From: Thiotrichaceae bacterium
Lineage (GTDB): Bacteria > Pseudomonadota > Gammaproteobacteria > Beggiatoales > Beggiatoaceae
DNA: 64,000 nucleotides
NCBI GenBank assembly: GCA_011391085.1
Contig: JAABRD010000005.1
Coordinates: 1-64,000, forward strand
Direction: 5' to 3'
Positions 1-64,000 of this stretch are shown piece by piece (positions within the stretch are counted from its first letter, which is position 1; each line of letters begins with the position of its first letter). The position numbers and the translations under genes were made by a program. The notes under the pieces were generated by a model. The model ran no database searches. It was not told the origin of the DNA and saw only the letters and a program-made list of their open reading frames with translations.

Positions 1-384
1 GGAGGACGCCATCATGACTATAAAATCTTTAACATCGAATTTCCGACCGCAACGGCATGGTTTGAACCTTTAAGGTGCCTGCTGGATTCAGGGTATCAAG
101 GAATTCACAAAGATTATCAGGGCGAAAACCTACAGATACCATTCAAACGGGGACGAAAATCAAAAAACCATCCCAACCCGACATTGACCGCTGAACAGCG
201 GGAATTCAATCGTGAGTTGAGTCGGCAACGAGTCCGGATTGAACATGCCATCAGTGGAATGAAGCGCTTTAACATTTTAGTCGACCGCTGTCGTGGCCGA
301 AAACCAGGTTTGATTGACGAGGTTCTCGTTATGTGTGCAGGTTTCTGGAATCTAAATGTTATCCAGAATGCACTTAAAATTTAA
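1..384 (+). CDS. IS5-like (DDE_Tnp_4) transposase, C-terminal part, cut by window edge
   Basis: The reading frame is open from base 1 and ends at TAA 382-384, giving about 127 residues. It contains a GGRHHDYKIF stretch, then LLDSGYQGI (second catalytic Asp) and RVRIEHAISGMKRF (catalytic Glu in the EH motif), the order seen in DDE_Tnp_4 transposases of the IS5 group. A TTG at 184 could start a shorter ORF, but homologous-looking sequence continues upstream of it, so it is not the real start. The first Asp and the N-terminus lie outside the window. I could not define a terminal inverted repeat downstream, so whether the element is intact is unknown. Confidence 0.8.
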   Translation, partial: GGRHHDYKIFNIEFPTATAWFEPLRCLLDSGYQGIHKDYQGENLQIPFKRGRKSKNHPNPTLTAEQREFNRELSRQRVRIEHAISGMKRFNILVDRCRGRKPGLIDEVLVMCAGFWNLNVIQNALKI

Positions 385-590
385 GGTGGTTAAGTCAGTC
401 AACGGTTTACGGTTTTTAGGTATGTTGGTTCAGTTTGTTAATTCCGGACAACTCTAGTTGTGTAATCATCACCCACTAGATTTTTTTAAAACTTGCCTCT
501 ATACTATTTTTGTTTTATTATATGCGTTACCACTCACCTTGTGTAAGAAGTGGTAAGAAACTAACTTTCTTTAACAGACACTCATTTTCT

Positions 591-755
591 GGTAGTGATG
601 CAATCTAGGTAAAATATCATGCAATTTCGCGTCGGTCTGGAACTCTGATTGAGATGATTAAATGAGGACTCTGAACGGAGGCTTGACCAATCAGAGTCCA
701 TCTGAAAATCATTCTAATCAGAGTTCAGACAGAGAACCCACATTGCCTCACTACC
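591..755 (+). mobile_element. MITE-like element, copy 1, with 8-bp target duplication
   Basis: A 165-bp element bounded by inverted ends GGTAGTGATGCAAT and ATTGCCTCACTACC. It is flanked by a perfect direct repeat CATTTTCT at 583-590 and 756-763. Inside, AACTCTGATT near 640 pairs with AATCAGAGTT near 716, so the whole element can fold into a long hairpin. There is no coding sequence. Its right end is 60 bp before the DUF697 gene, so it lies in that gene's promoter/leader region. The rest of the 385-815 gap shows nothing I recognise. Confidence 0.88.
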
Positions 756-815
756 CATTTTCTTTGGTGCCAAAAGGGCAAACCTTGTTTTCAACAAATA
801 GGAGTGATTACTCAA

Positions 816-1310
816 ATGAATAGTACAACCGCAGTCATGACAGAAGAAACAGGCGTCACCGAACAGAATCTCAGTTCCACCCAGGGACGTACTCAAAAAG
901 AACGTGCTATGAGCATTGTCAAGCGGTATACCTTGTTCAGTGCTGGTGTGGGAATTATCCCGCTACCCTTCCTTGACCAAGTGGCGATTGGCGGTCTCTT
1001 AGCGAAAATGCTTTATGAACTCACTCAGGTTTATAACGTGAAGTGGTCTGACCACCAAATCAAAATGATAGCCGCGGCTGCGTTAGGCGGTGCGCACGCG
1101 CAATGGATACCCTATTATCTTTTGCACTTGCCCAACCTCAATCAAAGTGCCCTGTTCGTGGGAATGACCTTTGCCAGACCTTTGACGGCAGGTGGTTTGG
1201 CGTATGCCATCGGGTCGTTGTTTGTCTCTCACTTTGAATCGGGGGCCTGGTTGAGACATAAGGAACCCAAGTTGTTTGGCAACCAACCGGAAGTGCAAAT
1301 GGCGGGTTAA
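816..1310 (+). CDS. DUF697 family membrane-associated protein
   Basis: This 164-residue protein has the DUF697 pattern: VKRYTLFSAGVGIIPLPFLDQVAIGGLLAKMLYELTQ, split by Gly/Pro into two hydrophobic helices, followed by a second hydrophobic region with GGLAYAIGSLF. DUF697 proteins are often membrane-associated and some are fused to small GTPases; the function is unknown. An upstream GTG at 804 overlaps the ribosome-binding sequence AGGAG (800-804), so ATG 816, 11 bp after it, is the better start. The first 30 residues are polar and Ser/Thr-rich. It stands alone on the plus strand between a MITE and a convergent methyltransferase gene. Confidence 0.75.
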   Translation: MNSTTAVMTEETGVTEQNLSSTQGRTQKERAMSIVKRYTLFSAGVGIIPLPFLDQVAIGGLLAKMLYELTQVYNVKWSDHQIKMIAAAALGGAHAQWIPYYLLHLPNLNQSALFVGMTFARPLTAGGLAYAIGSLFVSHFESGAWLRHKEPKLFGNQPEVQMAG

Positions 1311-1365
1311 ACTCGATGTTCAAGTTTTTCGGAAGCCCGGCCGGGCTGAAGCCATCTTGAGGTCA

Positions 1366-3957
1366 CTATTCAATCCCCGGCAATCCTTTCACAATCTCCA
1401 CCGTCTTTATACTCACCGTAATCACTCGCTTAATTAACTGCACAATATATTTCTCCTCTTCTAAACGATTTGGGTCATTGATGATGCCACTGCGTTTATC
1501 TTGACGGACTTGATACTGGTCCAGCACCGATTCTAAGGCGGAACGATTTCTCAGATGATACTCAAAGGTTTCAGGGGGTATCCCAATTAAACTCAAAGTA
1601 TCGTTATAAATCAAGGTCGTCTTATCTTTAGACAACTTCATTTTTTCTACTCGCCAATTCAACGGCGCCTTGGTGACCAACTGTAACGGATATTCAGGTT
1701 GCGTCTCATAGTGTAAATGCAAATCGGCTAATTGCTGACCTGCTTTAGCGAAGGCCCAGAAGTCTGAGGTATATGGCATTCTAGGCAATTCGCGTTTCAA
1801 ATTCGCGGCGTATTTTTCACGATAACCAGGGTGCTGCAAGAGGCCATAGACATAATAGAAAATATCCCACTTAGTAAGTTTATGGTTCTGATAGTGATCG
1901 CAAAAGGCTTGTAAGGCCCAATCGGTGAGGTTCTCATAGCGAGTGCTACCGCCTTCAGAATAGGTGTAGAAGGGAAAGCATTGAGTCTTTTCGAGGAAGT
2001 CAAGACCAGGAATCATATTCACCATTAGGGTTTGAAAAGGTTTGCCACTGCCTACTCCACTGACACAAATCACTCGATTTTCCAGTTCTGTCGCAGGCGT
2101 AGGAAAAATCGCAGGGAAACCATAAACTCGGTCATTAAACATTCTATCAAAATATAGATATGACTGGGTGAAGGGACGATAGAGAGAATGTCTAATTTGT
2201 AGTAAATGAAACTCTGCCAGCTTCCCACGTTGAAGGTTAGCTTTTAAACTTTCTCCCCAACTTAATTTCGTGTCTTCATAAGACACCCAATTATCTACCC
2301 AGTGCGCGAGTGCCTGTGGATCGGTGGGTTTGGGCAGGACTTGCAACCACTTGAATACTTGTTCGTTATAAGCCTCGATGGTGCGTTGCATATTGGTTGC
2401 AAGAAGGGCACGATTAAAATTATAGACCCACGCATCCCGATGTGTCGCAATCCCTAAACTAGATTTTTTAAACAACGTTCCAATCACGTCGTTGGAAGCG
2501 GTTTTATTAGCCTTGCAGACCAAAGGTGGCCAGTGTTGAAATTCTGGTTGTAAGCCGTTAGACAACCAAGTATGGTGCGAATCTGGCACCAGCCGTTGCC
2601 AAGTAAGGTTCTGTATATGTTGGTGCCTCACGAGATAATCTAATTTTTCCTGTTTACTTAAATGATCACCCACCTGTACATATTGAATCAGTGGCCCAGA
2701 ATGAGTCGTTTTCTTGACCAATAGATTGATACTGACTCCCACTCGAACTCCAAAAACATTTTGTGCCCCAGGCGTCTTTCTCACATTGCCACCCAAATCC
2801 AATAAGTAGATTTTACTAAATGTCTGGGCCAGATGTTCGCGCATTCCATCAAACGCAATATTATCTAAAAAGCCATTGTTAGTGACAAATGCAATAATTC
2901 CTTCGGAACTGTCTTTGAGTTTCTCGGTGGCCCAGGCAAACGCCTTCACATAAGGGTCATTCAATTTGCTGACACTGGTCGCTTTCGAGGGTTTTGCATA
3001 GTGTTCTTTCACCCACCCATCGACCACGGGGTACTTGCGATTCTTATTATTGTCATTCTCATCTTGTTGGCCGACATGATACGGTGGATTGCCTAAAATC
3101 ACCAGAATCTTCGCCTTCTTCTGCCGTTCCACCGGTGTGGTCTTCTCATCTGCAAGGAGAGAAGGTTGCTTCTCTTCTACCAATTCAAAGGTGTCCACCA
3201 AACTAATTCCTGTAAACGGCAGATATTTCTCAGTCCGTTCATAAAACGCCTGTTCAATATTTGCGCAGGCAAGATAGTAAGGTAGCAACATCACTTCATA
3301 GCAATGCAACTCTTCTCGATACTTCTGTTCCAATTGTGACGGGTTAATCTCGTGCAACACCCGCAGGAGAAAATTGCCAGTGCCCACAAAGGGGTCAAGA
3401 ATATGTACGCCAGGACTCGATAGGGAACATTGAAATTCTTGTTGTAAAATCTCCTCTACCGAGTGAACCATAAACTCCACGATAGGTTGCGGTGTATAGA
3501 CAATGCCGTATGTATCGGCCACTTTGAGGGCAACACTTTGAAAGAATTTTTCATATCCGACATTGAGAAATTCTTGTTTATGACTATACTCTGACAAGGT
3601 TGCAGCAGTTTGTTCGAAGGCCACATAAAAGTTATCAATGCGTTTGAGAAATTCATCACGATTAAAAGATTTAGAGGTCAATTTGGCAACCACTTTCTCA
3701 ATTTCTTTGGCCAGCCTATTCTGTGTGCGAAACTCTGGATTGTTAAACATCGTCTGAAACAGCCGTTCCGTCAACAAATGTTGCGCTAACATGTCTAAAA
3801 TGGTAGCATCAGTTAATTTGGGATTGAGGGCGTCACGACACAGGTTACTAAACTGTTCAAAGGCTTTCTTAAATGGTTTATGGGTTGTCAACTGGTCAGT
3901 GAGAATCTGCCTTAATGTTATCCCCAAGTCACCTATTTGTTTCTTGAAACGAATCAT
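1366..3957 (-). CDS. Type ISP-like adenine-specific DNA methyltransferase/specificity protein without helicase
   Basis: An 863-residue N6-adenine methyltransferase. Motif I is DPFVGTGNF (188-196) and the catalytic NPPY is at 290-293. The segment ahead, with YTPQPIVEFMV (about 154-164), resembles the coupler of type ISP enzymes. The C-terminal half looks like their target-recognition region. Classical type ISP enzymes are about 1,600 residues with an N-terminal nuclease and SF2 helicase; both are absent here and no such gene lies directly upstream. It is therefore either a solitary methyltransferase or the remains of a restriction system. Start is ATG 3957 with only a weak GGGA ahead. Function as DNA methyltransferase is well supported; restriction activity is not. 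Confidence 0.82.
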   Translation of the reverse strand: MIRFKKQIGDLGITLRQILTDQLTTHKPFKKAFEQFSNLCRDALNPKLTDATILDMLAQHLLTERLFQTMFNNPEFRTQNRLAKEIEKVVAKLTSKSFNRDEFLKRIDNFYVAFEQTAATLSEYSHKQEFLNVGYEKFFQSVALKVADTYGIVYTPQPIVEFMVHSVEEILQQEFQCSLSSPGVHILDPFVGTGNFLLRVLHEINPSQLEQKYREELHCYEVMLLPYYLACANIEQAFYERTEKYLPFTGISLVDTFELVEEKQPSLLADEKTTPVERQKKAKILVILGNPPYHVGQQDENDNNKNRKYPVVDGWVKEHYAKPSKATSVSKLNDPYVKAFAWATEKLKDSSEGIIAFVTNNGFLDNIAFDGMREHLAQTFSKIYLLDLGGNVRKTPGAQNVFGVRVGVSINLLVKKTTHSGPLIQYVQVGDHLSKQEKLDYLVRHQHIQNLTWQRLVPDSHHTWLSNGLQPEFQHWPPLVCKANKTASNDVIGTLFKKSSLGIATHRDAWVYNFNRALLATNMQRTIEAYNEQVFKWLQVLPKPTDPQALAHWVDNWVSYEDTKLSWGESLKANLQRGKLAEFHLLQIRHSLYRPFTQSYLYFDRMFNDRVYGFPAIFPTPATELENRVICVSGVGSGKPFQTLMVNMIPGLDFLEKTQCFPFYTYSEGGSTRYENLTDWALQAFCDHYQNHKLTKWDIFYYVYGLLQHPGYREKYAANLKRELPRMPYTSDFWAFAKAGQQLADLHLHYETQPEYPLQLVTKAPLNWRVEKMKLSKDKTTLIYNDTLSLIGIPPETFEYHLRNRSALESVLDQYQVRQDKRSGIINDPNRLEEEKYIVQLIKRVITVSIKTVEIVKGLPGIE

Positions 3958-4015
3958 TGTTGTTTCCCATTGTTGATACGCTGGTGGTTGATAATTAAAG
4001 TATAGCTTTGTCAGG

Positions 4016-4080
4016 AACAGGAACGTCCAGGAGGAGAAAGCGTAGCTTTGGACTCCTGGATTGGACTCCTAGATTGGGTT
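4016..4080. repeat. GGACTCC/GGAGTCC palindromic intergenic repeat
   Basis: A partial member of the repeat family with core GGACTCCTGG and AAAGCG(C/T)AGCTTTGG. The same family recurs between many genes here (about 6776, 12361, 17221, 38009, 48672, 49480, 50285). Confidence 0.6.
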
Positions 4081-4097
4081 ACTGGAAATGGTACTCC

Positions 4098-5609
4098 TTA
4101 ACCATTCACCACCTTTTTAATCATTCCAACAATCTTGTTTTGATCCTCTTCCGTCAAATACGGGTGCATGGGCAAACTCAACACTCGTTGCGCAACCGCT
4201 TCGGCCACCGGAAACTGACCCTTACCTAATTCCAGGTAAGCAAAAGCAGGTTGTAAATGTAATGGTGGAGAATAATGTACTGCGGTAGACAGGCCACGTT
4301 CCTTCAATTTTTGCTGAACTACGTCACGTTGGTCCACTTCTATCGTATATTGAGAGTAAACGCTAGTATTATGAGAAGCAATCACGGGAACTTTGACTTT
4401 GGGAAGACCATTTAGGAGTCGGGTGTAGATTGCACCAACTTTGGCACGATTTTCAATCTCTTTGGAAAAAATCGGCAGTTTAGCCATTAATATACTAGCT
4501 TGTAAGGTGTCGAGGCGACCACTCAATCCTATCATACGATAATGTGACTGTTTATCTTGACCATGTACGCGCAGTTGTCTCATCAATACCGCTAACTCGT
4601 CATCATCGGTAAAACAAGCCCCTGCGTTACCATACGCGCCCAACGGTTTGGAAGGGAAAAAACTGGTGCAACCAATTGTGGACAAGGCACAAGAGTGACG
4701 ATTTTTATAAGTTGCCCCAAAACTTTGTCCAGCATCTTCAATCACAGGTAACTTGCGTTCCGAGGCAACCAGTTTAATCAAGTCAAATTCAGCACATTGT
4801 CCAAACAAACTAGCAGGGACAATGGCTTTCGTTTTGGGAGTAATGGCCGTTTTCAATAAGAGTGGATTGAGGTTGTAAGTATGCGGATCAATGTCAACAA
4901 ACACCGGCTTTGCACCTAGTGACACAATCGCTTCTGCGGTTGCCACAAAATTAAACGGTGACGTGATCACTTCGTCCCCGGCCTTCACTCCCACAGCTTT
5001 TAAAGCCATTAGTAACGCCTGGCTACCACTGGCCACGGTGACACAATATTTGGTACCCACGTAGGCAGCCAGTTGACTTTCCAACCGTTGCACTTCGGGT
5101 CCTGAAATGTATTGACCATGTTTCAAGACGTTGACAAAACTCTTTTCCAGCGCGTGACGCAAGTTAAGTTGCGGAGTAACAAGGTCGATAAGGGGTTGTT
5201 CATCTTCATATTGGGCTAACATGGAATACACAGCTTCATGGTCACCCCATTCAATTTCAGGCGGTATCGATTCAAATTTGGGATTGTTGGTCCAAATAAT
5301 AGTCGTCCCAGGTAACACCGCCGCATCTAAACTCATCAGGGCTTGCGTTTTGTTGCGATGATTCGCAGGAATATCGCGCCAGTGGGCCGCCAGGGAAGAG
5401 AGAAATTGTACATTATTGCCGTCTAACCAGGTGGAGAGTGGGTGGTGACGTGCTGGTACAATTTGCGTTTCCAATAACGAGAGGGAACAGCAAGGTATCC
5501 AAAAGCGGACCGCGGATTTTTGGAGACGGGTGTAACGATGTTGAATGTCGTTAGGGGTGCGAGACAGTAAGCCTAAGAGGATGTCGTTGTCGAGAATGAT
5601 ATTTAGCAT
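4098..5609 (-). CDS. PIN-like domain fused to DegT/DnrJ/EryC1 sugar aminotransferase
   Basis: A 503-residue two-domain protein. Residues about 1-135 look like a PIN fold: IILDNDILLGLL at the N-terminus (D7), LLE around 45-47, SLDAA near 93-97, and IWTNNP at 105-110 where PIN proteins usually have Thr-x-Asp. Residues about 138-503 are a complete PLP-dependent sugar aminotransferase with ASGSQAL (193-199), EDAGQSFGA (291-299) and FFPSKPLG carrying the probable PLP lysine K321. Enzymes of this family transaminate nucleotide-linked keto-sugars. The fusion is unusual: DegT enzymes are normally about 370-400 residues. The altered last PIN acid suggests an inactive or altered nuclease domain. The domain boundary sits in one open frame with no frameshift sign. 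Confidence 0.82.
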   Translation of the reverse strand: MLNIILDNDILLGLLSRTPNDIQHRYTRLQKSAVRFWIPCCSLSLLETQIVPARHHPLSTWLDGNNVQFLSSLAAHWRDIPANHRNKTQALMSLDAAVLPGTTIIWTNNPKFESIPPEIEWGDHEAVYSMLAQYEDEQPLIDLVTPQLNLRHALEKSFVNVLKHGQYISGPEVQRLESQLAAYVGTKYCVTVASGSQALLMALKAVGVKAGDEVITSPFNFVATAEAIVSLGAKPVFVDIDPHTYNLNPLLLKTAITPKTKAIVPASLFGQCAEFDLIKLVASERKLPVIEDAGQSFGATYKNRHSCALSTIGCTSFFPSKPLGAYGNAGACFTDDDELAVLMRQLRVHGQDKQSHYRMIGLSGRLDTLQASILMAKLPIFSKEIENRAKVGAIYTRLLNGLPKVKVPVIASHNTSVYSQYTIEVDQRDVVQQKLKERGLSTAVHYSPPLHLQPAFAYLELGKGQFPVAEAVAQRVLSLPMHPYLTEEDQNKIVGMIKKVVNG

Positions 5610-5649
5610 AAAGAGGTTGACAAAGTCGATGGTTTTTTATTTATCAAAG

Positions 5650-5702
5650 GAAGTCCAAAACAGGTTTTGGACTCCGTTGTCCAAAACGTGTTTTGGACTC
5701 CA
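5650..5702. repeat. GTCCAAAACAGGTTTTGGAC repeat
   Basis: Two adjacent palindromes of the type GTCCAAAAC(A/G)...GTTTTGGACTCC between the convergent ends of neighbouring leaders. Either could act as a transcription stop, but there is no clear T tract. Confidence 0.6.
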
Positions 5703-5712
5703 ATCGCTATAT

Positions 5713-6624
5713 TTATTTGTTCTTCCACGCCCGCACCTCATTGTCATTCATCATAGGAATCACCAACAGTTTTTGGTCTGCCACGTAAGCATGGTCAGCA
5801 GAACCTGGTTTCAATTCCATGACCAGATGGGCGTTGCCTTTGGCATCCAAGTGAAACAGTTTGCCTACCATCCAGTCGGTGGCATAGTATCCACCCGTGC
5901 CATCTGCTTCCAGACCGTCCAGATTACCCACGGGTTTGTCAGCACCGAGTGAAGCAATTTTTTGGTCGGCAAAGGTGACCATTTTCAGATGACCTGCGGT
6001 AGTGGTCTCAAATCCTTGGGTACGAATCCCCCAACTGGCTATAACCAGACGTTGATCTTCGGCTAACAAACCATTGGGACTCAGGAGGTCAGGACTTCTT
6101 ACCCATTCCCCAAATTTGCCGGCACACAGACAGTAAATGGTATTGTCAAGCATGTCGGAAACATACACGTTGCCATTTTTATCGGCAGTGACATCGTTGA
6201 GGAATTTGGCGTCTTTCGCGACATGACGTTGGATGACTTTACCTTGGTTGATGTCAATAGCCACCAGACCGTCGACATCTGAGACGTATAAGGTGTCACC
6301 GACAATGGCCATGCCCTTGGGGGCATTGAGGCCGTCCTGGACCCACACTTTTTTCAGCAATTTACCGTCAAGGGAGACGATAGACAGGTATCCTTTACCG
6401 TCTTTTTCAGGTGGGTTGCCTTGGACATTGGAGACGTATAAACGTGCCCGGTTGGCGTCATATTTGACCGATTCCGGTTGGGCAAACCCCTCGGTGAGGG
6501 TCCAGGCGGGACTGAAACTAGGGGAGATTGACGAAGGTTCGGTAGCCATGGTGGTGCTACTGTTCACCGTAAGTACGAATAAAGCTGATAAAGCTGACAA
6601 GCAGATGGATGATTTTTTTAACAT
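5713..6624 (-). CDS. Secreted SMP-30/NHL-like beta-propeller protein
   Basis: A 303-residue protein with a signal peptide (MLKKSS, hydrophobic core, likely cut after TTMA, residue 27). The mature part has repeated blade motifs such as ARLYVSNVQGNPPEKDGKGYL, KGMAIVGDTLYVSD, GNVYVSDMLDNTIY and GLVAIDINQGKV, typical of six-bladed SMP-30/gluconolactonase or NHL propellers. It is therefore predicted periplasmic. No substrate can be assigned. AGGAGA lies just ahead of ATG 6624, which supports the start. It is monocistronic as far as visible, with repeats on both sides. Confidence 0.8.
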   Translation of the reverse strand: MLKKSSICLSALSALFVLTVNSSTTMATEPSSISPSFSPAWTLTEGFAQPESVKYDANRARLYVSNVQGNPPEKDGKGYLSIVSLDGKLLKKVWVQDGLNAPKGMAIVGDTLYVSDVDGLVAIDINQGKVIQRHVAKDAKFLNDVTADKNGNVYVSDMLDNTIYCLCAGKFGEWVRSPDLLSPNGLLAEDQRLVIASWGIRTQGFETTTAGHLKMVTFADQKIASLGADKPVGNLDGLEADGTGGYYATDWMVGKLFHLDAKGNAHLVMELKPGSADHAYVADQKLLVIPMMNDNEVRAWKNK

Positions 6625-6692
6625 GGTATTTTCTCCTGTTGTGGATTGATATAGTGATATTCTTCTACTTTTGTATCATTTATTCTTCCCTT

Positions 6693-6726
6693 GTAGGGTG
6701 GATACGCGCAGCGAAATCCACCCTAC
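6693..6726. repeat. GTAGGGTGGATAC / ATCCACCCTAC palindrome
   Basis: An inverted repeat with arms GTAGGGTGGAT and ATCCACCCTAC around a CGC-AGCG centre. The family recurs at 18472, 31580, 32929, 36882, 43634, 43854, 45587 and 51899. Confidence 0.75.
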
Positions 6727-6775
6727 ATTATTAAATAATAATCGTACCATGGATAAAGAATCTCACTATAAATAT

Positions 6776-6835
6776 CCAGGAGTTCAAAGCGCAGCTTTGC
6801 CAGGTCACGGACAAAGCTGCGCTTTGGACTCCTGG
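6776..6835. repeat. CCAGGAGT...ACTCCTGG palindrome
   Basis: A 60-bp imperfect palindrome with AAAGCGCAGCTTTG arms, a member of the GGAGTCC family. Confidence 0.7.
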
Positions 6836-6841
6836 AGTATG

Positions 6842-6945
6842 GTAAGAAACTAAGTTTCTTAAAGAAACTTAGTTTCTGTTGTACCGTTGGAGTATAGTAA
6901 GAAACTAAGTTTCTTAAAGAAACTTAGTTTCTGTTGTACCGTTGA
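6842..6945. repeat. Tandem pair of AAGAAACTAAGTTTCTT palindromes
   Basis: Two direct copies (55-bp period, 6842-6896 and 6897-6945) of a palindrome with arms GAAACTAAGTTTC and GAAACTTAGTTTC. They lie just after the rne stop codon. The same palindrome occurs near 18420, 27290 and 40230, and is split by another element at 54882-55003. Confidence 0.8.
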
Positions 6946-6952
6946 GTCAGGT

Positions 6953-9064
6953 TTACCGTTCTTCTCCTCCTGCTGGTTCCGTTTTCACTGTGTTGGCAAC
7001 CTTTGAATTGTCACCCACGGAGGTCTCCGAACGTTTGCGCCGACTATTGCGCCGGTTGCGGCGTACGTTCCCACTTGGACGGTTCAGAGGTACGCTCTTT
7101 TTAGGGGGTTCTGTGGTAATTGTTTTGTCCAATGATAAATCTGTGGTCAACACGATTTTCTTAGGCGCAGGCGCAGTGGTTGCGACAGGCTGGGCAATTT
7201 TTTGTGAAGGTGGCGGTGGTGGAACGGGTAACGGAGTCGTTGCCACGTTCTCTGAAGTTGCAACCGGGGTAGCTTCAGAAGACTTTGACAGTGGCGACGT
7301 TGGCGACGTTTCCAAAATTTCCTTGCCACTAAATAGGTTGCCTAAAATCCGCTGAAAGAGGCCCGATTTCTTGGGAGAAAATTCGGTCTCCGGCGGCTTT
7401 ATTTGAGTAGTCGGTGGCACAGTATGAACCACATTCTTCACAGCCGGTTCTTGTTCAGTTTCCGGGGCCGTTGGCTTTCGATAGTTGTCTATCAAATGAG
7501 TATCCCCTGGGGGTTCAATCAACTGGAAACTGGGTTTTTCCGTGGTAGCTTCTTTGTCCTTCTTGTCATCAAACCGCACCCGTTGCACTTCATAAGTAGG
7601 GGTGTGCATATTCGGATTAGGGATGATGACAATATTAATGAGTTGTCGTTCCTCAATTTCACGCACGGCTTGCCGTTTCTCATTGAGCAAAAAGGTAGCC
7701 ACTTCCACGGGTACTTGGGCAATCACCCGTGCGGTTTTTTCTTTCATGGCTTCTTCTTCCATGAGGCGTAAAATGGACAATGATAAGGAGTCCACACTGC
7801 GCAAACTGCCGTGTCCATGACATCTAGGACATACGATGCGGCTGGATTCTTCCAGCGACGGGCGCAGGCGTTGACGTGACATTTCTAGCAGACCGAAGCG
7901 CGAAATGCGTCCCACTTGAACCCGTGCCCGGTCCATTTTGAGGGCCTCTTTCAGGCGGTTTTCTACTTCCCGTTGATTGCGGTGACTTAGCATGTCAATA
8001 AAGTCAATGACAACCAGTCCTCCCAAATCACGTAAGCGTAGTTGACGCGCAATTTCTTCGACGGCCTCTAAATTGGTATTGAGGGCAGTTTCTTCAATGT
8101 CAACACCTTTCGTGGCCCGGGCCGAGTTGATGTCGATAGCCAATAAGGCTTCGGTATGGTCAAGCACAATGGCACCTCCAGAGGGGAGTTTCACCTCGCG
8201 TTGAAATGCCGATTCGATTTGGCTTTCAATCTGGAAGCGAGTGAACAAGGGCACATTGTCGCGATACAGCCGCACTTTATCCAAGTGGTGTGGCATCACT
8301 TGCCGCATAAATTCATTGGCTTCGCGGTAAATCTCTTCATCGTCGACCAAAATCTCGCCAATGTCTTCGCGTAAATAGTCACGAATGGCCCGAATGATGA
8401 CGTTACTTTCTTGGTAAATGAGAAAGGGTGCCGCATGTTTGGCGGCGGAAGCCTCAATTGCTTGCCATAATTGTAAGAGATATTCTAAATCCCATTTCAG
8501 TTCCTCGGACGTTTTATTGACGCCGGCGGTACGTAAAATAACGCCCATCCCGTCAGGAATTTCTAGGGAACTTAACACTTCTCGCGCTTCGCTACGGTCA
8601 TCCCCTTCAATGCGCCGTGACACGCCGCCGGCCCGTGGGTTATTGGGCATCAATACCAAATAACGGCCCGCTAAACTGATGAACGTGGTCAACGCGGCCC
8701 CCTTGGCGCCACGTTCTTCTTTATCCACCTGAACGATTAACTCTTGTCCCTCCTTGAGAACATCTTTGATATTTAGGCGCGATAAGGAGATAGGGGGAGA
8801 CACTTCTCCATTGGCACCGCTGCCGTATCTAAAGTAACCCCGGGAGACATCTTTCAGTGGCAAAAAGCCATGGCGTTCTGCGCCAAAATCAATGAAAGCA
8901 GCTTCCAAACTAGGTTCGATACGGGTAATTCGTCCTTTATAAATATTGGACTTGGTTTGTTTCCTGGCGGCCATTTCAATATCAAAATTGTAAAGTTTTT
9001 GGCCGTCAACCATAGCAACACGTAATTCTTCTGGTTGTGTTGCATTAATAAGTATTCTCTTCAT
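6953..9064 (-). CDS. rne: Ribonuclease E
   Basis: A 703-residue endoribonuclease E starting [17 protein letters not shown]. The S1 domain follows (about 38-125, with [24 protein letters not shown]). The DNase I-like catalytic domain has Mg-ligands D311 in LLAIDINSA and D354 in VVIDFIDM. The zinc link CPRC is at 412-415. The C-terminal 200 residues are Pro/Thr-rich and end in an Arg-rich patch ([11 protein letters not shown]), a shorter scaffold than the 1,061-residue E. coli protein. The open frame extends 49 codons upstream, but ATG 9064 gives the family N-terminus and has AAGGA 11 bp before it. It starts mRNA decay and processes rRNA/tRNA. It is divergent from rluC, as in enterics. Confidence 0.97.
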
Positions 9065-9461
9065 AAGGTCTGTTATCCTTAGATTAGAGTAAAAATGCCC
9101 TTCCGTTTCAACTTGGAGTTTGGGTTTTCGCTGTTGGAGGTTTCGCCGTTGGCAATGGGATGTTGAACTATTTTTTTTCTTTTTTGACCCTTCCAAACTG
9201 CGTTTCTCCAAAATCGATCCAAATGAAAAAGATGTTGGGCTGTGATACCTTGTTAGGCATAAAAGGTAACGAAACTAGGTTATTTTTCTTACCAGTGTCT
9301 TTACACGATTGGTATAAAGTTTTGTTACCGCGCCTGACATGAGGGGGGTGGAAATAGCCAGAGTTAGGTTAAAGTAAAGCCTGGGGTAAGGCGGATATGT
9401 TTTGATCCACACTACGGGTTTTTTGAAGTCGCATACGACGACGCAAATTTTCTAAACCTAA

Positions 9462-9620
9462 TTAGGACTTACGCACTCACCCCACCCCACCCCACCCCAC
9501 CCCGCACACGGGGAGGGAGTCATTCCCCCCCGCACACGGGGGAGAGTCATTCCCCCCGCGTGCGGGGGGCTAGGGGGGGTGTCAACTCAACGAGTTACAA
9601 AAACAGTTGCGTAAGTCCTG
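9462..9620. mobile_element. MITE-like element with AGGACTTACGCA ends
   Basis: A 159-bp element with inverted ends AGGACTTACGCA (9464-9475) and TGCGTAAGTCCT (9608-9619). ACCTAA occurs immediately on both sides (9456-9461, 9621-9626), a possible target duplication. The interior holds five CACCC-type repeats and hairpins of CCCCGCACACGGGG, which could form G-rich structures on the minus strand. The rest of the 9065-10000 gap is AT-rich and contains the divergent rne and rluC leaders; no gene is seen. The element lies about 400 bp upstream of the rne start. Confidence 0.75.
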
Positions 9621-10000
9621 ACCTAAAAGTAATGTTGCGGTTCAACCTAAGTTAAGGTCATCAAAAATAGGCCATTGACTATGATAAAACCCTCTAGCCT
9701 TCATTCCAAACCCACATTTGCGTTCCTGCACAAACACATTTATACTTTCCTCCCACTTGTCATACCAAAACTATATAGAAAATCTGCTATTTAGCTATCC
9801 TTTGAGAAACTGGTTTTTTTTCCAAAAGCTCAATTTCTACTGGCTTATTAGTGGGTTAGCCAATCCTTTAAATTGCTGATTTATTGGCAGATTCTATTTT
9901 GTCGAATGGTATCACTCTACTATAACAAGTCTATTTTTTTATCCGCGTCTCCAAAAACTTATTGCCAGCAAATATATTAAATTGAGGTTATCTTGCCACT

Positions 10001-10957
10001 ATGGAATCATCACCCTTGAAAAATACCTACGCCCCAGTTACCTTCTCAGAAATCACGGCGGATCAGGCTGGGCAACGAATTGACAATTTTTTACATACAT
10101 ACCTCAAAGGCGTGCCAAAAAGCCATATTTACCGCATTTTGCGTACTGGAGAAGTACGAATTAATAAGGGTCGTGTCAAACCCACTTACCGCCTGCAAGA
10201 AGGTGACCAATTGCGCTTGCCACCGGTGCAACATGAGGCACCGACGCCCCAGCCCCGTCTCAGTCAAGTACAAGAATTGGCCGGCCTGATTTTGTATGAA
10301 GATGCCAATCTCATGGTCCTAGACAAACCTGCGGGTCTGGCGGTACATGGCGGCAGTGGTCTCAGTTTTGGCGTAATTGAAGGATTACGCGCCTTATACC
10401 CGAAATTGTCTCATTTAGAACTCGTTCACCGTTTAGACCGTGACACCTCTGGCTGTTTGATGATTGCTAAAAAACACAGTATATTAAGGAGTTTGCATGA
10501 ACTACTCCGCCAGGGTCAAATCCACAAACAATATCTAGCTTTGGTACAAGGCCGCTGGAATCCGCGTTTGACGATAGTAGAGACCAACTTGCAGAAAAAT
10601 TTTTTACAATCGGGAGAACGTCTTGTGCGCGTTCACGCGGAGGGTAAGCCCTCACAAACCCAGTTTACCATTGAACGGCAATTTGATACAACTACTTTAT
10701 TGCAAGTTCACCCGTTGACGGGGCGCACCCATCAAATTCGGGTGCATACCGCGCACTTGGGGCATCCCATTGCGGGAGACGTGAAATATGGGAATGACGC
10801 ATTTAATCAAGAAATGCGTCAATACACCTTGACACGTTTATTTTTACATGCCAGTCAACTAGAAATCCATCTGCCAGGTCGAGACCGTTTAACCGTGCAG
10901 GCGCCGTTACCAGTGAATTTGCAAAGGGTATTACGAAAAATAGTGGATAATGGGTAG
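10001..10957 (+). CDS. rluC: 23S rRNA pseudouridine synthase RluC
   Basis: A 318-residue RluA/RluC-type pseudouridine synthase. An N-terminal S4 RNA-binding domain covers about 20-85 (GQRIDNFLHTYLKGVPKSHIYRILRTGEVRINK). The catalytic domain has VLDKPAGLAVHGG (107-118) and HRLDRDTSG (143-151) with catalytic D146, and ends with HPLTGRTHQIRVHTAHLGHPI. RluC modifies U955, U2504 and U2580 (E. coli numbering). Placement divergent from rne matches enteric gammaproteobacteria and supports the RluC assignment over RluD. The protein ends inside a run of AGTGGATAATGG-type repeats. Confidence 0.95.
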   Translation: MESSPLKNTYAPVTFSEITADQAGQRIDNFLHTYLKGVPKSHIYRILRTGEVRINKGRVKPTYRLQEGDQLRLPPVQHEAPTPQPRLSQVQELAGLILYEDANLMVLDKPAGLAVHGGSGLSFGVIEGLRALYPKLSHLELVHRLDRDTSGCLMIAKKHSILRSLHELLRQGQIHKQYLALVQGRWNPRLTIVETNLQKNFLQSGERLVRVHAEGKPSQTQFTIERQFDTTTLLQVHPLTGRTHQIRVHTAHLGHPIAGDVKYGNDAFNQEMRQYTLTRLFLHASQLEIHLPGRDRLTVQAPLPVNLQRVLRKIVDNG

Positions 10958-11312
10958 TGGAGAGTGGATAATGGAGAGTGGACAACGGATAGTGGATAGT
11001 GGATAACGGAGAGTGGAGAATGAATCAAGCTGGACTGGAGGTTTTAGTCACAATACCATTAAGTTAAGAAAAAAAGCCACTGATATTAATCGATAGGTGG
11101 ACTAGAGGCTTCAGCCGGTGGGGGGCAGAAGATAATTGAAATCGCCATGCCCCCCACCGGCTAAAGCCTCTAGTCCCGCGCTATTGACATTCCACTCCAA
11201 CATATTATTTCTCACTATCTGTTATCCATTAAAACCACTATCCACTATACACTAAAACCACTATCCACTATCCGTTATCCACTAAAACCACTATCCACTA
11301 AAACTATCATCC
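10946..11312. repeat. Nested inverted repeats between rluC and fbp
   Basis: The 10958-11325 gap has no gene. Degenerate tandem (G)GATAGTGGATA units at 10946-11022 face TATCCACTATCC units at 11206-11312. Between them, 11099-11176 is a long hairpin whose 29-bp arms begin GGACTAGAGGCTT and end AAGCCTCTAGTCC. CAATACCATTAAGTTAAG, part of another repeat family, lies at 11051-11068. Confidence 0.8.
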
Positions 11313-11325
11313 ATTACTTACAAAT

Positions 11326-12339
11326 ATGCACAACAACCGAACCACAATCACCCAGTTTATTATTGAAGAACAACGCCAAATCAAAGGTGCAACGGGCGAC
11401 TTCACCGCGTTGCTAAATGACATTGTGACTGCCTGCAAAGTCATTTCCAATTTGGTCAACAAAGGCGCCCTCGTAGGCGTCCTGGGAAGTGCCGATACTA
11501 GCAATGTTCAAGGCGAAACCCAGAAGAAGTTGGATATTATTTCCAATGAAGTGTTCATCAAATCCAACGAATGGGCCGGACACGTCGCGGCGATGGGTTC
11601 TGAAGAGATGGACGAGGTTTATCAAATTCCAGCCCAGTATCCACGCGGTAAATACCTATTGTTGTTTGATCCCCTCGATGGTTCTTCTAACATTGACGTG
11701 AATGTCTCCGTCGGCACGATTTTCTCCATTTTGCGTTGTCCTGATGGCGTCGAAAATCCCGTCGAGAAAGACTTCTTGCAACCTGGCACCAAACAAATCT
11801 GTGCCGGTTATGCCCTGTATGGGCCTTCTACCATGATGGTCTTGACCACCGGCAGAGGAGTGAATGGTTTTACGCTGGACCAGAATATTGGTGAATTTAT
11901 TCTCAGTCACCCGAATTTGAGGATTGCTGAGGAGACGGTCGAGTTTGCCATCAATATGTCTAACTCGCGGTTTTGGGAACCGCCCGTCAAGCGGTATATT
12001 GAGGAATGCTTGGCAGGCAAAACGGGGGCACGAGGGAAGGATTTCAACATGCGGTGGATTGCTTCCATGGTGGCCGAAGTTCATCGCATTTTAGCGCGTG
12101 GGGGCGTGTTTATGTATCCTCTGGACAGCAAATCCAAAGACAAAGGTGGCCGCTTGCGGTTACTGTATGAAGCCAATCCGATGTCTTTCATTATTGAACA
12201 AGCGGGCGGCGTGAGTACCACAGGTCGGGAACGGATTATGGACATTCAGCCGTCGAATTTGCATCAACGGGTGCCTGTCATCTTGGGATCCAAACAAGAA
12301 GTGGAACGGATGATAGGGTATCATCGGGAAATGGGCTAA
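11326..12339 (+). CDS. fbp: Fructose-1,6-bisphosphatase, class I
   Basis: A 337-residue class I FBPase, the usual length. It removes the 1-phosphate of fructose 1,6-bisphosphate in gluconeogenesis and, in autotrophs, the Calvin cycle. The metal and substrate motif [14 protein letters not shown] (113-126) with D115 and D118, the GSEE acid pair around 91-94, and the Lys/Arg-rich [21 protein letters not shown] segment near the C-terminus are all present. The start is ATG 11326. It is monocistronic and ends just before a perfect palindrome that may stop transcription. Confidence 0.95.
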
Positions 12340-12360
12340 GGAAAAATCCACTTAACTATC

Positions 12361-12386
12361 GGAGTCCAAAACATGTTTTGGACTCC
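12361..12386. terminator. Perfect 26-bp palindrome after fbp
   Basis: GGAGTCCAAAACA is followed directly by its reverse complement and then CTTTT. It belongs to the GGAGTCC repeat family but sits 22 bp after the fbp stop, so it could act as a factor-independent terminator on the plus strand. Confidence 0.5.
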
Positions 12387-12467
12387 TTTTGGACTCCTTG
12401 CATCTAAAGCCTCCACTCCAGCATGTCTCAAGCGGTTTACCATTATCCCTGTAATATTATCCCAGAT

Positions 12468-14261
12468 TTAACTTACCTCCTCCCACACTAACCGTTCCAA
12501 CCCTATCGCCACCACCGCAAAGACTTTTAACCGTAACTTCTCCCCATACGTCTCCCTCAACGTTTGCCGATACCGTTGCAATTGTTCCCGTGCCTCTGTC
12601 AACTGCACTTGACAACGTTGTTTTAAGTCCGCCACCGTCATCTGTTTTACCGCTTCACCAGTCAATTTCGTTTCTTCAGGCAACTTGGCTTGTTTCAAAT
12701 TGACAAACTTAAATTCAAATAAAAAATCCCATAACCGATATTGTCGCATGGTAGGACGTATTATCATGGTCAAGTCGGCATAACCACGTTGCAAAGCAGT
12801 TTCGGAATCCATGACATAAAACACGTCGTTAAATAACAGAGTCAGAAAAGCCATCTTCAAAGTTAATTCCTTGGCGGTAGCGTAATCACGGTTATCTAAC
12901 ACTTTGAAATAACGTTGTTCAATAAACTCACAGACCGGTTGCACGTCGCCCGTTTGATAAAACGTTTGGGCCAGGGGCACTACTTCATTAGTTTGGTCTG
13001 GTAAAAAACGTTCGAGTAGTTGTTCGACATACAATTTGCGCACCACTAAATTGGGGATAGCTAACCTCAACTGGCCAAATTCCGTGCGCCCCGCTTGCGT
13101 CAAGATGCCAAAGTAATACAGCAAAGAAATAATCAATGCCGTGGCTTGTGAGGGTCTGAGAAATTCTTCTACTCCAAAGCGATCCGCTAATTCTGGCAAA
13201 CTTAACGGTGGGTGTTCCCCCAACGCGGTGAAGAGGATTTGGTCACCCTGTGGTAATTGCGATAAATAAGTCAATTTATGACGGTCCATCACCAAATTAT
13301 GGTCCAACATCTTCGTCGGCGGTTGACAATTCTTCTGCAAATGTTTCAAATAATACAACGCCAAGGTTGGATTATAAATAGATTCCTGACTACTTTCACT
13401 AAAACGATAGCCGTTATAAAACTGTCGCATGATGTCCAACGCCTCCGTAACCTTCTCAGCAGACCATTGACACTCTTCCCCAAGTTGAGTTAACACGCAA
13501 GCCAATTCACTTTCTGTAAAGCCACATAACGCCTGAAATTCGCGTTCTAAATAAATATTTTCCGCCACATTATACCCACTGGTCAGGTCAGTGAGTATCA
13601 CAGGGGAGATACCAGTGAGAAACACGCGGTCCAACCCACGACCTGCACTAGCAGATTTGACCACTTTTAAAACCGCTTTCAAGGCACTTTCGCCCATCCG
13701 TAATGCCGTCTCCCGCCCGACCGTGGTATTGGCAGGGGCCATCATCAATTCATTGGCAAAGTTATCGTATTCGTCAATTAGCAAATACAGTTTCCGTGAC
13801 GTGGTCTGCACCGCCACTAGCAAGGATTCAAACGAATACATCGCGTTGTGGCGATCAATTTCAATGGGTTCGGCAATGAGAGATTGATAATGTTTGGCAA
13901 AGGACTTGATACAGTTATTCAAATGATCATGCAAATTTCTTTGAATATCCGCCGTCTCACCTTCCGGCTTGACCGCGGAGAAATCCCATTTCAAGACGAA
14001 ATACTGGTTATGTTTCGGCGTCGGTTGTTTGCCAATGGCCAAGTGACCAAACAATTTCTCAAACTGATCTGCTTTGGCAACATCATAGTAATTCTCTAGC
14101 ATAGACAACAGCAGACTTTTGCCAAAGCGGCGGGGGCGTAAAAATAGCAATTGTTCACCCGCTTCTTCGAGGGCAGGAAGTAAGTGAGTGCGGTCCACAT
14201 AAAAATAATTGTCCGTAACGAGTTTAGCAAAATCGCTGATGCCATACGGAAATTTTAACAT
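12468..14261 (-). CDS. AAA-ATPase-like protein with PD-(D/E)XK nuclease domain
   Basis: A 597-residue protein of the AAA-ATPase_like + PD-(D/E)XK (DUF1703-type) family. The N-terminus LKFPYGISDFAKLVTDNYFYVDRT is diagnostic. Walker A is RPRRFGKSL (42-50) and Walker B is LYLLIDEYDNF near 155-165. The C-terminus has the nuclease core: D496 in GYADLTM and E516/K518 in LFEFKF. Such genes are multicopy in many environmental bacteria and their role is unknown; a link to mobile elements or conflict is inferred. It stands alone, downstream of fbp and convergent with it. Confidence 0.88.
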   Translation of the reverse strand: MLKFPYGISDFAKLVTDNYFYVDRTHLLPALEEAGEQLLFLRPRRFGKSLLLSMLENYYDVAKADQFEKLFGHLAIGKQPTPKHNQYFVLKWDFSAVKPEGETADIQRNLHDHLNNCIKSFAKHYQSLIAEPIEIDRHNAMYSFESLLVAVQTTSRKLYLLIDEYDNFANELMMAPANTTVGRETALRMGESALKAVLKVVKSASAGRGLDRVFLTGISPVILTDLTSGYNVAENIYLEREFQALCGFTESELACVLTQLGEECQWSAEKVTEALDIMRQFYNGYRFSESSQESIYNPTLALYYLKHLQKNCQPPTKMLDHNLVMDRHKLTYLSQLPQGDQILFTALGEHPPLSLPELADRFGVEEFLRPSQATALIISLLYYFGILTQAGRTEFGQLRLAIPNLVVRKLYVEQLLERFLPDQTNEVVPLAQTFYQTGDVQPVCEFIEQRYFKVLDNRDYATAKELTLKMAFLTLLFNDVFYVMDSETALQRGYADLTMIIRPTMRQYRLWDFLFEFKFVNLKQAKLPEETKLTGEAVKQMTVADLKQRCQVQLTEAREQLQRYRQTLRETYGEKLRLKVFAVVAIGLERLVWEEVS

Positions 14262-14320
14262 CTGAGTGCTCCTCTTAAATTTGTGTTTGGGGAAAATTTA
14301 GCACTAGCAACCTTCCCGTT

Positions 14321-14374
14321 GGACTAGAGGCTTCCGCCGGAGGCTGGCCAGCCTCCGGCGGAAGCCTCTAGTCC
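14321..14374. repeat. Perfect 54-bp palindrome, CTAGAGGCTT family
   Basis: The left 27 bases, starting GGACTAGAGGCTTCCG, are the exact reverse complement of the right 27. It lies upstream of the ATPase/nuclease gene. The surrounding gap 14262-14777 also contains a CAATGTCATTCAGTTAAGG half-repeat (14399-14417), a GTAGGGTGCG palindrome and a truncated MITE end. Confidence 0.9.
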
Positions 14375-14512
14375 TCCGTTGGCCACCCGGCGAAAGCCTC
14401 AATGTCATTCAGTTAAGGTAGGGTGCGTCCTACGCACCATTTTGAAAACTGCATTGTTCCTGTATCAGCCACCGATAAGCACACCTTGAAACAGCGTATT
14501 TGGGAAGAAATA

Positions 14513-14629
14513 ATGGCGTCTCTTAACCAGTCTAAGCAGAGTGCGAAGAGACCCAACTTAGTTTCACCAGAAGAGTTTGAGAAGTTGGTGGAGGAGATTA
14601 TCATGTCGATGAGGTCGAAGTTGGTTTAA
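14513..14629 (+). CDS. Possible 38-residue protein, unrecognised
   Basis: ATG 14513 follows GGGAAG with 5-base spacing and gives a 38-residue, charged, helix-prone peptide (SPEEFEKLVEEIIMSMRSKLV at the end). A longer frame begins at 14423 but its first residues are translated from a GTAGGGTGCG repeat. It may be a small real gene or the relic of a larger one. I do not recognise it. Confidence 0.25.
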   Translation: MASLNQSKQSAKRPNLVSPEEFEKLVEEIIMSMRSKLV

Positions 14630-14634
14630 TTTTC

Positions 14635-14777
14635 GGTAGTGATGCAATCTGGGTGATATGTTTCCCCTCACCTTAGGCCCCTCTCTCAGAGGGCGTGGGG
14701 AGAAAACCATTGGTGCCGCCTGTCTCCCCACGCCCGTAGGGGATTGCCCATGATGGGGACCAGGCTTCTGCCAAAAT
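14635..14777. mobile_element. Truncated MITE, left end only
   Basis: Begins GGTAGTGATGCAATCTGGGTGA like the complete copies, with a GC-rich interior (CCCCTC...GGCGTGGGGAGA) similar to the element at 55010. No matching right end is visible before the yqeY stop codon. Confidence 0.55.
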
Positions 14778-15230
14778 TTAGCCACTCAATCGTTGCTTCA
14801 CTTTGGTACTGACGACCTGCATATCCGCCCGTCCTTGAAGCCGCGGTTTGAGGAGGCCCATGACTTTGCCCATGTCTTTAGGGGAACTGGCGCCACTTTC
14901 GGTTACCGCACTGTCAATGAGTGCTACCAATTCGGTGTCACTCAAAGGTTGTGGCATGTAGGTTTGTATCAACTTGATTTCAAAGGCTTCTTGGTCAGCC
15001 AAATCTTGACGATGGGCTTGTTCATATTGCGATTGTGAATCACGTCGTTGCTTTATCATCTTCTCTAAGATGGTAATCACTTGCGCGTCGTCTAAGGCAG
15101 GAATGCGTTCGTCAATCTCCTTTTGTTTAATTGCTGCCAGAATTAAACGGATGGTACCTAAGCGTTGCTTCTCCTGCGCACGCATGGCGGATTTCATATC
15201 TTCTTGGATTTGTTCTCTTAAGGAAGGCAT
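14778..15230 (-). CDS. yqeY: GatB/YqeY domain protein
   Basis: A 150-residue YqeY-family protein, the usual length. Family features are the start LREQIQEDMKSAMRAQEKQRLGTIRLILAAIKQKEID, the central MIKQRRDSQSQY and the end PKDMGKVMGLLKPRLQGRADMQVVSTKVKQ. YqeY resembles the tRNA-binding tail of GatB, but its role is not established. In many gammaproteobacteria the gene directly follows rpsU. Here the two are in the same orientation but separated by about 2.1 kb holding an ATPase and a TOPRIM-like gene. Confidence 0.92.
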   Translation of the reverse strand: MPSLREQIQEDMKSAMRAQEKQRLGTIRLILAAIKQKEIDERIPALDDAQVITILEKMIKQRRDSQSQYEQAHRQDLADQEAFEIKLIQTYMPQPLSDTELVALIDSAVTESGASSPKDMGKVMGLLKPRLQGRADMQVVSTKVKQRLSG

Positions 15231-15265
15231 AGTTTTATTTAGTGGATAGTGAATGAATGTGGAGT

Positions 15266-15966
15266 TTATTTAAAACATTTTTCAATCCAATCTTTAAAGG
15301 CTAGAACGTAAGGGTGTTGCATGTCTAACAAACCTTCCTCAATGACGCCGCTAAGAAATTGAGTAGGCTTGGTTTGCCAAGCTAACCAGGTGTAAGCACT
15401 CGCTTTAGAAAGGCGATGATTAGCAAATAATTTTAGTTCTATCTCGTCTAATTCTCGTAAACAGCTATCTGCACAATTTTTTAAAGTGTGCTGGTCATAA
15501 AGAGGACGTGATAATAAAGGAGAATCCCATTTCGCACAGGCCAATACCAAATCTTCTAAACAGCCATCATCTCGGTGATTAGGCATTAACCAGAATCCTA
15601 TTCTTAGAGAATCGTCGGCATTGGAAAACACTTCGCCCTGGTTAAGAGTCTTAGTGGCGGGAATCGCTATTCCCGAAAATTCCATGATTTCTTTTAAATC
15701 CTGATTGATAAGTTGTGACCAACGGTTGTTGAAACCGGCATGGTCTTGTGCTGGAGAATCGGCATTCGCAACTATACCAAGACGTTTGATATGACCGCCA
15801 CGGATACCCTCGATATAATCGGACTTTGACAGGGAACAACGCAAACTATTCACCCCCCTTTGGGTTCAACCTCAATTCCAAGCCGCAAGTTGTAAACTTT
15901 TAACAAGGAATGAATAAAACATCCATCCACTTCACCTTCAACAAGCAAGATTTTCTCGTTAGACAT
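15266..15966 (-). CDS. DUF3226/TOPRIM-like partner protein, split by a frameshift at a G6 run
   Basis: Two frames together make one protein. From ATG 15966, three bases after the ATPase stop, the sequence reads MSNEKILLVEGEVDGCFIHS, with the VEGxxD motif of TOPRIM domains, and reaches TGA at 15852-15850. The rest, KGG then VNSLRCSLSK and LGIVANADSP, continues in the other frame to 15266. The frames join at a run of six G (minus strand, 15858-15853) by a -1 slip. The combined length is about 233 residues. With the upstream ATPase it resembles split OLD-type nuclease pairs. It could be a sequencing error, a broken gene or programmed slippage. Confidence 0.72.
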
Positions 15967-15969
15967 TTC

Positions 15970-17202
15970 TTATCGTACCTCTAGTTCTGCTTGAGTAACT
16001 CTTCCCAATTTTTCACCGTTATATTCAGTGGCAATGACTCGCCCCTTATCACGAATTCCCATGCTACGACCCAGACGGAATAAGAAAATTTCCGCCGGTT
16101 CAGAAACGGTAGTCGGTTCAGAAGCCGTCCTAGAAGTCTGTTCTTCCTGAAAAGTCTCAAAGGCCTGTGGCAAAGATTTGACGCAATCCCAGCTATGGGT
16201 AGTGGCAAACACTTGCACATCCAATGCCGTGGCCAGTTCTATCAGTAATTTCCACCATACCGCCGGTTGGATGCTGTAATGTAACCCATTTTCAAATTCA
16301 TCTATGAATAGAAAACCGCCCCTGACATTGGTGAGAGACAAGACCAGTTGCAGAAGTCTTGACATGCCCTCTCCTGACCGTTTTAAGGGTACCAATCGGT
16401 CATTTCCGATATTGATAAACGGGACTTCCTCAATGAAATTTTTCTTCTTGATGGGCTTGAAGGTCAAACCTTCTACTTTGGGGTCGATAATTCCTAACGC
16501 TTCGATCACACGTTTACTCGAAGAAGTTGCCGAGATTTCATTCCACATCATCCGCAATTCAGGATTGGGCAACAGATCGGTGGGTACATAACGATAAGGA
16601 ACTGTGATATTATGTTTTTCCAACCAGTCATCACCCATTTCATAGTCTTCTTCGTCAAATGTGCGATAATCTACCCATACGTTAAAGATTCCCGGCGGAT
16701 TCAGTTGGTCGCGCACCGTAGGTTCATTAAGACGACTATTCGTCGCTTCGATTTTAAACGCTTGTCGGACCCCACTGTATTTGGAAACGTCTTGATAGTC
16801 CACTTCAATTTTGCGGCGATTTAACAGACGACGAAACAGGCTTTTCTCATCATCGCCATGGTCGCTGGTGGAAGGGTCTTCCAAAACGAAATAGGTATAT
16901 TTCATGGTCAAGTAGTCATCTTGGTCGATGCTACCAATGGAAATGGTCGTTTTTCCCTCCTTTGGGGACGAATTATCGGGAAAGAATCCTTCAAACCACA
17001 GTGGGCCCGTTTCATCATGGATTTCCAGTAATTCTTTCAATAACTTAGGAGAACCTGCGGTGGCGTAAATCCGCAAGGCTTCTAATACGGTGCTTTTGCC
17101 AGAATTGTTGCGACCCACCAGTAAGTTAATTCGTCCTAAACGGTTAAATTCGAGGTTTTCAAACAGACGAAAATTTTTGATTCTAAGGTTCTTGAGTATC
17201 AT
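15970..17202 (-). CDS. AAA family ATPase, OLD/ABC-like
   Basis: A 410-residue ATPase of the SMC/ABC-like AAA_21 or OLD type. It starts MILKNLRIKNFRLFENLEF. Walker A is GRNNSGKST (30-38), an ABC-signature-like SGEGMSRLL is at 276-284, Walker B FLFIDEFENG is at 297-306 and the H-loop is FATTHS (332-337). No nuclease domain is fused, but the next gene, 3 bp downstream, carries TOPRIM motifs. ATPase + TOPRIM pairs of this kind include anti-phage systems (OLD, Gabija and PARIS are related in principle). A defence role here is inference. Confidence 0.85.
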   Translation of the reverse strand: MILKNLRIKNFRLFENLEFNRLGRINLLVGRNNSGKSTVLEALRIYATAGSPKLLKELLEIHDETGPLWFEGFFPDNSSPKEGKTTISIGSIDQDDYLTMKYTYFVLEDPSTSDHGDDEKSLFRRLLNRRKIEVDYQDVSKYSGVRQAFKIEATNSRLNEPTVRDQLNPPGIFNVWVDYRTFDEEDYEMGDDWLEKHNITVPYRYVPTDLLPNPELRMMWNEISATSSSKRVIEALGIIDPKVEGLTFKPIKKKNFIEEVPFINIGNDRLVPLKRSGEGMSRLLQLVLSLTNVRGGFLFIDEFENGLHYSIQPAVWWKLLIELATALDVQVFATTHSWDCVKSLPQAFETFQEEQTSRTASEPTTVSEPAEIFLFRLGRSMGIRDKGRVIATEYNGEKLGRVTQAELEVR

Positions 17203-17220
17203 AAAACTGTCATCGGCGAT

Positions 17221-17350
17221 TCAGGAACCCAAAGCGTCGCTTTGCCAGGTGACAAAGCGACGCTTTGGACCCCTGGGTTTAGGATATATTCAGAAGTTCA
17301 GGAGTCCAAAGCGTGACTTTGTCCGGACAAAGCGTAGCAAAGTACCCCTG
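17221..17350. repeat. Two AAAGCG(T/A)CGCTTTG palindromes
   Basis: Two members of the GGAGTCC family, around 17221-17276 and 17297-17348, between rpsU and the inserted ATPase gene. They mark the right edge of the segment separating rpsU and yqeY. Confidence 0.7.
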
Positions 17351-17365
17351 AGATATAAGGTGCAA

Positions 17366-17584
17366 TTAGTGGGTGCGTTCTCTGCATGTGACGTCGGTTC
17401 GACGCACTTTTTTCAGATGGCGTTTCACGGCCGCGGCAGCTTTCCGTTTGCGGATAGAGGTCGGTTTTTCGTAAAACTCACGACGGTGGACTTCGGCTAA
17501 GATGCCGGCTTTTTCACAAGCACGTTTGAAACGACGAATGGCAATCTCAAAGGGTTCATTTTCTTTAACACGAATTTGGGGCAT
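17366..17584 (-). CDS. rpsU: 30S ribosomal protein bS21
   Basis: A 72-residue bS21 beginning [21 protein letters not shown] and containing [14 protein letters not shown] and the basic tail of the family. bS21 binds the 30S platform and helps mRNA initiation. An exceptionally strong ribosome-binding site AAGGAGG lies 12-18 bases ahead of ATG 17584. The C-terminus is slightly altered from the usual KR-rich end (VTCRERTH). Confidence 0.96.
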
Positions 17585-17687
17585 TGAAAAGTGTACCTCC
17601 TTCTCTTTAAGAGAATCAGTAAAAGTTTAAAAAAGTTGTAAGTGAATTTTCCATGATAATTTATGGAATACTAAAAAGTCAAGTCCT

Positions 17688-18266
17688 TTATTTCGACTCT
17701 TGGTCTTTCAACAATATCGGCCAAGCTGCCCGCAAATAAATTAGCATTGACCATAAGGTTAAAATTGCCGCAACATACAATGAGATATAGCCTATCTCAT
17801 AGATGGGCAGCCCAAACAGCGGATCTCGATAGAGTAACATCAACAAGGCAGTCATCTGGGCGCCAGTTTTAATTTTGCCCAAGGTTGACACGGCCACCGT
17901 CGTCCGTTGTCCAATTTCTGCCATCCATTCCCGCAATGCAGAAATAGTTATCTCGCGTCCCACAATAATGGCCGCAGGAATGGCCATCCAGGGACTGGGA
18001 TTGGCCTGTACTAATAAAACAAGGGCGACTGCAACAATCAGTTTATCTGCCACGGGATCCAGAAACGCACCAAAAGCGGAGGTTTGTTCCCATTTTCTGG
18101 CTAAATAACCATCAAACCAATCCGTGATAGCTGCCAGTGCAAAGACCGTTGTCACCAATATATTTGCCCATTTGATGGGTAAATAAATGGGTAAATAAAA
18201 TACTATGACCAATACAGGAATCAAAGCAATTCGCAAAAAAGTCAGTAGGTTAGGTATTTTACTCAT
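17688..18266 (-). CDS. pgsA: CDP-diacylglycerol-glycerol-3-phosphate 3-phosphatidyltransferase
   Basis: An integral membrane protein of 192 residues from ATG 18266; a TTG 18 bp upstream would add six residues. The CDP-alcohol phosphotransferase motif is complete: DWFDGYLAR (49-57), G66, D70 and D74. It has four to five hydrophobic segments. The enzyme makes phosphatidylglycerol phosphate for anionic phospholipid synthesis. It follows uvrC in the same direction, the arrangement seen in many gammaproteobacteria. No tRNA genes follow it here. Confidence 0.95.
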   Translation of the reverse strand: MSKIPNLLTFLRIALIPVLVIVFYLPIYLPIKWANILVTTVFALAAITDWFDGYLARKWEQTSAFGAFLDPVADKLIVAVALVLLVQANPSPWMAIPAAIIVGREITISALREWMAEIGQRTTVAVSTLGKIKTGAQMTALLMLLYRDPLFGLPIYEIGYISLYVAAILTLWSMLIYLRAAWPILLKDQESK

Positions 18267-18367
18267 TGAGAAAGTTGATAGCAAGAAAAAGTAAGGCTAA
18301 CTGTTATAACACAGGGAATTTGCAGTATACCATTTATCGTCTATTTATTCCTAACTTATCTTACATA

Positions 18368-18501
18368 AAGGTGGTAAAAAACGAAGTTTCGGAAAGCAAA
18401 CTTAGTTTCTGTGGTATCCATGCCACCATCGAGAAACTAAGTTTCTTCATAAGTTTCTTCAAGTGAATGTTGGTGGATACGCTTCGCTTAATCCACCCTA
18501 C
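18368..18501. repeat. AAACTTAGTTTC and GGTGGATACGC repeats
   Basis: Between uvrC and pgsA. Scattered GAAACTAAGTTTC arms lie at 18368-18460, then an inverted GGTGGATACGCTTCGC half-element at 18472-18501. Confidence 0.6.
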
Positions 18502-18532
18502 ATGAAATACCAGGTTTGTTATGCACAGGTAC

Positions 18533-20383
18533 TTAGTTTCTGTTTCCCTGAAAATATTCATAAATCCTCTGCGCTAACTTCCTCTCAATCCCCGGCACAC
18601 TCGCTAAATCTTCTACCCCCGCCCGTGCCACTCCTTCTAAACCACCAAAATGACTCAATAACAACTGCCTACGCTTTGCCCCAATTCCTTCAATCTGTTC
18701 TAACACCGAAATGCGTCGCTTCAAAGTCCGTTGCTTACGGTGGGCCGTGATAGCAAAACGGTGGGCTTCATCCCGAATCTGTTGAATCAGCAAGAGGGCC
18801 GGCGAATCTTTGGGCAACTGCAATGGTTTGGCGTCAAGAGATAAAATCAACGTTTCTAAACCCACTTTACGTCCCGGTCCTTTGGCCACGCCAAGGATTC
18901 GTATCTTGGGCAACCATTGTAACTCCGCTAACACCGTCTGGGCAACTTTGACTTGTCCTTTGCCCCCATCAATCAACAAAATGTCTGGGCACTGGGACTG
19001 TTCCATCTTACTATAATGTCGATGCAACGCTTGATGCAACGCGGCATAGTCATCCCCGGGGGTGATATTGTCAATATTGAAGCGACGATACGCACGTCGA
19101 CAATGACCTGTTTCATCAAAGACGACACAAGAAGCTACCGTCGCTTCCCCTTGCGTGTGACTGACATCGAAACCTTCAATGCGGTGCGGTAACTCTGTCA
19201 AATTCAACAAAGTAGCCAGGGCCGTCAACCGTTCATAATACTGTTGCGGTTGTCGTTGTGCCAAACTCGCCTTGGCATTTTCCAATGCCATTTCTAGCCA
19301 CCGCGCCCGAGTGCCGCGAACTTTGGAATGTATCACCACCGAACGTTGAGATTGGGTACGAATCACTTCCGCCAACAAGACCATCTCCTCCACGTCCTGA
19401 TTGAGAATAATCTCATCAGGTATTTCTTGTGGTTCCAACCCTAAATAGTATTGAGGTAAAAAAGCTGCCAAGAGAGTCGCTTCATTCACTTCCTGACCCA
19501 GTTGTGGAAAGAACGCCCGACTCCCCAATTGTTGCCCTTCGCGCACTTTCAACACTTGCACACAACCTCCCCGATTATCGGTCCTCCCCGATTCCAACAG
19601 GGCGACTACCACATCCACATTTCCCTTTTCGGTACTGACATACTGATGTTCTTGAACCTTCTTCAAATCCTTAATCTGATCCCGATACTTGGCCGCCTTC
19701 TCATAGTCCAAGGCACTTGCTGCCGACTGCATTTTGGCCACTAACCTATCCATAATCGCGGGACTTTTACCTGCTAAAAACCAAACTGCATGTTGTACCT
19801 CCTCCTGATAACTGGCTTCGTCAATCAACCCCACACAAGGCGCACTACAACGTTGAATTTGATATTGCAAACAAGGGCGTGACCGATGGCGAAAAAACCG
19901 GTCTCCACAGTTCCTCAGTAAAAATAATTTTTGTAACAACTGGAGACTGTGATATAACGATTTCGCATCTGCATACGGCCCCAAATATTGCCCCTGACCA
20001 CGTCTTGCCCCGCGTTGAACCGTCAATCGTGGAAACGGATGGTTTGATACATAAAGATAAGGATAACTTTTATCATCTCGTAATAAAATATTGTAACGTG
20101 GCTGATGCACTTTGATGAGATGATTTTCCAATAACAACGCCTCCCCTTCGGTATGCGTCACCGTCACTTCAATATTTGCAATATGCGTCACCAACGCCTG
20201 CGTTTTAACTGATAAATTAGCAGGCGTCTGAAAATAACTGGCCACTCGATTTTTCAACTGCCGCGCTTTGCCGACATATAAAACTTTGCCGGCGGGGTCT
20301 AACATACAATAGACGCCGGGTTTGAGAGGCAACGTGGCTAGAAAAGTGTTGGGATTGAAGGGAGTTGGAGAATGAATCATCAT
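18533..20383 (-). CDS. uvrC: Excinuclease ABC subunit C
   Basis: A 616-residue UvrC from ATG 20383 (20380 also possible); the upstream 17 codons are not family-like. The GIY-YIG nuclease domain has GVYCMLDPAGKVLYVGKA (23-40). The UVR domain is AASALDYEKAAKYRDQIKDL. The RNase H-like endonuclease region includes IEGFDVSHTQGEATVASCVVF and LLIDGGKGQ. A double helix-hairpin-helix closes the protein (IEGIGAKRRQLLL, VPGIERKLAQRIYEYF). It makes both incisions in nucleotide excision repair with UvrB. It is complete and apparently functional. Confidence 0.97.
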   Translation of the reverse strand: MMIHSPTPFNPNTFLATLPLKPGVYCMLDPAGKVLYVGKARQLKNRVASYFQTPANLSVKTQALVTHIANIEVTVTHTEGEALLLENHLIKVHQPRYNILLRDDKSYPYLYVSNHPFPRLTVQRGARRGQGQYLGPYADAKSLYHSLQLLQKLFLLRNCGDRFFRHRSRPCLQYQIQRCSAPCVGLIDEASYQEEVQHAVWFLAGKSPAIMDRLVAKMQSAASALDYEKAAKYRDQIKDLKKVQEHQYVSTEKGNVDVVVALLESGRTDNRGGCVQVLKVREGQQLGSRAFFPQLGQEVNEATLLAAFLPQYYLGLEPQEIPDEIILNQDVEEMVLLAEVIRTQSQRSVVIHSKVRGTRARWLEMALENAKASLAQRQPQQYYERLTALATLLNLTELPHRIEGFDVSHTQGEATVASCVVFDETGHCRRAYRRFNIDNITPGDDYAALHQALHRHYSKMEQSQCPDILLIDGGKGQVKVAQTVLAELQWLPKIRILGVAKGPGRKVGLETLILSLDAKPLQLPKDSPALLLIQQIRDEAHRFAITAHRKQRTLKRRISVLEQIEGIGAKRRQLLLSHFGGLEGVARAGVEDLASVPGIERKLAQRIYEYFQGNRN

Positions 20384-20502
20384 GTGACGGAAGTTAAGAA
20401 TTGTCAAAGTAGCGGTTAGTTTATCATACCCCAATCAGGGGGACATATCCTCAATGTCATTAAGTTAAGAAATAAAGGTCTCCTCAAAATTAACATACAG
20501 GT

Positions 20503-20583
20503 GGACTAGAGGCTTTAGCCGGCCCACCGGCTGAAGCCTCTAGTCCTCCAACATTTCGCGGCGGGACTAGAGGCTTCAGCCGG
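20503..20583. repeat. CTAGAGGCTTTAGCCGG palindromes
   Basis: A palindrome 20503-20546 (GGACTAGAGG...CCTCTAGTCC) followed by a second left arm at 20564-20583. A CAATGTCATTAAGTTAAG half-repeat precedes it at 20451. Confidence 0.75.
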
Positions 20584-20595
20584 TGACAGGCACTG

Positions 20596-22848
20596 TCATT
20601 CTGAAACCTCCCCCCATTCTTCCCTTATCCACTTCCCCAACACCGGGATAGCCAACTTTCCGTCTGCCGTTATCAAGCAACGCCGGGTCAACCAGAGACG
20701 TTGCTGTTTAGTTAATTCTATGGTATCACCGCCTGCGAGTTTTTGCAAGACTTCGTTGGAAATGGCAGTCGCGGCATCCTTAGCCGCATGGCTAAAATAA
20801 TAGTTTGCTTCGGTCAAGACCGTGTATTCCACTGGGTCAAGGTCCGTTAGGTCGGCTTGTTGCCGCTTCTGGTCGTTTAAATATTGCACCAAAACAGAAC
20901 CATACATTTGTAACAGATAAGGCAACCCGCCCGTCCGTTTAACTATCTCTTCGGCGATGGGGATAGAAATCGCGTCTTTAGGAAACTCAGGAATGGGGCA
21001 ACTTAATAAGTCTAAGGCGGTGGATTTATCTAAATGGGCTACTCGCACTTCTCGTAGATTGATAAAATGGTCACTCCAGACGTTATTTAATTCATCAAAA
21101 GTAGCGGCACCAGAGACTAATAAACGAACCTGGCGACGATGTTGAATGGTGGCCCGAAACAGTCCCATCAGTTTTAATAAGTCGTTGCGGTCCCCAGGGA
21201 AAGAGGTTTCCAGGCGTTCAAATTCATCGATACAAATCAAAATCCGTCGGTTTCCGGCGAGAGTGTCTAACTGCTTCAACCATTCACTACCGGCCTCAAA
21301 GGGCGTACCGTCAGGAAGAGGAGGAAGGTCTAAACGGCGGTCCCGGCGGGCTTGTTCCTGGGCACGTTGGGCTAAGGCTTTAAAGAAACCAGCAGGGGAG
21401 TCGCACGGGTTATCTTGTAAATCAAAAAAGATGCACACCGCATCCGGTAACAGGGTTGGTAACATGTTTAACAACGACGTTTTGCCACACCGCCGCGGGC
21501 CGAGAAGGGCAATAGAATTTCGTTGTTGGGGGTCGGTCAGTAAGGCTTCAATTCTTTTGGCCAAGTCCGTCCGTCCTTTAAAGACTTCTCGACCTTCTTC
21601 GGGGGTCAAGGGATTGCCAGCCCGGAAGGGATTCGGCAATAGATGACGGGCGCATTCTGTGGCTTGTTGGTGTTGGGTTGTCAACAGGGTTTGGAGGCGA
21701 GGGAATAGCATCGTTTTTAAGTGTTGGGCTAGGGGTGAAGTGTCATTTAACAGTTGATTTTCTAAAGATTGACGGGCCTTTTTAGCATTGTCTAAGTGTT
21801 GTAATTGATGATAAGGAAACGTGGTTTGTTGGGCCGAGTACAGATAACGGGCCACCTCACGAATGGCTAATAAGGGGGAGGTGGCCCCTTCCACACCCGT
21901 TAACCAAAAGCCTTGCAATTCCATCATAGAAGCAAATTGCTGTTGTGCCAATTGGTTCGCCAATTCTTGGGCTTGTAAATAGCCTAATGCGGCTTGGCCA
22001 GCGCGTCGTTGGCCAGGGGCAATGGCACACGCGGCTATTACTCGTTTCGCTAACTGAGGGTCAGTTTGGGCACCTAAAATGATGTGTGAAGTTAAGAAAA
22101 AATGCGGGAGGTAGCTAAGGTCGTGGTACAGGACTGGTACGCGGTGTAAAGTGGGTCTGCCTAAGTGGTTATGGAGTAGGTAGCAAGTGAGTTGCCAGAG
22201 GATTTCCAAAGGGTAAAAGGGGAGACGGAAGAAAAAGGGAATGAATGCCACGCCGAATGCCACGCCGTATAACACGCCTCCTGCCACGCCGAATGCCACG
22301 CCGACTGCCACGCCGACTGCCACGCCGTATAACACGCCTCCTGCCACGCCTCCTGCCACGCCTCCTGCCACGCCGAATGCCACGCCTCCTGCCACGCCTC
22401 CTGCCACGCCGAATGCCACGCCGACTGCCACGCCGACTGCCACGCCGACTGCCACGCCGACTGCCGCCACGCCTCCTGCCACGCCTCCTGCCACGCCGAC
22501 TGCCACGCCGACTGCCACGCCGACTGCCACGCCTCCTGCCCATATTTCAAAGTCTATAGGATACCCTAAGAGAAAAGATATATCAATGACCAGCAATGAG
22601 AAGATAATAGATAGCAGAGGGGTGGCCCAAAATAATAACTTCAACAGGTGCTTGACATATTGGCGTTTGAGAGGTCGTGCTTCTTTCGCAAACCAGAGTT
22701 TCCAAATGGGTGCGTCTGGTTTGTCTATACCATAGCCTGTTAACAGACGATAGAGGGTGATGGGCTGCATGAAGAATAGCCAGAGGAGGTGGAAAGAACG
22801 AGGGAATGCGGGGGTGGGGGTTATGGTGGGGGGAGTTGAGTGAGTCAT
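20596..22848 (-). CDS. STAND-type ATPase with Gly-Val-Ala tetrapeptide-repeat membrane region
   Basis: A 750-residue protein. After two hydrophobic stretches (about 20-36 and 70-95), residues 105-202 are about 24 tandem GVAx tetrapeptides (x = V, G, F or LY variants), ending in FIPFFFRLPF. This is a long, small-residue, probably membrane-embedded segment. A linker leads to an ATPase domain with GRTDL, Walker A GPRRCGKTS (450-458) and Walker B ILICIDEFE (536-544), then LLVSGAATFDEL and a winged-helix-like end. The domain fits STAND/NACHT-related ATPases. No effector domain is recognisable. It is the first of two such ATPases flanking the Uma2 pair. Confidence 0.8.
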   Translation of the reverse strand: MTHSTPPTITPTPAFPRSFHLLWLFFMQPITLYRLLTGYGIDKPDAPIWKLWFAKEARPLKRQYVKHLLKLLFWATPLLSIIFSLLVIDISFLLGYPIDFEIWAGGVAVGVAVGVAVGVAGGVAGGVAAVGVAVGVAVGVAVGVAFGVAGGVAGGVAFGVAGGVAGGVAGGVLYGVAVGVAVGVAFGVAGGVLYGVAFGVAFIPFFFRLPFYPLEILWQLTCYLLHNHLGRPTLHRVPVLYHDLSYLPHFFLTSHIILGAQTDPQLAKRVIAACAIAPGQRRAGQAALGYLQAQELANQLAQQQFASMMELQGFWLTGVEGATSPLLAIREVARYLYSAQQTTFPYHQLQHLDNAKKARQSLENQLLNDTSPLAQHLKTMLFPRLQTLLTTQHQQATECARHLLPNPFRAGNPLTPEEGREVFKGRTDLAKRIEALLTDPQQRNSIALLGPRRCGKTSLLNMLPTLLPDAVCIFFDLQDNPCDSPAGFFKALAQRAQEQARRDRRLDLPPLPDGTPFEAGSEWLKQLDTLAGNRRILICIDEFERLETSFPGDRNDLLKLMGLFRATIQHRRQVRLLVSGAATFDELNNVWSDHFINLREVRVAHLDKSTALDLLSCPIPEFPKDAISIPIAEEIVKRTGGLPYLLQMYGSVLVQYLNDQKRQQADLTDLDPVEYTVLTEANYYFSHAAKDAATAISNEVLQKLAGGDTIELTKQQRLWLTRRCLITADGKLAIPVLGKWIREEWGEVSE
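22243..22536. repeat. 12-bp-period coding minisatellite
   Basis: About 24 units of the 12-mer type GCCACGCC(T/G)(C/A)(C/A)T, encoding the GVAx repeat of the ATPase on the minus strand. One unit carries an extra codon (GCCGCCACG near 22465), so length changes kept the frame. All other frames are also open here, which creates spurious ORFs. Confidence 0.95.
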
Positions 22849-22944
22849 AGTTAGGGGTTGAGGTTAGGTTAGGGGATAGTAATAGATTCAGTGCGATTCG
22901 TTTAGGACTGGCGGTCCTTAAAGGACTGCCAGTCCTGTGACAGT

Positions 22945-23871
22945 TTAACTCGATTCATGTTGTCGTTCTAACAACGCTTTCAAACGGGCCAATTCCATTT
23001 CAGCCGCTTGGGCCCGCCGTTCTGCTTCGAAACGCGCTTGTTCTGCGTCCTGGCGGGCGTGGGCTTCGATTTTGGCACATTGTTCCGCTTCGAAGCGTGC
23101 CTGTTCCGCATCCTGGCGGGCGTAAGTTTCCGCAGTAGCATGTTGTTCCGCTTCCAAACGGGCCTGTTCGGCATCCAGACGGGCTTGGACCTCCATTTGC
23201 GCCCGCTGTTCCGCCTCCCGTCGCGCCTGTGCCTCCAACAGTTGACTTTCCTGTCCCGTCAACACCAACTGTTTATCGGCAGATCGCCAACGTAACCAAT
23301 GTTCTGTGGCGCCTTTGTAATGTCCTTGCCACAAGGTCAACTCCAACCCCACCTTGGTCAACCGTTTATCGACTCGTTCAACGTAAGCGGTGCCATACAG
23401 TTCATACAACCGTAAAACCTGCTTACTCAAGCGATTGGTGGGGTCGAAAATCACATAGTAACACACGCCCAGACGGGCATACTCTCGTAACTTGGTAGTG
23501 GCCTCCCCACCCCGTTTATCCGAGACGATTTCAACTACGATGTCTGGCGGCTTCCCGTACTTCCACAGATAATAAGAATGGTTGGACTTTTTCAACAATC
23601 CTTCCGTCGGCGCCTGAACATCCAAACTGACTAACACATCTGGCACCAAGGGCGGTAAATGTTTGGCCGAAAATAATCCGACATTGGCCATTGCCAAAAA
23701 GGGACGGTCGGTCCAGTGGAAACTATAGAGAGAATCAGTCAACAAATGTTGTTGTTTTTCCGCAAAGAGACTGTCCAAGGGTTCATCATCCTCCGTGATT
23801 AAATGTTCCAGGTCGGCGTCAGCGTCCACCCGGAACGGTTTTAGAATAGGTAAAGAATGGGCTAGTGACAT
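22945..23871 (-). CDS. Uma2-family PD-(D/E)XK protein with coiled-coil tail, copy A
   Basis: A 308-residue protein from ATG 23871, supported by GGAGGTGAAT just upstream; the frame extends 35 codons further without family similarity. Residues about 50-185 form a Uma2-type nuclease fold with LVPDVLVSLDV and the catalytic-type PDIVVEIVSDKRGGE. From about 200, heptad-like AEQARLEAEQ repeats form a long charged coiled coil ending LARLKALLERQ. Uma2 proteins are multicopy, of unknown role and often cyanobacterial. It is a tandem duplicate of the next gene, about 90% alike outside the coil. Confidence 0.85.
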   Translation of the reverse strand: MSLAHSLPILKPFRVDADADLEHLITEDDEPLDSLFAEKQQHLLTDSLYSFHWTDRPFLAMANVGLFSAKHLPPLVPDVLVSLDVQAPTEGLLKKSNHSYYLWKYGKPPDIVVEIVSDKRGGEATTKLREYARLGVCYYVIFDPTNRLSKQVLRLYELYGTAYVERVDKRLTKVGLELTLWQGHYKGATEHWLRWRSADKQLVLTGQESQLLEAQARREAEQRAQMEVQARLDAEQARLEAEQHATAETYARQDAEQARFEAEQCAKIEAHARQDAEQARFEAERRAQAAEMELARLKALLERQHESS

Positions 23872-24023
23872 ATTCACCTCCAAAGGTTTTGAAAATGGGG
23901 TCGTGAGACCATCTGAGTGGTGACTCAGGATTGGCAGTCCTTTGAGGACGGCCAGTCCTGACATATTATCCACCATTCTCCGAGTTAAACAAAGTCTCGC
24001 GAACGCGATTGTTGAGTTTGTTA

Positions 24024-25370
24024 TTATCCCGGTGCTTCCTGACGCCCTAACAACGCCCTCAAGCGGGCGAGTTCGGCCTCGGCAGCTAATCGCGCCTCCG
24101 CTTCTGCTTCTGCCCGGCGTTCCGCCTCGAGGCGGGCGTGGGATTCCGCTTTGGCACGTTGTTCCGCCACGAGATGCGCCTGTTCCGCCTCGAGGCGGGC
24201 GTGGGATTCCATTTGGAACTGTTGTTCCGCCTCCCGTCGCGCCTGCGCCTCCAACTGGCGGCCCTGGGCTTCCGCTTGGGCCCGTTGTTCCGCCACGAGA
24301 TGCGCCTGTTCCGCGTTCTGGCGGGCGTGGGCCTCCGCGTGGGCACGTTGTTCCGCCACGAGATGCGCCTGTTCCGCGTTCTGGCGGCCCTGGGCTTCCG
24401 CTTGGGCCCGTTGTTCCGCCTCGATATGCGCCTGTTCCGCGTCCTGGCGGGCGTGGGATTCCATTTGGAACTGTTGTTCCGCCTCCCGTCGCGCCTGCGC
24501 CTCCAACTGGCGGCCCTGGGCTTCCGCTTGGGCCCGTTGTTCCGCCACGAGATGCGCCTGTTCCGCGTTCTGGCGGGCGTGGGATTCCGCTTGGGCCCGT
24601 TGTTCCGCCTCCTGGCGGGCGTAAGTTTCCGCAGTAGCATGTTGTTCCGCTTCCAAACGGGCTTGTTCGGCATCCAGGCGGGCTTGAACCTCCATTTGCG
24701 CCCGCTGTTCCGCTTCCTGTCGCGCCTGCGCCTCCAACAGTTGACTTTCCTGTCCCGTCAACACCAACTGTTTAGCCGTAGTCCGCCAACGTAACCAACA
24801 TTCTGTGGCGCCTTTGTAAGGTCCCTGCCACAAGGTCAATTCCAATCCGACTTTGGTCAACCGTTTATCAACTCGTTCCACGTAAGCGGTGCCATACAGT
24901 TCATACAACCGCAAGACCTGTTTGCCTAAGCGGTGAGTGGGGTCGAAAATCACATAGTAACACACGCCCAGACGGGCATACTCTCGTAACTTGGTAGTGG
25001 CCTCCCCACCCCGTTTATCCGAGACAATTTCAACTACGATGTCTGGCGGCTTCCCGTACTTCCACAGATAATAAGAATGGTTGGACTTTTTCAACAGTCC
25101 TTCCGTCGGGGCTTGAACATCTAAACTGACTAACACATCTGGCACCCAGGGTGGCAAATGTTTGTCAGAAAACAAGCCGACATTGGCCATTGCCAAAAAG
25201 GGACGGTCGGTCCAGTGGAAACTATAAAGAGAGTCAGTCAACAAATGTTGTTGTTTTTCGGCAAAGAGACTATCCAAGGGTTCATCATCCTCCGTGATTA
25301 AATCTTCCAGGTCGGCGTCATCGTCCTCCCGGAACGGTTTTAGAATAGGTAAAGAATGGGCTAGTGACAT
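24024..25370 (-). CDS. Uma2-family PD-(D/E)XK protein with extended coiled-coil tail, copy B
   Basis: A 448-residue paralogue of the preceding gene with the same GGAGGTGAAT leader at ATG 25370. The nuclease-fold part is nearly identical (WVPDVLVSLDV, PDIVVEIVSDKRGGE). The coiled coil is roughly 140 residues longer, built from shuffled modules such as AEQRAQAEAQGRQ, LEAQARREAEQQFQMESHAR and NAEQAHLVAEQRA. The longer tail probably arose by unequal recombination between the coding repeats at 24060-24700. Confidence 0.85.
   Translation of the reverse strand: MSLAHSLPILKPFREDDDADLEDLITEDDEPLDSLFAEKQQHLLTDSLYSFHWTDRPFLAMANVGLFSDKHLPPWVPDVLVSLDVQAPTEGLLKKSNHSYYLWKYGKPPDIVVEIVSDKRGGEATTKLREYARLGVCYYVIFDPTHRLGKQVLRLYELYGTAYVERVDKRLTKVGLELTLWQGPYKGATECWLRWRTTAKQLVLTGQESQLLEAQARQEAEQRAQMEVQARLDAEQARLEAEQHATAETYARQEAEQRAQAESHARQNAEQAHLVAEQRAQAEAQGRQLEAQARREAEQQFQMESHARQDAEQAHIEAEQRAQAEAQGRQNAEQAHLVAEQRAHAEAHARQNAEQAHLVAEQRAQAEAQGRQLEAQARREAEQQFQMESHARLEAEQAHLVAEQRAKAESHARLEAERRAEAEAEARLAAEAELARLRALLGRQEAPG
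24060..24700. repeat. Coding repeats of the Uma2 coiled coil
   Basis: Imperfect direct repeats built on TGTTCCGCC and GGCGGGCGTGGG modules. A block with TTGGAACTGTTGTTCCGCC occurs near 24212 and again near 24465, so about 250 bp appears to have been duplicated within the gene. Confidence 0.8.
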
Positions 25371-25440
25371 ATTCACCTCCAAAGGTTTTGAAATGAGTAT
25401 TAAGATTTGGTGGTGTTATAGTAGTAATGGTAAAGTTTTT

Positions 25441-25489
25441 CGGCTAAAGCCTTTACTTCAGTGCCACCGGCTAAAGCCTCTACTCCAGT
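25441..25489. repeat. CGGCTAAAGCCT repeats
   Basis: Two right-arm copies of the CTAGAGGC family (CGGCTAAAGCCTTTACT and CCGGCTAAAGCCTCTACT) upstream of the Uma2 genes. Confidence 0.6.
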
Positions 25490-25525
25490 ATTCTTACTGG
25501 TTTACCATTACCATTCATTGCAACA

Positions 25526-26614
25526 CTACCGCGTTTTTTGTTCCTCCAACCAAGTTTTTAACACTTTCCCTAACAACTGCCCGTCTTCCGTCACGAGACC
25601 ACGTACTCGTAAACTCTTTTGAGTAGCCAGTGAACCGGTCAAACAATTGTGCAGTTCTTGTTTCTCCTTATCATTTAACAACTCCCAAAGGTGGCGGAAG
25701 TTTTTGGCAGCCTCCATTTGAAAACCATCTAAAGCGACGGTGACGTTGCCTTCGGCATCTTGTAAATGACGCCCTAACAGTTGTAAATAAAACGGATGCA
25801 ACCCCGCCCATTCCCGTAGCAACTGCGCCTCCTCTGCCGAAAAACGTCCCCAACGGATTATCTTCGCCGCCGCTTCTGGTTCTAACAAACCTAACCATTT
25901 CAGGGTGAGACGGTTTTCAAAAGGGGAGGTATTGGTATGATACTTCTTATAAACAATATCAATTTCTTGATGTGTCGCAAATATCCAAACCACCCGACCT
26001 AACATCCCCCGTAACCGTTCAAAGAACCGTTCTGGGAAGTGTTCAATGAAATCTTCCGCCTCATCGACTAACACCAGCGGCGGAAATTGCGTTTGCGACT
26101 TGATCACATCCGCCCACGCGGAGAGAATATCGGCGGCCCCTTCAGCATCGTCAACGCCTTGCTTATTGGTTATCTTGTTGATAAAAACGGAGAGACTATT
26201 AGCAGGCTGGCCTTGTCCATCCAGAAAAATCACAACTCGCTTGGGCCATCGCGACTGAACCTGTTGTTGCCAAGTGAGGAGAATGGAGGTTTTCCCAATG
26301 CGTCGATCTCCAACCAGTGAAATACTTTCACGTTTATCCAACGCCTCCTCCAGTTGACGAAGGAGATTGTCACGTCCCACAAAATGCGGCGGGACGACGG
26401 GGGTCCAGGGAGTGTAGGGAGAATGGCGTTTTAGGCGGCCAGTTATCAGGATAATCAAACCAAGGAATAGACAAGTAATCGCGATTCCTTGTAGAACATG
26501 ACCAATTTTAAAGTCAAAAGCGAGTAAAATGCTGACGATGGTACCAATGGCGGTAAGGACTAAGGCAATATCGTTGCGGAGTTGTGGTTCGTTCAGTTTT
26601 TCAAGTAGTAGCAT
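25526..26614 (-). CDS. STAND-type ATPase with two N-terminal membrane helices
   Basis: A 362-residue protein from ATG 26614; an upstream extension of 30 codons lacks support. Two hydrophobic helices (about 16-33 and 41-58) are followed by FVGRDNLLRQLEE, Walker A GDRRIGKTS (102-110) and Walker B PLVLVDEAEDF (179-189). A sensor-like IFATHQ and a helical C-terminus ending in a short winged-helix-like piece complete it. Architecture matches the ATPase of the larger GVA-repeat protein 3 kb away, in smaller form. Partner and role are unknown; the two ATPases and two Uma2 genes are codirectional. Confidence 0.78.
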   Translation of the reverse strand: MLLLEKLNEPQLRNDIALVLTAIGTIVSILLAFDFKIGHVLQGIAITCLFLGLIILITGRLKRHSPYTPWTPVVPPHFVGRDNLLRQLEEALDKRESISLVGDRRIGKTSILLTWQQQVQSRWPKRVVIFLDGQGQPANSLSVFINKITNKQGVDDAEGAADILSAWADVIKSQTQFPPLVLVDEAEDFIEHFPERFFERLRGMLGRVVWIFATHQEIDIVYKKYHTNTSPFENRLTLKWLGLLEPEAAAKIIRWGRFSAEEAQLLREWAGLHPFYLQLLGRHLQDAEGNVTVALDGFQMEAAKNFRHLWELLNDKEKQELHNCLTGSLATQKSLRVRGLVTEDGQLLGKVLKTWLEEQKTR

Positions 26615-26749
26615 AAATAAAGAATGTGGAATTGATAACGTTTGACGAGGATATAATGAAATTTCTCTATCATTATACCATACCCATTTGGAACGTAATA
26701 ACAATTATTGCGTCTTGTACCTTCTTTAAAAGAAACTTAGTGAAGAATG

Positions 26750-27247
26750 TTACCCCAATAACATTTTTCGCATCAACAATTCCGTCTGTCCTGGCACGAC
26801 CAAATCGTCTAATTGTCCCACTTGGGTGAAACCCATTTTTTGATAGAACCGTTGACCCGCGTGATTAAAGGCGGAAACCAATGTCCAGAGGTTACGGGAG
26901 GAGGCTTGTTGAGCTTCTGCGGCTAACCATTGTATCACTTGTTGCCCAATTCCTCTGCCTTGTTGAGAAGGGTAAATAGCTAACAATTCCAAATAGGCGC
27001 CGCGCAAACAGGGGTAGCGGATGCAAACCGTTCCCTCGATTTGTTCGTCAACCGTGATGACAAATTTAGAGAGGACGGGGTCTGGACGACGTAGATAGTT
27101 TGCCAAGGTTTCCGCAGAATAATTTAACGTTTGCCAGGGTGGCATCTGTGCCAACGTGTCGGCCACTTGGGTGGCTTCTGCTGAAGCAAATTCGCGTAGA
27201 ATACAAGAATTAAGTGGGTAGTGAGGTTGTTTAAAGGGATGAAACAT
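26750..27247 (-). CDS. GNAT family N-acetyltransferase
   Basis: A 165-residue GNAT protein from ATG 27247. The acetyl-CoA loop is QQGRGIGQQVIQWL, preceded by the beta4 strand YLELLAIYPS, and RFYQKMGFTQVGQ marks the C-terminal part. The substrate cannot be inferred. The 13 codons upstream in frame overlap leader sequence and are probably not translated. Confidence 0.85.
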   Translation of the reverse strand: MFHPFKQPHYPLNSCILREFASAEATQVADTLAQMPPWQTLNYSAETLANYLRRPDPVLSKFVITVDEQIEGTVCIRYPCLRGAYLELLAIYPSQQGRGIGQQVIQWLAAEAQQASSRNLWTLVSAFNHAGQRFYQKMGFTQVGQLDDLVVPGQTELLMRKMLLG

Positions 27248-27286
27248 GGTTAAGTTTTCGTTGTAAAATTTACACAAGGACACCAA

Positions 27287-27408
27287 AGAAACTCAGTTTC
27301 TTAAAGAAACTGAGTTTCTGATAATCTGTACGATTCCTTCTGGGACGCAATAATGCTTATTGCGTTCCAGAGGAGAGGTCGCAATAATGCTTATTGCGTT
27401 CCAGAAGA
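27287..27408. repeat. Palindromic repeats between waaA and GNAT gene
   Basis: GAAACTCAGTTTC / GAAACTGAGTTTC palindrome at 27288-27319, then two tandem copies of GCAATAATGCTTATTGCG at about 27347 and 27380. The second overlaps the waaA 3' end. Confidence 0.75.
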
Positions 27409-28722
27409 GATAACAGGGGAAGTCAAGGTAGGAATCGCGACGACCGTGACAGGTGATGAGTCTCCTAGATAGGTGTTTAGGATAGTCAATACTCTTCCCA
27501 ACGCGCCGCGATTCTGTTGCACAAATTGTCTTCCCTTCGCACCCATCTCGCGCCGTTGAGTCTTATCTCCCAATAGCATTTTCAAGGCGGTGGCCAATTC
27601 GACAAAGTTGTTGACTTGATAGGCCACTCCCTCTTCCCAAAGGCGACGGCTGATGTGGGCGCATTCAAAGGTATAAGGTCCCACAAGAATGGGAAGACCG
27701 ACGGCGGCAGGTTCCATTAGGTTATGTCCTCCAATGGGAACTAAACTGCCACCGACAAAGGCGACATCACAAGCGGCGTAGATATAAGGGAGTTCTCCCA
27801 TTGTGTCACCAATATAAATGTCGGTCTGGGAAGTACACATTCTCCCTTCACTACGACGAACGGTGACAAAACCGCGTTGTTTGCATAAAGTTGTAACACG
27901 GTTAAATCTTTCCGGATGACGTGGTACTAAGACTAGTAGCAAATGCTTGAAGTGACGCTTGACTTGGAGAAATGCAGCGAGAATTTGTTCTTCTTCACCT
28001 TCATGGGTGCTGGCCGCTATCCAAATGAGGCGGTCTGTGCCCCATTGTTGACGTAAGGACTCCACTTGTTCCGAGAGATTAGCAGGCAAGCGGGAGTCAA
28101 ATTTGAGATTACCAGTGATTTGTACTTGGTCAGCAGTAGCCCCCAGGCTGAGAAAACGATTCGCATCTGCTTCGGTTTGAGCCGCTATGACGGTGAGACA
28201 ATTTAACATTTGACGCATAAAACCGCTAATCTTTCGGTATCCCGCGGCAGAGGGGACGGAAAGTCGGGCATTGAGGAGAAGAACTGGGATTTTCCTTCGT
28301 TGACAGGCAAACAGTAAATTAGGCCACAGTTCTGTTTCCATCAGAATAGCCAGTTGTGGTTGCACTTGGTTTAAAAAACGTGTCACGGCACCAGGCAAGT
28401 CATAAGGTAAATAGAAGTGTGACACGCTGTTACCAAACAGGTCTTGAACCCGTTTTGACCCCGTGGGCGTCATGGTAGTGATTAACAGAGGGTGCCTTGG
28501 GTAACGTTTTTGCAACTCTTGAATTAAGGTAAGGGAGGCTTGCACCTCGCCTACGGAAACAGCATGAATCCAGATGGTAGGCGTTGCCGGCAGAGGTGGG
28601 AAATAGCCGAAACGTTCAGACCAACGTTGCCAATAAGCAGGTGCCCGGAACCCTCGCCACAGGAGGCGTAAGAGGATGAAGGGAAGGAGGAGGTAAAAGA
28701 GAATGGTGTAAAGGGTACGCAT
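27391..28722 (-). CDS. waaA: 3-deoxy-D-manno-octulosonic acid (Kdo) transferase
   Basis: A 443-residue WaaA/KdtA. An N-terminal membrane anchor (LYTILFYLLLPFILLRLLW) precedes ERFGYFP and WIHAVSVGEVQAS, with the conserved Glu of the GT30 family. PRHPERF and the C-terminal GGHNLMEPAAVGLPILVGPYTFEC bind the CMP-Kdo donor. It adds Kdo to lipid A precursor at the inner membrane and shows that the cell makes LPS, so is Gram-negative. Confidence 0.95.
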   Translation of the reverse strand: MRTLYTILFYLLLPFILLRLLWRGFRAPAYWQRWSERFGYFPPLPATPTIWIHAVSVGEVQASLTLIQELQKRYPRHPLLITTMTPTGSKRVQDLFGNSVSHFYLPYDLPGAVTRFLNQVQPQLAILMETELWPNLLFACQRRKIPVLLLNARLSVPSAAGYRKISGFMRQMLNCLTVIAAQTEADANRFLSLGATADQVQITGNLKFDSRLPANLSEQVESLRQQWGTDRLIWIAASTHEGEEEQILAAFLQVKRHFKHLLLVLVPRHPERFNRVTTLCKQRGFVTVRRSEGRMCTSQTDIYIGDTMGELPYIYAACDVAFVGGSLVPIGGHNLMEPAAVGLPILVGPYTFECAHISRRLWEEGVAYQVNNFVELATALKMLLGDKTQRREMGAKGRQFVQQNRGALGRVLTILNTYLGDSSPVTVVAIPTLTSPVISSGTQ

Positions 28723-28770
28723 GTTGTGAATGGAAAATGGTGCTAATAATGTAATATGGAAACAGGCATC

Positions 28771-29003
28771 GTTGGACTAGAGGCTTTAGGTGGAGTAGAG
28801 GCTTTAGCCGGGTGGACTAGAGGCTTCAGCCAGGTGGACTAGAGGCTTTAGCCGGAGGGGGGCAGAACAGAATTGAAATCGCAGTGCCCCCCTCCGGCTA
28901 AAGCCTCTAGTCCACCTGTCTCCGGCTAAAGCCTCTAGTCCACCTGTCTCCGGCTAAAGCCTCTAGTCCACCTGTCTCCGGCTAAAGCCTCTAGTCCACC
29001 TGT
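28771..29003. repeat. Array of CTAGAGGCTTTAGCC repeats, four exact tandem 28-bp units
   Basis: The 28723-29069 gap has no gene. Left-arm copies GGACTAGAGGCTTTAG at 28773-28857 face right-arm copies. From 28892 to 29003 the 28-bp unit beginning CTCCGGCTAAAGCCTC is repeated four times without change. There are no spacers, so it is not a CRISPR. Confidence 0.9.
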
Positions 29004-29069
29004 CGATTCATTTCGGGGGCTTTTTTCCTTAACTGAAAGGCATTTCCTACAGGTTTCAGTGAGTTATAT

Positions 29070-30086
29070 TTACAACTCCCGCCCCAATGCTTGTGCCAAC
29101 GGCCGTAATTCATTCACTAACGCCGTCAACTCCTCTGGCGTCAAGGCTTGGTCCGCATCACACCACGCTTCGCAAGGCGTGGGGTGCATCTCTACCAACA
29201 AGCCGTCGGCGCCGGCGGCAATTGCGGCTTTTGATAACGCTGATACTAACCAGGCTTTGCCTCCTGCATGGCTGGGGTCCACGATGACGGGGAGATGGGT
29301 TTCTTTTTTCAACCAGGGAATCGCGGTGACATCCAACATATTCCGATAGGCGGTTTCAAAACTACGGACGCCTCGTTCACATAAGATGATGTTATGATTA
29401 CCTCCGGCGGCAATGTATTCGGCTGACATCAACCATTCAGAAACCGTTGCACATAAGCCACGTTTTAAGATCACGGGGGTATGAATTTTGCCGACTTCTT
29501 TGAGTAAATCAAAGTTCTGCATATTCCGAGTGCCGATTTGTATCATATCCACCTGATGTTCCAAAAAAGTGTCCAACATCCGCACATCCATCAATTCTGT
29601 AACGATGGGTAAACGGTACTTATCTGCCGCTTTCCGAAACATGTCTAATCCTTCCACTCCCTTGCCTTGGAACGCATACGGACTGGTCCGCGGTTTAAAC
29701 GCACCTCCGCGCATGAGACGACAACCGGCCTGGGTCACGCCTTGGGCGGATAAATCCATTTGCGTCTGGGTTTCCACGGAACAGGGACCGCCAATCACCT
29801 GTATGGTCTTCCCACCCAATGGGACGCCTTTAATGTTAATCACGGTGTCTGCTTCATGCCACTCGCGTGCCACAATTTTATAGGGTTTGACCACTCGAAT
29901 GACATCTTCCACCCCTGGCAAGGCTTGCAACGTCTCCTTTTGTATTTTCCGTTCATCCCCAATGGCGCCCACGATGGTTCTTTCCACGCCGCGGGACACA
30001 TGGGCTTGTAAGCCTAACGACTCTAATTTGACTTCCACACTTCGAACTTCCTCATCAGTCACATGAGAGTGCATGATAATAATCAT
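29070..30086 (-). CDS. aroF: 3-deoxy-7-phosphoheptulonate (DAHP) synthase, class I-beta
   Basis: A 338-residue DAHP synthase of the Thermotoga/Bacillus-like I-beta type. An N-terminal ferredoxin-like regulatory domain covers 1-75 (MIIIMHSHVTDEEV). The barrel has IGGPCSVE with metal-ligand C102, GAFKPRTSPYAFQG, QIGTRNMQNF, LKRGL and VDPSHAGGK. It condenses PEP with erythrose 4-phosphate, the first step of the shikimate pathway. The regulatory domain suggests allosteric control by aromatic products, which is inferred. Confidence 0.93.
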   Translation of the reverse strand: MIIIMHSHVTDEEVRSVEVKLESLGLQAHVSRGVERTIVGAIGDERKIQKETLQALPGVEDVIRVVKPYKIVAREWHEADTVINIKGVPLGGKTIQVIGGPCSVETQTQMDLSAQGVTQAGCRLMRGGAFKPRTSPYAFQGKGVEGLDMFRKAADKYRLPIVTELMDVRMLDTFLEHQVDMIQIGTRNMQNFDLLKEVGKIHTPVILKRGLCATVSEWLMSAEYIAAGGNHNIILCERGVRSFETAYRNMLDVTAIPWLKKETHLPVIVDPSHAGGKAWLVSALSKAAIAAGADGLLVEMHPTPCEAWCDADQALTPEELTALVNELRPLAQALGREL

Positions 30087-30149
30087 AATTTTTTTTACCT
30101 AGCTTATAGACAATGAATAATGAATAATGAATAATGGGGGTTGCTAAGG

Positions 30150-30209
30150 CTGGAGTGGAGGCTTTAGCCGGGGACGTGCCAACCCCACCGGCTGAAGCCT
30201 CTAGTCCAG
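30150..30209. repeat. CTGGAGTGGAGGCTTTAG palindrome
   Basis: A 60-bp imperfect palindrome between divergent aroF and the HAD gene. It is flanked by short GAATAATGAATAATG direct repeats at 30113-30135. Confidence 0.75.
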
Positions 30210-30243
30210 CATAATTGTTCTATTATTCATTATTCATTACCCA

Positions 30244-30894
30244 ATGGTCAACTGGCAACTTATTCACACTGTTTTCCTCGACATGGATGGGACTTTATTG
30301 GACCTCCGATTTGATAATCAATTTTGGTTGTATCATCTCCCCCAACGGTATGCTGAAAAGTATAATCTCCCTTTTGAGGAAGCGAAAGCCACGCTTCTGT
30401 CTCGTTATAAAAGTCAAGTCGGGACTTTGCAATGGTATTGCGTCGACTACTGGAGTACCGAATTTAATATGGACGTGGCAGCCCTGAAACAGGAACTTGC
30501 CCATTTGATTGCGTTACGTCCTCACGCTAGCGAGTTTTTGCACGCGCTTCGGGCTTACCCAAAACGGATTGTGTTAGTCACCAATGCCCATCAGAAGAGT
30601 CTCGCCCTCAAGATGGAATATACTCAAATTGCCCATTTGTTTGATCGTCTAATTTGTACCCATGACCTGGGTATTCCCAAAGAGGTGCCCGGCTTTTGGG
30701 AAAAATTGCAACAGGTTGAACCGTTCAATCCGGCGCATACGTTGTTGATTGATGACAGTTTACCTATTTTACAGTCGGCAGCTAATTACGGCATTGCATA
30801 CCTCCTGGGAATCTCGCAACCCGATACGCAAGCCCTACCAAAAGAGACGGGGGAGTTTAAGGCCATTCGGAGTTTTCTGGAAATTATGCCTTAA
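30244..30894 (+). CDS. yrfG: HAD-IA hydrolase, YrfG-like GMP/IMP nucleotidase
   Basis: A 216-residue HAD hydrolase with VFLDMDGTLLDL (nucleophile D13, acid D15), VLVTNAHQKSL (motif II), K in LGIPKEVPGFW (motif III) and LLIDDSLPIL (motif IV). The whole pattern, including FWLYHLPQRYAEKYN near the start, matches YrfG, which dephosphorylates GMP and IMP in E. coli. It is the only plus-strand gene between fbp and the final glycosyltransferase apart from possible small ORFs. Confidence 0.87.
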   Translation: MVNWQLIHTVFLDMDGTLLDLRFDNQFWLYHLPQRYAEKYNLPFEEAKATLLSRYKSQVGTLQWYCVDYWSTEFNMDVAALKQELAHLIALRPHASEFLHALRAYPKRIVLVTNAHQKSLALKMEYTQIAHLFDRLICTHDLGIPKEVPGFWEKLQQVEPFNPAHTLLIDDSLPILQSAANYGIAYLLGISQPDTQALPKETGEFKAIRSFLEIMP

Positions 30895-30987
30895 TGAAGG
30901 TATTCAGCATCTCCAGGAGTTCTTCGCGGTGCTTTGTGCGTGACAAAGCGACACTTTGAACTCCTGGTTGATGTTCCCTTCATGATA

Positions 30988-31551
30988 CTATACTAAATCT
31001 TGTAAAGTGGGTTCTTGTGACCGCACTTGGTTCACGTTGATCAATTTTGCCCCCATTGGGTTGCTGTTGTCAATTTTGGCAATCACACACCAATTACCTA
31101 CGGTGGAGGCAGTCAGTGGAACTTCCACTTCTTTACCACTATCCGTTTGCAACGTCACTCGTCCATCGTAACTGGCAAAATTGGCTTGTGGCTTATTGAA
31201 GATGTTGACGGCAATCAGTACCACTTCCAATTCGTTGAGGTCTGCAATGCGCAAATTCTCCTGATTTTGACCGCCTTTGTCACCTACGCCGGCATCTTTA
31301 TCTAAAGCCATCCAGGGGAAATCTTTCAAAGTTCCCCGTGATCCAAAATAGATTTTGCCTTCTTGGGAAGGTCTGACACCTCCCCAGCCAAAAAAGCTGC
31401 CCCGCGGTGTGACTGATGACTTCGCCCGATAAAAGGCATAGAAGTCCAGGTCCACAGGGGCAGTCCAGGATAACGTGGCTAAGATATTGTTGAGGGGAAT
31501 ATCAGCACTTTCTCCTGTTTGTTTCAGAATGACTTTTTGTTTGAGTTCCAT
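30988..31551 (-). CDS. TerD-like stress/tellurium resistance domain protein
   Basis: A 187-residue TerD-family protein: LSWTAPVDLDFYAFYRAK, then the calcium-binding-like acidic stretch LDKDAGVGDKGGQNQENLRIADLN. It ends with beta-rich WCVIAKIDNSNPMGAKLINVN. TerD proteins are calcium-binding cytoplasmic proteins linked with stress and phage tolerance. Here it is alone, with no terB/terC genes nearby, so the role cannot be narrowed. Confidence 0.82.
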   Translation of the reverse strand: MELKQKVILKQTGESADIPLNNILATLSWTAPVDLDFYAFYRAKSSVTPRGSFFGWGGVRPSQEGKIYFGSRGTLKDFPWMALDKDAGVGDKGGQNQENLRIADLNELEVVLIAVNIFNKPQANFASYDGRVTLQTDSGKEVEVPLTASTVGNWCVIAKIDNSNPMGAKLINVNQVRSQEPTLQDLV

Positions 31552-31579
31552 AAGTGATTAATTAGTGATTTGTAGAACC

Positions 31580-31655
31580 GTAGGGTGGATTAAGCGTAGC
31601 GTATTCACCAATATTGAAAACGGCTGGTGGATACGCTACGCTTAATCCACCCTAC
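31580..31655. repeat. GTAGGGTGGATTAAGCG palindrome
   Basis: Inverted arms GTAGGGTGGATTAAGCG and CGCTTAATCCACCCTAC with a short AT-rich middle, upstream of the terD-like gene. Confidence 0.8.
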
Positions 31656-31763
31656 AGAACTACAGAACGGCTGGGCTTGCGCTTCTGGGAATGGCCAAAA
31701 ATGATTCATTTTATACTTCCTTATGGCTAGTTAGTTTGGCGTAGTTGGGGGCTGAGATGTTTA

Positions 31764-31812
31764 CCCTCACCCCCGGCCCCTCTCCTTCTGGGAGAGGGGC
31801 CGGGGGTGAGGG
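31764..31812. repeat. Very GC-rich 49-bp hairpin
   Basis: CCCTCACCCCCGGCCCCTC pairs with its complement across a short loop. It lies just after cheB and may stop transcription, though no T tract follows. Similar C-rich cores occur inside the elements at 53815 and 55010. Confidence 0.75.
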
Positions 31813-31820
31813 TGACGATC

Positions 31821-32882
31821 TCACACGACTTCCAAAATACTGTGACACATCTGTTCTAACAGCACACTTTTATCACTTAAGCCCGCTTCCACCACCGCTA
31901 ATGGCATCCCATATACGACACAACTCTCCTCCGCTTCTGTAAATATCATTCCTCCCTGAGATTTAATCCAAGCCGCCCCTTGTTTTCCATCCGACCCCAT
32001 GCCCGTCATCACTATCCCTAGCACCCGATTTCGAAACACATCGGCAGCCGTTTGAAACAAAACATCCACCGCCGGGCGATGCGGCGTGTTGGAAGGACTG
32101 AAATCCAGATGGGTAGTCACAATCCCCGTGATCGGGTTTCGCACAATTTTTAGATGTCGGCCGGCTGGGGCAAGCAGTGCCACTCCCGCTTGTAACTCTA
32201 ATCCTTCCTGCGCTTCCATGACGGTTAATGCTGAAATTTCATTGAGTTTTTCCGCGTACAGTCTGGTATAGCCCACAGGCATGTGTAACACCATGGCTAT
32301 CGGCACCGGCAAATCCACCGGCAATTGGGGAATCAAATAACGCAACGCTTGCGGTCCGCCAGTGGAAATTCCTAAGACGATAATATCTGCACGTCTCGTT
32401 TTGGAAGAGGTTGCTGTTATCGGTCGTATGACTGGTTTACATTGTAGCGGTGACTTAGGAGGGGCATTTAAATGGCTAACATCCACATTCGCGGCCGCTT
32501 TCACCTTGGCAATTAACTCTTCGGTAATCTCCAGAATCTTGTCGGTCGCCAACGAAGTTGGTTTCCGTACAAAATCAATCGCCCCCAAATCCAGTGCTTC
32601 TAACACACGTTCGCTACTTTCACTGGTGATGCTAACAATAACCACTCGTACCGGTTTTTTCACCATCTGTTGGCGCAAAAAACCTACCCCATCGAGGCGT
32701 GGCATGACAATGTCTAACGTTATCACATCAGGATTCAGTTGGTTAACCAATTCGATGGCTTCCATGCCATCACAGGCGGCCCCGACCACTTCAATGAAGG
32801 GACTCCGGGATAGTATTTTTTTCATGACTTTGCGTATATACGCGGAATCGTCCACCACTAATACTCGTATGACTTTATCCAT
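31821..32882 (-). CDS. cheB: Chemotaxis protein-glutamate methylesterase CheB
   Basis: A 353-residue CheB. The receiver domain (1-125) has phospho-acceptor D57 in VITLDIVMP. The esterase domain has the serine site GISTGGPQAL, histidine in VLHMPVG and the aspartate in GIVMTGMGSDG. Phosphorylated CheB removes methyl groups from MCPs and resets adaptation. It is the last gene of the chemosensory cluster, downstream of cheR. Confidence 0.96.
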   Translation of the reverse strand: MDKVIRVLVVDDSAYIRKVMKKILSRSPFIEVVGAACDGMEAIELVNQLNPDVITLDIVMPRLDGVGFLRQQMVKKPVRVVIVSITSESSERVLEALDLGAIDFVRKPTSLATDKILEITEELIAKVKAAANVDVSHLNAPPKSPLQCKPVIRPITATSSKTRRADIIVLGISTGGPQALRYLIPQLPVDLPVPIAMVLHMPVGYTRLYAEKLNEISALTVMEAQEGLELQAGVALLAPAGRHLKIVRNPITGIVTTHLDFSPSNTPHRPAVDVLFQTAADVFRNRVLGIVMTGMGSDGKQGAAWIKSQGGMIFTEAEESCVVYGMPLAVVEAGLSDKSVLLEQMCHSILEVV

Positions 32883-32928
32883 GATGTTTCATTTTTAATT
32901 GTTGGTTGTCGGAATCCGTAGCACCAGT

Positions 32929-32962
32929 GTAGGGTGGATACGCTTCGCTTAATCCACCCTAC
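32929..32962. repeat. GTAGGGTGGATACGC palindrome
   Basis: A compact 34-bp palindrome in the short gap between cheR and cheB. Confidence 0.75.
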
Positions 32963-32984
32963 TATTTGGTATCCACCTAATTTC

Positions 32985-33827
32985 TCACCGCTTCACATAC
33001 ACAAACGTCCCTTTCACTTCTTGCAGTTCAAAATTCGTGGTTATCTTCAATAGCGACTCGGCTGCCCCTACAAATAGATACCCTGGGGTGGGCATGTATT
33101 CAAAAAAATGTTGCACAGTTTTGCGAATCACCTCTTCTGGAAAGTAGATGAAGACATTGCGACAGTAAATAAAGTGTGCTGTTGCTAACGACGCTACGTC
33201 TGCTTTTAAAGTAAGATTCGCCGTCGTCCATTTGACTCGTTGCTGAATGTGAGACGCGATTCGCCACAGACCACCTTCATCAGGCACAAAGTATTTGTCT
33301 CGTAAATTCATTGGCAAATTCCGTAAGGAATAGGGACGATATAGACCTTTTTTCGTTTTGTCAATGGTGCTGGCACTGATGTCGCTGGCGATAATTTCAA
33401 TCCAGGCACGGTCAAACCATCCCGCTTCCGAAATGGCCATCGCAATACTCAAGGGTTCTTCTCCTGTCGAACACGCGGCACTCCAAATTCGTAGGGGACC
33501 TCTAGGCAGACTAGACAGATATTGAGGTAACAAGACCTCTACCAAGGCGGTTAACTGGTCGTGTTCTCGCCAAAAAAAGGTCTCTGGAACACGTAATGTA
33601 TCTATCAGTAGGCGCCATTCTGCTTCTGCGGTGGTGTCATATTTGAGGAGGTAATAATAGTCCAAAAATGAAAAAAAACCTCTGTCAACCACCAATGACG
33701 ACAGTTTGTCTTCTAACAAATCACGTTTGTTATTGTGATAAAATAAGCCGGTACGTTCAAGAATTAAATCTCGCAATATCGTAAATTCGGCTTCAGATAA
33801 TTTGGGTTTGTCTGTACCAGAACGCAT
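32985..33827 (-). CDS. cheR: Chemotaxis protein methyltransferase CheR
   Basis: A 280-residue CheR: alpha-helical N-domain (DLILERTGLFYHNNKRDLLEDKL), VPETFFWREHD, SAM-binding IWSAACSTGEEPLSIA (114-129) and FIYCRNVFIYF near the C-terminus. It methylates glutamates of the MCP. Together with CheB 102 bp downstream it forms the adaptation pair. Confidence 0.96.
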   Translation of the reverse strand: MRSGTDKPKLSEAEFTILRDLILERTGLFYHNNKRDLLEDKLSSLVVDRGFFSFLDYYYLLKYDTTAEAEWRLLIDTLRVPETFFWREHDQLTALVEVLLPQYLSSLPRGPLRIWSAACSTGEEPLSIAMAISEAGWFDRAWIEIIASDISASTIDKTKKGLYRPYSLRNLPMNLRDKYFVPDEGGLWRIASHIQQRVKWTTANLTLKADVASLATAHFIYCRNVFIYFPEEVIRKTVQHFFEYMPTPGYLFVGAAESLLKITTNFELQEVKGTFVYVKR

Positions 33828-33866
33828 AAAATTTATTTTCGATGGTTACATTTTCGGGGGGCGCAG

Positions 33867-34001
33867 TTGGAGTACGGAATTTATTCCGCCGCTGTTGGAG
33901 TACGGAATTTATTCCGCCGCTGTTGGAGTACGGAATTTATTCCGCTGTCTGAAACGGAATAAATTCCGTACTCCAACAGCGGAATAAATTCCGTACTCCA
34001 A
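33867..34001. repeat. Tandem GGAGTACGGAATTTATTCCG repeats
   Basis: Three forward and two inverted copies of a unit centred on CGGAATTTATTCCG, giving a large inverted structure. This fills most of the gap between the HEAT protein and cheR. A longer array of the same unit lies at 40797-41050. Confidence 0.85.
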
Positions 34002-34061
34002 CGGCCAACGGCCAACGGCTAACGGCCAACGGCGTCGCTTTGAACTCCTGGTCTAAAAAAA

Positions 34062-36818
34062 TTAGGCCCGTTTTAAGATGTTCTGGGCGGCCCTGCGCAC
34101 TGCCAAATTGGGATCATTACTGGCCAGTTCTTGAAGTTGTGGTTTAGCACTGTCCAGGTCTAAGCGTCCTAATGCCGTCACCGTCGCTAACCGCACGGAC
34201 GCTTCCTTGTCAGTCAACGCAATAATTAATTGCCGAGTCGCCTTAGGATGTTTAATGCGTGACAAGGTGTCCACGATGGCCGACCTGACGCCGACATGTT
34301 CATGGGACAAGCCATTCTCTAACCAATCAATCTGTGGAGAACCCAATGCAGACAAGACACGAATGCAGGCTTCTCGTCGTTTTGGATTAGCCGTCAAAGC
34401 GATGAGGGCCTGAATGGCAACCGGGGTGGCGATATGGGCGAGTGCTTCAATGGCCGCTTGAACCAATTGGTTCTGTTCCTCAGTGGCAACGACTTGCGCC
34501 AGGGCCGCGACCGCTTCTCCTTCTCGATGTTGTCCTAAGGCCCGAATGGCGTCGAGTTGTCGTGATAGGTATGAAGAACGCAGGGTTGCCAACAACGGTG
34601 GCAGTGCGGCCGAATGCGGAATGTGTCCCAATGCTTGTAATGCCGCTGCCGCCAAATCGGTTTCTGCCACTTGACTTAAGCGGGTCAGTGTGCCAATGGC
34701 TTGTACCTCCCCAAGTTGTCCTAACGCTTCTATCGCAGCCAAACGCACTTGATTGGCTTCGTCATACTGGGCCATCTGTACTAACACTTTCCAGGCGTCC
34801 GTGGCTTTATGAGAACCTAACGCCCGCGCTGCAAAATAGCGCACCCAAGCGTCGCTATCATTCAAGGCACTGCGACGCAAATAGGTTATCACACTCTGGT
34901 GGTCAATTTCTGCCAAGGCCCGGGCCGCGGCGGCACGTATTCTGGGGGTATCCTGTTCCAAAGCGTCGGCTAAAATGGGTATGATGCGGTCTTCTTGTTT
35001 TTCAAAATAAGGCAAACTTTCAATTACGGCTTGTCGAACACTTTCATGAGGGTCATGTACATGTGTTAACAGTAATTCTAAACTCTCAGGATAACCAATA
35101 TAGCCAAGAATCTTAGCGGCGGATTCGCGCACGTAAGGGTTACTCTCTTGCAAGAGGATGATTGCACGGTTTTTCATCTCCGGATGGTTCAGAGAACTTA
35201 ATGCGGCCACTGCGGCTTGACGCACCGCCGTGACCGGATGCCCTAAAAAGGTCAGCAAAGATTCAAACGCTTGTGGGTCTCCAATTTTAGATAAAGCATT
35301 GGCGGTCGCAATAATTAATGCTTCGTCTTCTTCCACCTGTAAAATGCGCGTCATCGCTGGCACTGCGCGTCTGTCTCCCAAACGTTCTAACACGGTGAGG
35401 GCCGCCAGACGAGTTTCCAGATTGGTGCCTTGGAGTTGTTCAATCAACAAATCGACGACTCGGGTACTATAACGGGTTAAGGCTTTGATAACTTCTCGTT
35501 GTATCGTTGGCTTCCCTAATAATTGGGTGAGGGCGCGTTCGACCACATCTCCTTCTAGCCATCCTAATAACAGCGCCAAGGCCCTTAATTCTCTATCTTT
35601 GGCAGAATGGAGGGCCGTCAACAAATTTTGCATTCCTGGCGCCGTCATAAACTGGCAGGTGAGGTCTGCAATATGATTGCCTTCGTTGAAAAATTCTTCA
35701 TAACGGTCAAACAGTGTCGCAATCGCACAGGCAATCGTAATGGTGGGCGTATCCTGTTGATTTAATAGCGTCGCCAGGGGTTCTATTGCGGTCTCATTGC
35801 CCAATACACCAATGACCTCGATGGTCGGGTCACGTAACAGTTCATCCTCTAGCAAGGGAATCAAACGTGGCAGAATACTAGGGTCACTAATACGTTTTAA
35901 GGCGTCTAGGGCCGGAAAAGCTAAAAAGAAATCGCCTGATTCTGTTATCGTCGCCAACAATTGGATGGCTTCTACCGCCTGTAACTTACCTAATGCTTCA
36001 ACCGCATTATAACGGACGTTTTGGTTTTCATCATTGAGTAGTTCCATTAAAGCGGGAATAGCGCGTCGGTCCTGTTGGTCGCCTAAAGCGAGGACGACGT
36101 AGCCACGCAAATCAGGGTCAGGTATTTGTAACAGTTCTGTCAGGGGACCGATAATGTCTCCTTTCATTTGCGTGAGGGCTTTTAAGGCACTATTCAACAC
36201 ACTCATATCGTGATGTTGGTCACGAATTTTGCGCACCAGCGTAGTGACGGCATCGGCCCCTCCAGATTGGATAATATTTTCAACGGCAACTTGCCGCACT
36301 CGCCAACTTTCATCGCCCAAGGCTTCTACCAGTTTATCGGCATTGTGGCCGGGTTCGTTCTGTTTAGCCAGAGATTGCGCGGCACGCACCCGGAGGGATT
36401 CGTCAGTGCTTTTCAGTTGGCTGGATAATTCTTGCAGTTCGTGTTCGCGGTCTAACTGAGGCGTGACGTCCTCCACGGTGACAATCGTACCGACGATTCC
36501 ATTTGCTTCTCGCAACGGTGCAATCGTGACTTGTTGCTGCATATACTCAAAGCGTTTTGAGTAAGTGCGTGGTAAGCAAGGAATCAAGTAGGGATAAGCG
36601 GGTGGAGAAAATTTTTCCAAGCCGCCGCCGCTGAGTACCCGTTGAAAGTGGTCTTGTTGTCCGCGTGCTGGTATTTCTGGAAAAATGTCCAGCAGGTTAA
36701 TATCACGCACCACGTCAGCGGTCAAGCCCGTGACACCCGCCAACCAGCTATCCCAAGAACGAATCTTGAGGGTGACGTCGGTGGTGAAAATACCAATTGT
36801 TTGTTCGGTGTGGTTCAT
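34062..36818 (-). CDS. PAS domain plus long HEAT-repeat protein in chemotaxis cluster
   Basis: A 918-residue protein. Residues about 1-125 form a PAS-like sensor (GIFTTDVTLKIRSWDSWLAGVTGL, then APLREANGIVGTIVTVEDVT). The remainder is roughly 25 HEAT/EZ repeats of about 31 residues with the phycocyanin-lyase type pattern (VRQAAVAALSSL, VRYNAVEALGKL, VRLATVTALGRL). There are no kinase or methyl-accepting motifs, membrane helices or signal peptide. It lies between the MCP/Rpn genes and cheRB in the same direction. It may be a protein scaffold linking a redox or ligand input to the array; that is inference. Confidence 0.85.
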   Translation of the reverse strand: MNHTEQTIGIFTTDVTLKIRSWDSWLAGVTGLTADVVRDINLLDIFPEIPARGQQDHFQRVLSGGGLEKFSPPAYPYLIPCLPRTYSKRFEYMQQQVTIAPLREANGIVGTIVTVEDVTPQLDREHELQELSSQLKSTDESLRVRAAQSLAKQNEPGHNADKLVEALGDESWRVRQVAVENIIQSGGADAVTTLVRKIRDQHHDMSVLNSALKALTQMKGDIIGPLTELLQIPDPDLRGYVVLALGDQQDRRAIPALMELLNDENQNVRYNAVEALGKLQAVEAIQLLATITESGDFFLAFPALDALKRISDPSILPRLIPLLEDELLRDPTIEVIGVLGNETAIEPLATLLNQQDTPTITIACAIATLFDRYEEFFNEGNHIADLTCQFMTAPGMQNLLTALHSAKDRELRALALLLGWLEGDVVERALTQLLGKPTIQREVIKALTRYSTRVVDLLIEQLQGTNLETRLAALTVLERLGDRRAVPAMTRILQVEEDEALIIATANALSKIGDPQAFESLLTFLGHPVTAVRQAAVAALSSLNHPEMKNRAIILLQESNPYVRESAAKILGYIGYPESLELLLTHVHDPHESVRQAVIESLPYFEKQEDRIIPILADALEQDTPRIRAAAARALAEIDHQSVITYLRRSALNDSDAWVRYFAARALGSHKATDAWKVLVQMAQYDEANQVRLAAIEALGQLGEVQAIGTLTRLSQVAETDLAAAALQALGHIPHSAALPPLLATLRSSYLSRQLDAIRALGQHREGEAVAALAQVVATEEQNQLVQAAIEALAHIATPVAIQALIALTANPKRREACIRVLSALGSPQIDWLENGLSHEHVGVRSAIVDTLSRIKHPKATRQLIIALTDKEASVRLATVTALGRLDLDSAKPQLQELASNDPNLAVRRAAQNILKRA

Positions 36819-36881
36819 AACTAATCATAGTGAATAATGAATAATGAATAATTGCTTCCTTCCGGCTGAAGCCTGTAGCCT

Positions 36882-37051
36882 GTAGGGTGGATTAAGCGAA
36901 GCGTATCCACCATTCGGATTGTTAAGCATGGAAGGTGGATACGCTTCGCTTAATCCACCCTACTCAGGCTGGGTGGTGGATACGCTTCGCTTGATCCACC
37001 CTACCTTAACTTAGGCTGGGTGGTGGATACGCTTCGCTTAATCCACCCTAC
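36882..37051. repeat. Cluster of four GTGGATACGCTTCGC repeats
   Basis: One complete palindrome (GTAGGGTGGATTAAGCG...) and three right-hand copies GGTGGATACGCTTCGCTT in tandem between the Rpn-like gene and the HEAT gene. Confidence 0.85.
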
Positions 37052-37066
37052 TTTAACTATATTAAC

Positions 37067-37987
37067 TTAGGCTTCTGCCGTGGATAACGCCGTAATTTCT
37101 TCCACAGTCAGTCCCGTCGTCTCCACAATCAACGCTAACTCAAGTCTTTTAGCCAACATGCTGGCCGCGATAGCTTTGGCCTTTTGTTGTTCTCCCTCTT
37201 CGCGTCCCTCTTCGCGTCCCTCTTCGCGTCCCTCTTCGCGTCCCTCTTCGCGTCCCTCTTCGCGTCCCTCTTCGCGTCCCTCCAGTCGCCCCTCTTCAAT
37301 GGCCCCCCGTGCATCTTGGGCTTTCATCCCCCAATATTCATAAACATCCAATTCTCCAGGCGTCCAGCGGAAGCGATTGGCCACCTCATAAGCCGTGTGT
37401 AACGCAGGGTCATTCACATGATCTGGAATGACCTCCAAATCTTCCGCATGTTTAATAAAGTAAACCCATTTCTCCAACAGCGTTTGAAGCTGGTTGACCT
37501 CCTTGGTGAACTTGGGCAGTTCGAGGAAATGGAACTCAAAATCATTGAGGTTTTGTTTCTGAGTTTCGGTGTTGAGAATGAGATGATGAGTCAAGTAGTG
37601 TTCACCGTCAAATTCATTGAAATCCAAAATGCCAATGAAGATGACCGGTCGGAGTCTGGGATACTGGTGACCACGTTCTAATCGCGAGATATAACTCTTG
37701 GCCACGTAGTAGGCAAATCGTTTCCGAACGTAGGTGACTTTCTCCATTTGCATTTCGATGATGAAGGTGGTGCCACGTTTGTCTTTGGCCCGCACATCCA
37801 GCAACGAGGTCTTCAGGCGACTGAGTTTCGGCGAGAGATAGGGATTCAAGATATGCAAATCCACAATTTCTTTATCGCCCTGCCATCCTAACACGGCATT
37901 GAGAAACGAGATTAAAATTTCTTTCTTTTTCTGGTTGCCAAAAATTTTTTTGAAGGCAACGTCGTTTTTTGGGTTGACAAATTTCAT
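37067..37987 (-). CDS. Rpn family recombination-promoting nuclease/putative transposase
   Basis: A 306-residue Rpn/PD-(D/E)XK protein. It starts MKFVNPKNDVAFKKIFG, the family signature, and has the nuclease core LLDVRAKDKRGTTFIIEMQ with D64, E78 and Q80. Near the C-terminus are seven GREE tetrapeptides, followed by a helical tail. Rpn nucleases of E. coli promote RecA-independent recombination and some are anti-phage. It interrupts the chemotaxis cluster between the MCP and HEAT genes and is flanked by repeats on both sides, which suggests insertion. Confidence 0.92.
   Translation of the reverse strand: MKFVNPKNDVAFKKIFGNQKKKEILISFLNAVLGWQGDKEIVDLHILNPYLSPKLSRLKTSLLDVRAKDKRGTTFIIEMQMEKVTYVRKRFAYYVAKSYISRLERGHQYPRLRPVIFIGILDFNEFDGEHYLTHHLILNTETQKQNLNDFEFHFLELPKFTKEVNQLQTLLEKWVYFIKHAEDLEVIPDHVNDPALHTAYEVANRFRWTPGELDVYEYWGMKAQDARGAIEEGRLEGREEGREEGREEGREEGREEGREEGREEGEQQKAKAIAASMLAKRLELALIVETTGLTVEEITALSTAEA
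37196..37279. repeat. Seven exact 12-bp coding repeats
   Basis: CTCTTCGCGTCC is repeated seven times without change, encoding GREE on the minus strand in the Rpn-like gene. Confidence 0.97.
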
Positions 37988-38008
37988 AATGAGTTAAACC
38001 ACGATTAT

Positions 38009-38107
38009 GGAGTCCAAAACCTGTTTTGGACTCCAACGATTAAGGAGTCCAAAACAGGTTTTGGACAACGATTAAGGAGTCCAAAACAGGTTTTGGACAA
38101 CGATTAA
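38009..38107. repeat. GGAGTCCAAAACAGG tandem repeats
   Basis: Three copies, partly tandem with a 32-bp period, of a palindrome with arms GTCCAAAAC and GTTTTGGAC. The array lies between the MCP stop and the Rpn gene. Confidence 0.85.
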
Positions 38108-38112
38108 GGGGC

Positions 38113-40194
38113 TTATCCCTCCACCCGCTTCAGCAACCCCATCAACGTTTCTACCTGTTCTACCAAATTGCCTGCGGTCCGCCGTGATTCTCTTACGTCA
38201 CTGGCATATTTGGTCATAATTTCTGTCATGGTGAAGAATGATTTGAGGAGACGTTCTCCAATGACCGAATGTTCGCGATTGGTACGGGTTATCACGGCAA
38301 TCTGTTTGGACACATTTTGCGTGGCTACCGTCATGTCTTCCACACCGCGGGTTTGTTCACGCATCGATTTGGCCACTTGCAGGGCTTGTTGGCGCATGGA
38401 TTCGACTGCTTTGGTAATTTGGTCCGCCGCTACCGATTGTTCAGTCATCGCCCTGTTCACGTTCTCCACCTGCCGTGACAGCAGGTTAGCCTGTTCTAAC
38501 ACCTTGCCACCAAAATTGACCTGTTCTGTCAGTGACCGGGAAGTGCTAGTGGCGCCTTTGCGCATCATTTCCACCGCTTGGGTGATTTGTTGGGCTGCTT
38601 TCGCTTGTTCATTCGTGGCCTTGTTCACTTGGTTAGCCAAGGTAGCAGTATTTTGGGCCGCTTTGATAATGTCCCGCGCCGCACGAGTTTGTTCATTCAT
38701 GGCCTGGGTCGTTTGTTGGGCAATTTTACGCATTTCGCGCACCGTTTGCACCAAGGTTTCTACCGTTCGAACCTGTTCGGCAGTGGCTGAAGAAACTTGT
38801 TTGGCTTGCATCGCGGTGTTGTTAATGGCTTCTACAACCTGTTGTCCTAAAGCCATCTGTTCATTGCTGGCCGTGGTAATTTTACCGACAAAACCGACCG
38901 TGTTGTTAATCCCGGTTAAAATATTCTTGAGACCCGCTAATCCGTCTTCCGCTAAACGCCCACTGTCTTCGGCGATTCGTTGACCTTCGTTAGAAGTGGC
39001 AATCGCTTCACTGACCACATCTTGCAAAGATTTTATAATGGTCGCAATTTCTGCGGTCGCCTGGGCGGAACGGTCGGCAAGATTGCGAATTTCTTGGGCG
39101 ACCACTGCAAAACCGCGTCCTGCTTCACCGGCCCGGGCCGCCTCAATCGAGGCGTTGAGGGACAATAAATTGGTGCGTTCGGCAATGAGGTTAATGGTGT
39201 CAACAATCCCTGTAATCTCGTCGGCCCGTTTGCCCATTTGTTTGATGACGGTAGCTGATTGAGTGACCGAATCACGTACTCGTCCCAAACCATGAATCGC
39301 TTTTTCTACCGCGGCCCCCCCTTCTTCTGCATCCCGGGCGGCACGTTGCACCGATTCCTCGGTCTGCCTAGACAAGTCGGCTACCAAACGAATGGTCCGG
39401 TCCAATTGATTCACACTGCTGGCAGCCTTGTTGGCGGTGTCAGTGATGTCCACGGCATTTTTAGCGACACCTTGGAGGGACCTCCCCATTTCTTCGATGC
39501 TGGTAGAATTTTGTTCTACCATCGCCACGAGATTTTCGGTGATACCGCCGACTTGTTCAATGGAAGAGGCCATTTGATTGATAGCCGTGGTACTTTGATT
39601 CGCCGAGGCACTCAAGTCATCGGCATTACTGGCCACCCCCTGAATGGAACGTCCCAGTTCCTCAATACTGGCGGCAGCTTCATCGACGGCAGAAGCCAAA
39701 TTTTCGGTATCTTTGCCAACATTCTTGGTACCCTCTGCCATTTGGGCGATTAAACTGGTCGCCTGCGTCGCTGCCGAGGACATGTCTTGCGTCATTCTGG
39801 CGACGCTTTGAATGGAGGCGGTGGTTTCTTGGATAGAGGCCGCACTTTGGGTAATCGCAGTAGAAAGGTCAGTCGCATTTTTATTGACCTCTTCAATAGA
39901 AGCGGTCATTTCGTTAGCCGAGGAGACCAATTCTTCTATCGAGGTCGCCACCGAATCCGCTTGAGAAGCCGTTTCTTTCAACGAGGCCGTCAGTTCATTG
40001 GCCTCGACGGTGGAATTCTCTAACAAATGTTTTTGTTTGTCAGTGCCTTCCATGACTTTTTCAATGATGCGGATAATATCATTGGCCCCTTTGGCAACTT
40101 GTTCGGTCTCGCCACGGACGCGGGTGAGTTCGGCTGGATGGGCAACGTTAGTGGGGTTAGGTTGGGGTATGTGAGTAGTGGGTTTTTTTGGCAT
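38113..40194 (-). CDS. Cytoplasmic methyl-accepting chemotaxis protein
   Basis: A 693-residue MCP without any hydrophobic segment, so soluble. The first 50 residues hold no known sensor domain. Residues 50-330 are Ser/Thr/Ala-rich coiled coil with repeated [16 protein letters not shown]-type units. The conserved signalling tip is [37 protein letters not shown], followed by a long return helix. CAGGAGA precedes ATG 40194. The length of the coil without ligand domain suggests that the input is another protein, perhaps the PAS/HEAT gene product in the same cluster; this is inference. Confidence 0.92.
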
Positions 40195-40227
40195 AAAAAT
40201 CTCCTGTTAAACTGAAACGAGACTGAC

Positions 40228-40262
40228 AGAAACTGAGTTTCTTGAAGAAACTCAGTTTCTTC
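40228..40262. repeat. GAAACTGAGTTTCTTGAAG palindrome
   Basis: A 35-bp palindrome in the gap between cheW and the MCP gene, belonging to the AAACTTAGTTTC family. Confidence 0.75.
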
Positions 40263-40280
40263 GCGGTTGTTGATTTTTCA

Positions 40281-40784
40281 TTAATCCTGATTCATACTTT
40301 CTAAATCAGCAAGATTCAGGAGGTCGTCGACATCCATAATCAATATGAGTCTCTCACCCAGTTTAGCAATCCCTGCTAAATATTTACCACTGAGTCCTGA
40401 TAGTTTTTCAGGCGGAGGTTGAATGGATTCTGAGGCAATCTGGACAAATTCGCGGGCCGTGTCAACGACGAGGCCGATGGTGCGATTGCCAATATTGGCG
40501 ACGATGAGACGGGTACGAGTATCGTATGGAATTTTATCAAATCCAAAGCGTACTCGCAAATTAACCGCAGGTATCACTTGACCTCGTGATAAGATGACGC
40601 CTTCTACAAAAGGCGGTGCTTTGGGCACGGGCGTGATGTTTTCAATCATTTCCATTTGTTGGACGAGGCGACTTTGGATTCCATAAGTCGTTTTGCCTAG
40701 TTCAAACAAGATAAAGGGTTCGGCAGTTTTGGTGGTGGTGTCGGACATAGGTGTTTTAGAGTTTGAAGGTAGTGTGTTTGCCAT
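40281..40784 (-). CDS. cheW: CheW-like adaptor
   Basis: A CheW-domain protein of 167 residues from ATG 40784 (ATG 40748 also possible; no clear ribosome-binding site before either). FILFELGKTTYGIQSRLVQQM, PFVEGVILSRGQVIPAVNLRVRFG and GLVVDTAREFVQI are the canonical strands. It couples the MCP to CheA. A longer frame to 40877 only translates the GGAGTACGG repeats. It lies between cheA and the MCP. Confidence 0.93.
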   Translation of the reverse strand: MANTLPSNSKTPMSDTTTKTAEPFILFELGKTTYGIQSRLVQQMEMIENITPVPKAPPFVEGVILSRGQVIPAVNLRVRFGFDKIPYDTRTRLIVANIGNRTIGLVVDTAREFVQIASESIQPPPEKLSGLSGKYLAGIAKLGERLILIMDVDDLLNLADLESMNQD

Positions 40785-40796
40785 TGGAATTTTGTC

Positions 40797-41050
40797 GTTG
40801 GAGTACGGAATTGATTCCGCGTCATGGAACGGAATGAATTCCGGACTCCAACTTACGGAATAAATTCCGTACTCCAACTTACGGAATGAATTCCGTACTC
40901 CAACTTACGGAATGAATTCCGTACTCCAACTTACGGAATGAATTCCGTACTCCAACTTCTCGTGTTTGCCGTTGGAGTACGGAATTTATTCCGTGTCATG
41001 GAACGGAATGAATTCCGTACTCCAACTTCTCGTGTTTGCCGGACTCCAAC
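40797..41050. repeat. Array of GGAGTACGGAAT(T/G)(T/A)ATTCCG repeats
   Basis: About eight copies, mostly in one orientation as GGAATGAATTCCGTACTCC with two inverted copies, fill the whole cheA-cheW intergenic space. Two copies are joined by CTCGTGTTTGCCG, showing duplication of longer blocks. Confidence 0.9.
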
Positions 41051-41057
41051 GCTAAAG

Positions 41058-43094
41058 TCAAATCTTTCTCCGCCTCCCCAAATTCGTTAACGCTGCCACA
41101 TCTAATATCAAAACCACCTTCCCATCCCCCAATTCGGTGGCACCCGAAATCCCTGTCACTTGCACCAATGGGTCATTCACGGCTTGCACCACAATTTCTT
41201 GTTCACCAATCAGGCGGTCCACGACCACGCCGACTCCACTGGCACCTCCTAATACCAATAGATACTGTTTATCTTTGCCAAATTCCTCTGACAGACCAAA
41301 CTGTCGTCCCAAATGAATGAGGACTAACACGCCGTCTCGATGTGAAATAATTTCGTTATTTTCTAAAACCGTGATAGCTTTTTGGTCGAGTTCAATGACT
41401 TCACGGATAGACAATTGTGGCACGGCAAAACGTTGGTCATTAACAGAGACAATCAGGGCATCTACAATGGATAAGGTTAAGGGCAATTGAACGGTAAAAC
41501 GAGTTCCTCTCCCCCTGTGCGTCTCTAAATTGATAAAGCCACCCAGGGTGGTCACCGTCGTGTTGACCACATCCATGCCGATTCCGCGTCCACTGGTTAA
41601 GTCCACATCAGAATGGGTGGTGAACCCTGGCTTGCAAAGAATATCTAATAATTCATTGGGAGTGAGTGACACTTCTTTATTGATGAGACCCAGTTGATGG
41701 GCTTGGGTCGTCACACTCTCTAAATCAATCCCACGGCCATCGTCTTCCACATCAATAATAATCGACTCACCCGCGGTATAGGCACGTAACATGATTTTGC
41801 CGGTAGGCGGTTTACCCTGGGCGGTGCGTGCTTCAGGCAGTTCGATGCCATGACTGACAGCGTTGCGCACCAAGTGGAGGAGAGGGTCAATCATGCGGTC
41901 CACCACCAGTTTGTCAATTTCTGTGTCTTGACCGCTAAATTCCAATTTGACTTGTTTCAACGTCCCGCGGACGAGGTCACGGGTAACAAATTTCATGCGT
42001 TCAAAGGCACTGCCAATAGGCACCATGCGCACACGCATCACACCTTCGCGTAAGGTGCGCAGTTGGCGTTCCAACATGATATTCGTCTCTTGTAACAGAC
42101 GCCATTGGAAAGTGGGTAACGACGTTTTGAGTTGCTTAAACAGATTTTCTTGACGGGCGCGACTGGTGACTAATTCACCAATCATGCGCATCAATTCGTC
42201 TAAACGGGTCATATCCACTCGTACCACATTGGAGGGAACAAGGGACGGGGCTATCATAGCAGAGACCGGGGCGACGGGTGATTTATCGCTGGGGGTGGCT
42301 ACGACAGGCGGTTCCACGGCTGGTGCTGGCAATGGTTCATAAGGACAAAAGGTTATCCCGTCGTCGTGCCAATCGGCAAAGTGAGGTTCCTCCGTGCGCG
42401 TCGCCACCAAAAATTCAAAGGCCAGACCGTCACCTGTGGCAGGCAAGCGAGGTTTGGCTTGAATGAGGGAACCCAGTTGTTCCAGTCGCTGTCGGACCGT
42501 ATTCACATTGATACTCCGTTCCGCCAAAGCCGGGGTGGGGGCAAATTCAAAGTGCCAGAGAGGGATATTCTGGTGAATGGCTTTATTGAATTTCTCCAAC
42601 TCTTGAGTGGTCAAGTTTGGTGGCGGTTCATATTTGATTGCCACCGTGGACGCGGTGGTGGATGACACAGGCACGGGGGTGTCTGTGGCAACCGCCATCA
42701 AGGTGGCCAAAACCTCCGTTGTCTCTGGCAAAGGCGTTTGGGTCTGATGGGCCACGATGAGTTGTTCTAAGGCTTTCACACCCGCCACCAGGGCTTCCAG
42801 ACCCGCTTCGGAAAGATGCGCTTGCTGTTGCCGGAGGGCTTTCAGATAATTTTCTATTTGATGGGCCAGATGTTCGGCGTCTTTGAGGTTAATTGTGCCT
42901 GACAATCCCTTGAGAGTATGCAGATGACGTAACAAGGCGTCCAGGAGAGAATTATCCAGGTCCGGTTGATTAACAAACGTTTCCAGGTTCAGTAAATCAC
43001 GACGAACGAAGCCTAGCCGTTCATCATATTCCGCGTATAAATCATCGATAAATTCGGTAAGAAAAGTGTCGTTGAGAGAGGTTTCAGTAGTCAT
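41058..43094 (-). CDS. cheA: Chemotaxis histidine kinase CheA
   Basis: A 678-residue CheA. The P1 HPt domain has LLRHLHTLKGLSG with phospho-acceptor H59. A Pro/Thr-rich linker (about 110-300) with no clear P2 domain follows. Then come dimerisation (TRLDELMRMIGELV), the ATPase with HLVRNAVSHGIE, DDGRGID and GRGIGMDVV, and the P5 CheW-like domain (ALIVSVNDQRFAVP). It phosphorylates the neighbouring CheY and CheB. A single P1 and the absence of flagellar genes nearby leave the motor output open. Confidence 0.95.
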   Translation of the reverse strand: MTTETSLNDTFLTEFIDDLYAEYDERLGFVRRDLLNLETFVNQPDLDNSLLDALLRHLHTLKGLSGTINLKDAEHLAHQIENYLKALRQQQAHLSEAGLEALVAGVKALEQLIVAHQTQTPLPETTEVLATLMAVATDTPVPVSSTTASTVAIKYEPPPNLTTQELEKFNKAIHQNIPLWHFEFAPTPALAERSINVNTVRQRLEQLGSLIQAKPRLPATGDGLAFEFLVATRTEEPHFADWHDDGITFCPYEPLPAPAVEPPVVATPSDKSPVAPVSAMIAPSLVPSNVVRVDMTRLDELMRMIGELVTSRARQENLFKQLKTSLPTFQWRLLQETNIMLERQLRTLREGVMRVRMVPIGSAFERMKFVTRDLVRGTLKQVKLEFSGQDTEIDKLVVDRMIDPLLHLVRNAVSHGIELPEARTAQGKPPTGKIMLRAYTAGESIIIDVEDDGRGIDLESVTTQAHQLGLINKEVSLTPNELLDILCKPGFTTHSDVDLTSGRGIGMDVVNTTVTTLGGFINLETHRGRGTRFTVQLPLTLSIVDALIVSVNDQRFAVPQLSIREVIELDQKAITVLENNEIISHRDGVLVLIHLGRQFGLSEEFGKDKQYLLVLGGASGVGVVVDRLIGEQEIVVQAVNDPLVQVTGISGATELGDGKVVLILDVAALTNLGRRRKI

Positions 43095-43146
43095 TCGGAT
43101 ACCTATTTTACCAGCCGAAGGCGTTTGGTAATGGTTCAGTTTCAGT

Positions 43147-43515
43147 TTAGGCAGTTAACAACTGCCGCACTTGTTCTGCCAACATTTTGGGTTCGAACGG
43201 TTTGGTCAAATAGCAAGATGCACCTGCTTCTAAGGTGACCGCACGGTTGGCTTCATCGCCGCGGGTGGTTAGCACAATCACGGGGATGTTATGGAAGGTC
43301 TGATGTTTACGCACAAACTTTAACACTTCTAAGCCGTGCATGTCTGGCATATTGAGGTCTAAAATCATCAAATCTATGGGCGTGAGTGCTAAACGTTCTA
43401 GGGCCTCCAACCCATTACCTGCTTCTTCAAAGGCGGCCCCTTCTAAAGTACGCAATGAGACCTTGACCATGCGCCGCATGGTGAGTGAGTCATCTACAAT
43501 GAGTATTTGTTTCAT
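43147..43515 (-). CDS. cheY: Single-domain response regulator, CheY-like
   Basis: A 122-residue receiver domain: acidic pair D8/D9 (ILIVDDS), phospho-acceptor D53 (MILDLNMPDMHG), T83/T84 (VLTTRGDE) and K105 (LTKPFEP). It is the first gene of the che cluster, 53 bp ahead of cheA. It would carry the output to the motility or gliding machinery. Confidence 0.93.
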   Translation of the reverse strand: MKQILIVDDSLTMRRMVKVSLRTLEGAAFEEAGNGLEALERLALTPIDLMILDLNMPDMHGLEVLKFVRKHQTFHNIPVIVLTTRGDEANRAVTLEAGASCYLTKPFEPKMLAEQVRQLLTA

Positions 43516-43593
43516 GTTATCGTCCCGTGTTTTTTGTATGGTGTTTGCATGGCACTATGGATTCAATGGAAAATGGAAAATGGAAAATGGAGA

Positions 43594-44073
43594 CCGGACT
43601 AGAGGCTTTAGCCGCAATGCCATTAAGTTAAGGTAGGGTGGATTAAGCGTCAGCGTATCCACCATCCCCGAAACTGGTGGATACGCTAACGCTTAATCCA
43701 CCCTACATTGGATGGATATTCCTTAACTTAATGGCATTGAGGCTTTAGCCGGTGGTTGAGGCACGTCGCCGGCGGAAGCCTCTAGTCCAGCCGATGGAGA
43801 CCGGACTGGAGGCTTTAGCCGCAATGCCATTAAGTTAAGGAATCTCACACCAATGTAGGGTGGATTAAGCGAAGCGTATCCACCAGAGTTTCGACCGTGG
43901 TGGATACGCTAACGCTTAATCCACCCTACCTTAACTTAATGGCATTGAGGCTTTAGCCGGTGGTTGGGGCACGTCACCGGCTGAAGCCTCTAGTCCGGCC
44001 GATGGAGACCGGACTAGAGGCTTTCGCCGGTGGTTGGGGCACGTCACCGGCTGAAGCCTCTAGTCCGGCCAGG
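43594..44073. repeat. Nested palindromic repeats (three families) between cheY and the tandem array
   Basis: The 43516-44096 gap has no gene. Two composite blocks (43595-43790, 43802-43999) and one simple block (44009-44073) are present. In each composite block, an outer CTAGAGGCTTTAGCC palindrome is interrupted by arms CAATGCCATTAAGTTAAGG and CCTTAACTTAATGGCATTG. Those arms in turn enclose a GTAGGGTGGATTAAGCG palindrome. GAGGCTTTAGCC occurs on both sides of the inner insert, as expected for a target duplication. Confidence 0.85.
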
Positions 44074-44096
44074 TGTTTTTCATTTTCCATTTTCCA

Positions 44097-44762
44097 TTAT
44101 AACGAATGCAGATGTTTAGAAACAATGTTTTTCAAAATTTTGAAAATGGTTTCGGTCTCGATTTTCTCTACATATTCTCTGGATGACTCTATACGCATCG
44201 TTGGCAAATCCGTGTCGATGCCTTCCACTTCAGCCCTCACAAACGTCCAACTGTCTGCAATCGTGTAGCACCCAAACATTTCTTGAGGGAAATGCGGGTC
44301 TGCTTCCCAATTTAAGTGGGCCGCGGCTAAGAGTTGGGCATAGAGTTGGAAAACGGGATTTTGACCTTCTACTCCTTTTTTGGTTTCAACTACCACCAAA
44401 AAGGGGGTTTCAATTCGTCCTGCCAAGGCTTCTCCTAAGACGCCATCTGCAATCCCCTCTAATTCAAATAGAGAATATCGTGCGGTCAAGGGCACTCCCG
44501 CCCACGCTTGAATTGCCCCTTGTTCGGCCAATACTAACAGTGGATAAATGCCTCTGGCCCAAATGGTGGCCTCATTCATTAAGTGAGTGGCACAGTAGCA
44601 TAAGTTCAATTTAAGCTGTTGTAATCGTTGTTGTTCCAACTCAGTCACAGAAACGGTTTCTACTTGCGTCCAGGAGTGGTTGGCTATTCTTCCTTCTTTG
44701 AGAGTCACGAGACGTTTTAAGTCTGCTAACGTGATACTGGAAAACGTGAATTTAGTCGTCAT
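44097..44762 (-). CDS. PD-(D/E)XK-like tandem paralogue T10 (last of array)
   Basis: A 221-residue member of the ten-copy family described at T1. ATG 44762 follows AGAGGAGAATCCC. The putative active site is IADGVLG...LVVVETKKG, with the helix NPVFQLYAQLLAA. Its start is only 14 bp after the T9 stop, the tightest spacing in the array, so the two are surely cotranscribed. Its tail (SKHLHSL) equals that of T8, while its N-terminal 30 residues match T9 (TLADLKRLVTLKEGRIANHSWTQVE), a mosaic pattern. Confidence 0.75.
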   Translation of the reverse strand: MTTKFTFSSITLADLKRLVTLKEGRIANHSWTQVETVSVTELEQQRLQQLKLNLCYCATHLMNEATIWARGIYPLLVLAEQGAIQAWAGVPLTARYSLFELEGIADGVLGEALAGRIETPFLVVVETKKGVEGQNPVFQLYAQLLAAAHLNWEADPHFPQEMFGCYTIADSWTFVRAEVEGIDTDLPTMRIESSREYVEKIETETIFKILKNIVSKHLHSL

Positions 44763-44776
44763 GGGATTCTCCTCTG

Positions 44777-45478
44777 TCAAGAACTGCCGGTGGTGACTGT
44801 TTCTGAATGGTTAGCGACAGCCTTGACATGTTTAGAAACAATGTTCTTCAAAATTTTGAAAATAGTATCGATCTCAGTCTTCTCGGTATATTCCCGTGAA
44901 CCTTCCACTCGCAAAGTAGGAGTATCTGTGTCAATTCCCTCCACTTCGGCCCGCATAAATTTCCAACTATCCGCAATCGTATAGCACCCAAAGATTTCTT
45001 GGATGGCCACCTGGTCCACTTCCCAGTTTAAGTGCGCGGCGGCTAAGAGTTGGGCGTACAATTGAAAAACGGGATTTTGACCGTCGACGCCCCGTTTGGT
45101 TTCTACAACTACCAAGTAAGGGGATTCGACTCGCCCTGCAATCACTTCTCCTAAGACACCGTCTGCCACTCCTTCTAACTCAAATTGGGGGTATTGGGCT
45201 TTCAACGGGACTCCTGCGCACGCTTGAATGTAGCCTTGTTCTGCCAACCTTAACAGTGGATAGATACCGCGGGCCCAAATCGTAGCTTCATTCATAAGAT
45301 GAGTGTCAAAATTGAGTAAACCGGCTTGAACAAGCTGTAAATGGGATTGTTCGATAGCTGTTAATGACAGAGATTCTACTTGCGTCCAGGAGTGGTTGGC
45401 TATTCTTCCTTCTTTAAGAGTCACGAGACGTTTTAAGTCTGCTAACGTGATACTGGAAAAAGTGAATTTAGTGGTCAT
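44777..45478 (-). CDS. PD-(D/E)XK-like tandem paralogue T9
   Basis: The longest copy, 233 residues, because the end runs on past SKHVKA by a dozen residues (VANHSETVTTGSS). Active-site motifs are VADGVLG and LVVVETKRG. Its N-terminus is nearly identical to T10. Upstream, the 287-bp gap to T8 is occupied by a nested palindromic repeat, so T9-T10 may be a separate transcription unit from T1-T8. Confidence 0.75.
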   Translation of the reverse strand: MTTKFTFSSITLADLKRLVTLKEGRIANHSWTQVESLSLTAIEQSHLQLVQAGLLNFDTHLMNEATIWARGIYPLLRLAEQGYIQACAGVPLKAQYPQFELEGVADGVLGEVIAGRVESPYLVVVETKRGVDGQNPVFQLYAQLLAAAHLNWEVDQVAIQEIFGCYTIADSWKFMRAEVEGIDTDTPTLRVEGSREYTEKTEIDTIFKILKNIVSKHVKAVANHSETVTTGSS

Positions 45479-45547
45479 GAGATTCTCCTCTGAGTGGTTC
45501 TGTTCAGGAGTCCAAAGCATGAAAAATAGAAAATGGAAAATGGGTAC

Positions 45548-45745
45548 CGGACTAGAGGCTTTAGCCGCAATGCCATTAAGTTAAGGTAGGGTGGATTAAG
45601 CGTTAGCGTATCCACCACGGTCGAAACTCTGGTGGATACGCTTCGCTTAATCCACCCTACATTGGTGTGAGATTCCTTAACTTAATGGCATTGAGGCTTT
45701 AGCCGGTGGTTGGGGCACGTCACCAGCGGAAGCCTCTAGTCCGGC
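45548..45745. repeat. Nested palindromic repeat between T8 and T9
   Basis: The same three-layer structure as at 43802-43999. Arms CAATGCCATTAAGTTAAGG (45568-45586) and CCTTAACTTAATGGCATTG (45675-45693) enclose an 88-bp core. That core is the exact reverse complement of the core at 43841-43928, while the outer repeat keeps the same orientation. Confidence 0.9.
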
Positions 45746-45765
45746 CTGGTGTTTTTCATTTTCCA

Positions 45766-46434
45766 TTATAATGAATGCAGATGTTTAGAAACAATGTTCT
45801 TTAAAATTTTGAAGATGGTAAACGCCTCGATTTTTTCCATGTATTCTCTGGAATATTCAACTTGGAGTGTGGGTAAATCCGTGTCAATTCCAGAGACTTC
45901 CGCCCTGACAAAGGTCCAGACATCAGCCACCGTATAGCAACCAAAGATTTCTTGAAGTGAATGGTGGTCTTGTTCCCAATTTAAATGGGCCGCGGCCAAA
46001 AGTTGGGCATAGAGTTGAAAGACGGGATTTTGACCGTCTATTCCCCGTTTCGTTTCCACTATGACTAAATAAGGAGATTTAACCCGACTGGCAACCACCT
46101 TTCCTAACACTCCATCAGCAATGCCTTCAAGGTCGAATTTAACATAGTGGGCCTGTAATGGCACCTGTGCCAACACGCCTAAAGAGGATTTTTGAGTGGC
46201 CAATGATAACAGTGGATAAATTGCGGCAGACCAGATAGTGGCTTCATTCACCAGCAAGGTGGAGGTTTTCAGCAGTTGTAATTTGAGACCACGTAAATAT
46301 CGTCTTTCTTCTTTGTCAAGGAGGAGAGAATCTGTTTGCGTCCATTCATATTCACCAATATTGCCTTCTTGCAGATTCACAAACTGGGTTAAATTTTCCA
46401 ACGTGATGTTAGAAAAAGTGAATTTCGTGGTCAT
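45766..46434 (-). CDS. PD-(D/E)XK-like tandem paralogue T8
   Basis: 222 residues from ATG 46434, preceded by AGAGGAACATACG. The N-terminal 34 residues (TLENLTQFVNLQEGNIGEYEWTQTDSL) are identical to T6. The middle (SAAIYPLLSLATQKS) matches T5 and T1, and the tail matches T10. Motifs are IADGVLG and LVIVETKRG. Confidence 0.75.
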   Translation of the reverse strand: MTTKFTFSNITLENLTQFVNLQEGNIGEYEWTQTDSLLLDKEERRYLRGLKLQLLKTSTLLVNEATIWSAAIYPLLSLATQKSSLGVLAQVPLQAHYVKFDLEGIADGVLGKVVASRVKSPYLVIVETKRGIDGQNPVFQLYAQLLAAAHLNWEQDHHSLQEIFGCYTVADVWTFVRAEVSGIDTDLPTLQVEYSREYMEKIEAFTIFKILKNIVSKHLHSL

Positions 46435-46464
46435 CGTATGTTCCTCTCGGTGGTTATGGTAGTC

Positions 46465-46498
46465 AGACACGGCCGGGATTTGACAGACCAGCGTGTCT
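46465..46498. repeat. Spacer hairpin of the array (T7/T8)
   Basis: AGACACG and CGTGTCT arms around GCCGGGATTTGACAGACCAG. The same hairpin lies at 47204-47237 and 47943-47976, each about 30 bp before a paralogue start. Confidence 0.8.
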
Positions 46499-46507
46499 CT
46501 ACAGTGG

Positions 46508-47173
46508 TTAAGGGGTGGCAACATGTTTGGAAACAATGTACTTCAGAATTTTGAAAATGGTTTCGGCCTCCGTTTTTTCCATGTATTCTCTGGATAATTC
46601 AATCCGCAACGTCGGCAACTCCGCGTCGATGCCTTCCACTTCGGCCCTCACAAAGGTCCAAATATCGGCAATCGTGTAACACCCAAAGATTTCTTGGAGG
46701 GAGTGAGAGTCTGCTTCCCAATTTAAGTGGGCCGCCGCCAACAGTTGGGCGTAGAGTTGGAAGACGGGATTTTGACCTTCGACGCCTTTTTTGGTTTCGA
46801 CCATGACCAAGTAGGGTAGTTCTAACCGCCCCCCAACGCTTTTTCCCAGTACGCCGTCGGCAATTCCCTCCAGTTCAAAGTGAACATATTGGGCTTGCAA
46901 GGGGATTTGGGCCCACGCTTGAATCGGTCCCTGTTCGGCTAACATCAACAGCGGATAAATGGCCCTGGACCAAATCGTGGCTTCATTTAATAGATGCGTT
47001 GGAATCTGGAATAAATGTGACGTGATTCCTTGTAAAAAGGGTCTCTCGGTCTCGGTCACCAGGAGAGAGTTCACTTGCGTCCATTCATAATCGCCAAGAT
47101 TTTCCTCGTGCAGTTTAACCAAACGTTTTAGGTCTGCTAAAGTGATGTTAGAAAAAGTGAATTTAGTTGTCAT
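46508..47173 (-). CDS. PD-(D/E)XK-like tandem paralogue T7
   Basis: 221 residues from ATG 47173. N-terminus TLADLKRLVKLHEENLGDYEWTQVNSL. The middle LNEATIWSRAIYPLLMLAEQ resembles T3. Motifs are IADGVLG and LVMVETKKG. It begins exactly 739 bp downstream of the T6 start, with an identical spacer, direct evidence of tandem duplication of a gene-plus-leader unit. Confidence 0.75.
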   Translation of the reverse strand: MTTKFTFSNITLADLKRLVKLHEENLGDYEWTQVNSLLVTETERPFLQGITSHLFQIPTHLLNEATIWSRAIYPLLMLAEQGPIQAWAQIPLQAQYVHFELEGIADGVLGKSVGGRLELPYLVMVETKKGVEGQNPVFQLYAQLLAAAHLNWEADSHSLQEIFGCYTIADIWTFVRAEVEGIDAELPTLRIELSREYMEKTEAETIFKILKYIVSKHVATP

Positions 47174-47203
47174 CGTATGTTCCTCTCGGTGGTTATGGTA
47201 GTC

Positions 47204-47237
47204 AGACACGGCCGGGATTTGACAGACCAGCGTGTCT
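47204..47237. repeat. Spacer hairpin of the array (T6/T7)
   Basis: A copy of the AGACACG...CGTGTCT hairpin, identical in sequence to that at 46465. Confidence 0.8.
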
Positions 47238-47246
47238 CTAAAGTAG

Positions 47247-47912
47247 TTAAGGAGTGGCGACCTGTTTAGAAACAATGTTCTTCAGAATTTTGAAAATGGT
47301 TTCGGCCTCATACTTTTCCCCATATTCTTGCGAATGTTTTACTCGCAACGTCGGCAGGTCGGTATCGATTTCGGAGACTTCCGCCCTGACAAAGGTCCAA
47401 ATATCAGCCACCGTGTAGCAACCAAAGATTTCTTGGGGCAAGCAGTGGTCTTGTTCCCAATTTAAGTGGGCCGCAGCTAACAATTCGGCGTAGAGTTGGA
47501 CGACAGGATTTTGACCTTCCACACCGCGTTTGGTTTCAACCATGACTAAATAGGGTGACTTGACACGGCCTAACGCGATTTTTCCAAACACACCGTCAGC
47601 AATCCCTTCTAATTCAAATTTAGCATATTGTGCTTGCAATGGCACCTGTGACCAGACTTGGATGGGGTCTTGTTCTGCTAACACTAGCAACGGGTAAATG
47701 ACTCTGGCCCAGAGAGTGGCTTCATTGACCAAAAGTGTCGGCGTTTTGCGCAAACGTGCCGTAAGTTCTTGGAGAGATTGTGTTTCCGAGTTTGTCACTG
47801 GTAGAGAGTCTGTTTGCGTCCATTCATATTCACCAATATTGCCTTCTTGTAGATTCACAAACTGGGTTAAATTTTCCAACGTGATGTTAGAAAATGTGAA
47901 TTTAGTAGTCAT
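47247..47912 (-). CDS. PD-(D/E)XK-like tandem paralogue T6
   Basis: 221 residues from ATG 47912. The central 130 residues are almost identical to T2 (TETQ/SETQ SLQELTARLRKTPTLLVNEATLWARVIYPLL), whereas the first 34 match T8 and the tail EYGEKYEAETIFKILK matches T3. It is thus the clearest mosaic. Motifs are IADGVFG and LVMVETKRG, with Glu in place of Gln in the helix QLYAELLAA. Confidence 0.75.
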   Translation of the reverse strand: MTTKFTFSNITLENLTQFVNLQEGNIGEYEWTQTDSLPVTNSETQSLQELTARLRKTPTLLVNEATLWARVIYPLLVLAEQDPIQVWSQVPLQAQYAKFELEGIADGVFGKIALGRVKSPYLVMVETKRGVEGQNPVVQLYAELLAAAHLNWEQDHCLPQEIFGCYTVADIWTFVRAEVSEIDTDLPTLRVKHSQEYGEKYEAETIFKILKNIVSKQVATP

Positions 47913-47942
47913 CATATATTCCTCTCGGTGGTTATGGTAGTC

Positions 47943-47976
47943 AGACACGGTCGGGATTTGACAGACCAGCGTGTCT
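47943..47976. repeat. Spacer hairpin of the array (T5/T6)
   Basis: AGACACGG...CGTGTCT hairpin with one base change from the other copies. Confidence 0.78.
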
Positions 47977-47985
47977 CTACAGTGG

Positions 47986-48651
47986 TTAAGTAATGACGAC
48001 ATGTTTAGAAACAATATTTTTCAAAATTTTGAAAATGGTAAACGCCTCCGTTTTTTCCATGTATTCTCTGGAAAATTCAACTTGGAATGTCGGCAAATCG
48101 GTGTCAATTCCAGAGACTTCCGCCCTGACAAACGTCCAAACGTCAGCCACCGTGTAACAGCCAAAGATTTCTTGTGGCAAGCGATGGTCTTGTTCCCAAT
48201 TTAAGTGGGCGGCTGCCAACAATTCGGCATAGAGTTGAATGACGGGATTTTGACATTCTACTCCTCTTTTGGTTTCCACTATGACTAAATAGGGAGATTT
48301 GACACGGCTTGCAACCACCTTTCCTAACACCCCGTCAGCGATACCTTCAATGTCGAAGTTAACATAGCGGGCCCGTAATGGTACTTGAACCCATACGCGA
48401 ATAGATTTTTGAGTGGCCAATGACAACAGTGGGTAAATCGCCGCCGACCAAACGGTGGCTTCATTCAAGAGTAGCGTGTGAATTTTGCGCAAGTCGGTCA
48501 TGAGTTCTTGTAAATGTTGATTTTCCAGGTCTGACAATGGCAAAGAGTCTATCTTGGTCCAATCATGGTCATCAATCTCTCCTTCTTGCAGATTCACAAA
48601 CTGGGTTAACTCTTCCAAGGTGATATTAGAAAACGTGAATCTGGTGGACAT
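47986..48651 (-). CDS. PD-(D/E)XK-like tandem paralogue T5
   Basis: 221 residues from ATG 48651 (MSTRFTFSNITLEELTQFV). The central block SIRVW(V)QVPLRARYVNFDIEGI is shared with T1. Motifs are IADGVLG and LVIVETKRG; Cys replaces the usual Gly in GVECQNP. The leader holds a GGAGTCC-family repeat instead of the AGACACG hairpin. Confidence 0.75.
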   Translation of the reverse strand: MSTRFTFSNITLEELTQFVNLQEGEIDDHDWTKIDSLPLSDLENQHLQELMTDLRKIHTLLLNEATVWSAAIYPLLSLATQKSIRVWVQVPLRARYVNFDIEGIADGVLGKVVASRVKSPYLVIVETKRGVECQNPVIQLYAELLAAAHLNWEQDHRLPQEIFGCYTVADVWTFVRAEVSGIDTDLPTFQVEFSREYMEKTEAFTIFKILKNIVSKHVVIT

Positions 48652-48671
48652 CGTATGTTCCTCTCGGTGGT

Positions 48672-48777
48672 TATGTTCAGGAGTCCAAAGCGCAGCTTTG
48701 TCCGGACGGTTTGCCAGGAATCCAAAGCGTCGCTTTGAACTGCGGCCTGACAAAGCGACGCTGTTTCCTCCTGGGTC
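48672..48777. repeat. GGAGTCCAAAGCG repeats between T4 and T5
   Basis: AAAGCGCAGCTTTG and AAAGCGTCGCTTTG arms with CAGGA ends. A near copy occupies the T3/T4 spacer at 49480-49571, so gene plus spacer were duplicated together with a 797-798-bp period. Confidence 0.8.
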
Positions 48778-48782
48778 TGTGG

Positions 48783-49448
48783 TTAAGGGGTGGCAACATG
48801 TTTAGAAACAATGTTCTTCAAAATTTTGAAAATCTTCTCGGCTTCATATTTTTCTCCCAATTCTCGCGAATACTCAACTTGCAAGAGAGGAGTGTCAGCC
48901 TCGAAACCTTCCACTTGGGCACGCATAAACTTCCAACTATCCGCAATGGTGTAACAACCAAAGATTTCTTGAGAGTAATGACCATTTTTTTTCCAATTCA
49001 AGAAAGCGGACGCTAATAATTGTGCATATAGTTGAAATACGGGATTTTGACTTTCCACTCCCCGTTTCGCTTCCACGACGACGACATAAGGAGATTCCAG
49101 TCGACCTGCAACGTTTTTCCCGAGTACTCCATCCACAATGCCTTCTAATTCAAACCGAGTATATTGCGCTTGTAACGATACTTGCGACCAGGCTTGAATA
49201 TTGCGTTGTTCGGCCAGCAATAAGATTGGGTAAATCCCTCTTGCCCAAAGCGTCGCCTCATTCATTAAGTGGGTATCTGAATTGATCAAGTCGGACTTAA
49301 TATATTGCAAGCGTTGTTGTTCGCGGTCCGTCAAAGGAATGTTTTCCACTTGTGTCCATTCATAGTCGTCAATCTCTCCTTCTTGCAGATTCACTATGCC
49401 GGTTAAATTTTCCAACGTGAAGTTAGAAAACGTGAATTTAGTGGTCAT
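48783..49448 (-). CDS. PD-(D/E)XK-like tandem paralogue T4
   Basis: 221 residues from ATG 49448, the most divergent copy (TLENLTGIVNLQEGEIDDYEWTQVENIPL). Motifs are IVDGVLG and VVVVEAKRG, with Ala for Thr between the Glu and Lys. The helix reads NPVFQLYAQLLAS, and EIFGCYTIADSWKFMRAQVEGFE follows. Divergence with intact acidic/lysine residues argues for selection on the active site. Confidence 0.75.
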   Translation of the reverse strand: MTTKFTFSNFTLENLTGIVNLQEGEIDDYEWTQVENIPLTDREQQRLQYIKSDLINSDTHLMNEATLWARGIYPILLLAEQRNIQAWSQVSLQAQYTRFELEGIVDGVLGKNVAGRLESPYVVVVEAKRGVESQNPVFQLYAQLLASAFLNWKKNGHYSQEIFGCYTIADSWKFMRAQVEGFEADTPLLQVEYSRELGEKYEAEKIFKILKNIVSKHVATP

Positions 49449-49479
49449 CGGCTTTTCCTCTCGGTGGATTATGTTTAGG

Positions 49480-49571
49480 AGTCCAAAGCGTCGCTTTGTC
49501 CGGACGGTTTGCCAGGAATCCAAAGCATCGCTTTGAACCGCGGCCTGACAAAGCTACGCTTTTTCCTCCTG
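49480..49571. repeat. GGAGTCCAAAGCG repeats between T3 and T4
   Basis: A near-identical copy of the spacer at 48672-48777. Confidence 0.8.
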
Positions 49572-49580
49572 GGTCTGTGG

Positions 49581-50246
49581 TTAAGGAGTGGCGACATGTT
49601 TAGAAACAATGTTCTTCAAAATTTTGAAAATGGTTTCCGCTTCATATTTTTCCCCATATTCCCGTGAACCTTCAATTCGCAAAGTGGGAATATCCGCGTC
49701 TATGTCTGTCACTTGTGCTTTCACAAACGTCCAACAGTCAGCAATCGTGTAGCATCCAAAAATTTCTTGGGGAGAGAGGTGGTCTTGTTCCCAATTTAAG
49801 TGGGCGGCCGCTAACAATTGGGCGTAGAGTTGGAAGACGGGATTTTGATTTTCCACGCCTTTCTTAGTTTCGACGACAACGAGATAGGGAGACTTGAGTC
49901 TGCCTAAGACACATTTTCCTAGTACCCCGTCGGCAATTCCTTCTAATTCAAAGTGAGTATAGTGCGCTTTGAGTGACACTTGTGCCCATGCTTGAATAGA
50001 TTCTTGTTCTGCTAACATCAATAGCGGATAAATGGCCCTGGCCCAGACCGTAGCTTCATTCACGAGATGCGTCGAAATCTTGAACAAATGTGACATGATC
50101 CCTTGTAATAATTGTCTCTCCGCATCTGTCACAATGAAAGAGTCCACTTGCGTCCATTCATATTCGCCAAGATTTTCCTCTTGCAGATTCACAAACTGGG
50201 TTAAATTTTCCAACGTGATACTAGAAAATGTGAATTTCGTGGACAT
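49581..50246 (-). CDS. PD-(D/E)XK-like tandem paralogue T3
   Basis: 221 residues from ATG 50246. TLENLTQFVNLQEENLGEYEWTQVDS at the N-terminus, IADGVLG and LVVVETKKG at the putative active site, and tail EYGEKYEAETIFKILKNIV as in T6. Its leader contains another GGAGTCC-family palindrome (50285-50348). Confidence 0.75.
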   Translation of the reverse strand: MSTKFTFSSITLENLTQFVNLQEENLGEYEWTQVDSFIVTDAERQLLQGIMSHLFKISTHLVNEATVWARAIYPLLMLAEQESIQAWAQVSLKAHYTHFELEGIADGVLGKCVLGRLKSPYLVVVETKKGVENQNPVFQLYAQLLAAAHLNWEQDHLSPQEIFGCYTIADCWTFVKAQVTDIDADIPTLRIEGSREYGEKYEAETIFKILKNIVSKHVATP

Positions 50247-50362
50247 CGTATGTTCCTCTTGGTGGTTATAGTGGTAGTGTAGCTTTGCCAGGAGTCCAAA
50301 GCGCAGCTTTGAACCGTTGCCTGGCAAAGCGACGCTTTGGACTCCTGGTAAAGAGTCCTGTG

Positions 50363-51031
50363 TTAAGTTGCGGTTTTGACATGTTTAGACACAATCTTCT
50401 TCAAAATTTTGAAAATGGTTTCAGCTTCAGTTTTCTCCGTATATTCTCTGGAAGGTTCAATCCGTAAAGTAGGCAAGTCGGTATCGATTTCGGAGACTTC
50501 GGCCCTGACAAAGGTCCAAATATCAGCCACCGTGTAGCAACCAAAGATTTCTTGGGGCACGCGGTGGTCTTGTTCCCAATTTAAGTGGGCGGCAGCTAAC
50601 AATTCGGCGTAGAGTTGGACGACAGGATTTTGACCTTCCACACCGCGTTTGGTTTCGACCAGGACTAAATAGGGTGACTTGACGCGGCCTATCACCATTT
50701 TTCCAAAGACACCGTCGGCGATTCCTTCTAATTCAAATTTAGCATATTGTGCTTGCAATGGCACCTGTGACCAGACTTGGATGGAGTCTTGTTCTGCTAA
50801 CACTAACAACGGGTAAATGACTCTGGCCCAGAGAGTGGCTTCATTGACCAAGAGTGTCGGCGTTTTGCGCAAACGTGCCGTAAGTTCTTGGAGAGATTGT
50901 GTTTCGGTGTTTGTCACGGGCAAGGAGTCTATTTGGGTCCATTCGTAATCTTGGATCGATTCCTCTTGCAGATTCACAAATCTGGTTAAATCTGCTAACG
51001 TGATGTTAGAAAATGTGAATTTAGTAGTCAT
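50363..51031 (-). CDS. PD-(D/E)XK-like tandem paralogue T2
   Basis: 222 residues; ATG 51031 and 51034 are adjacent and the former aligns with the family. The central region is almost identical to T6, but both ends differ (TLADLTRFVNLQEESIQDYEWTQ; SKHVKTAT). Motifs are IADGVFG and LVLVETKRG. Confidence 0.75.
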   Translation of the reverse strand: MTTKFTFSNITLADLTRFVNLQEESIQDYEWTQIDSLPVTNTETQSLQELTARLRKTPTLLVNEATLWARVIYPLLVLAEQDSIQVWSQVPLQAQYAKFELEGIADGVFGKMVIGRVKSPYLVLVETKRGVEGQNPVVQLYAELLAAAHLNWEQDHRVPQEIFGCYTVADIWTFVRAEVSEIDTDLPTLRIEPSREYTEKTEAETIFKILKKIVSKHVKTAT

Positions 51032-51067
51032 CATATATTCCTCTCGGTGGTTATGGTAGTCAAAAAC

Positions 51068-51090
51068 CGCCGGGATTTGAAAGACCGGCG
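51068..51090. repeat. Spacer hairpin of the array (T1/T2), variant
   Basis: CGCCGG and CCGGCG arms around GATTTGAAAGA. Compared with the other spacers, both arms have changed together so pairing is retained. Confidence 0.7.
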
Positions 51091-51103
51091 TGTCTCGGAG
51101 TCG

Positions 51104-51769
51104 TTAAGTGGTAGCAACCTGTTTAGAAACAATATTCTTCAAAATTTTGAAAATGGTCACCGCTTCCGTTTTCTCCATGTATTCTCTGGAGAACTCAATC
51201 CGCATGGTCGGCAACTCCGTGTCGATACCTTCCACTTCAGCCCTCACAAACGTCCAAATATCGGCAATCGTGTAGCAACCAAAAATTTCTTGCGGGGAGT
51301 GAGAGTCAACTTCCCAATTCAAATGGGCCGCGGCCAATAACTGGGCGTAGAGTTGAACAACAGGATTTTGACCTTCGACGCCCTTTTTGGTTTCGACTAC
51401 GACCACGTATGGAGTTTTGAGTCGACCACCAACCGTTTTCCCCAGCACCCCGTCAACAATCCCTTCGATATCGAAATTGACATATTTGGCCTGCAAAGGG
51501 ACTTGGGCCCAGACACGAATGGATTTTTGGGTTGCCAATGATAACAGAGGATAAATGGCTGCCGACCAGATGGTGGCCTCATTTATCAAATGGGTAGGAG
51601 TTTTGAGTAATCGTGATTGGAGACTTTGTAAATCTCGTTGTTCTTCGGTTTCCACGGGCACAGAGTCTATGTTGGTCCATTCATAGTCGTCAATATCTCC
51701 TTCTTGCAGATTCACTATCTTGGATAACTCTTCCAATGTGATGCTAGAAAATGTGAATTTTTTGGTCAT
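51104..51769 (-). CDS. PD-(D/E)XK-like tandem paralogue T1 (first of array)
   Basis: First in transcription order, 221 residues from ATG 51769. The family, which I do not recognise by name, has four parts. They are an N-terminus KFTFSSITLEEL, a variable segment (about 20-60), a helix with conserved Glu (NEATIW, E64), and a nuclease-like core. The core is EGIVDGVLG (D106), then VVVVETKKG (E126, K128), then NPVVQLYAQLL (Q139). That D...ExK...Q order fits the PD-(D/E)XK fold. A conserved EIFGCYTIAD.WTFVRAEV and a C-terminal TIFKILKNIVSK helix follow. There is no signal peptide or membrane helix. All ten copies run codirectionally over 7.7 kb. Confidence 0.75.
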   Translation of the reverse strand: MTKKFTFSSITLEELSKIVNLQEGDIDDYEWTNIDSVPVETEEQRDLQSLQSRLLKTPTHLINEATIWSAAIYPLLSLATQKSIRVWAQVPLQAKYVNFDIEGIVDGVLGKTVGGRLKTPYVVVVETKKGVEGQNPVVQLYAQLLAAAHLNWEVDSHSPQEIFGCYTIADIWTFVRAEVEGIDTELPTMRIEFSREYMEKTEAVTIFKILKNIVSKQVATT

Positions 51770-51898
51770 CGGTCTTTCCTCTTAGTAATGCGTAAATGAA
51801 CAGTGGATAATGAGAAAACGGTACGAATGGAACTTGGTTGAACTATGATGGTGATGATGAGTGTGATGAACATGAGATGGCGGTGGCTGAGTGGATTA

Positions 51899-51972
51899 GT
51901 AGGGTGGATTAAGCGGTAGCGTATCCACCCTTCCCGACACTGGTGGATACGCTACCGCTTAATCCACCCTAC
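51899..51972. repeat. GTAGGGTGGATTAAGCGG palindrome upstream of the array
   Basis: A 74-bp palindrome 130 bp upstream of T1, preceded by short GATGGTGATGATG repeats. The gap 51770-52019 should hold the array promoter; no confident -35/-10 pair can be called. Confidence 0.8.
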
Positions 51973-52019
51973 ATAGTTAGGCAATTCATCATTATTTCCA
52001 TCACATCCATCATAAACCA

Positions 52020-52748
52020 TCACCGTTCCCATCTCACCCCAAACACTTTCCAAATATTCTCCTCCGTACACATCGTCGCAAACGTTCCACATCCAAACAT
52101 TCGCCCTTGGTGAACCAACACCACTTGGTCTGCATAACGTTTGGCCAAATTTAAATCATGGGTGGACAACGCTACCGTTTTACCTTCTTGAGTTAATTCT
52201 TTAAGTAATTGCAACAATCCTAAAGCATGGGCAATATCAAGATTTGCGGTCGGTTCATCCAATAAGATAATATTGGCTTGCGTGGCCAAACTACGTGCTA
52301 TCACTACCCGTTGCCGTTCGCCACCGGACAACTGCGTGACCAAGCGATGTGCTAAATGAATCACATCCGTCCGTTTCATCGCCTCCTCCACGCATCTTTC
52401 ATCTTGGTCCGTCTCCCGTTGCCAACGCCCTACGTATGGATGACGCCCCATTTTCACAATTTCTTTGGTTGTGAAAGGAAAATTGATCTGCGTCGATTGC
52501 GGCACAAACGCGACTTGTTGGGCGAGTTCGCGACGTTGGAAGCGAGACAGGTCGCGTCCATTCAAAGTCACTTTCCCCACCGTCGGTTGCCACAGTCCTC
52601 CTAACAAACGTAATACAGTCGTTTTGCCAGCCCCATTGGGTCCCATAAACACCGTCAGTTGGCCCGGTTGTAACGTGAGACTGGCATCTTGCATCAACCA
52701 ACGTTTTTCAATTTCCACGCCTGCTTGGTGCAAGCCCAATCTGTTCAT
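52020..52748 (-). CDS. ABC transporter ATP-binding protein (FecE/BtuD/HmuV type)
   Basis: A 242-residue ABC ATPase: Walker A GPNGAGKTT, Q-loop FVPQ, signature LSGGERQR, Walker B IILLDEPTANLD and H-loop STHDLNLA. Its ATG overlaps the permease stop by four bases (ATGA), so translation is coupled. It powers uptake of an iron complex, haem or cobalamin; which one is not decidable from sequence alone. Confidence 0.92.
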   Translation of the reverse strand: MNRLGLHQAGVEIEKRWLMQDASLTLQPGQLTVFMGPNGAGKTTVLRLLGGLWQPTVGKVTLNGRDLSRFQRRELAQQVAFVPQSTQINFPFTTKEIVKMGRHPYVGRWQRETDQDERCVEEAMKRTDVIHLAHRLVTQLSGGERQRVVIARSLATQANIILLDEPTANLDIAHALGLLQLLKELTQEGKTVALSTHDLNLAKRYADQVVLVHQGRMFGCGTFATMCTEENIWKVFGVRWER

Positions 52749-53782
52749 AAATAACTGAGGTCTCGACGATAACGGAGTAACAAATAAATAAAAAAAGGTG
52801 TACCAAACATCGCAGTGACAATGCCTAACCGAATTTCTTCAGGTCGGTGAATCGTGCGGGCTAATAAATCCGCTAAGATCAGAAAAGTGGCCCCCATCAA
52901 AGCACTGGCTGGAAGAAGATAACGATGAGTGGGACCTAACAGGAGACGGACGATATGAGGTATTATCAGTCCCACAAATCCCACCGCACCACTGACTGCC
53001 ACTGCTGTACCTGTGAGAAGGGCGGTACTCATCAAAATTCTACGTTTCACTCGTTCCACATCGACCCCTAATGATTGGGCCGTCTCTTGACCTAACAAGA
53101 GTATATCTAACTCGCGAGAATAAAACAAGGCTATCAGACTACCCAATATTACCCCAGGCAAAGTCATTCCAACGTGTGACCAGGTGCGACTGTCGAGTCC
53201 ACCCATTAACCAAAATATCATTTCTCTAGCGATTTCATAGTCTATCCAGGAAAAGGTAATGACTAACGCCGTCAACGCCCCTAGCAACGCATTGATAGCC
53301 ACGCCAGCTAACAGTAACGTGGCCACCGGCACACTGCCATTTTGTTGGGCTAACCGATACACGCCAAAGAGGGCCAGAAAGGCGCCTAGGATAGCACAAA
53401 GAGGCAGATAAAATATAGAATAAGACGCCAATCCTGTCGCCAAAGCAATCACTGCACCTAATACGCCGCCGCTACTGGTACCAATGATGTCAGGAGACGC
53501 CAGCGGATTTTGAAACAATCCTTGCATTTGCGCCCCTGCCAGGGCCAGCGAAGCACCGACTAAGGCGGCAACAATAACTCGTGGGATACGAATCCACCAA
53601 AGAATCACGAGATACGATTCGTTGAAATCATGTACATTCACCCAACCTGTTGGTAACAGTTGAACTGCTAAGATATGCAAGAGGACCTGAATGGGAATCT
53701 CTGTGCTACCCAGGGCCATCCCTAGCAAACTGGCCAAAATCAGCAAGGTGGTGAGGAGAAAAAAGTAAATGGTATGATTCAT
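52745..53782 (-). CDS. FecCD/BtuC-type ABC permease
   Basis: A 345-residue integral membrane protein with nine or ten hydrophobic helices. FecCD-family motifs include GASLALAGAQMQGLFQNPLASPDIIGTSSGGVLGA, ALGVDVERVKRR (cytoplasmic coupling segment) and GAVGFVGLIIPHIVRLLLGPTHRYLLP. It forms the membrane channel for the ATPase downstream and the binding protein upstream. It is separated from the latter by a degenerate MITE. Confidence 0.93.
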   Translation of the reverse strand: MNHTIYFFLLTTLLILASLLGMALGSTEIPIQVLLHILAVQLLPTGWVNVHDFNESYLVILWWIRIPRVIVAALVGASLALAGAQMQGLFQNPLASPDIIGTSSGGVLGAVIALATGLASYSIFYLPLCAILGAFLALFGVYRLAQQNGSVPVATLLLAGVAINALLGALTALVITFSWIDYEIAREMIFWLMGGLDSRTWSHVGMTLPGVILGSLIALFYSRELDILLLGQETAQSLGVDVERVKRRILMSTALLTGTAVAVSGAVGFVGLIIPHIVRLLLGPTHRYLLPASALMGATFLILADLLARTIHRPEEIRLGIVTAMFGTPFFIYLLLRYRRDLSYL

Positions 53783-53814
53783 GTTTCAGTTATTCAAGAT
53801 TTGACAACTTTTTG

Positions 53815-53959
53815 GGTAGTGATGCAATGTGAGTGATAGACACTTCCCCCCACCCCCAAAAGGCGTGGGGAGAACGGCGGTACCCGTGGTTTTCACCCCT
53901 CTCCCCCTGGGAGAGGGGCCGGGGGTGAGGGCAACATGAATATCACACATATTTCAGGA
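53815..53959. mobile_element. Degenerate MITE between permease and binding-protein genes
   Basis: The left end GGTAGTGATGCAATGTGAG is intact and the interior matches the element at 55010 (CCCCCACCCCCAAAAGGCGT). The right end (TATCACACATATTTCAGGAC) is decayed and no target duplication is left. It splits an ABC operon that would otherwise be continuous. Confidence 0.65.
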
Positions 53960-53964
53960 CTACA

Positions 53965-54864
53965 TTATTCACTATTCATTGCCTCACTCATAGCCCTAAT
54001 CCCCTCCACGATATATTGCGAAACCGCCATAAAATAACGGTTCTCAATCACCACAATACGCCCCGCTTGCCCTGCGACACTGGCGGCAATGGCAGGATGT
54101 TTTAACAATTGCTGACGAGTGACAGAAAATTCGGAGAATGGGGCATGAGTAATAATAAAGTCCGGTTGCCACACTAAAACTTGTTCATCACTGATTTTAG
54201 CATGTTGTTCAATTCCATGTGCACTGGCTACATTAATCGCCCCCAACCAGCGGACCATATCATCAAAAGTGGTATGGGCGCCTGCCGTGTAATTACCAAC
54301 ACTATAAGACATCACTCGAATCGGTTTGCGACCTTTGGGGAGATGGGCACGAATGTCATTCAGGTCTCGTTCCATTTGGGCAATTAATTCTTTGGCACGT
54401 TGTGCTTCGCCAATCACCTCCCCGACTAGACGAATATTTTGTTTAATATCTTCCAAACTGTGAAAATTAGCCAGACGAAACACTGGTGCCCCAGTCTTTT
54501 TCAGTAACTCAATGACCTCAGCACGATTATAACTAGCTACCCAAATCCAATCAGGTTTTCGGCTTAAAATCTGTTCCACATTAGCAGTCGCCACAGTTGT
54601 CAGTTGACGCGCTTGGGTCACCACGTTGCTATACGTGCTATCTTGTGCCAACTGACTCAATGCCACAATTCGTTCTACAGGACAAATTGCCAACAATATT
54701 TCATCAGTAGCCAATGTTTGCGACACCATTCGTTGCGGTGGCGCGGAAATGAGAAACGTTTCTCCTGTGGCATCCTGTAACTGCCGTGGAAAGGAACTTG
54801 TGGCATGGGCAGTCAACATGACACCGAAGGATAACAAAATAAGGAGAGTTTGCCAACGAATCAT
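53965..54864 (-). CDS. Periplasmic substrate-binding protein, BtuF/FhuD-like
   Basis: A 299-residue cluster A binding protein with signal peptide (MIRWQTLLILLSFGVMLTAHA). It has the RMVSQTLATDEILLAICPVERIVALSQ start, a long bridging helix (SLEDIKQNIRLVGEVIGEAQRAKELIAQME) and IRVMSYSVGNYTAG...DDMVRWLGAIN. It delivers a metal chelate (iron complex or corrinoid) to the permease. No cobalamin riboswitch is visible upstream. Confidence 0.87.
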   Translation of the reverse strand: MIRWQTLLILLSFGVMLTAHATSSFPRQLQDATGETFLISAPPQRMVSQTLATDEILLAICPVERIVALSQLAQDSTYSNVVTQARQLTTVATANVEQILSRKPDWIWVASYNRAEVIELLKKTGAPVFRLANFHSLEDIKQNIRLVGEVIGEAQRAKELIAQMERDLNDIRAHLPKGRKPIRVMSYSVGNYTAGAHTTFDDMVRWLGAINVASAHGIEQHAKISDEQVLVWQPDFIITHAPFSEFSVTRQQLLKHPAIAASVAGQAGRIVVIENRYFMAVSQYIVEGIRAMSEAMNSE

Positions 54865-54881
54865 ATAAATTTAGAGATTCA

Positions 54882-55003
54882 GAGAAACTAAGTTTCTTTA
54901 ATAGGACTTACGCAGTCACCCCACCCCCCACGCGGGGAGGAAGTGATTCCAACCCGTATACGGGGGTATCAAATCAGAGTCCTGTTTAAGAAACTTAGTT
55001 TCT
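54882..55003. repeat. AAACTAAGTTTC palindrome split by an AGGACTTACGCA element
   Basis: The two arms of the AGAAACTAAGTTTCTT/AAGAAACTTAGTTTCTT palindrome lie at 54882-54900 and 54986-55003. Between them, 54902-54984 starts TAGGACTTACGCAG and ends AGAGTCCTG. TTTAA appears on both sides, consistent with insertion into the palindrome followed by decay. Confidence 0.65.
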
Positions 55004-55009
55004 TAATTC

Positions 55010-55163
55010 GGTAGTGATGCAATGTGGGTGATAGACACTTCCCCCCACCCCCAGCCCCACCCCCAAAAGGCGTGGGGAGAACGGCGGTACCCGTGGTTTT
55101 CACCCCTCTCCCCCTGGGAACGGGGGAGAGGGTAAACATATCACAAAGAATTGCATCACTACC
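55010..55163. mobile_element. MITE-like element, GC-rich subfamily, with 8-bp target duplication
   Basis: A 154-bp element with ends GGTAGTGATGCAATGTGGG and TTGCATCACTACC. It is flanked by perfect duplications CTTAATTC at 55002-55009 and 55164-55171. The interior is C-rich (CACCCCCAGCCCCACCCCC and CCCCTCTCCCCCTGGG) and differs from copies 1-3. The right duplication touches the porB stop codon (55172). Confidence 0.88.
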
Positions 55164-55171
55164 CTTAATTC

Positions 55172-56164
55172 TTACGCCCACCGCATCCCGCCGCGGCGGA
55201 CCGTATCCATTCCTTCACTATCAAAAGCATCCTTGCCTTCTCCACGTAATCCATAGACTTCAATATTGTGGTCAGCAATGGCTTGAATATGTTCCAACTC
55301 CTCCTTAGCCCGCAGGTCTTCCACAAATAAATGACGGAACCGTTGTTGTCTCTTGAGATAGTCAGTCACTGCACGAATCTTGCGAATTGGCATGGCCCCT
55401 GCCAAGCCACCCCGTTCTAATTCAATGAGAGGGAAGAGACCCGTTTGCACAGCGAGTCTAGCCACTTCAATACTTTCATCCCCTTCATGTCCCCACCCTA
55501 GCGGACATGGGCAATGAATTTGCAAAAACGTGGGACCGTCAATCGCTAACGCCCGTCGCACTTTTTTGCGAATATCGGAAGGAAACGCTACCGAAGAGGT
55601 GGCAGCATAAGGAATATGATGGGCCGAGACAATCGAGATGATGTCCTTTTTCAAATGACGTTTCCCCATCCGTTCTTTCCCCGGCGGGGAAGTCGTCGTC
55701 ATAGCCGCATGTGGTGTGGAACTAGACCGTTGAATGCCCGTGTTCATGTACGCTTCGTTATCAAAACAGACATACAACACGTTATGACCACGTTCTAACA
55801 TCCCAGACAAGGCTTGGAAGCCAATATCAAAGGTGCCACCATCCCCACCAAAAGCGAGAACTTTCGTGGATTTCCCTTGGGCTTTCAGGGCCGCCTCCAT
55901 CCCCGAAGCCAGGGCCCCGGCGTTTTCAAACAGAGAATGAACCCAGGGCACACGCCAGGCCGATTCGGGCCAAGGTGTGGTAAAAATTTCTAAACAGCCA
56001 GTGGCATTGGCGACCATAACATCAGGTCCTGCGGATTCGGTGACCAAGCGGGCGGCTAAGGCTTCGCCACACCCTAAACAGGCGCGATGGCCTGATTCGA
56101 GGCCACGAAAGCGGAGTTGTTTGCGACGTAATTCGGAAACGGGAAGAGAAGTTTCGGTTGTCAT
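55172..56164 (-). CDS. porB: Pyruvate (2-oxoacid):ferredoxin oxidoreductase beta subunit
   Basis: A 330-residue TPP-binding PorB. Fe-S ligands are ACLGCGEAL (C29, C32), C57 in NATGCLEIF and a later Cys in IHCPCPLGW. The TPP motif is GDGGTFDIG (107-115) through FDNEAYMNTG (N136). The subunit pairs with an alpha chain to oxidise pyruvate to acetyl-CoA with ferredoxin. No porA is in the window: upstream are 240 bp without a gene, a MITE and a HEPN gene. It may therefore be distal to its partner or separated from it by rearrangement. Confidence 0.9.
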   Translation of the reverse strand: MTTETSLPVSELRRKQLRFRGLESGHRACLGCGEALAARLVTESAGPDVMVANATGCLEIFTTPWPESAWRVPWVHSLFENAGALASGMEAALKAQGKSTKVLAFGGDGGTFDIGFQALSGMLERGHNVLYVCFDNEAYMNTGIQRSSSTPHAAMTTTSPPGKERMGKRHLKKDIISIVSAHHIPYAATSSVAFPSDIRKKVRRALAIDGPTFLQIHCPCPLGWGHEGDESIEVARLAVQTGLFPLIELERGGLAGAMPIRKIRAVTDYLKRQQRFRHLFVEDLRAKEELEHIQAIADHNIEVYGLRGEGKDAFDSEGMDTVRRGGMRWA

Positions 56165-56406
56165 AGTTACATGTAATTAAGTGTGAAAAATTTTCCTAAA
56201 GCAGTTGGACTTTACGTTCGTGTACAATATAAATATACAGGTGTTTGATTATGATAAACCTGATTGTGTAAAGAATCAAGAGATGGGGGCAATAATCTCA
56301 TTCCATTTTTCATTTTCTACCCTCCATTTTCCCACGTAATCCAGGGCCCACATCCTGTCAACGACGATAAGCCCCCGTACAAGCAGCGTTTTCAATTTGA
56401 TTTTTG

Positions 56407-56570
56407 GGTAGTGATGCAATCTGGGTGAAATATCGTGTGGTTTCTCTTCGTCTTGAACTTTGATTTAGATGATTAAATGAGGGCTATGAAAGGAGGCTTG
56501 ACTAATCATAGTCCATCTGAAAATCATTCTAATCAGAGTTCAGATATTTCACCCACATTGCATCACTACC
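56407..56570 (+). mobile_element. MITE-like element, copy 2, with 8-bp target duplication
   Basis: A 164-bp element with ends GGTAGTGATGCAAT and ATTGCATCACTACC, duplicated target GATTTTTG at 56399-56406 and 56571-56578, and the same hairpin interior as copy 1. The stop codon of the HEPN gene (56566-56568) is inside its right end. The remaining gap 56165-56398 should hold the porB promoter; no gene is seen. Confidence 0.92.
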
Positions 56571-57174
56571 GATTTTTGAACGTGTCCATCAAGATGAAAA
56601 TCTGGTCTTTTAATTCTGCATAACCCTCCAATCCTATCAATAACCACTGACCATGGGCTATGCTATTTCTTGAACCAAGCAACTGTTCATCAAGAATCTC
56701 TCTTTTATTAAAGTAGGGAGTGTAATCCAGATTTAAAGTTGCAACAATCTCTTTCATCACGGCACTGGATAAATTCGATTGAGTTTTAATCACATCCTTA
56801 TAGGGCACTTGCGCCCTCTCACGGAGACCTGTCAGAAAAAATTCGACCACGTCATTTAAAATAGTGGCCTTATCTGTTTCTTGTGCCGCGTTGAGTTTTG
56901 TTTTCATTGCCAAAGCAATAAAGTTGGCGGTCAGGTCTTGATAAGTAAGCCGTTGCCTGGCCACAAATTCCAAATAACTGGTGGCCGCTTGTTTGACAAA
57001 ACCTTCCCAATGGGCATACAGCATCGTGATACTACTACGAATTAACACATCTTGTTCATTCTTGTCGAGGTTAGCACGACTGGCCAGTGTATACAGGGCC
57101 GTCAGTTCCTTTTTACGCCAGGCAAGTTCTTGAGACAGCACCTCATTAAGGTTATCCAGTGTGTGAATTTTCAT
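56566..57174 (-). CDS. HEPN-domain protein (MAE_28990/MAE_18760 type), 3' end replaced by MITE
   Basis: A 202-residue HEPN nuclease-like protein with RNSIAH (R169, N170, H174), the RNxxxH RNase motif, and HWEGFVKQAATSYLEFV in the second helix. ATG 57174 overlaps the DUF262 stop by four bases (ATGA). The last codons come from MITE copy 2. Removing the element and one target copy would extend the frame by roughly 13 residues, from Asn201 on (QIENAA...). The motif is intact, so function may survive. Such HEPN proteins accompany DUF262 proteins in probable RNA-targeting defence pairs. Confidence 0.85.
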   Translation of the reverse strand: MKIHTLDNLNEVLSQELAWRKKELTALYTLASRANLDKNEQDVLIRSSITMLYAHWEGFVKQAATSYLEFVARQRLTYQDLTANFIALAMKTKLNAAQETDKATILNDVVEFFLTGLRERAQVPYKDVIKTQSNLSSAVMKEIVATLNLDYTPYFNKREILDEQLLGSRNSIAHGQWLLIGLEGYAELKDQIFILMDTFKNR

Positions 57175-58277
57175 GGCGCAAACAACTTTCGTCCCAGCGG
57201 TAAAGTGACCCGTAATCTTTGGACCGTTCGAAGTCCCGTGAGGTTACTGGTGGAAGGCCAATCAGGGTGTCCTTCAGACCAAAAACGCTGGATTTTCTCT
57301 TCCAACGGAAGGGAATCTGAAAGAGTGGAAAAGTGGTATCCCATTCCCATCCCAAATGTTTCAAAAGCCGCTAACAGAAAACCACCCGTAAATTTTTGTT
57401 GTTGGGGAGAATAGCGACGAAAGCTATTTTCCCTACCAGTGTGAAACAGCAAGTCAAAGGTTCGTTTGAATGCTTGCATTTCTGACTGATAATCAAACTC
57501 CTTGGCAGTCGCCATCTTCAGCATTTGTTCGGTTAAAAAACCATCTATATCTGTCAGTTTCTTCAATTCGGAAGTATCTATTTGGCGAAATACCAAGAAT
57601 CTTAAAGCCAACTCCAAGTCGTATTGTTCTTCTTGCTGTTTTTCAGTGAGAAGGATACATTCACGAAAGTTGCCATCGTTAGCCAGGTCCCGTAACCATT
57701 GATACATCTGGCGATTTTGCTGAACCAAAATGCAGTTTCGTAATTCTTGGTTACTCAGTTGCGTACCACCCGTATTTAATCGTTGGAACAACTCATACTT
57801 GGCCAATTGGTCACTCTCCTTTAGCAATATACTCACCGGTAACTTAGTACGTTTGATAAACATACGTTGTGACATCGTCAAAGAGTGGTCTGAGTCATCA
57901 TCGTGACTGCGAATGCCTTCTAAAGAGGGCAAATATTTAGTCTTTTCCAATACCAGTGGTGCCATTAACTGACCTTCTTCATCCCTCAAGAGGCCAAAAA
58001 ATTGATAAATGGTGGACAGACGTTGCAAGCCATCTATCACGTCCCACACGCCATCTTCTCGTTGCGAAATAAAAATCGGCGGAATCGGAATGCCCAACAA
58101 CAGTGATTCTATAAACTGCGTTTTCTGGGTAACATTCCAACGAAAGAATCTCTGAAATTCTGGATGAATATCCACTTCGTTATGTTCATAGAGGCTAATC
58201 CATTCGCCAACAGACATCGAATAACTGTCGGTACGAATGTCGGTCCTGAGTTTGTCAATTTCTGTTTGTAAAGACAT
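57171..58277 (-). CDS. DUF262 (GmrS-like, ParB/Srx-fold) protein
   Basis: A 368-residue DUF262 protein. Motifs are HPEFQRFFRW (38-47), the nucleotide-site-like IDGLQRLSTI (81-90; normally DGQQR, here DGLQR) and FQRLNTGGTQLSNQELRN. The C-terminal DUF1524 HNH nuclease of GmrSD is absent; the adjacent HEPN protein may supply the effector. AGGAGA precedes ATG 58277. The pair is bracketed by MITE copies 2 and 3 in inverted orientation. Confidence 0.87.
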   Translation of the reverse strand: MSLQTEIDKLRTDIRTDSYSMSVGEWISLYEHNEVDIHPEFQRFFRWNVTQKTQFIESLLLGIPIPPIFISQREDGVWDVIDGLQRLSTIYQFFGLLRDEEGQLMAPLVLEKTKYLPSLEGIRSHDDDSDHSLTMSQRMFIKRTKLPVSILLKESDQLAKYELFQRLNTGGTQLSNQELRNCILVQQNRQMYQWLRDLANDGNFRECILLTEKQQEEQYDLELALRFLVFRQIDTSELKKLTDIDGFLTEQMLKMATAKEFDYQSEMQAFKRTFDLLFHTGRENSFRRYSPQQQKFTGGFLLAAFETFGMGMGYHFSTLSDSLPLEEKIQRFWSEGHPDWPSTSNLTGLRTVQRLRVTLPLGRKLFAP

Positions 58278-58426
58278 GAGTTTCTCCTGTTGTATAAGTT
58301 TCGATAAGGTTATCAGAATCTGTAATTGGTGTCAAATTCCGTGAATGGATAAACCTGACAGGTCTTTGAGACCTGTCAGGTTTGGTAATCAATTGGTAAT
58401 CAATTGGTTTAAAACCTAACATTCCT

Positions 58427-58591
58427 GGTAGTGATGCAATGTGGGTTCACTGTCTGAACTCTGATTAGAATGATTTTCAGATGGACTATGATTAGTCAAG
58501 CCTCCTTTCATAGCCCTCATTTAATCATTTCAATCAGAGTTCAAGACCGACGCGAAACCGCACGATATTTCACCCAGATTGCATCACTACC
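58427..58591 (-). mobile_element. MITE-like element, copy 3, inverted, with 8-bp target duplication
   Basis: 165 bp, opposite in orientation to copies 1 and 2. Ends are GGTAGTGATGCAAT and ATTGCATCACTACC and the duplicated target is ACATTCCT (58419-58426, 58592-58599). The rest of gap 58278-58660 carries a small CCTGACAGGT palindrome (58348-58380) and AATTGGTAATC repeats. Confidence 0.92.
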
Positions 58592-58660
58592 ACATTCCTT
58601 TGAGACTGGTCAAATTTGACCTACCCACTCTCGAAAGTTGTGACTTTTCTTTGAATCCAC

Positions 58661-59734
58661 TCAATCCTTCATCACCTGAAACAAATTCTTCTGATGATTG
58701 ACTTTATTGCAAATATGGCAAAGCGTCTGTGTGGCTGGATAATCGACAGGACGTTGAAAGGGCACACCACAACGTTGGCAACGGGTACTTTGTAACGGGA
58801 TACGAGTCGTCGTTGGCACCGTCCATTGAGTTAGAGTTATCGCCTGTTGCGTACACACGTCAATACAGAGACGACAGCCTGTGCATTTGTCGGGGACGAG
58901 GACGTAAGCAGGGTTGTCAACGTCGAGTAGCAGTGCCTCCTGGGGACAAATTTTAAAGCAGGTGTCACAGCCATTACATAAAGTGGAATGAATCTGGGGA
59001 ACGTAAGGAAGGGCTACGGGCGTCGTCCCTATAGGTGTAGGTAACAAGGTGCCGGGCGGTGGAAAATGTTCTTTATCTTGCGGAAGCAAGCCTTGAATTT
59101 TCAAGCCTTCCTTGATGGCGGTTTGAAAACCACGTCGGAAGAAGTTGCGACGACTGACCGGTTCTGTCGGAATCGGTTCCTTGAAGAGAGAACGTTGCTG
59201 TTGCCAAGCGTCAACTGTCAATTCTTGAAAAAACAGAGAGGGATAGCCGCGGTTAGTTAACGATTTGTTGAGAGTCAGTAACGTGGCTTGTAAAGGTGTG
59301 ACAGAATGCCGTGGACATTCGTTACAGTGACCAGAGGAGATAATGAGACTCCGCACTCGTTGCCGATACAGTTTTAATAAGTCGTGTAAACTCAAGGCAT
59401 GTAGGCACGGAATCACACCAGATTCGGACGGAAGTTGCGTTTTTTCACAAGCCACAAAGGCAACCAGATGTTGGTCATCTAATTGTCGCAAAAAGGGTTC
59501 ATGGGAATGTAAAATCGCCCCTTGTGGACAAGCTGGGGCACAAAGGCCACAGCCATCGCAGGCTTCTATGTTGATTTTGAGACTGTCATCATCTAATTGC
59601 CAAGCGTGAGTGGGACAGCGTTCGACACAAGCACGGCAAGAGGCTTGTTCAATGTGGGCATGAACGCAACGGTCACCTAGAATATCAGGGATGCGGAGTT
59701 CTTGTTGGAGGTGAGTGCGGAAGTCTTCTAGCAT
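58661..59734 (-). CDS. Polyferredoxin with two 2x[4Fe-4S] modules
   Basis: A 357-residue cytoplasmic protein. The N-terminal module has CRACVERC (33-40) and CDGCGLCAPACP (59-70). A middle region has SGHCNECPRH. A twin-Arg-like SRRNFFRRGF lies internally (about 195). The C-terminal module has CNGCDTCFKICP and CTGCRLCIDVC, and a zinc-ribbon-like CQRCGVPF...CHIC ends the chain. Eight-iron modules at both ends suggest electron transfer between a reductase and its partner. Internal SRRNFF is usual in NrfC/DmsB-like proteins only at the start, so a fusion is possible. Partner unknown. Confidence 0.82.
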   Translation of the reverse strand: MLEDFRTHLQQELRIPDILGDRCVHAHIEQASCRACVERCPTHAWQLDDDSLKINIEACDGCGLCAPACPQGAILHSHEPFLRQLDDQHLVAFVACEKTQLPSESGVIPCLHALSLHDLLKLYRQRVRSLIISSGHCNECPRHSVTPLQATLLTLNKSLTNRGYPSLFFQELTVDAWQQQRSLFKEPIPTEPVSRRNFFRRGFQTAIKEGLKIQGLLPQDKEHFPPPGTLLPTPIGTTPVALPYVPQIHSTLCNGCDTCFKICPQEALLLDVDNPAYVLVPDKCTGCRLCIDVCTQQAITLTQWTVPTTTRIPLQSTRCQRCGVPFQRPVDYPATQTLCHICNKVNHQKNLFQVMKD

Positions 59735-59794
59735 AGAGTTTGGAGAATTGAAGTTGGGGGGTACGGAGGGTACGGTAAAGAAAAATGCTGGACT

Positions 59795-59937
59795 AGAGGC
59801 TTACGCTTCCATGCCATTAAGTTAAGGAATTAAGACACCGGTGGAGTGGAGGCTTTAGCCGGTCGGCACACTTTATATCTCAAGAGAAGGGGGCGCCTAC
59901 CGCCAGCCGGCTAAAGCCTCCACTCCAACGGCGTTTT
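59795..59937. repeat. CTAGAGGC and CCATGCCATTAAGTTAAGG composite repeat
   Basis: GGACTAGAGGCTTACGC leads into CCATGCCATTAAGTTAAGG and AATTAAGACACCGG, then a GGAGTGGAGGCTTTAGCC palindrome ending about 59934. The same composite in reverse lies at 63441-63588. Confidence 0.8.
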
Positions 59938-59945
59938 CCTTTTCT

Positions 59946-60036
59946 CGTTCCCACGCGCCCGCGTGGGAATGCCTTGGGCAACGCGCCGACGTGGAACGTT
60001 CCGCACGACATTCCGACGCAGGCGTGTGGGAACGAG
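59946..60036. repeat. CTCGTTCCCACGC inverted repeat
   Basis: Arms CTCGTTCCCACGC and GCGTGTGGGAACGAG enclose smaller CGCGTGGGAA motifs. It sits directly after the cytochrome terminator. Confidence 0.75.
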
Positions 60037-60075
60037 AAAAAAAAACCTCCGAGGCTTTTTGCAAACCTCGAAGGT
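60037..60075 (-). terminator. Rho-independent terminator of the cytochrome c gene
   Basis: On the minus strand ACCTTCGAGG pairs with CCTCGGAGGT (one mismatch) around TTTGCAAAAAG, followed by nine T. It lies 25 bp after the stop of the cytochrome gene, a textbook intrinsic terminator. Confidence 0.9.
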
Positions 60076-60099
60076 CTAGTTTAGCCAGTTACACTGACT

Positions 60100-60531
60100 T
60101 TACTTCTTCTCTTCAGCCTTTGGCATTTTGGCAATTTCTGCCTCCGCCTTGGTCTTGGCATCCCCTTCTGGATTCAAGGCCAAAATCCACTCGACCATCT
60201 TCTTGGCATGGCCTTCTTTGGCGGCCGCGTTAGGTGCCATTGGCACGGCGCCCCACACGCCTTTACCGCCTTCTATAACTTTCTTCTCTAACGCGGCAGC
60301 CGCATCAGCGTTGCCTTTGTAGTGAAGTGCGACGGCATTGTAAGAAGGCCCGATTTTCTTCATGTCCACTGCATGGCAGGTCGTGCAAGGTGGCATAATC
60401 TTGTTGTCCGTGACGTATTTTTCAAAGCTGGCGAAATCACCTGCTTTCATGTCTTCGGCCAATGCCACGCCTGTGAATAAACTGCCTGCTGCGACTAAAC
60501 CTAAAGAAAGGGTTTTGATAGTGGATTGCAT
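60100..60531 (-). CDS. Periplasmic monohaem cytochrome c, class I
   Basis: A 143-residue secreted cytochrome. Signal peptide ends VALA (25). Haem motif CTTCH is at 49-53 and the likely axial methionine is M98 in GAVPMAP. It resembles small c-551/c-552-type electron carriers, including SorB-like sulfite dehydrogenase subunits. The Lys/Glu-rich C-terminal tail (KTKAEAEIAKMPKAEEKK) is an addition. CGGAGA precedes ATG 60531. It has its own terminator, so it is probably monocistronic. Confidence 0.9.
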   Translation of the reverse strand: MQSTIKTLSLGLVAAGSLFTGVALAEDMKAGDFASFEKYVTDNKIMPPCTTCHAVDMKKIGPSYNAVALHYKGNADAAAALEKKVIEGGKGVWGAVPMAPNAAAKEGHAKKMVEWILALNPEGDAKTKAEAEIAKMPKAEEKK

Positions 60532-60576
60532 CTATGTTTGTCTCCGTAGTAATAAAAAAAGTGGATGGTTGTTAAA

Positions 60577-60605
60577 CTTTCCTAACCCTAAAAAAGTTAG
60601 GAAAG
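60577..60605. promoter_or_regulatory. Hairpin upstream of cytochrome c gene
   Basis: A perfect 10-bp stem, CTTTCCTAAC pairing with GTTAGGAAAG over a 9-base loop, 45 bp before the cytochrome start. It is followed on the plus side by a second GTTAGG and, farther on, a TTTTTATT tract. It may be an operator, a leader hairpin or a stop for plus-strand transcripts. Confidence 0.55.
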
Positions 60606-60938
60606 TTAGGGATTGGCTTTTTATTAAAAAAAAGCTATCCTCATTATGGAGGTTCAATTGAACTTTGTCAAGTCATTATGAACATGGGTCAATTTTTTAT
60701 CGTTCCATCGGCCATACCCTTAATACTTTAACTGGTGGACTAGAGGCTTTAGCCGGTAGGCGGCCCCCGTTTTTAGAGTATGGAATACCTGGTGTGCAAC
60801 ACCATCTAATCTGTGGTCATGTCATGGTGGAGTCCCAAACCGGGTGTTGGGACTCCACCGGGTGATAACCACAGATTAGATGATGTTAAACATAGGGTTA
60901 AAGATACATTATACTGCCCCTTCATTTAAACTCATGCC

Positions 60939-60957
60939 GGGTATCGTTTCGATACCG
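60939..60957. repeat. GGTATCGTTTCGATACC palindrome
   Basis: A 7-bp-arm palindrome immediately before the 22-bp tandem repeats. The gap 60532-61354 otherwise holds a CTAGAGGC half-element (60735-60755) and a pair of AATCTGTGGT inverted arms (60808-60877). Confidence 0.6.
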
Positions 60958-60966
60958 CGTTTGTAC

Positions 60967-61076
60967 CGACTTGGGTCAGCGTTTGTATCGACTTGGGTCA
61001 GCGTTTGTATCGACTTGGGTCAGCGTTTGTATCGACTTGGGTCAGCGTTTGTATCGACTTGGGTCAGCCGCTGACC
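60967..61076. repeat. Five tandem 22-bp repeats
   Basis: The unit starts CGACTTGGGTCAGCG and ends TTTGTAT; four are exact and the fifth leads into the palindrome GGGTCAGCCGCTGACCC. There are no spacers. Two turns of helix per unit places every copy on the same DNA face. It lies about 280 bp upstream of the glycosyltransferase. Confidence 0.92.
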
Positions 61077-61354
61077 CGACTCGCCTTAAAGCGTACCCCG
61101 TCACCAATGAGGATTCATCAGGGTTTTCGAGTTTGGCCTTAATGAGAAATTATTGGGGGTTAAAGACTGGAGTAAAAGTCATTTAAATCTGGTGTTTTAC
61201 ACCAGTTTTTAATGATATGATAGTCTGTTTAATTTTATAGCCACGTAGGGTGGGCAATGGGTTTATCGTTGCCCACCAGTTGAGGACGGTGGGCAATAAA
61301 ACACTTTAGAGGCGGAAGCCGTGAGATATTAACTATAACCATTTATATTATTTT

Positions 61355-63415
61355 ATGAATTCAACTCATACCCAACCTCCTCAAGACCCTTTAGCCATTG
61401 CCCAAGCAGAATTAGCGCAGTGTCGAGAAGACATTGCCCGTTTGCAACAGGCTTTGGAGGATCGCACGGAGGACCTTCAGAAACTGATTCAGTGGATGCA
61501 ATGTTTGCAACAAGATATTACGGCTGTGTATCAGTCCATCACTTGGCAGACGGGGAACTTAATGACGCGAATGGCGTTAAAAATTCTCTGTCGCCCCGTG
61601 GGACCGACGGCGCGGGATCATATTGAGAAGATTTTAGCCAGTTTTGAGTCTTGGAAAATCAATTATGTCCATAGTCGCCGAGTGCAAGGGGTGCAAAAAT
61701 ACGCGCCTTGGCATGATACGCGGGAATATCGGTTATGGATTAAAGAATATGATACCCTGACCTCTGTTCGTCAACAAGATTTGCAAGGAGACTTGGATGA
61801 TTGGTTGTATTTTCCAACTTTTTCGTTGTTCATGTCTGTTCCTGTTGCGCCACCGAAGTGGTTACGGGAAGCGATTGAATCGGTGCAAAAGCAAATTTAT
61901 CCGCATTGGGAATTGTTTCTGATCGGTCCCAATCCAGACTCAACGTCTCCCCTTGGTGAAGAAGTGCCAGTCGCTGGGGGTGATCACGATCCGCGATCCG
62001 CTACTTCCAAGATTCATTGGCTTCTCACTTCTCCCAATGACTCTCTAGCCACTTCCTTAAACTTGGCTTTGGAAACCGCCAAAGGTGATTTTATAGCTTT
62101 GATAGATGCGCAAGACCGCCTCTCCAGTCAGGCCCTCTATCAGATTGCGAAAACGTGTAATGTCCGGTCTGATTGTCAGTTGATTTACACGGATGAAGAT
62201 AAATTGGATGCCCAAGGCGGACGTTGTGATCCGAATTTTAAATCGGATTGGAATCCTGATTTGTTTTATTCGCAAAACTATTTGCACCGTCTCACCGTGT
62301 ATCGGCGCACTGTGGTGATGCAAGTGGGTGGTTTTCAAGCGGACTATCCGGGCGGTGAGGAGTATGATTTGACGTTGCGAGTGATTGAGAGAATCAAGGC
62401 CAATGAGATTTATCATATTCCCAAAGTGTTGTATCATCAACGAGAATCGAGTCTCAATCCCACTGCTGCCACCGTCGCTTGTCAAGTGTTGCAAGCCCAT
62501 TTTCAAAGGGTGCAACAATCTGTTCAAGTTCGGGAAGCGATGGGGGGGCATACTCGTGTGCTATATCCTTTGCCTGATCCGCCGCCATTGGTGAGTTTGA
62601 TTATTCCGACGCGGGATAAGTTAGACTTGTTGCGGGGCACGGTGGAGGGGGTGTTGACGCAAACTGATTATCAACCGTTGGAGATTATCATTTTGGACAA
62701 TGGTAGCGTAGAACCTGCGACGTTGAGTTATTTGAAACAATTGGAAACGGATCCGAGAGTGACGGTGTTGCGGTTAAAGATGCCATTTAATTACTCGCAA
62801 TTGAACAATATCGGCGTCTCTCATGCGGCTGGGGAGGTGATTGGATTATTGAACAATGATTTGGAAGTGATTCATTCGGATTGGTTAACTGAGATGGTGA
62901 GTCACGCCCTGAGACCTGAGATTGGTGCAGTGGGGGCCAAATTGTACTATGCCAATGACACGATTCAACATGCGGGGGTGATTGTGGGATTGGGTGGTAT
63001 GGCCGGTCATGGTTTTAAATATTTGGCAAGGGAGGCACCGGGGTATCATTTTCGTCCTTGTTTGATTCAAAATTATTCGGCAGTGACCGCCGCTTGTCTC
63101 GTCATGCGCCGCCGTGTTTTTCAAGAGGTGGGGGGATTGGAGGAGAAGCATTTAAAGGTGGCTTTTAACGATGTTGACCTCTGCTTACGTCTGCGCGAAC
63201 GGGGTTATCGGATTGTCTGGACACCTTACGCGGAGTTGTATCATCTGGAATCAGCCAGTCGGGGAGTAGATAATACGGTCAAGAAGTATTTTCGTTTGCG
63301 CCATGAGTTGAACTATATGAGGAAGCGGTGGGGTAAGGTGTTAGCGGGGGACCCTTATTATAGTCCGAATTTGACGATGGAGTATGAGGACTTTTCGTTG
63401 GCGTGGTGGTTTTAG
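61355..63415 (+). CDS. Large family 2 glycosyltransferase with two GT-A domains
   Basis: A 686-residue protein. Residues 20-60 are a predicted coiled coil. A first GT-A-like domain (about 150-390) has FIALIDAQDRLSSQAL in place of the usual DxDD, then YTDEDKLD and WNPDLFYSQNYLHRL. A second, canonical GT2 domain (about 410-686) starts VSLIIPTRDKLDLL and has ILDNGS, LLNNDLEV and DVDLCLRLRERGYRIVWTPYAELYH. It resembles O-antigen/rhamnan-type glycosyltransferases. The first domain may still be active. No TM segments. No other polysaccharide genes are visible before the edge. Confidence 0.9.
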   Translation: MNSTHTQPPQDPLAIAQAELAQCREDIARLQQALEDRTEDLQKLIQWMQCLQQDITAVYQSITWQTGNLMTRMALKILCRPVGPTARDHIEKILASFESWKINYVHSRRVQGVQKYAPWHDTREYRLWIKEYDTLTSVRQQDLQGDLDDWLYFPTFSLFMSVPVAPPKWLREAIESVQKQIYPHWELFLIGPNPDSTSPLGEEVPVAGGDHDPRSATSKIHWLLTSPNDSLATSLNLALETAKGDFIALIDAQDRLSSQALYQIAKTCNVRSDCQLIYTDEDKLDAQGGRCDPNFKSDWNPDLFYSQNYLHRLTVYRRTVVMQVGGFQADYPGGEEYDLTLRVIERIKANEIYHIPKVLYHQRESSLNPTAATVACQVLQAHFQRVQQSVQVREAMGGHTRVLYPLPDPPPLVSLIIPTRDKLDLLRGTVEGVLTQTDYQPLEIIILDNGSVEPATLSYLKQLETDPRVTVLRLKMPFNYSQLNNIGVSHAAGEVIGLLNNDLEVIHSDWLTEMVSHALRPEIGAVGAKLYYANDTIQHAGVIVGLGGMAGHGFKYLAREAPGYHFRPCLIQNYSAVTAACLVMRRRVFQEVGGLEEKHLKVAFNDVDLCLRLRERGYRIVWTPYAELYHLESASRGVDNTVKKYFRLRHELNYMRKRWGKVLAGDPYYSPNLTMEYEDFSLAWWF

Positions 63416-63440
63416 TGGAGAGTGGAGAGTGGGAATAAAT

Positions 63441-63588
63441 TATGTTGGAGTGGAGGCTTTAGCCGGCCGGCAGTGGGCGCCACCCACTCTTGAGGGGTGG
63501 GGTGATGCCTACTGCCGGCCGGCTAAAGCCTCCACTCCACCGATGTCTTAATTCCTTAACTTAATGGCATGGAGGCGTAAGCTTCTAC
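63441..63588. repeat. GGAGTGGAGGCTTTAGCCGG palindrome and composite repeat
   Basis: Arms TTGGAGTGGAGGCTTTAGCC and GGCTAAAGCCTCCACTCCA enclose a GGGCGCCACCC centre (63445-63540). CCTTAACTTAATGGCATGG and a trailing AGGCGTAAGC follow. This is the reverse of the composite at 59795. Confidence 0.82.
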
Positions 63589-63620
63589 CAACATAATTTA
63601 TTCCCACTATCCGCTATCCA

Positions 63621-64000
63621 CTATCCTTTATCCACGGCCGTCTTCAACAAACAGGTTTTGATTTCTTCAAGTAAGTCTTCAATGCAATAGTTGCCTTTAT
63701 GAAAAACTTTATCAACTCCATGAGTTAACCTGTTATGTTCATCTGGTGTGATATTTCGGGAAGTGAGAACCACAACGGGAATGGATTGCCAGGCGGCATT
63801 TTGACGTAGGTGGGTGATAAATTCAAAGCCATCCATTTCTGGCATGGTTAGGTCGGATAAGATGAGGTGTGGTTTCTTGTGTTGCAGGCAATCGAGTGCT
63901 TCACGGCCATTTTCGGCAGAGTATACTTGCAAGCCGGCATCCTTGAGGGTGTCTTCCATGATTTCTCGAAACATGGGGTCGTCTTCTACCAGTAACACTT
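63621..64000 (-). CDS. Receiver (REC) domain, C-terminal part, cut by window edge
   Basis: The frame is open to the window end. A GTG at 63998 could start it, but the sequence there reads VLLVEDD, where a residue or more normally precedes, so it is probably the tail of a longer protein such as a hybrid kinase or two-domain regulator. Visible motifs: VEDDP, phospho-acceptor Asp in LILSDLTMPEMDGF, VVLTSR, and a Lys in KVFHKGN where the usual KP pair is altered to KG. Confidence 0.85.
   Translation of the reverse strand, partial: VLLVEDDPMFREIMEDTLKDAGLQVYSAENGREALDCLQHKKPHLILSDLTMPEMDGFEFITHLRQNAAWQSIPVVVLTSRNITPDEHNRLTHGVDKVFHKGNYCIEDLLEEIKTCLLKTAVDKG

Follow-up and report, generated by a model that had tools for sequence, protein, structure and literature searches.

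Ten consecutive genes of one protein family lie on the minus strand of a Beggiatoaceae chromosome, at positions 44097-51769 of the window, by which we mean the whole 64,000-nucleotide stretch analysed. We consider it probable, though by no means firm, that they form a tandem array on the chromosome, each gene intact and coding for a stand-alone protein of PD-(D/E)XK type, that they arose by local duplications of one ancestral gene, and that their products may serve as DNA nucleases without a partner. The paralogues (denoted T1 to T10, in the order of reading) are codirectional and encode 221-233 amino acids each:

51104..51769, minus strand: T1, 221 aa, array copy 1; PADLOC PD_DExK E 1.6e-10
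50363..51031, minus strand: T2, 222 aa
49581..50246, minus strand: T3, 221 aa
48783..49448, minus strand: T4, 221 aa
47986..48651, minus strand: T5, 221 aa
47247..47912, minus strand: T6, 221 aa; mosaic, T8-like (96%) over the first ~90 nt, T2-like afterwards
46508..47173, minus strand: T7, 221 aa; mosaic, first half T3-like, second half T1/T10-like
45766..46434, minus strand: T8, 222 aa
44777..45478, minus strand: T9, 233 aa, C-terminus extended
44097..44762, minus strand: T10, 221 aa; PADLOC PD_DExK E 2.4e-8

All ten genes have an ATG start, a GAGAGGA-type ribosome-binding site and a frame free of internal stops. The coordinates and frames, together with spacers of 14-287 nucleotides that hold no ORF or plausible gene (the only other ORFs are antisense and lie inside coding sequences), confirm the initial annotation, which had described ten genes of 221-233 residues in a row with nothing between them. 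The start-to-start distances of 738-739 nucleotides that it gave for four neighbouring pairs were also correct: recomputation yielded 738 (T1-T2), 739 (T5-T6), 739 (T6-T7) and 739 (T7-T8), and the other five distances are 785, 798, 797, 956 and 716. The array is flanked by genes of a btuCD-like transporter (52020-53782) and by cheY/cheA-like genes (43515 downwards), on the same strand throughout, and its base composition agrees with that of its surroundings. Array copies are 63-73% identical to T1, and the maximum between any copies is 88%. T4 had been singled out as clearly divergent; it does have the longest end branch within the array, but at 63% identity to T1 it stands at the same distance as T9. 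Misassembly or a near-identical repeat was ruled out by these identities and by synonymous divergence (dS) mostly above 1.

The residues E64, D106, E126-x-K128 and Q139 are invariant in 36 of 36 aligned homologues, a set that constitutes the PD-(D/E)XK signature plus the usual auxiliary Glu and Gln. Their order, D followed by (D/E)xK with an auxiliary E and Q, is the one expected for this superfamily, and E64, the fifth conserved residue, is an acid located in the helix preceding the core. The motifs D-G-V-(L/F)-G, VE(T/A)K(K/R)G and QLYA(Q/E)LL are present in ten of ten copies, as had been reported. E64, the dispersed genomic copies and the recombination among copies described below were absent from the initial annotation.

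Profile searches gave no meaningful Pfam match for any of the 36 members and no match in NCBIfam, and a sequence search of the PDB found no solved relative. The sole library match was the PADLOC model PDLC01472 'PD_DExK' (T1 1.6e-10; T10 2.4e-8), which the library labels 'PD_DExK, CAS associated'. Alignment by hhalign of the profile of the T proteins and their close homologues (here denoted the subfamily) with that of the broader PDLC01472 family gave 98.5% probability over 199 columns. Uma2, PDDEXK_2 and every other Pfam or NCBIfam family were ruled out as the identity of the T proteins, with no profile match.

Two AlphaFold models (pLDDT 43 and 52) were based on an alignment that was shallow, with 14 sequences. 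Both of these low-confidence models show, in the expected order, a helix followed by three to five strands, then a long helix and further strands. The second, of a Prochloron homologue (pLDDT 52, pTM 0.47), has the element order H-E-E-E-H-E. Foldseek of this model against the PDB placed the restriction-modification enzyme DrdV at the top (E 1.4e-3, probability 1.00), with SPARDA, MGME1 and NucC lower, and PD-(D/E)XK nucleases made up a large share of its matches in a viral library; no match fell below 1e-3, and non-nuclease mitoribosome chains also ranked high. The first model (pLDDT 43) matched no PD-(D/E)XK structure in the PDB. The earlier proposal that D...ExK...Q fits the PD-(D/E)XK fold is thus supported by the PADLOC match, the hhalign result, the invariance across 36 homologues, the element order and the fold matches of a low-confidence model, and we regard this fold as very likely, short of proof. 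Neither of the findings that the initial annotation had named as speaking against its reading, a structure lacking the alpha-beta-beta-beta-alpha-beta core or dN/dS near 1 with catalytic residues free to change, was obtained.

Selection on the array was estimated from pairwise dN/dS (NG86 estimates, which are rough near saturation), and the ratio was 0.10-0.23 with a mean of 0.16 in 45 of 45 pairs. Since dS is mostly above 1, these ratios indicate that the ten copies are old and maintained. The retention of the motif had been taken to argue against decay, and the low ratio in every pair bears this out; with intact frames as well, decay was ruled out. Fragmented copies in several relatives demonstrate that members of the family do decay, whereas the ten array copies have not. 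Residues 1-62 gave a median dN/dS of 0.26, as against 0.115 for the core (63-150). In the controls, dispersed orthologues of similar dS gave 0.055-0.105, the dispersed duplicate pair L015/L016 gave 0.079 and other tandem pairs 0.19-0.21. Array copies therefore evolve at about twice the dN/dS of dispersed orthologues. This reflects relaxed constraint or slight diversification following duplication, and not positive selection. The variable positions of the array largely coincide with those of the whole family, so that array-specific diversification is not demonstrated.

Recombination between the copies was evident from the PHI statistic, which lies 14 standard deviations below the permutation mean (z = -14), and exchange tracts were significant after Bonferroni correction for T6/T8, T9/T10 and T3/T8. 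The spacers, and the palindromes at both flanks, are arranged as follows, with a strand given where one was assigned:

51899..51972: REP-like palindrome, upstream of T1
51032..51103, minus strand: spacer T1/T2, 72 nt, array-specific type
50247..50362: spacer T2/T3, dispersed CAAAGCG..GCTTTG palindromes
49449..49580: spacer T3/T4, CAAAGCG..GCTTTG palindromes, as in T2/T3
48652..48782: spacer T4/T5, CAAAGCG..GCTTTG palindromes, as in T2/T3
47913..47985, minus strand: spacer T5/T6, 73 nt, 96% to the T6/T7 spacer
47174..47246, minus strand: spacer T6/T7, 73 nt
46435..46507, minus strand: spacer T7/T8, 73 nt, 99% to the T6/T7 spacer
45479..45765: spacer T8/T9, GTAGGGTGGATTAAGCG palindrome
43630..43932: two palindromes downstream of T10, of the same family as the REP-like one upstream of T1

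The 72-73-nt spacer type has no occurrence in the genome outside the array, and its near-identical copies contrast with flanking genes that differ at about 1/4-1/3 of residues. The array copies are thus recombinational mosaics with homogenised spacers. Two dispersed palindrome families are inserted in the longer spacers and occur elsewhere in the window and on both array flanks. A leader hairpin in the 72-73-nt spacer was no better than in shuffles (z -0.85 to -1.69), and we therefore do not claim this spacer as an RNA element. The promoter and terminator scan gave no excess over shuffles, and Rfam and tRNA scans of the window gave no match.

The host genome (5.77 Mb, 99.9% complete) contains 19 full-length copies of the subfamily, the ten of the array and nine dispersed ones that include one tandem pair. 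In a tree of 49 homologues the array forms a single clade (support 99/90), with the dispersed copies of the same genome outside it. Together with the 63-73% identity to T1 and the spacer type unique to the array, this clade excludes chance resemblance. Several dispersed copies either match a clear orthologue in the sister species or form pairs across Thioploca genomes; for the array copies we found no orthologue in either. In two Thioploca-type genomes (G003 and G027) the btuCD region carries no array. In the sister species (G001) the contig ends close to btuD, and none of the sampled copies belongs to the array clade. The single clade, the dispersed copies outside it, the lack of orthologues and the array-free btuCD regions make in-place amplification in this lineage the simplest account, although G001 may have lost the array secondarily.

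Relatives of T1 were found in Thioploca, Candidatus Thiomargarita and Guaymas Basin records, and the gene is present in many genera among family-level relatives. At E <= 1e-20, 4 of 292 cyanobacteria carry the subfamily, each with a single copy, and among 398 sampled Pseudomonadota no further carrier was found. The broader family reaches up to 20 copies in cyanobacteria, where 33 of 117 have it, and up to 31 copies in Beggiatoaceae, where it is present in 22 of the 25 genomes searched; of 248 other sampled Pseudomonadota one carries it. A search of the host genome with the PDLC01472 profile hit 40 places, about 20 of which are core members of this broader sister family. Both are absent from the phage records and viral contigs searched. 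The subfamily has no plasmid match, and 20 plasmids carry the broader family; those of them that are named are cyanobacterial. A phage, plasmid or viral origin of the subfamily was ruled out by these zero matches. The longest other clusters noticed hold four genes (G001:C380; L091). Genetic exchange between Beggiatoaceae and cyanobacteria has been published (PMC5108060), and so has a relative's very plastic, repeat-rich genome (PMC4853749).

We infer the nuclease activity of the T proteins, their target, their benefit and any role in DNA conflict, and the nuclease, conflict-effector or self/non-self role proposed in the initial annotation is likewise putative. The array probably arose in this Beggiatoaceae lineage from a single ancestral gene that was duplicated repeatedly at the locus, and each T protein would be a metal-dependent DNA nuclease with no dedicated partner. 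The array may be a set of diversifying paralogues whose greatest variability lies in the N-terminal ~60 residues ahead of the catalytic core, and exchange between copies would keep combining variable N-terminal parts with a conserved core. The most probable reason for the retention of the paralogues would be an advantage in cutting one or another class of foreign or aberrant DNA.

A possible but unlikely alternative is a self-propagating nuclease gene, whose nicks or cuts in DNA would stimulate recombination and its own duplication, any benefit to the cell being secondary; Feder and Bujnicki published the identical argument for Uma2 (PMC551604). The patchy proliferation of the family in cyanobacteria and Beggiatoaceae, with near-absence from other Pseudomonadota, would suit such a gene, as would the tandem pairs at other loci and the recombination within the array. 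Phages and viral contigs, however, lack the family, plasmids lack the subfamily, the array is restricted to one locus, and dispersed copies that the sister species shares as orthologues are under strong constraint, which suggests a useful function. Rather improbable, in our estimate, is a further reading, in which the array would be a recombination-driven bank of stand-alone nucleases whose N-terminal recognition regions are reshuffled between copies, changing the DNA attacked. If true, such a bank would give multicellular, filamentous sulfur bacteria a new kind of innate DNA discrimination that works without partners.

Among 110 proteins adjoining the subfamily at 36 loci, only Uma2 (4), generic methyltransferases (3) and the broader PD_DExK family (3) recur. 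The families listed for these neighbours (the first 25 of 132 Pfam families) include no recurrent defence or toxin-antitoxin partner, no recurrent cognate DNA methyltransferase and no cas gene, with a single CARF-type protein, and no partner, immunity or delivery gene was found. The T proteins thus look stand-alone, without a dedicated partner. Some dispersed copies have VapC- and HigA-like genes in their vicinity. An unsystematic reading of the window showed no cas or methyltransferase gene next to the array. PD-(D/E)XK domains are common in toxin and conflict systems, and a toxin module or an immunity-paired conflict effector, be it of the toxin-antitoxin, contact-dependent or polymorphic toxin kind, might on that ground be proposed, with the VapC- and HigA-like genes and the description of Uma2 as a likely solo toxin (PMC2701414) in its favour. 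We hold such a module to be very unlikely, as no partner gene alternates with the ten copies, the spacers are ORF-free, no partner recurs among the 110 adjacent proteins, and the proteins are single-domain, with a conserved N-terminus and no delivery domain.

Accessory nucleases linked to CRISPR or restriction would explain the CAS-associated label of the best library match and the restriction-modification enzyme DrdV as top fold match; the neighbour families listed, with no cas and no recurrent DNA methyltransferase, and the array surroundings noted above speak against this link, which we rate as highly improbable. Since the PD-(D/E)XK fold includes non-nuclease members, the T proteins might be non-catalytic or RNA-directed, but every active-site residue is invariant, Gln139 and Glu64 included, which makes this the least credible reading.

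We thus retain the tandem array of putative partnerless nucleases as our preferred reading. Uma2 and this family fill cyanobacterial and Beggiatoaceae genomes, and no tested function has been assigned to them in the literature searched; a description of this family or array was not found in the open-access literature. The array shows that at least this family is selectively maintained, not merely accumulating, and ten intact, selected and recombining paralogues at one site form a tractable set that can be expressed and assayed copy by copy. Among proteobacteria, the Beggiatoaceae are moreover marked out as an isolated home for a gene family of cyanobacterial type.

Compared with known systems, the subfamily shares with PDLC01472 PD_DExK homology over most of its length, the E...D...ExK...Q order, an IFGCYT.AD.W-type segment and the distribution in Beggiatoaceae and cyanobacteria. 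It differs in its extended variable N-terminal ~60 residues and far narrower distribution, and its members reach only 27-46 bits against the model, compared with 140-180 bits for core members. The CRISPR-cas link implied by the PDLC01472 label was not seen for the subfamily, with no recurrent cas among the neighbour families listed. The PDLC01472 family is uncharacterised, and on cyanobacterial plasmids its members, where annotated, are 'hypothetical protein'. DrdV is the best PDB fold match, and HSDR_N gave one weak match, to a member of the broader family (E 0.14); unlike HsdR and DrdV, the T proteins have no helicase, specificity or methyltransferase part and no sequence-level match to the HsdR N-terminal/DrdV nuclease domain. 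PDDEXK_2 (PF12784, Rpn/YhgA-like) is likewise PD-(D/E)XK, and these genomes have many copies of it, one of them within the window (37067-37987), but no profile match or sequence-level relation to the subfamily was detected.

The closest parallel in genome behaviour is Uma2/COG4636 (PF05685), which is also PD-(D/E)XK, stand-alone, patchy and massively duplicated in cyanobacteria, with random neighbours and tandem paralogues (PMC551604, PMC2701414). It was proposed as a selfish element (PMC551604), and it was later called a likely solo toxin that forms cassettes of paralogues (PMC2701414). The family is Uma2-like in genome behaviour, yet it is not Uma2: the PF05685 profile matches none of the 36 subfamily members while it does match true Uma2 neighbours, and the catalytic lysine, displaced in Uma2, is in the canonical E126-x-K128 of the T proteins. 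For Uma2, the longest consecutive run in the 2005 report of Feder and Bujnicki (PMC551604) is four genes, whereas the array has ten; what is new here is the length of the array, gene multiplication of this kind having been described in cyanobacteria before.

The palindrome GTAGGGTGGATTAAGCG...CGCTTAATCCACCCTAC is dispersed in the window, with 16 matches versus 0.01 expected, and CAAAGCG..GCTTTG forms a second dispersed family, with 25 matches versus 0.11 expected. Three of the spacers between array genes contain palindromes of the second family.

18485, 31580, 36882, 43633, 45586, 51899: GTAGGGTGGATTAAGCG...CGCTTAATCCACCCTAC palindrome, examples
6785, 17230, 48686, 49484, 50297: CAAAGCG..GCTTTG palindrome, examples
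22246-22533: tandem repeat, 12 bp x 24
40829-40958: tandem repeat, 26 bp x 5
60957-61081: tandem repeat, 22 bp x 5

Tandem-repeat calls at 23019-23195 and 24119-24686 fall inside two genes of Uma2, a separate stand-alone PD-(D/E)XK family, and the window holds several PD-(D/E)XK families besides that of the array, PDDEXK_2 among them.

22945-23976, minus strand: Uma2-domain protein (PF05685), long repeat-rich coding stretch
24024-25382, minus strand: second Uma2-domain protein (PF05685), likewise with a long repeat-rich coding stretch
37067-37987, minus strand: PDDEXK_2 protein (PF12784; E 1.5e-54)
12468-14261, minus strand: AAA-ATPase_like protein (PF09820), PDDEXK_9 domain at C-terminal end

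Among relatives, four-gene PD_DExK tandem clusters lie at locus L091 of the Thioploca-type genome G003 (5507-8199) and on contig C380 of the sister-species genome G001 (3249-8618), their membership mixed or broader-family. At loci L096 and L097 of two cyanobacteria (5564-8093), a single copy is flanked by a large conserved gene and the gene for Raf1 (Rubisco accumulation factor), after which comes a Uma2 gene; the two loci share this gene order.
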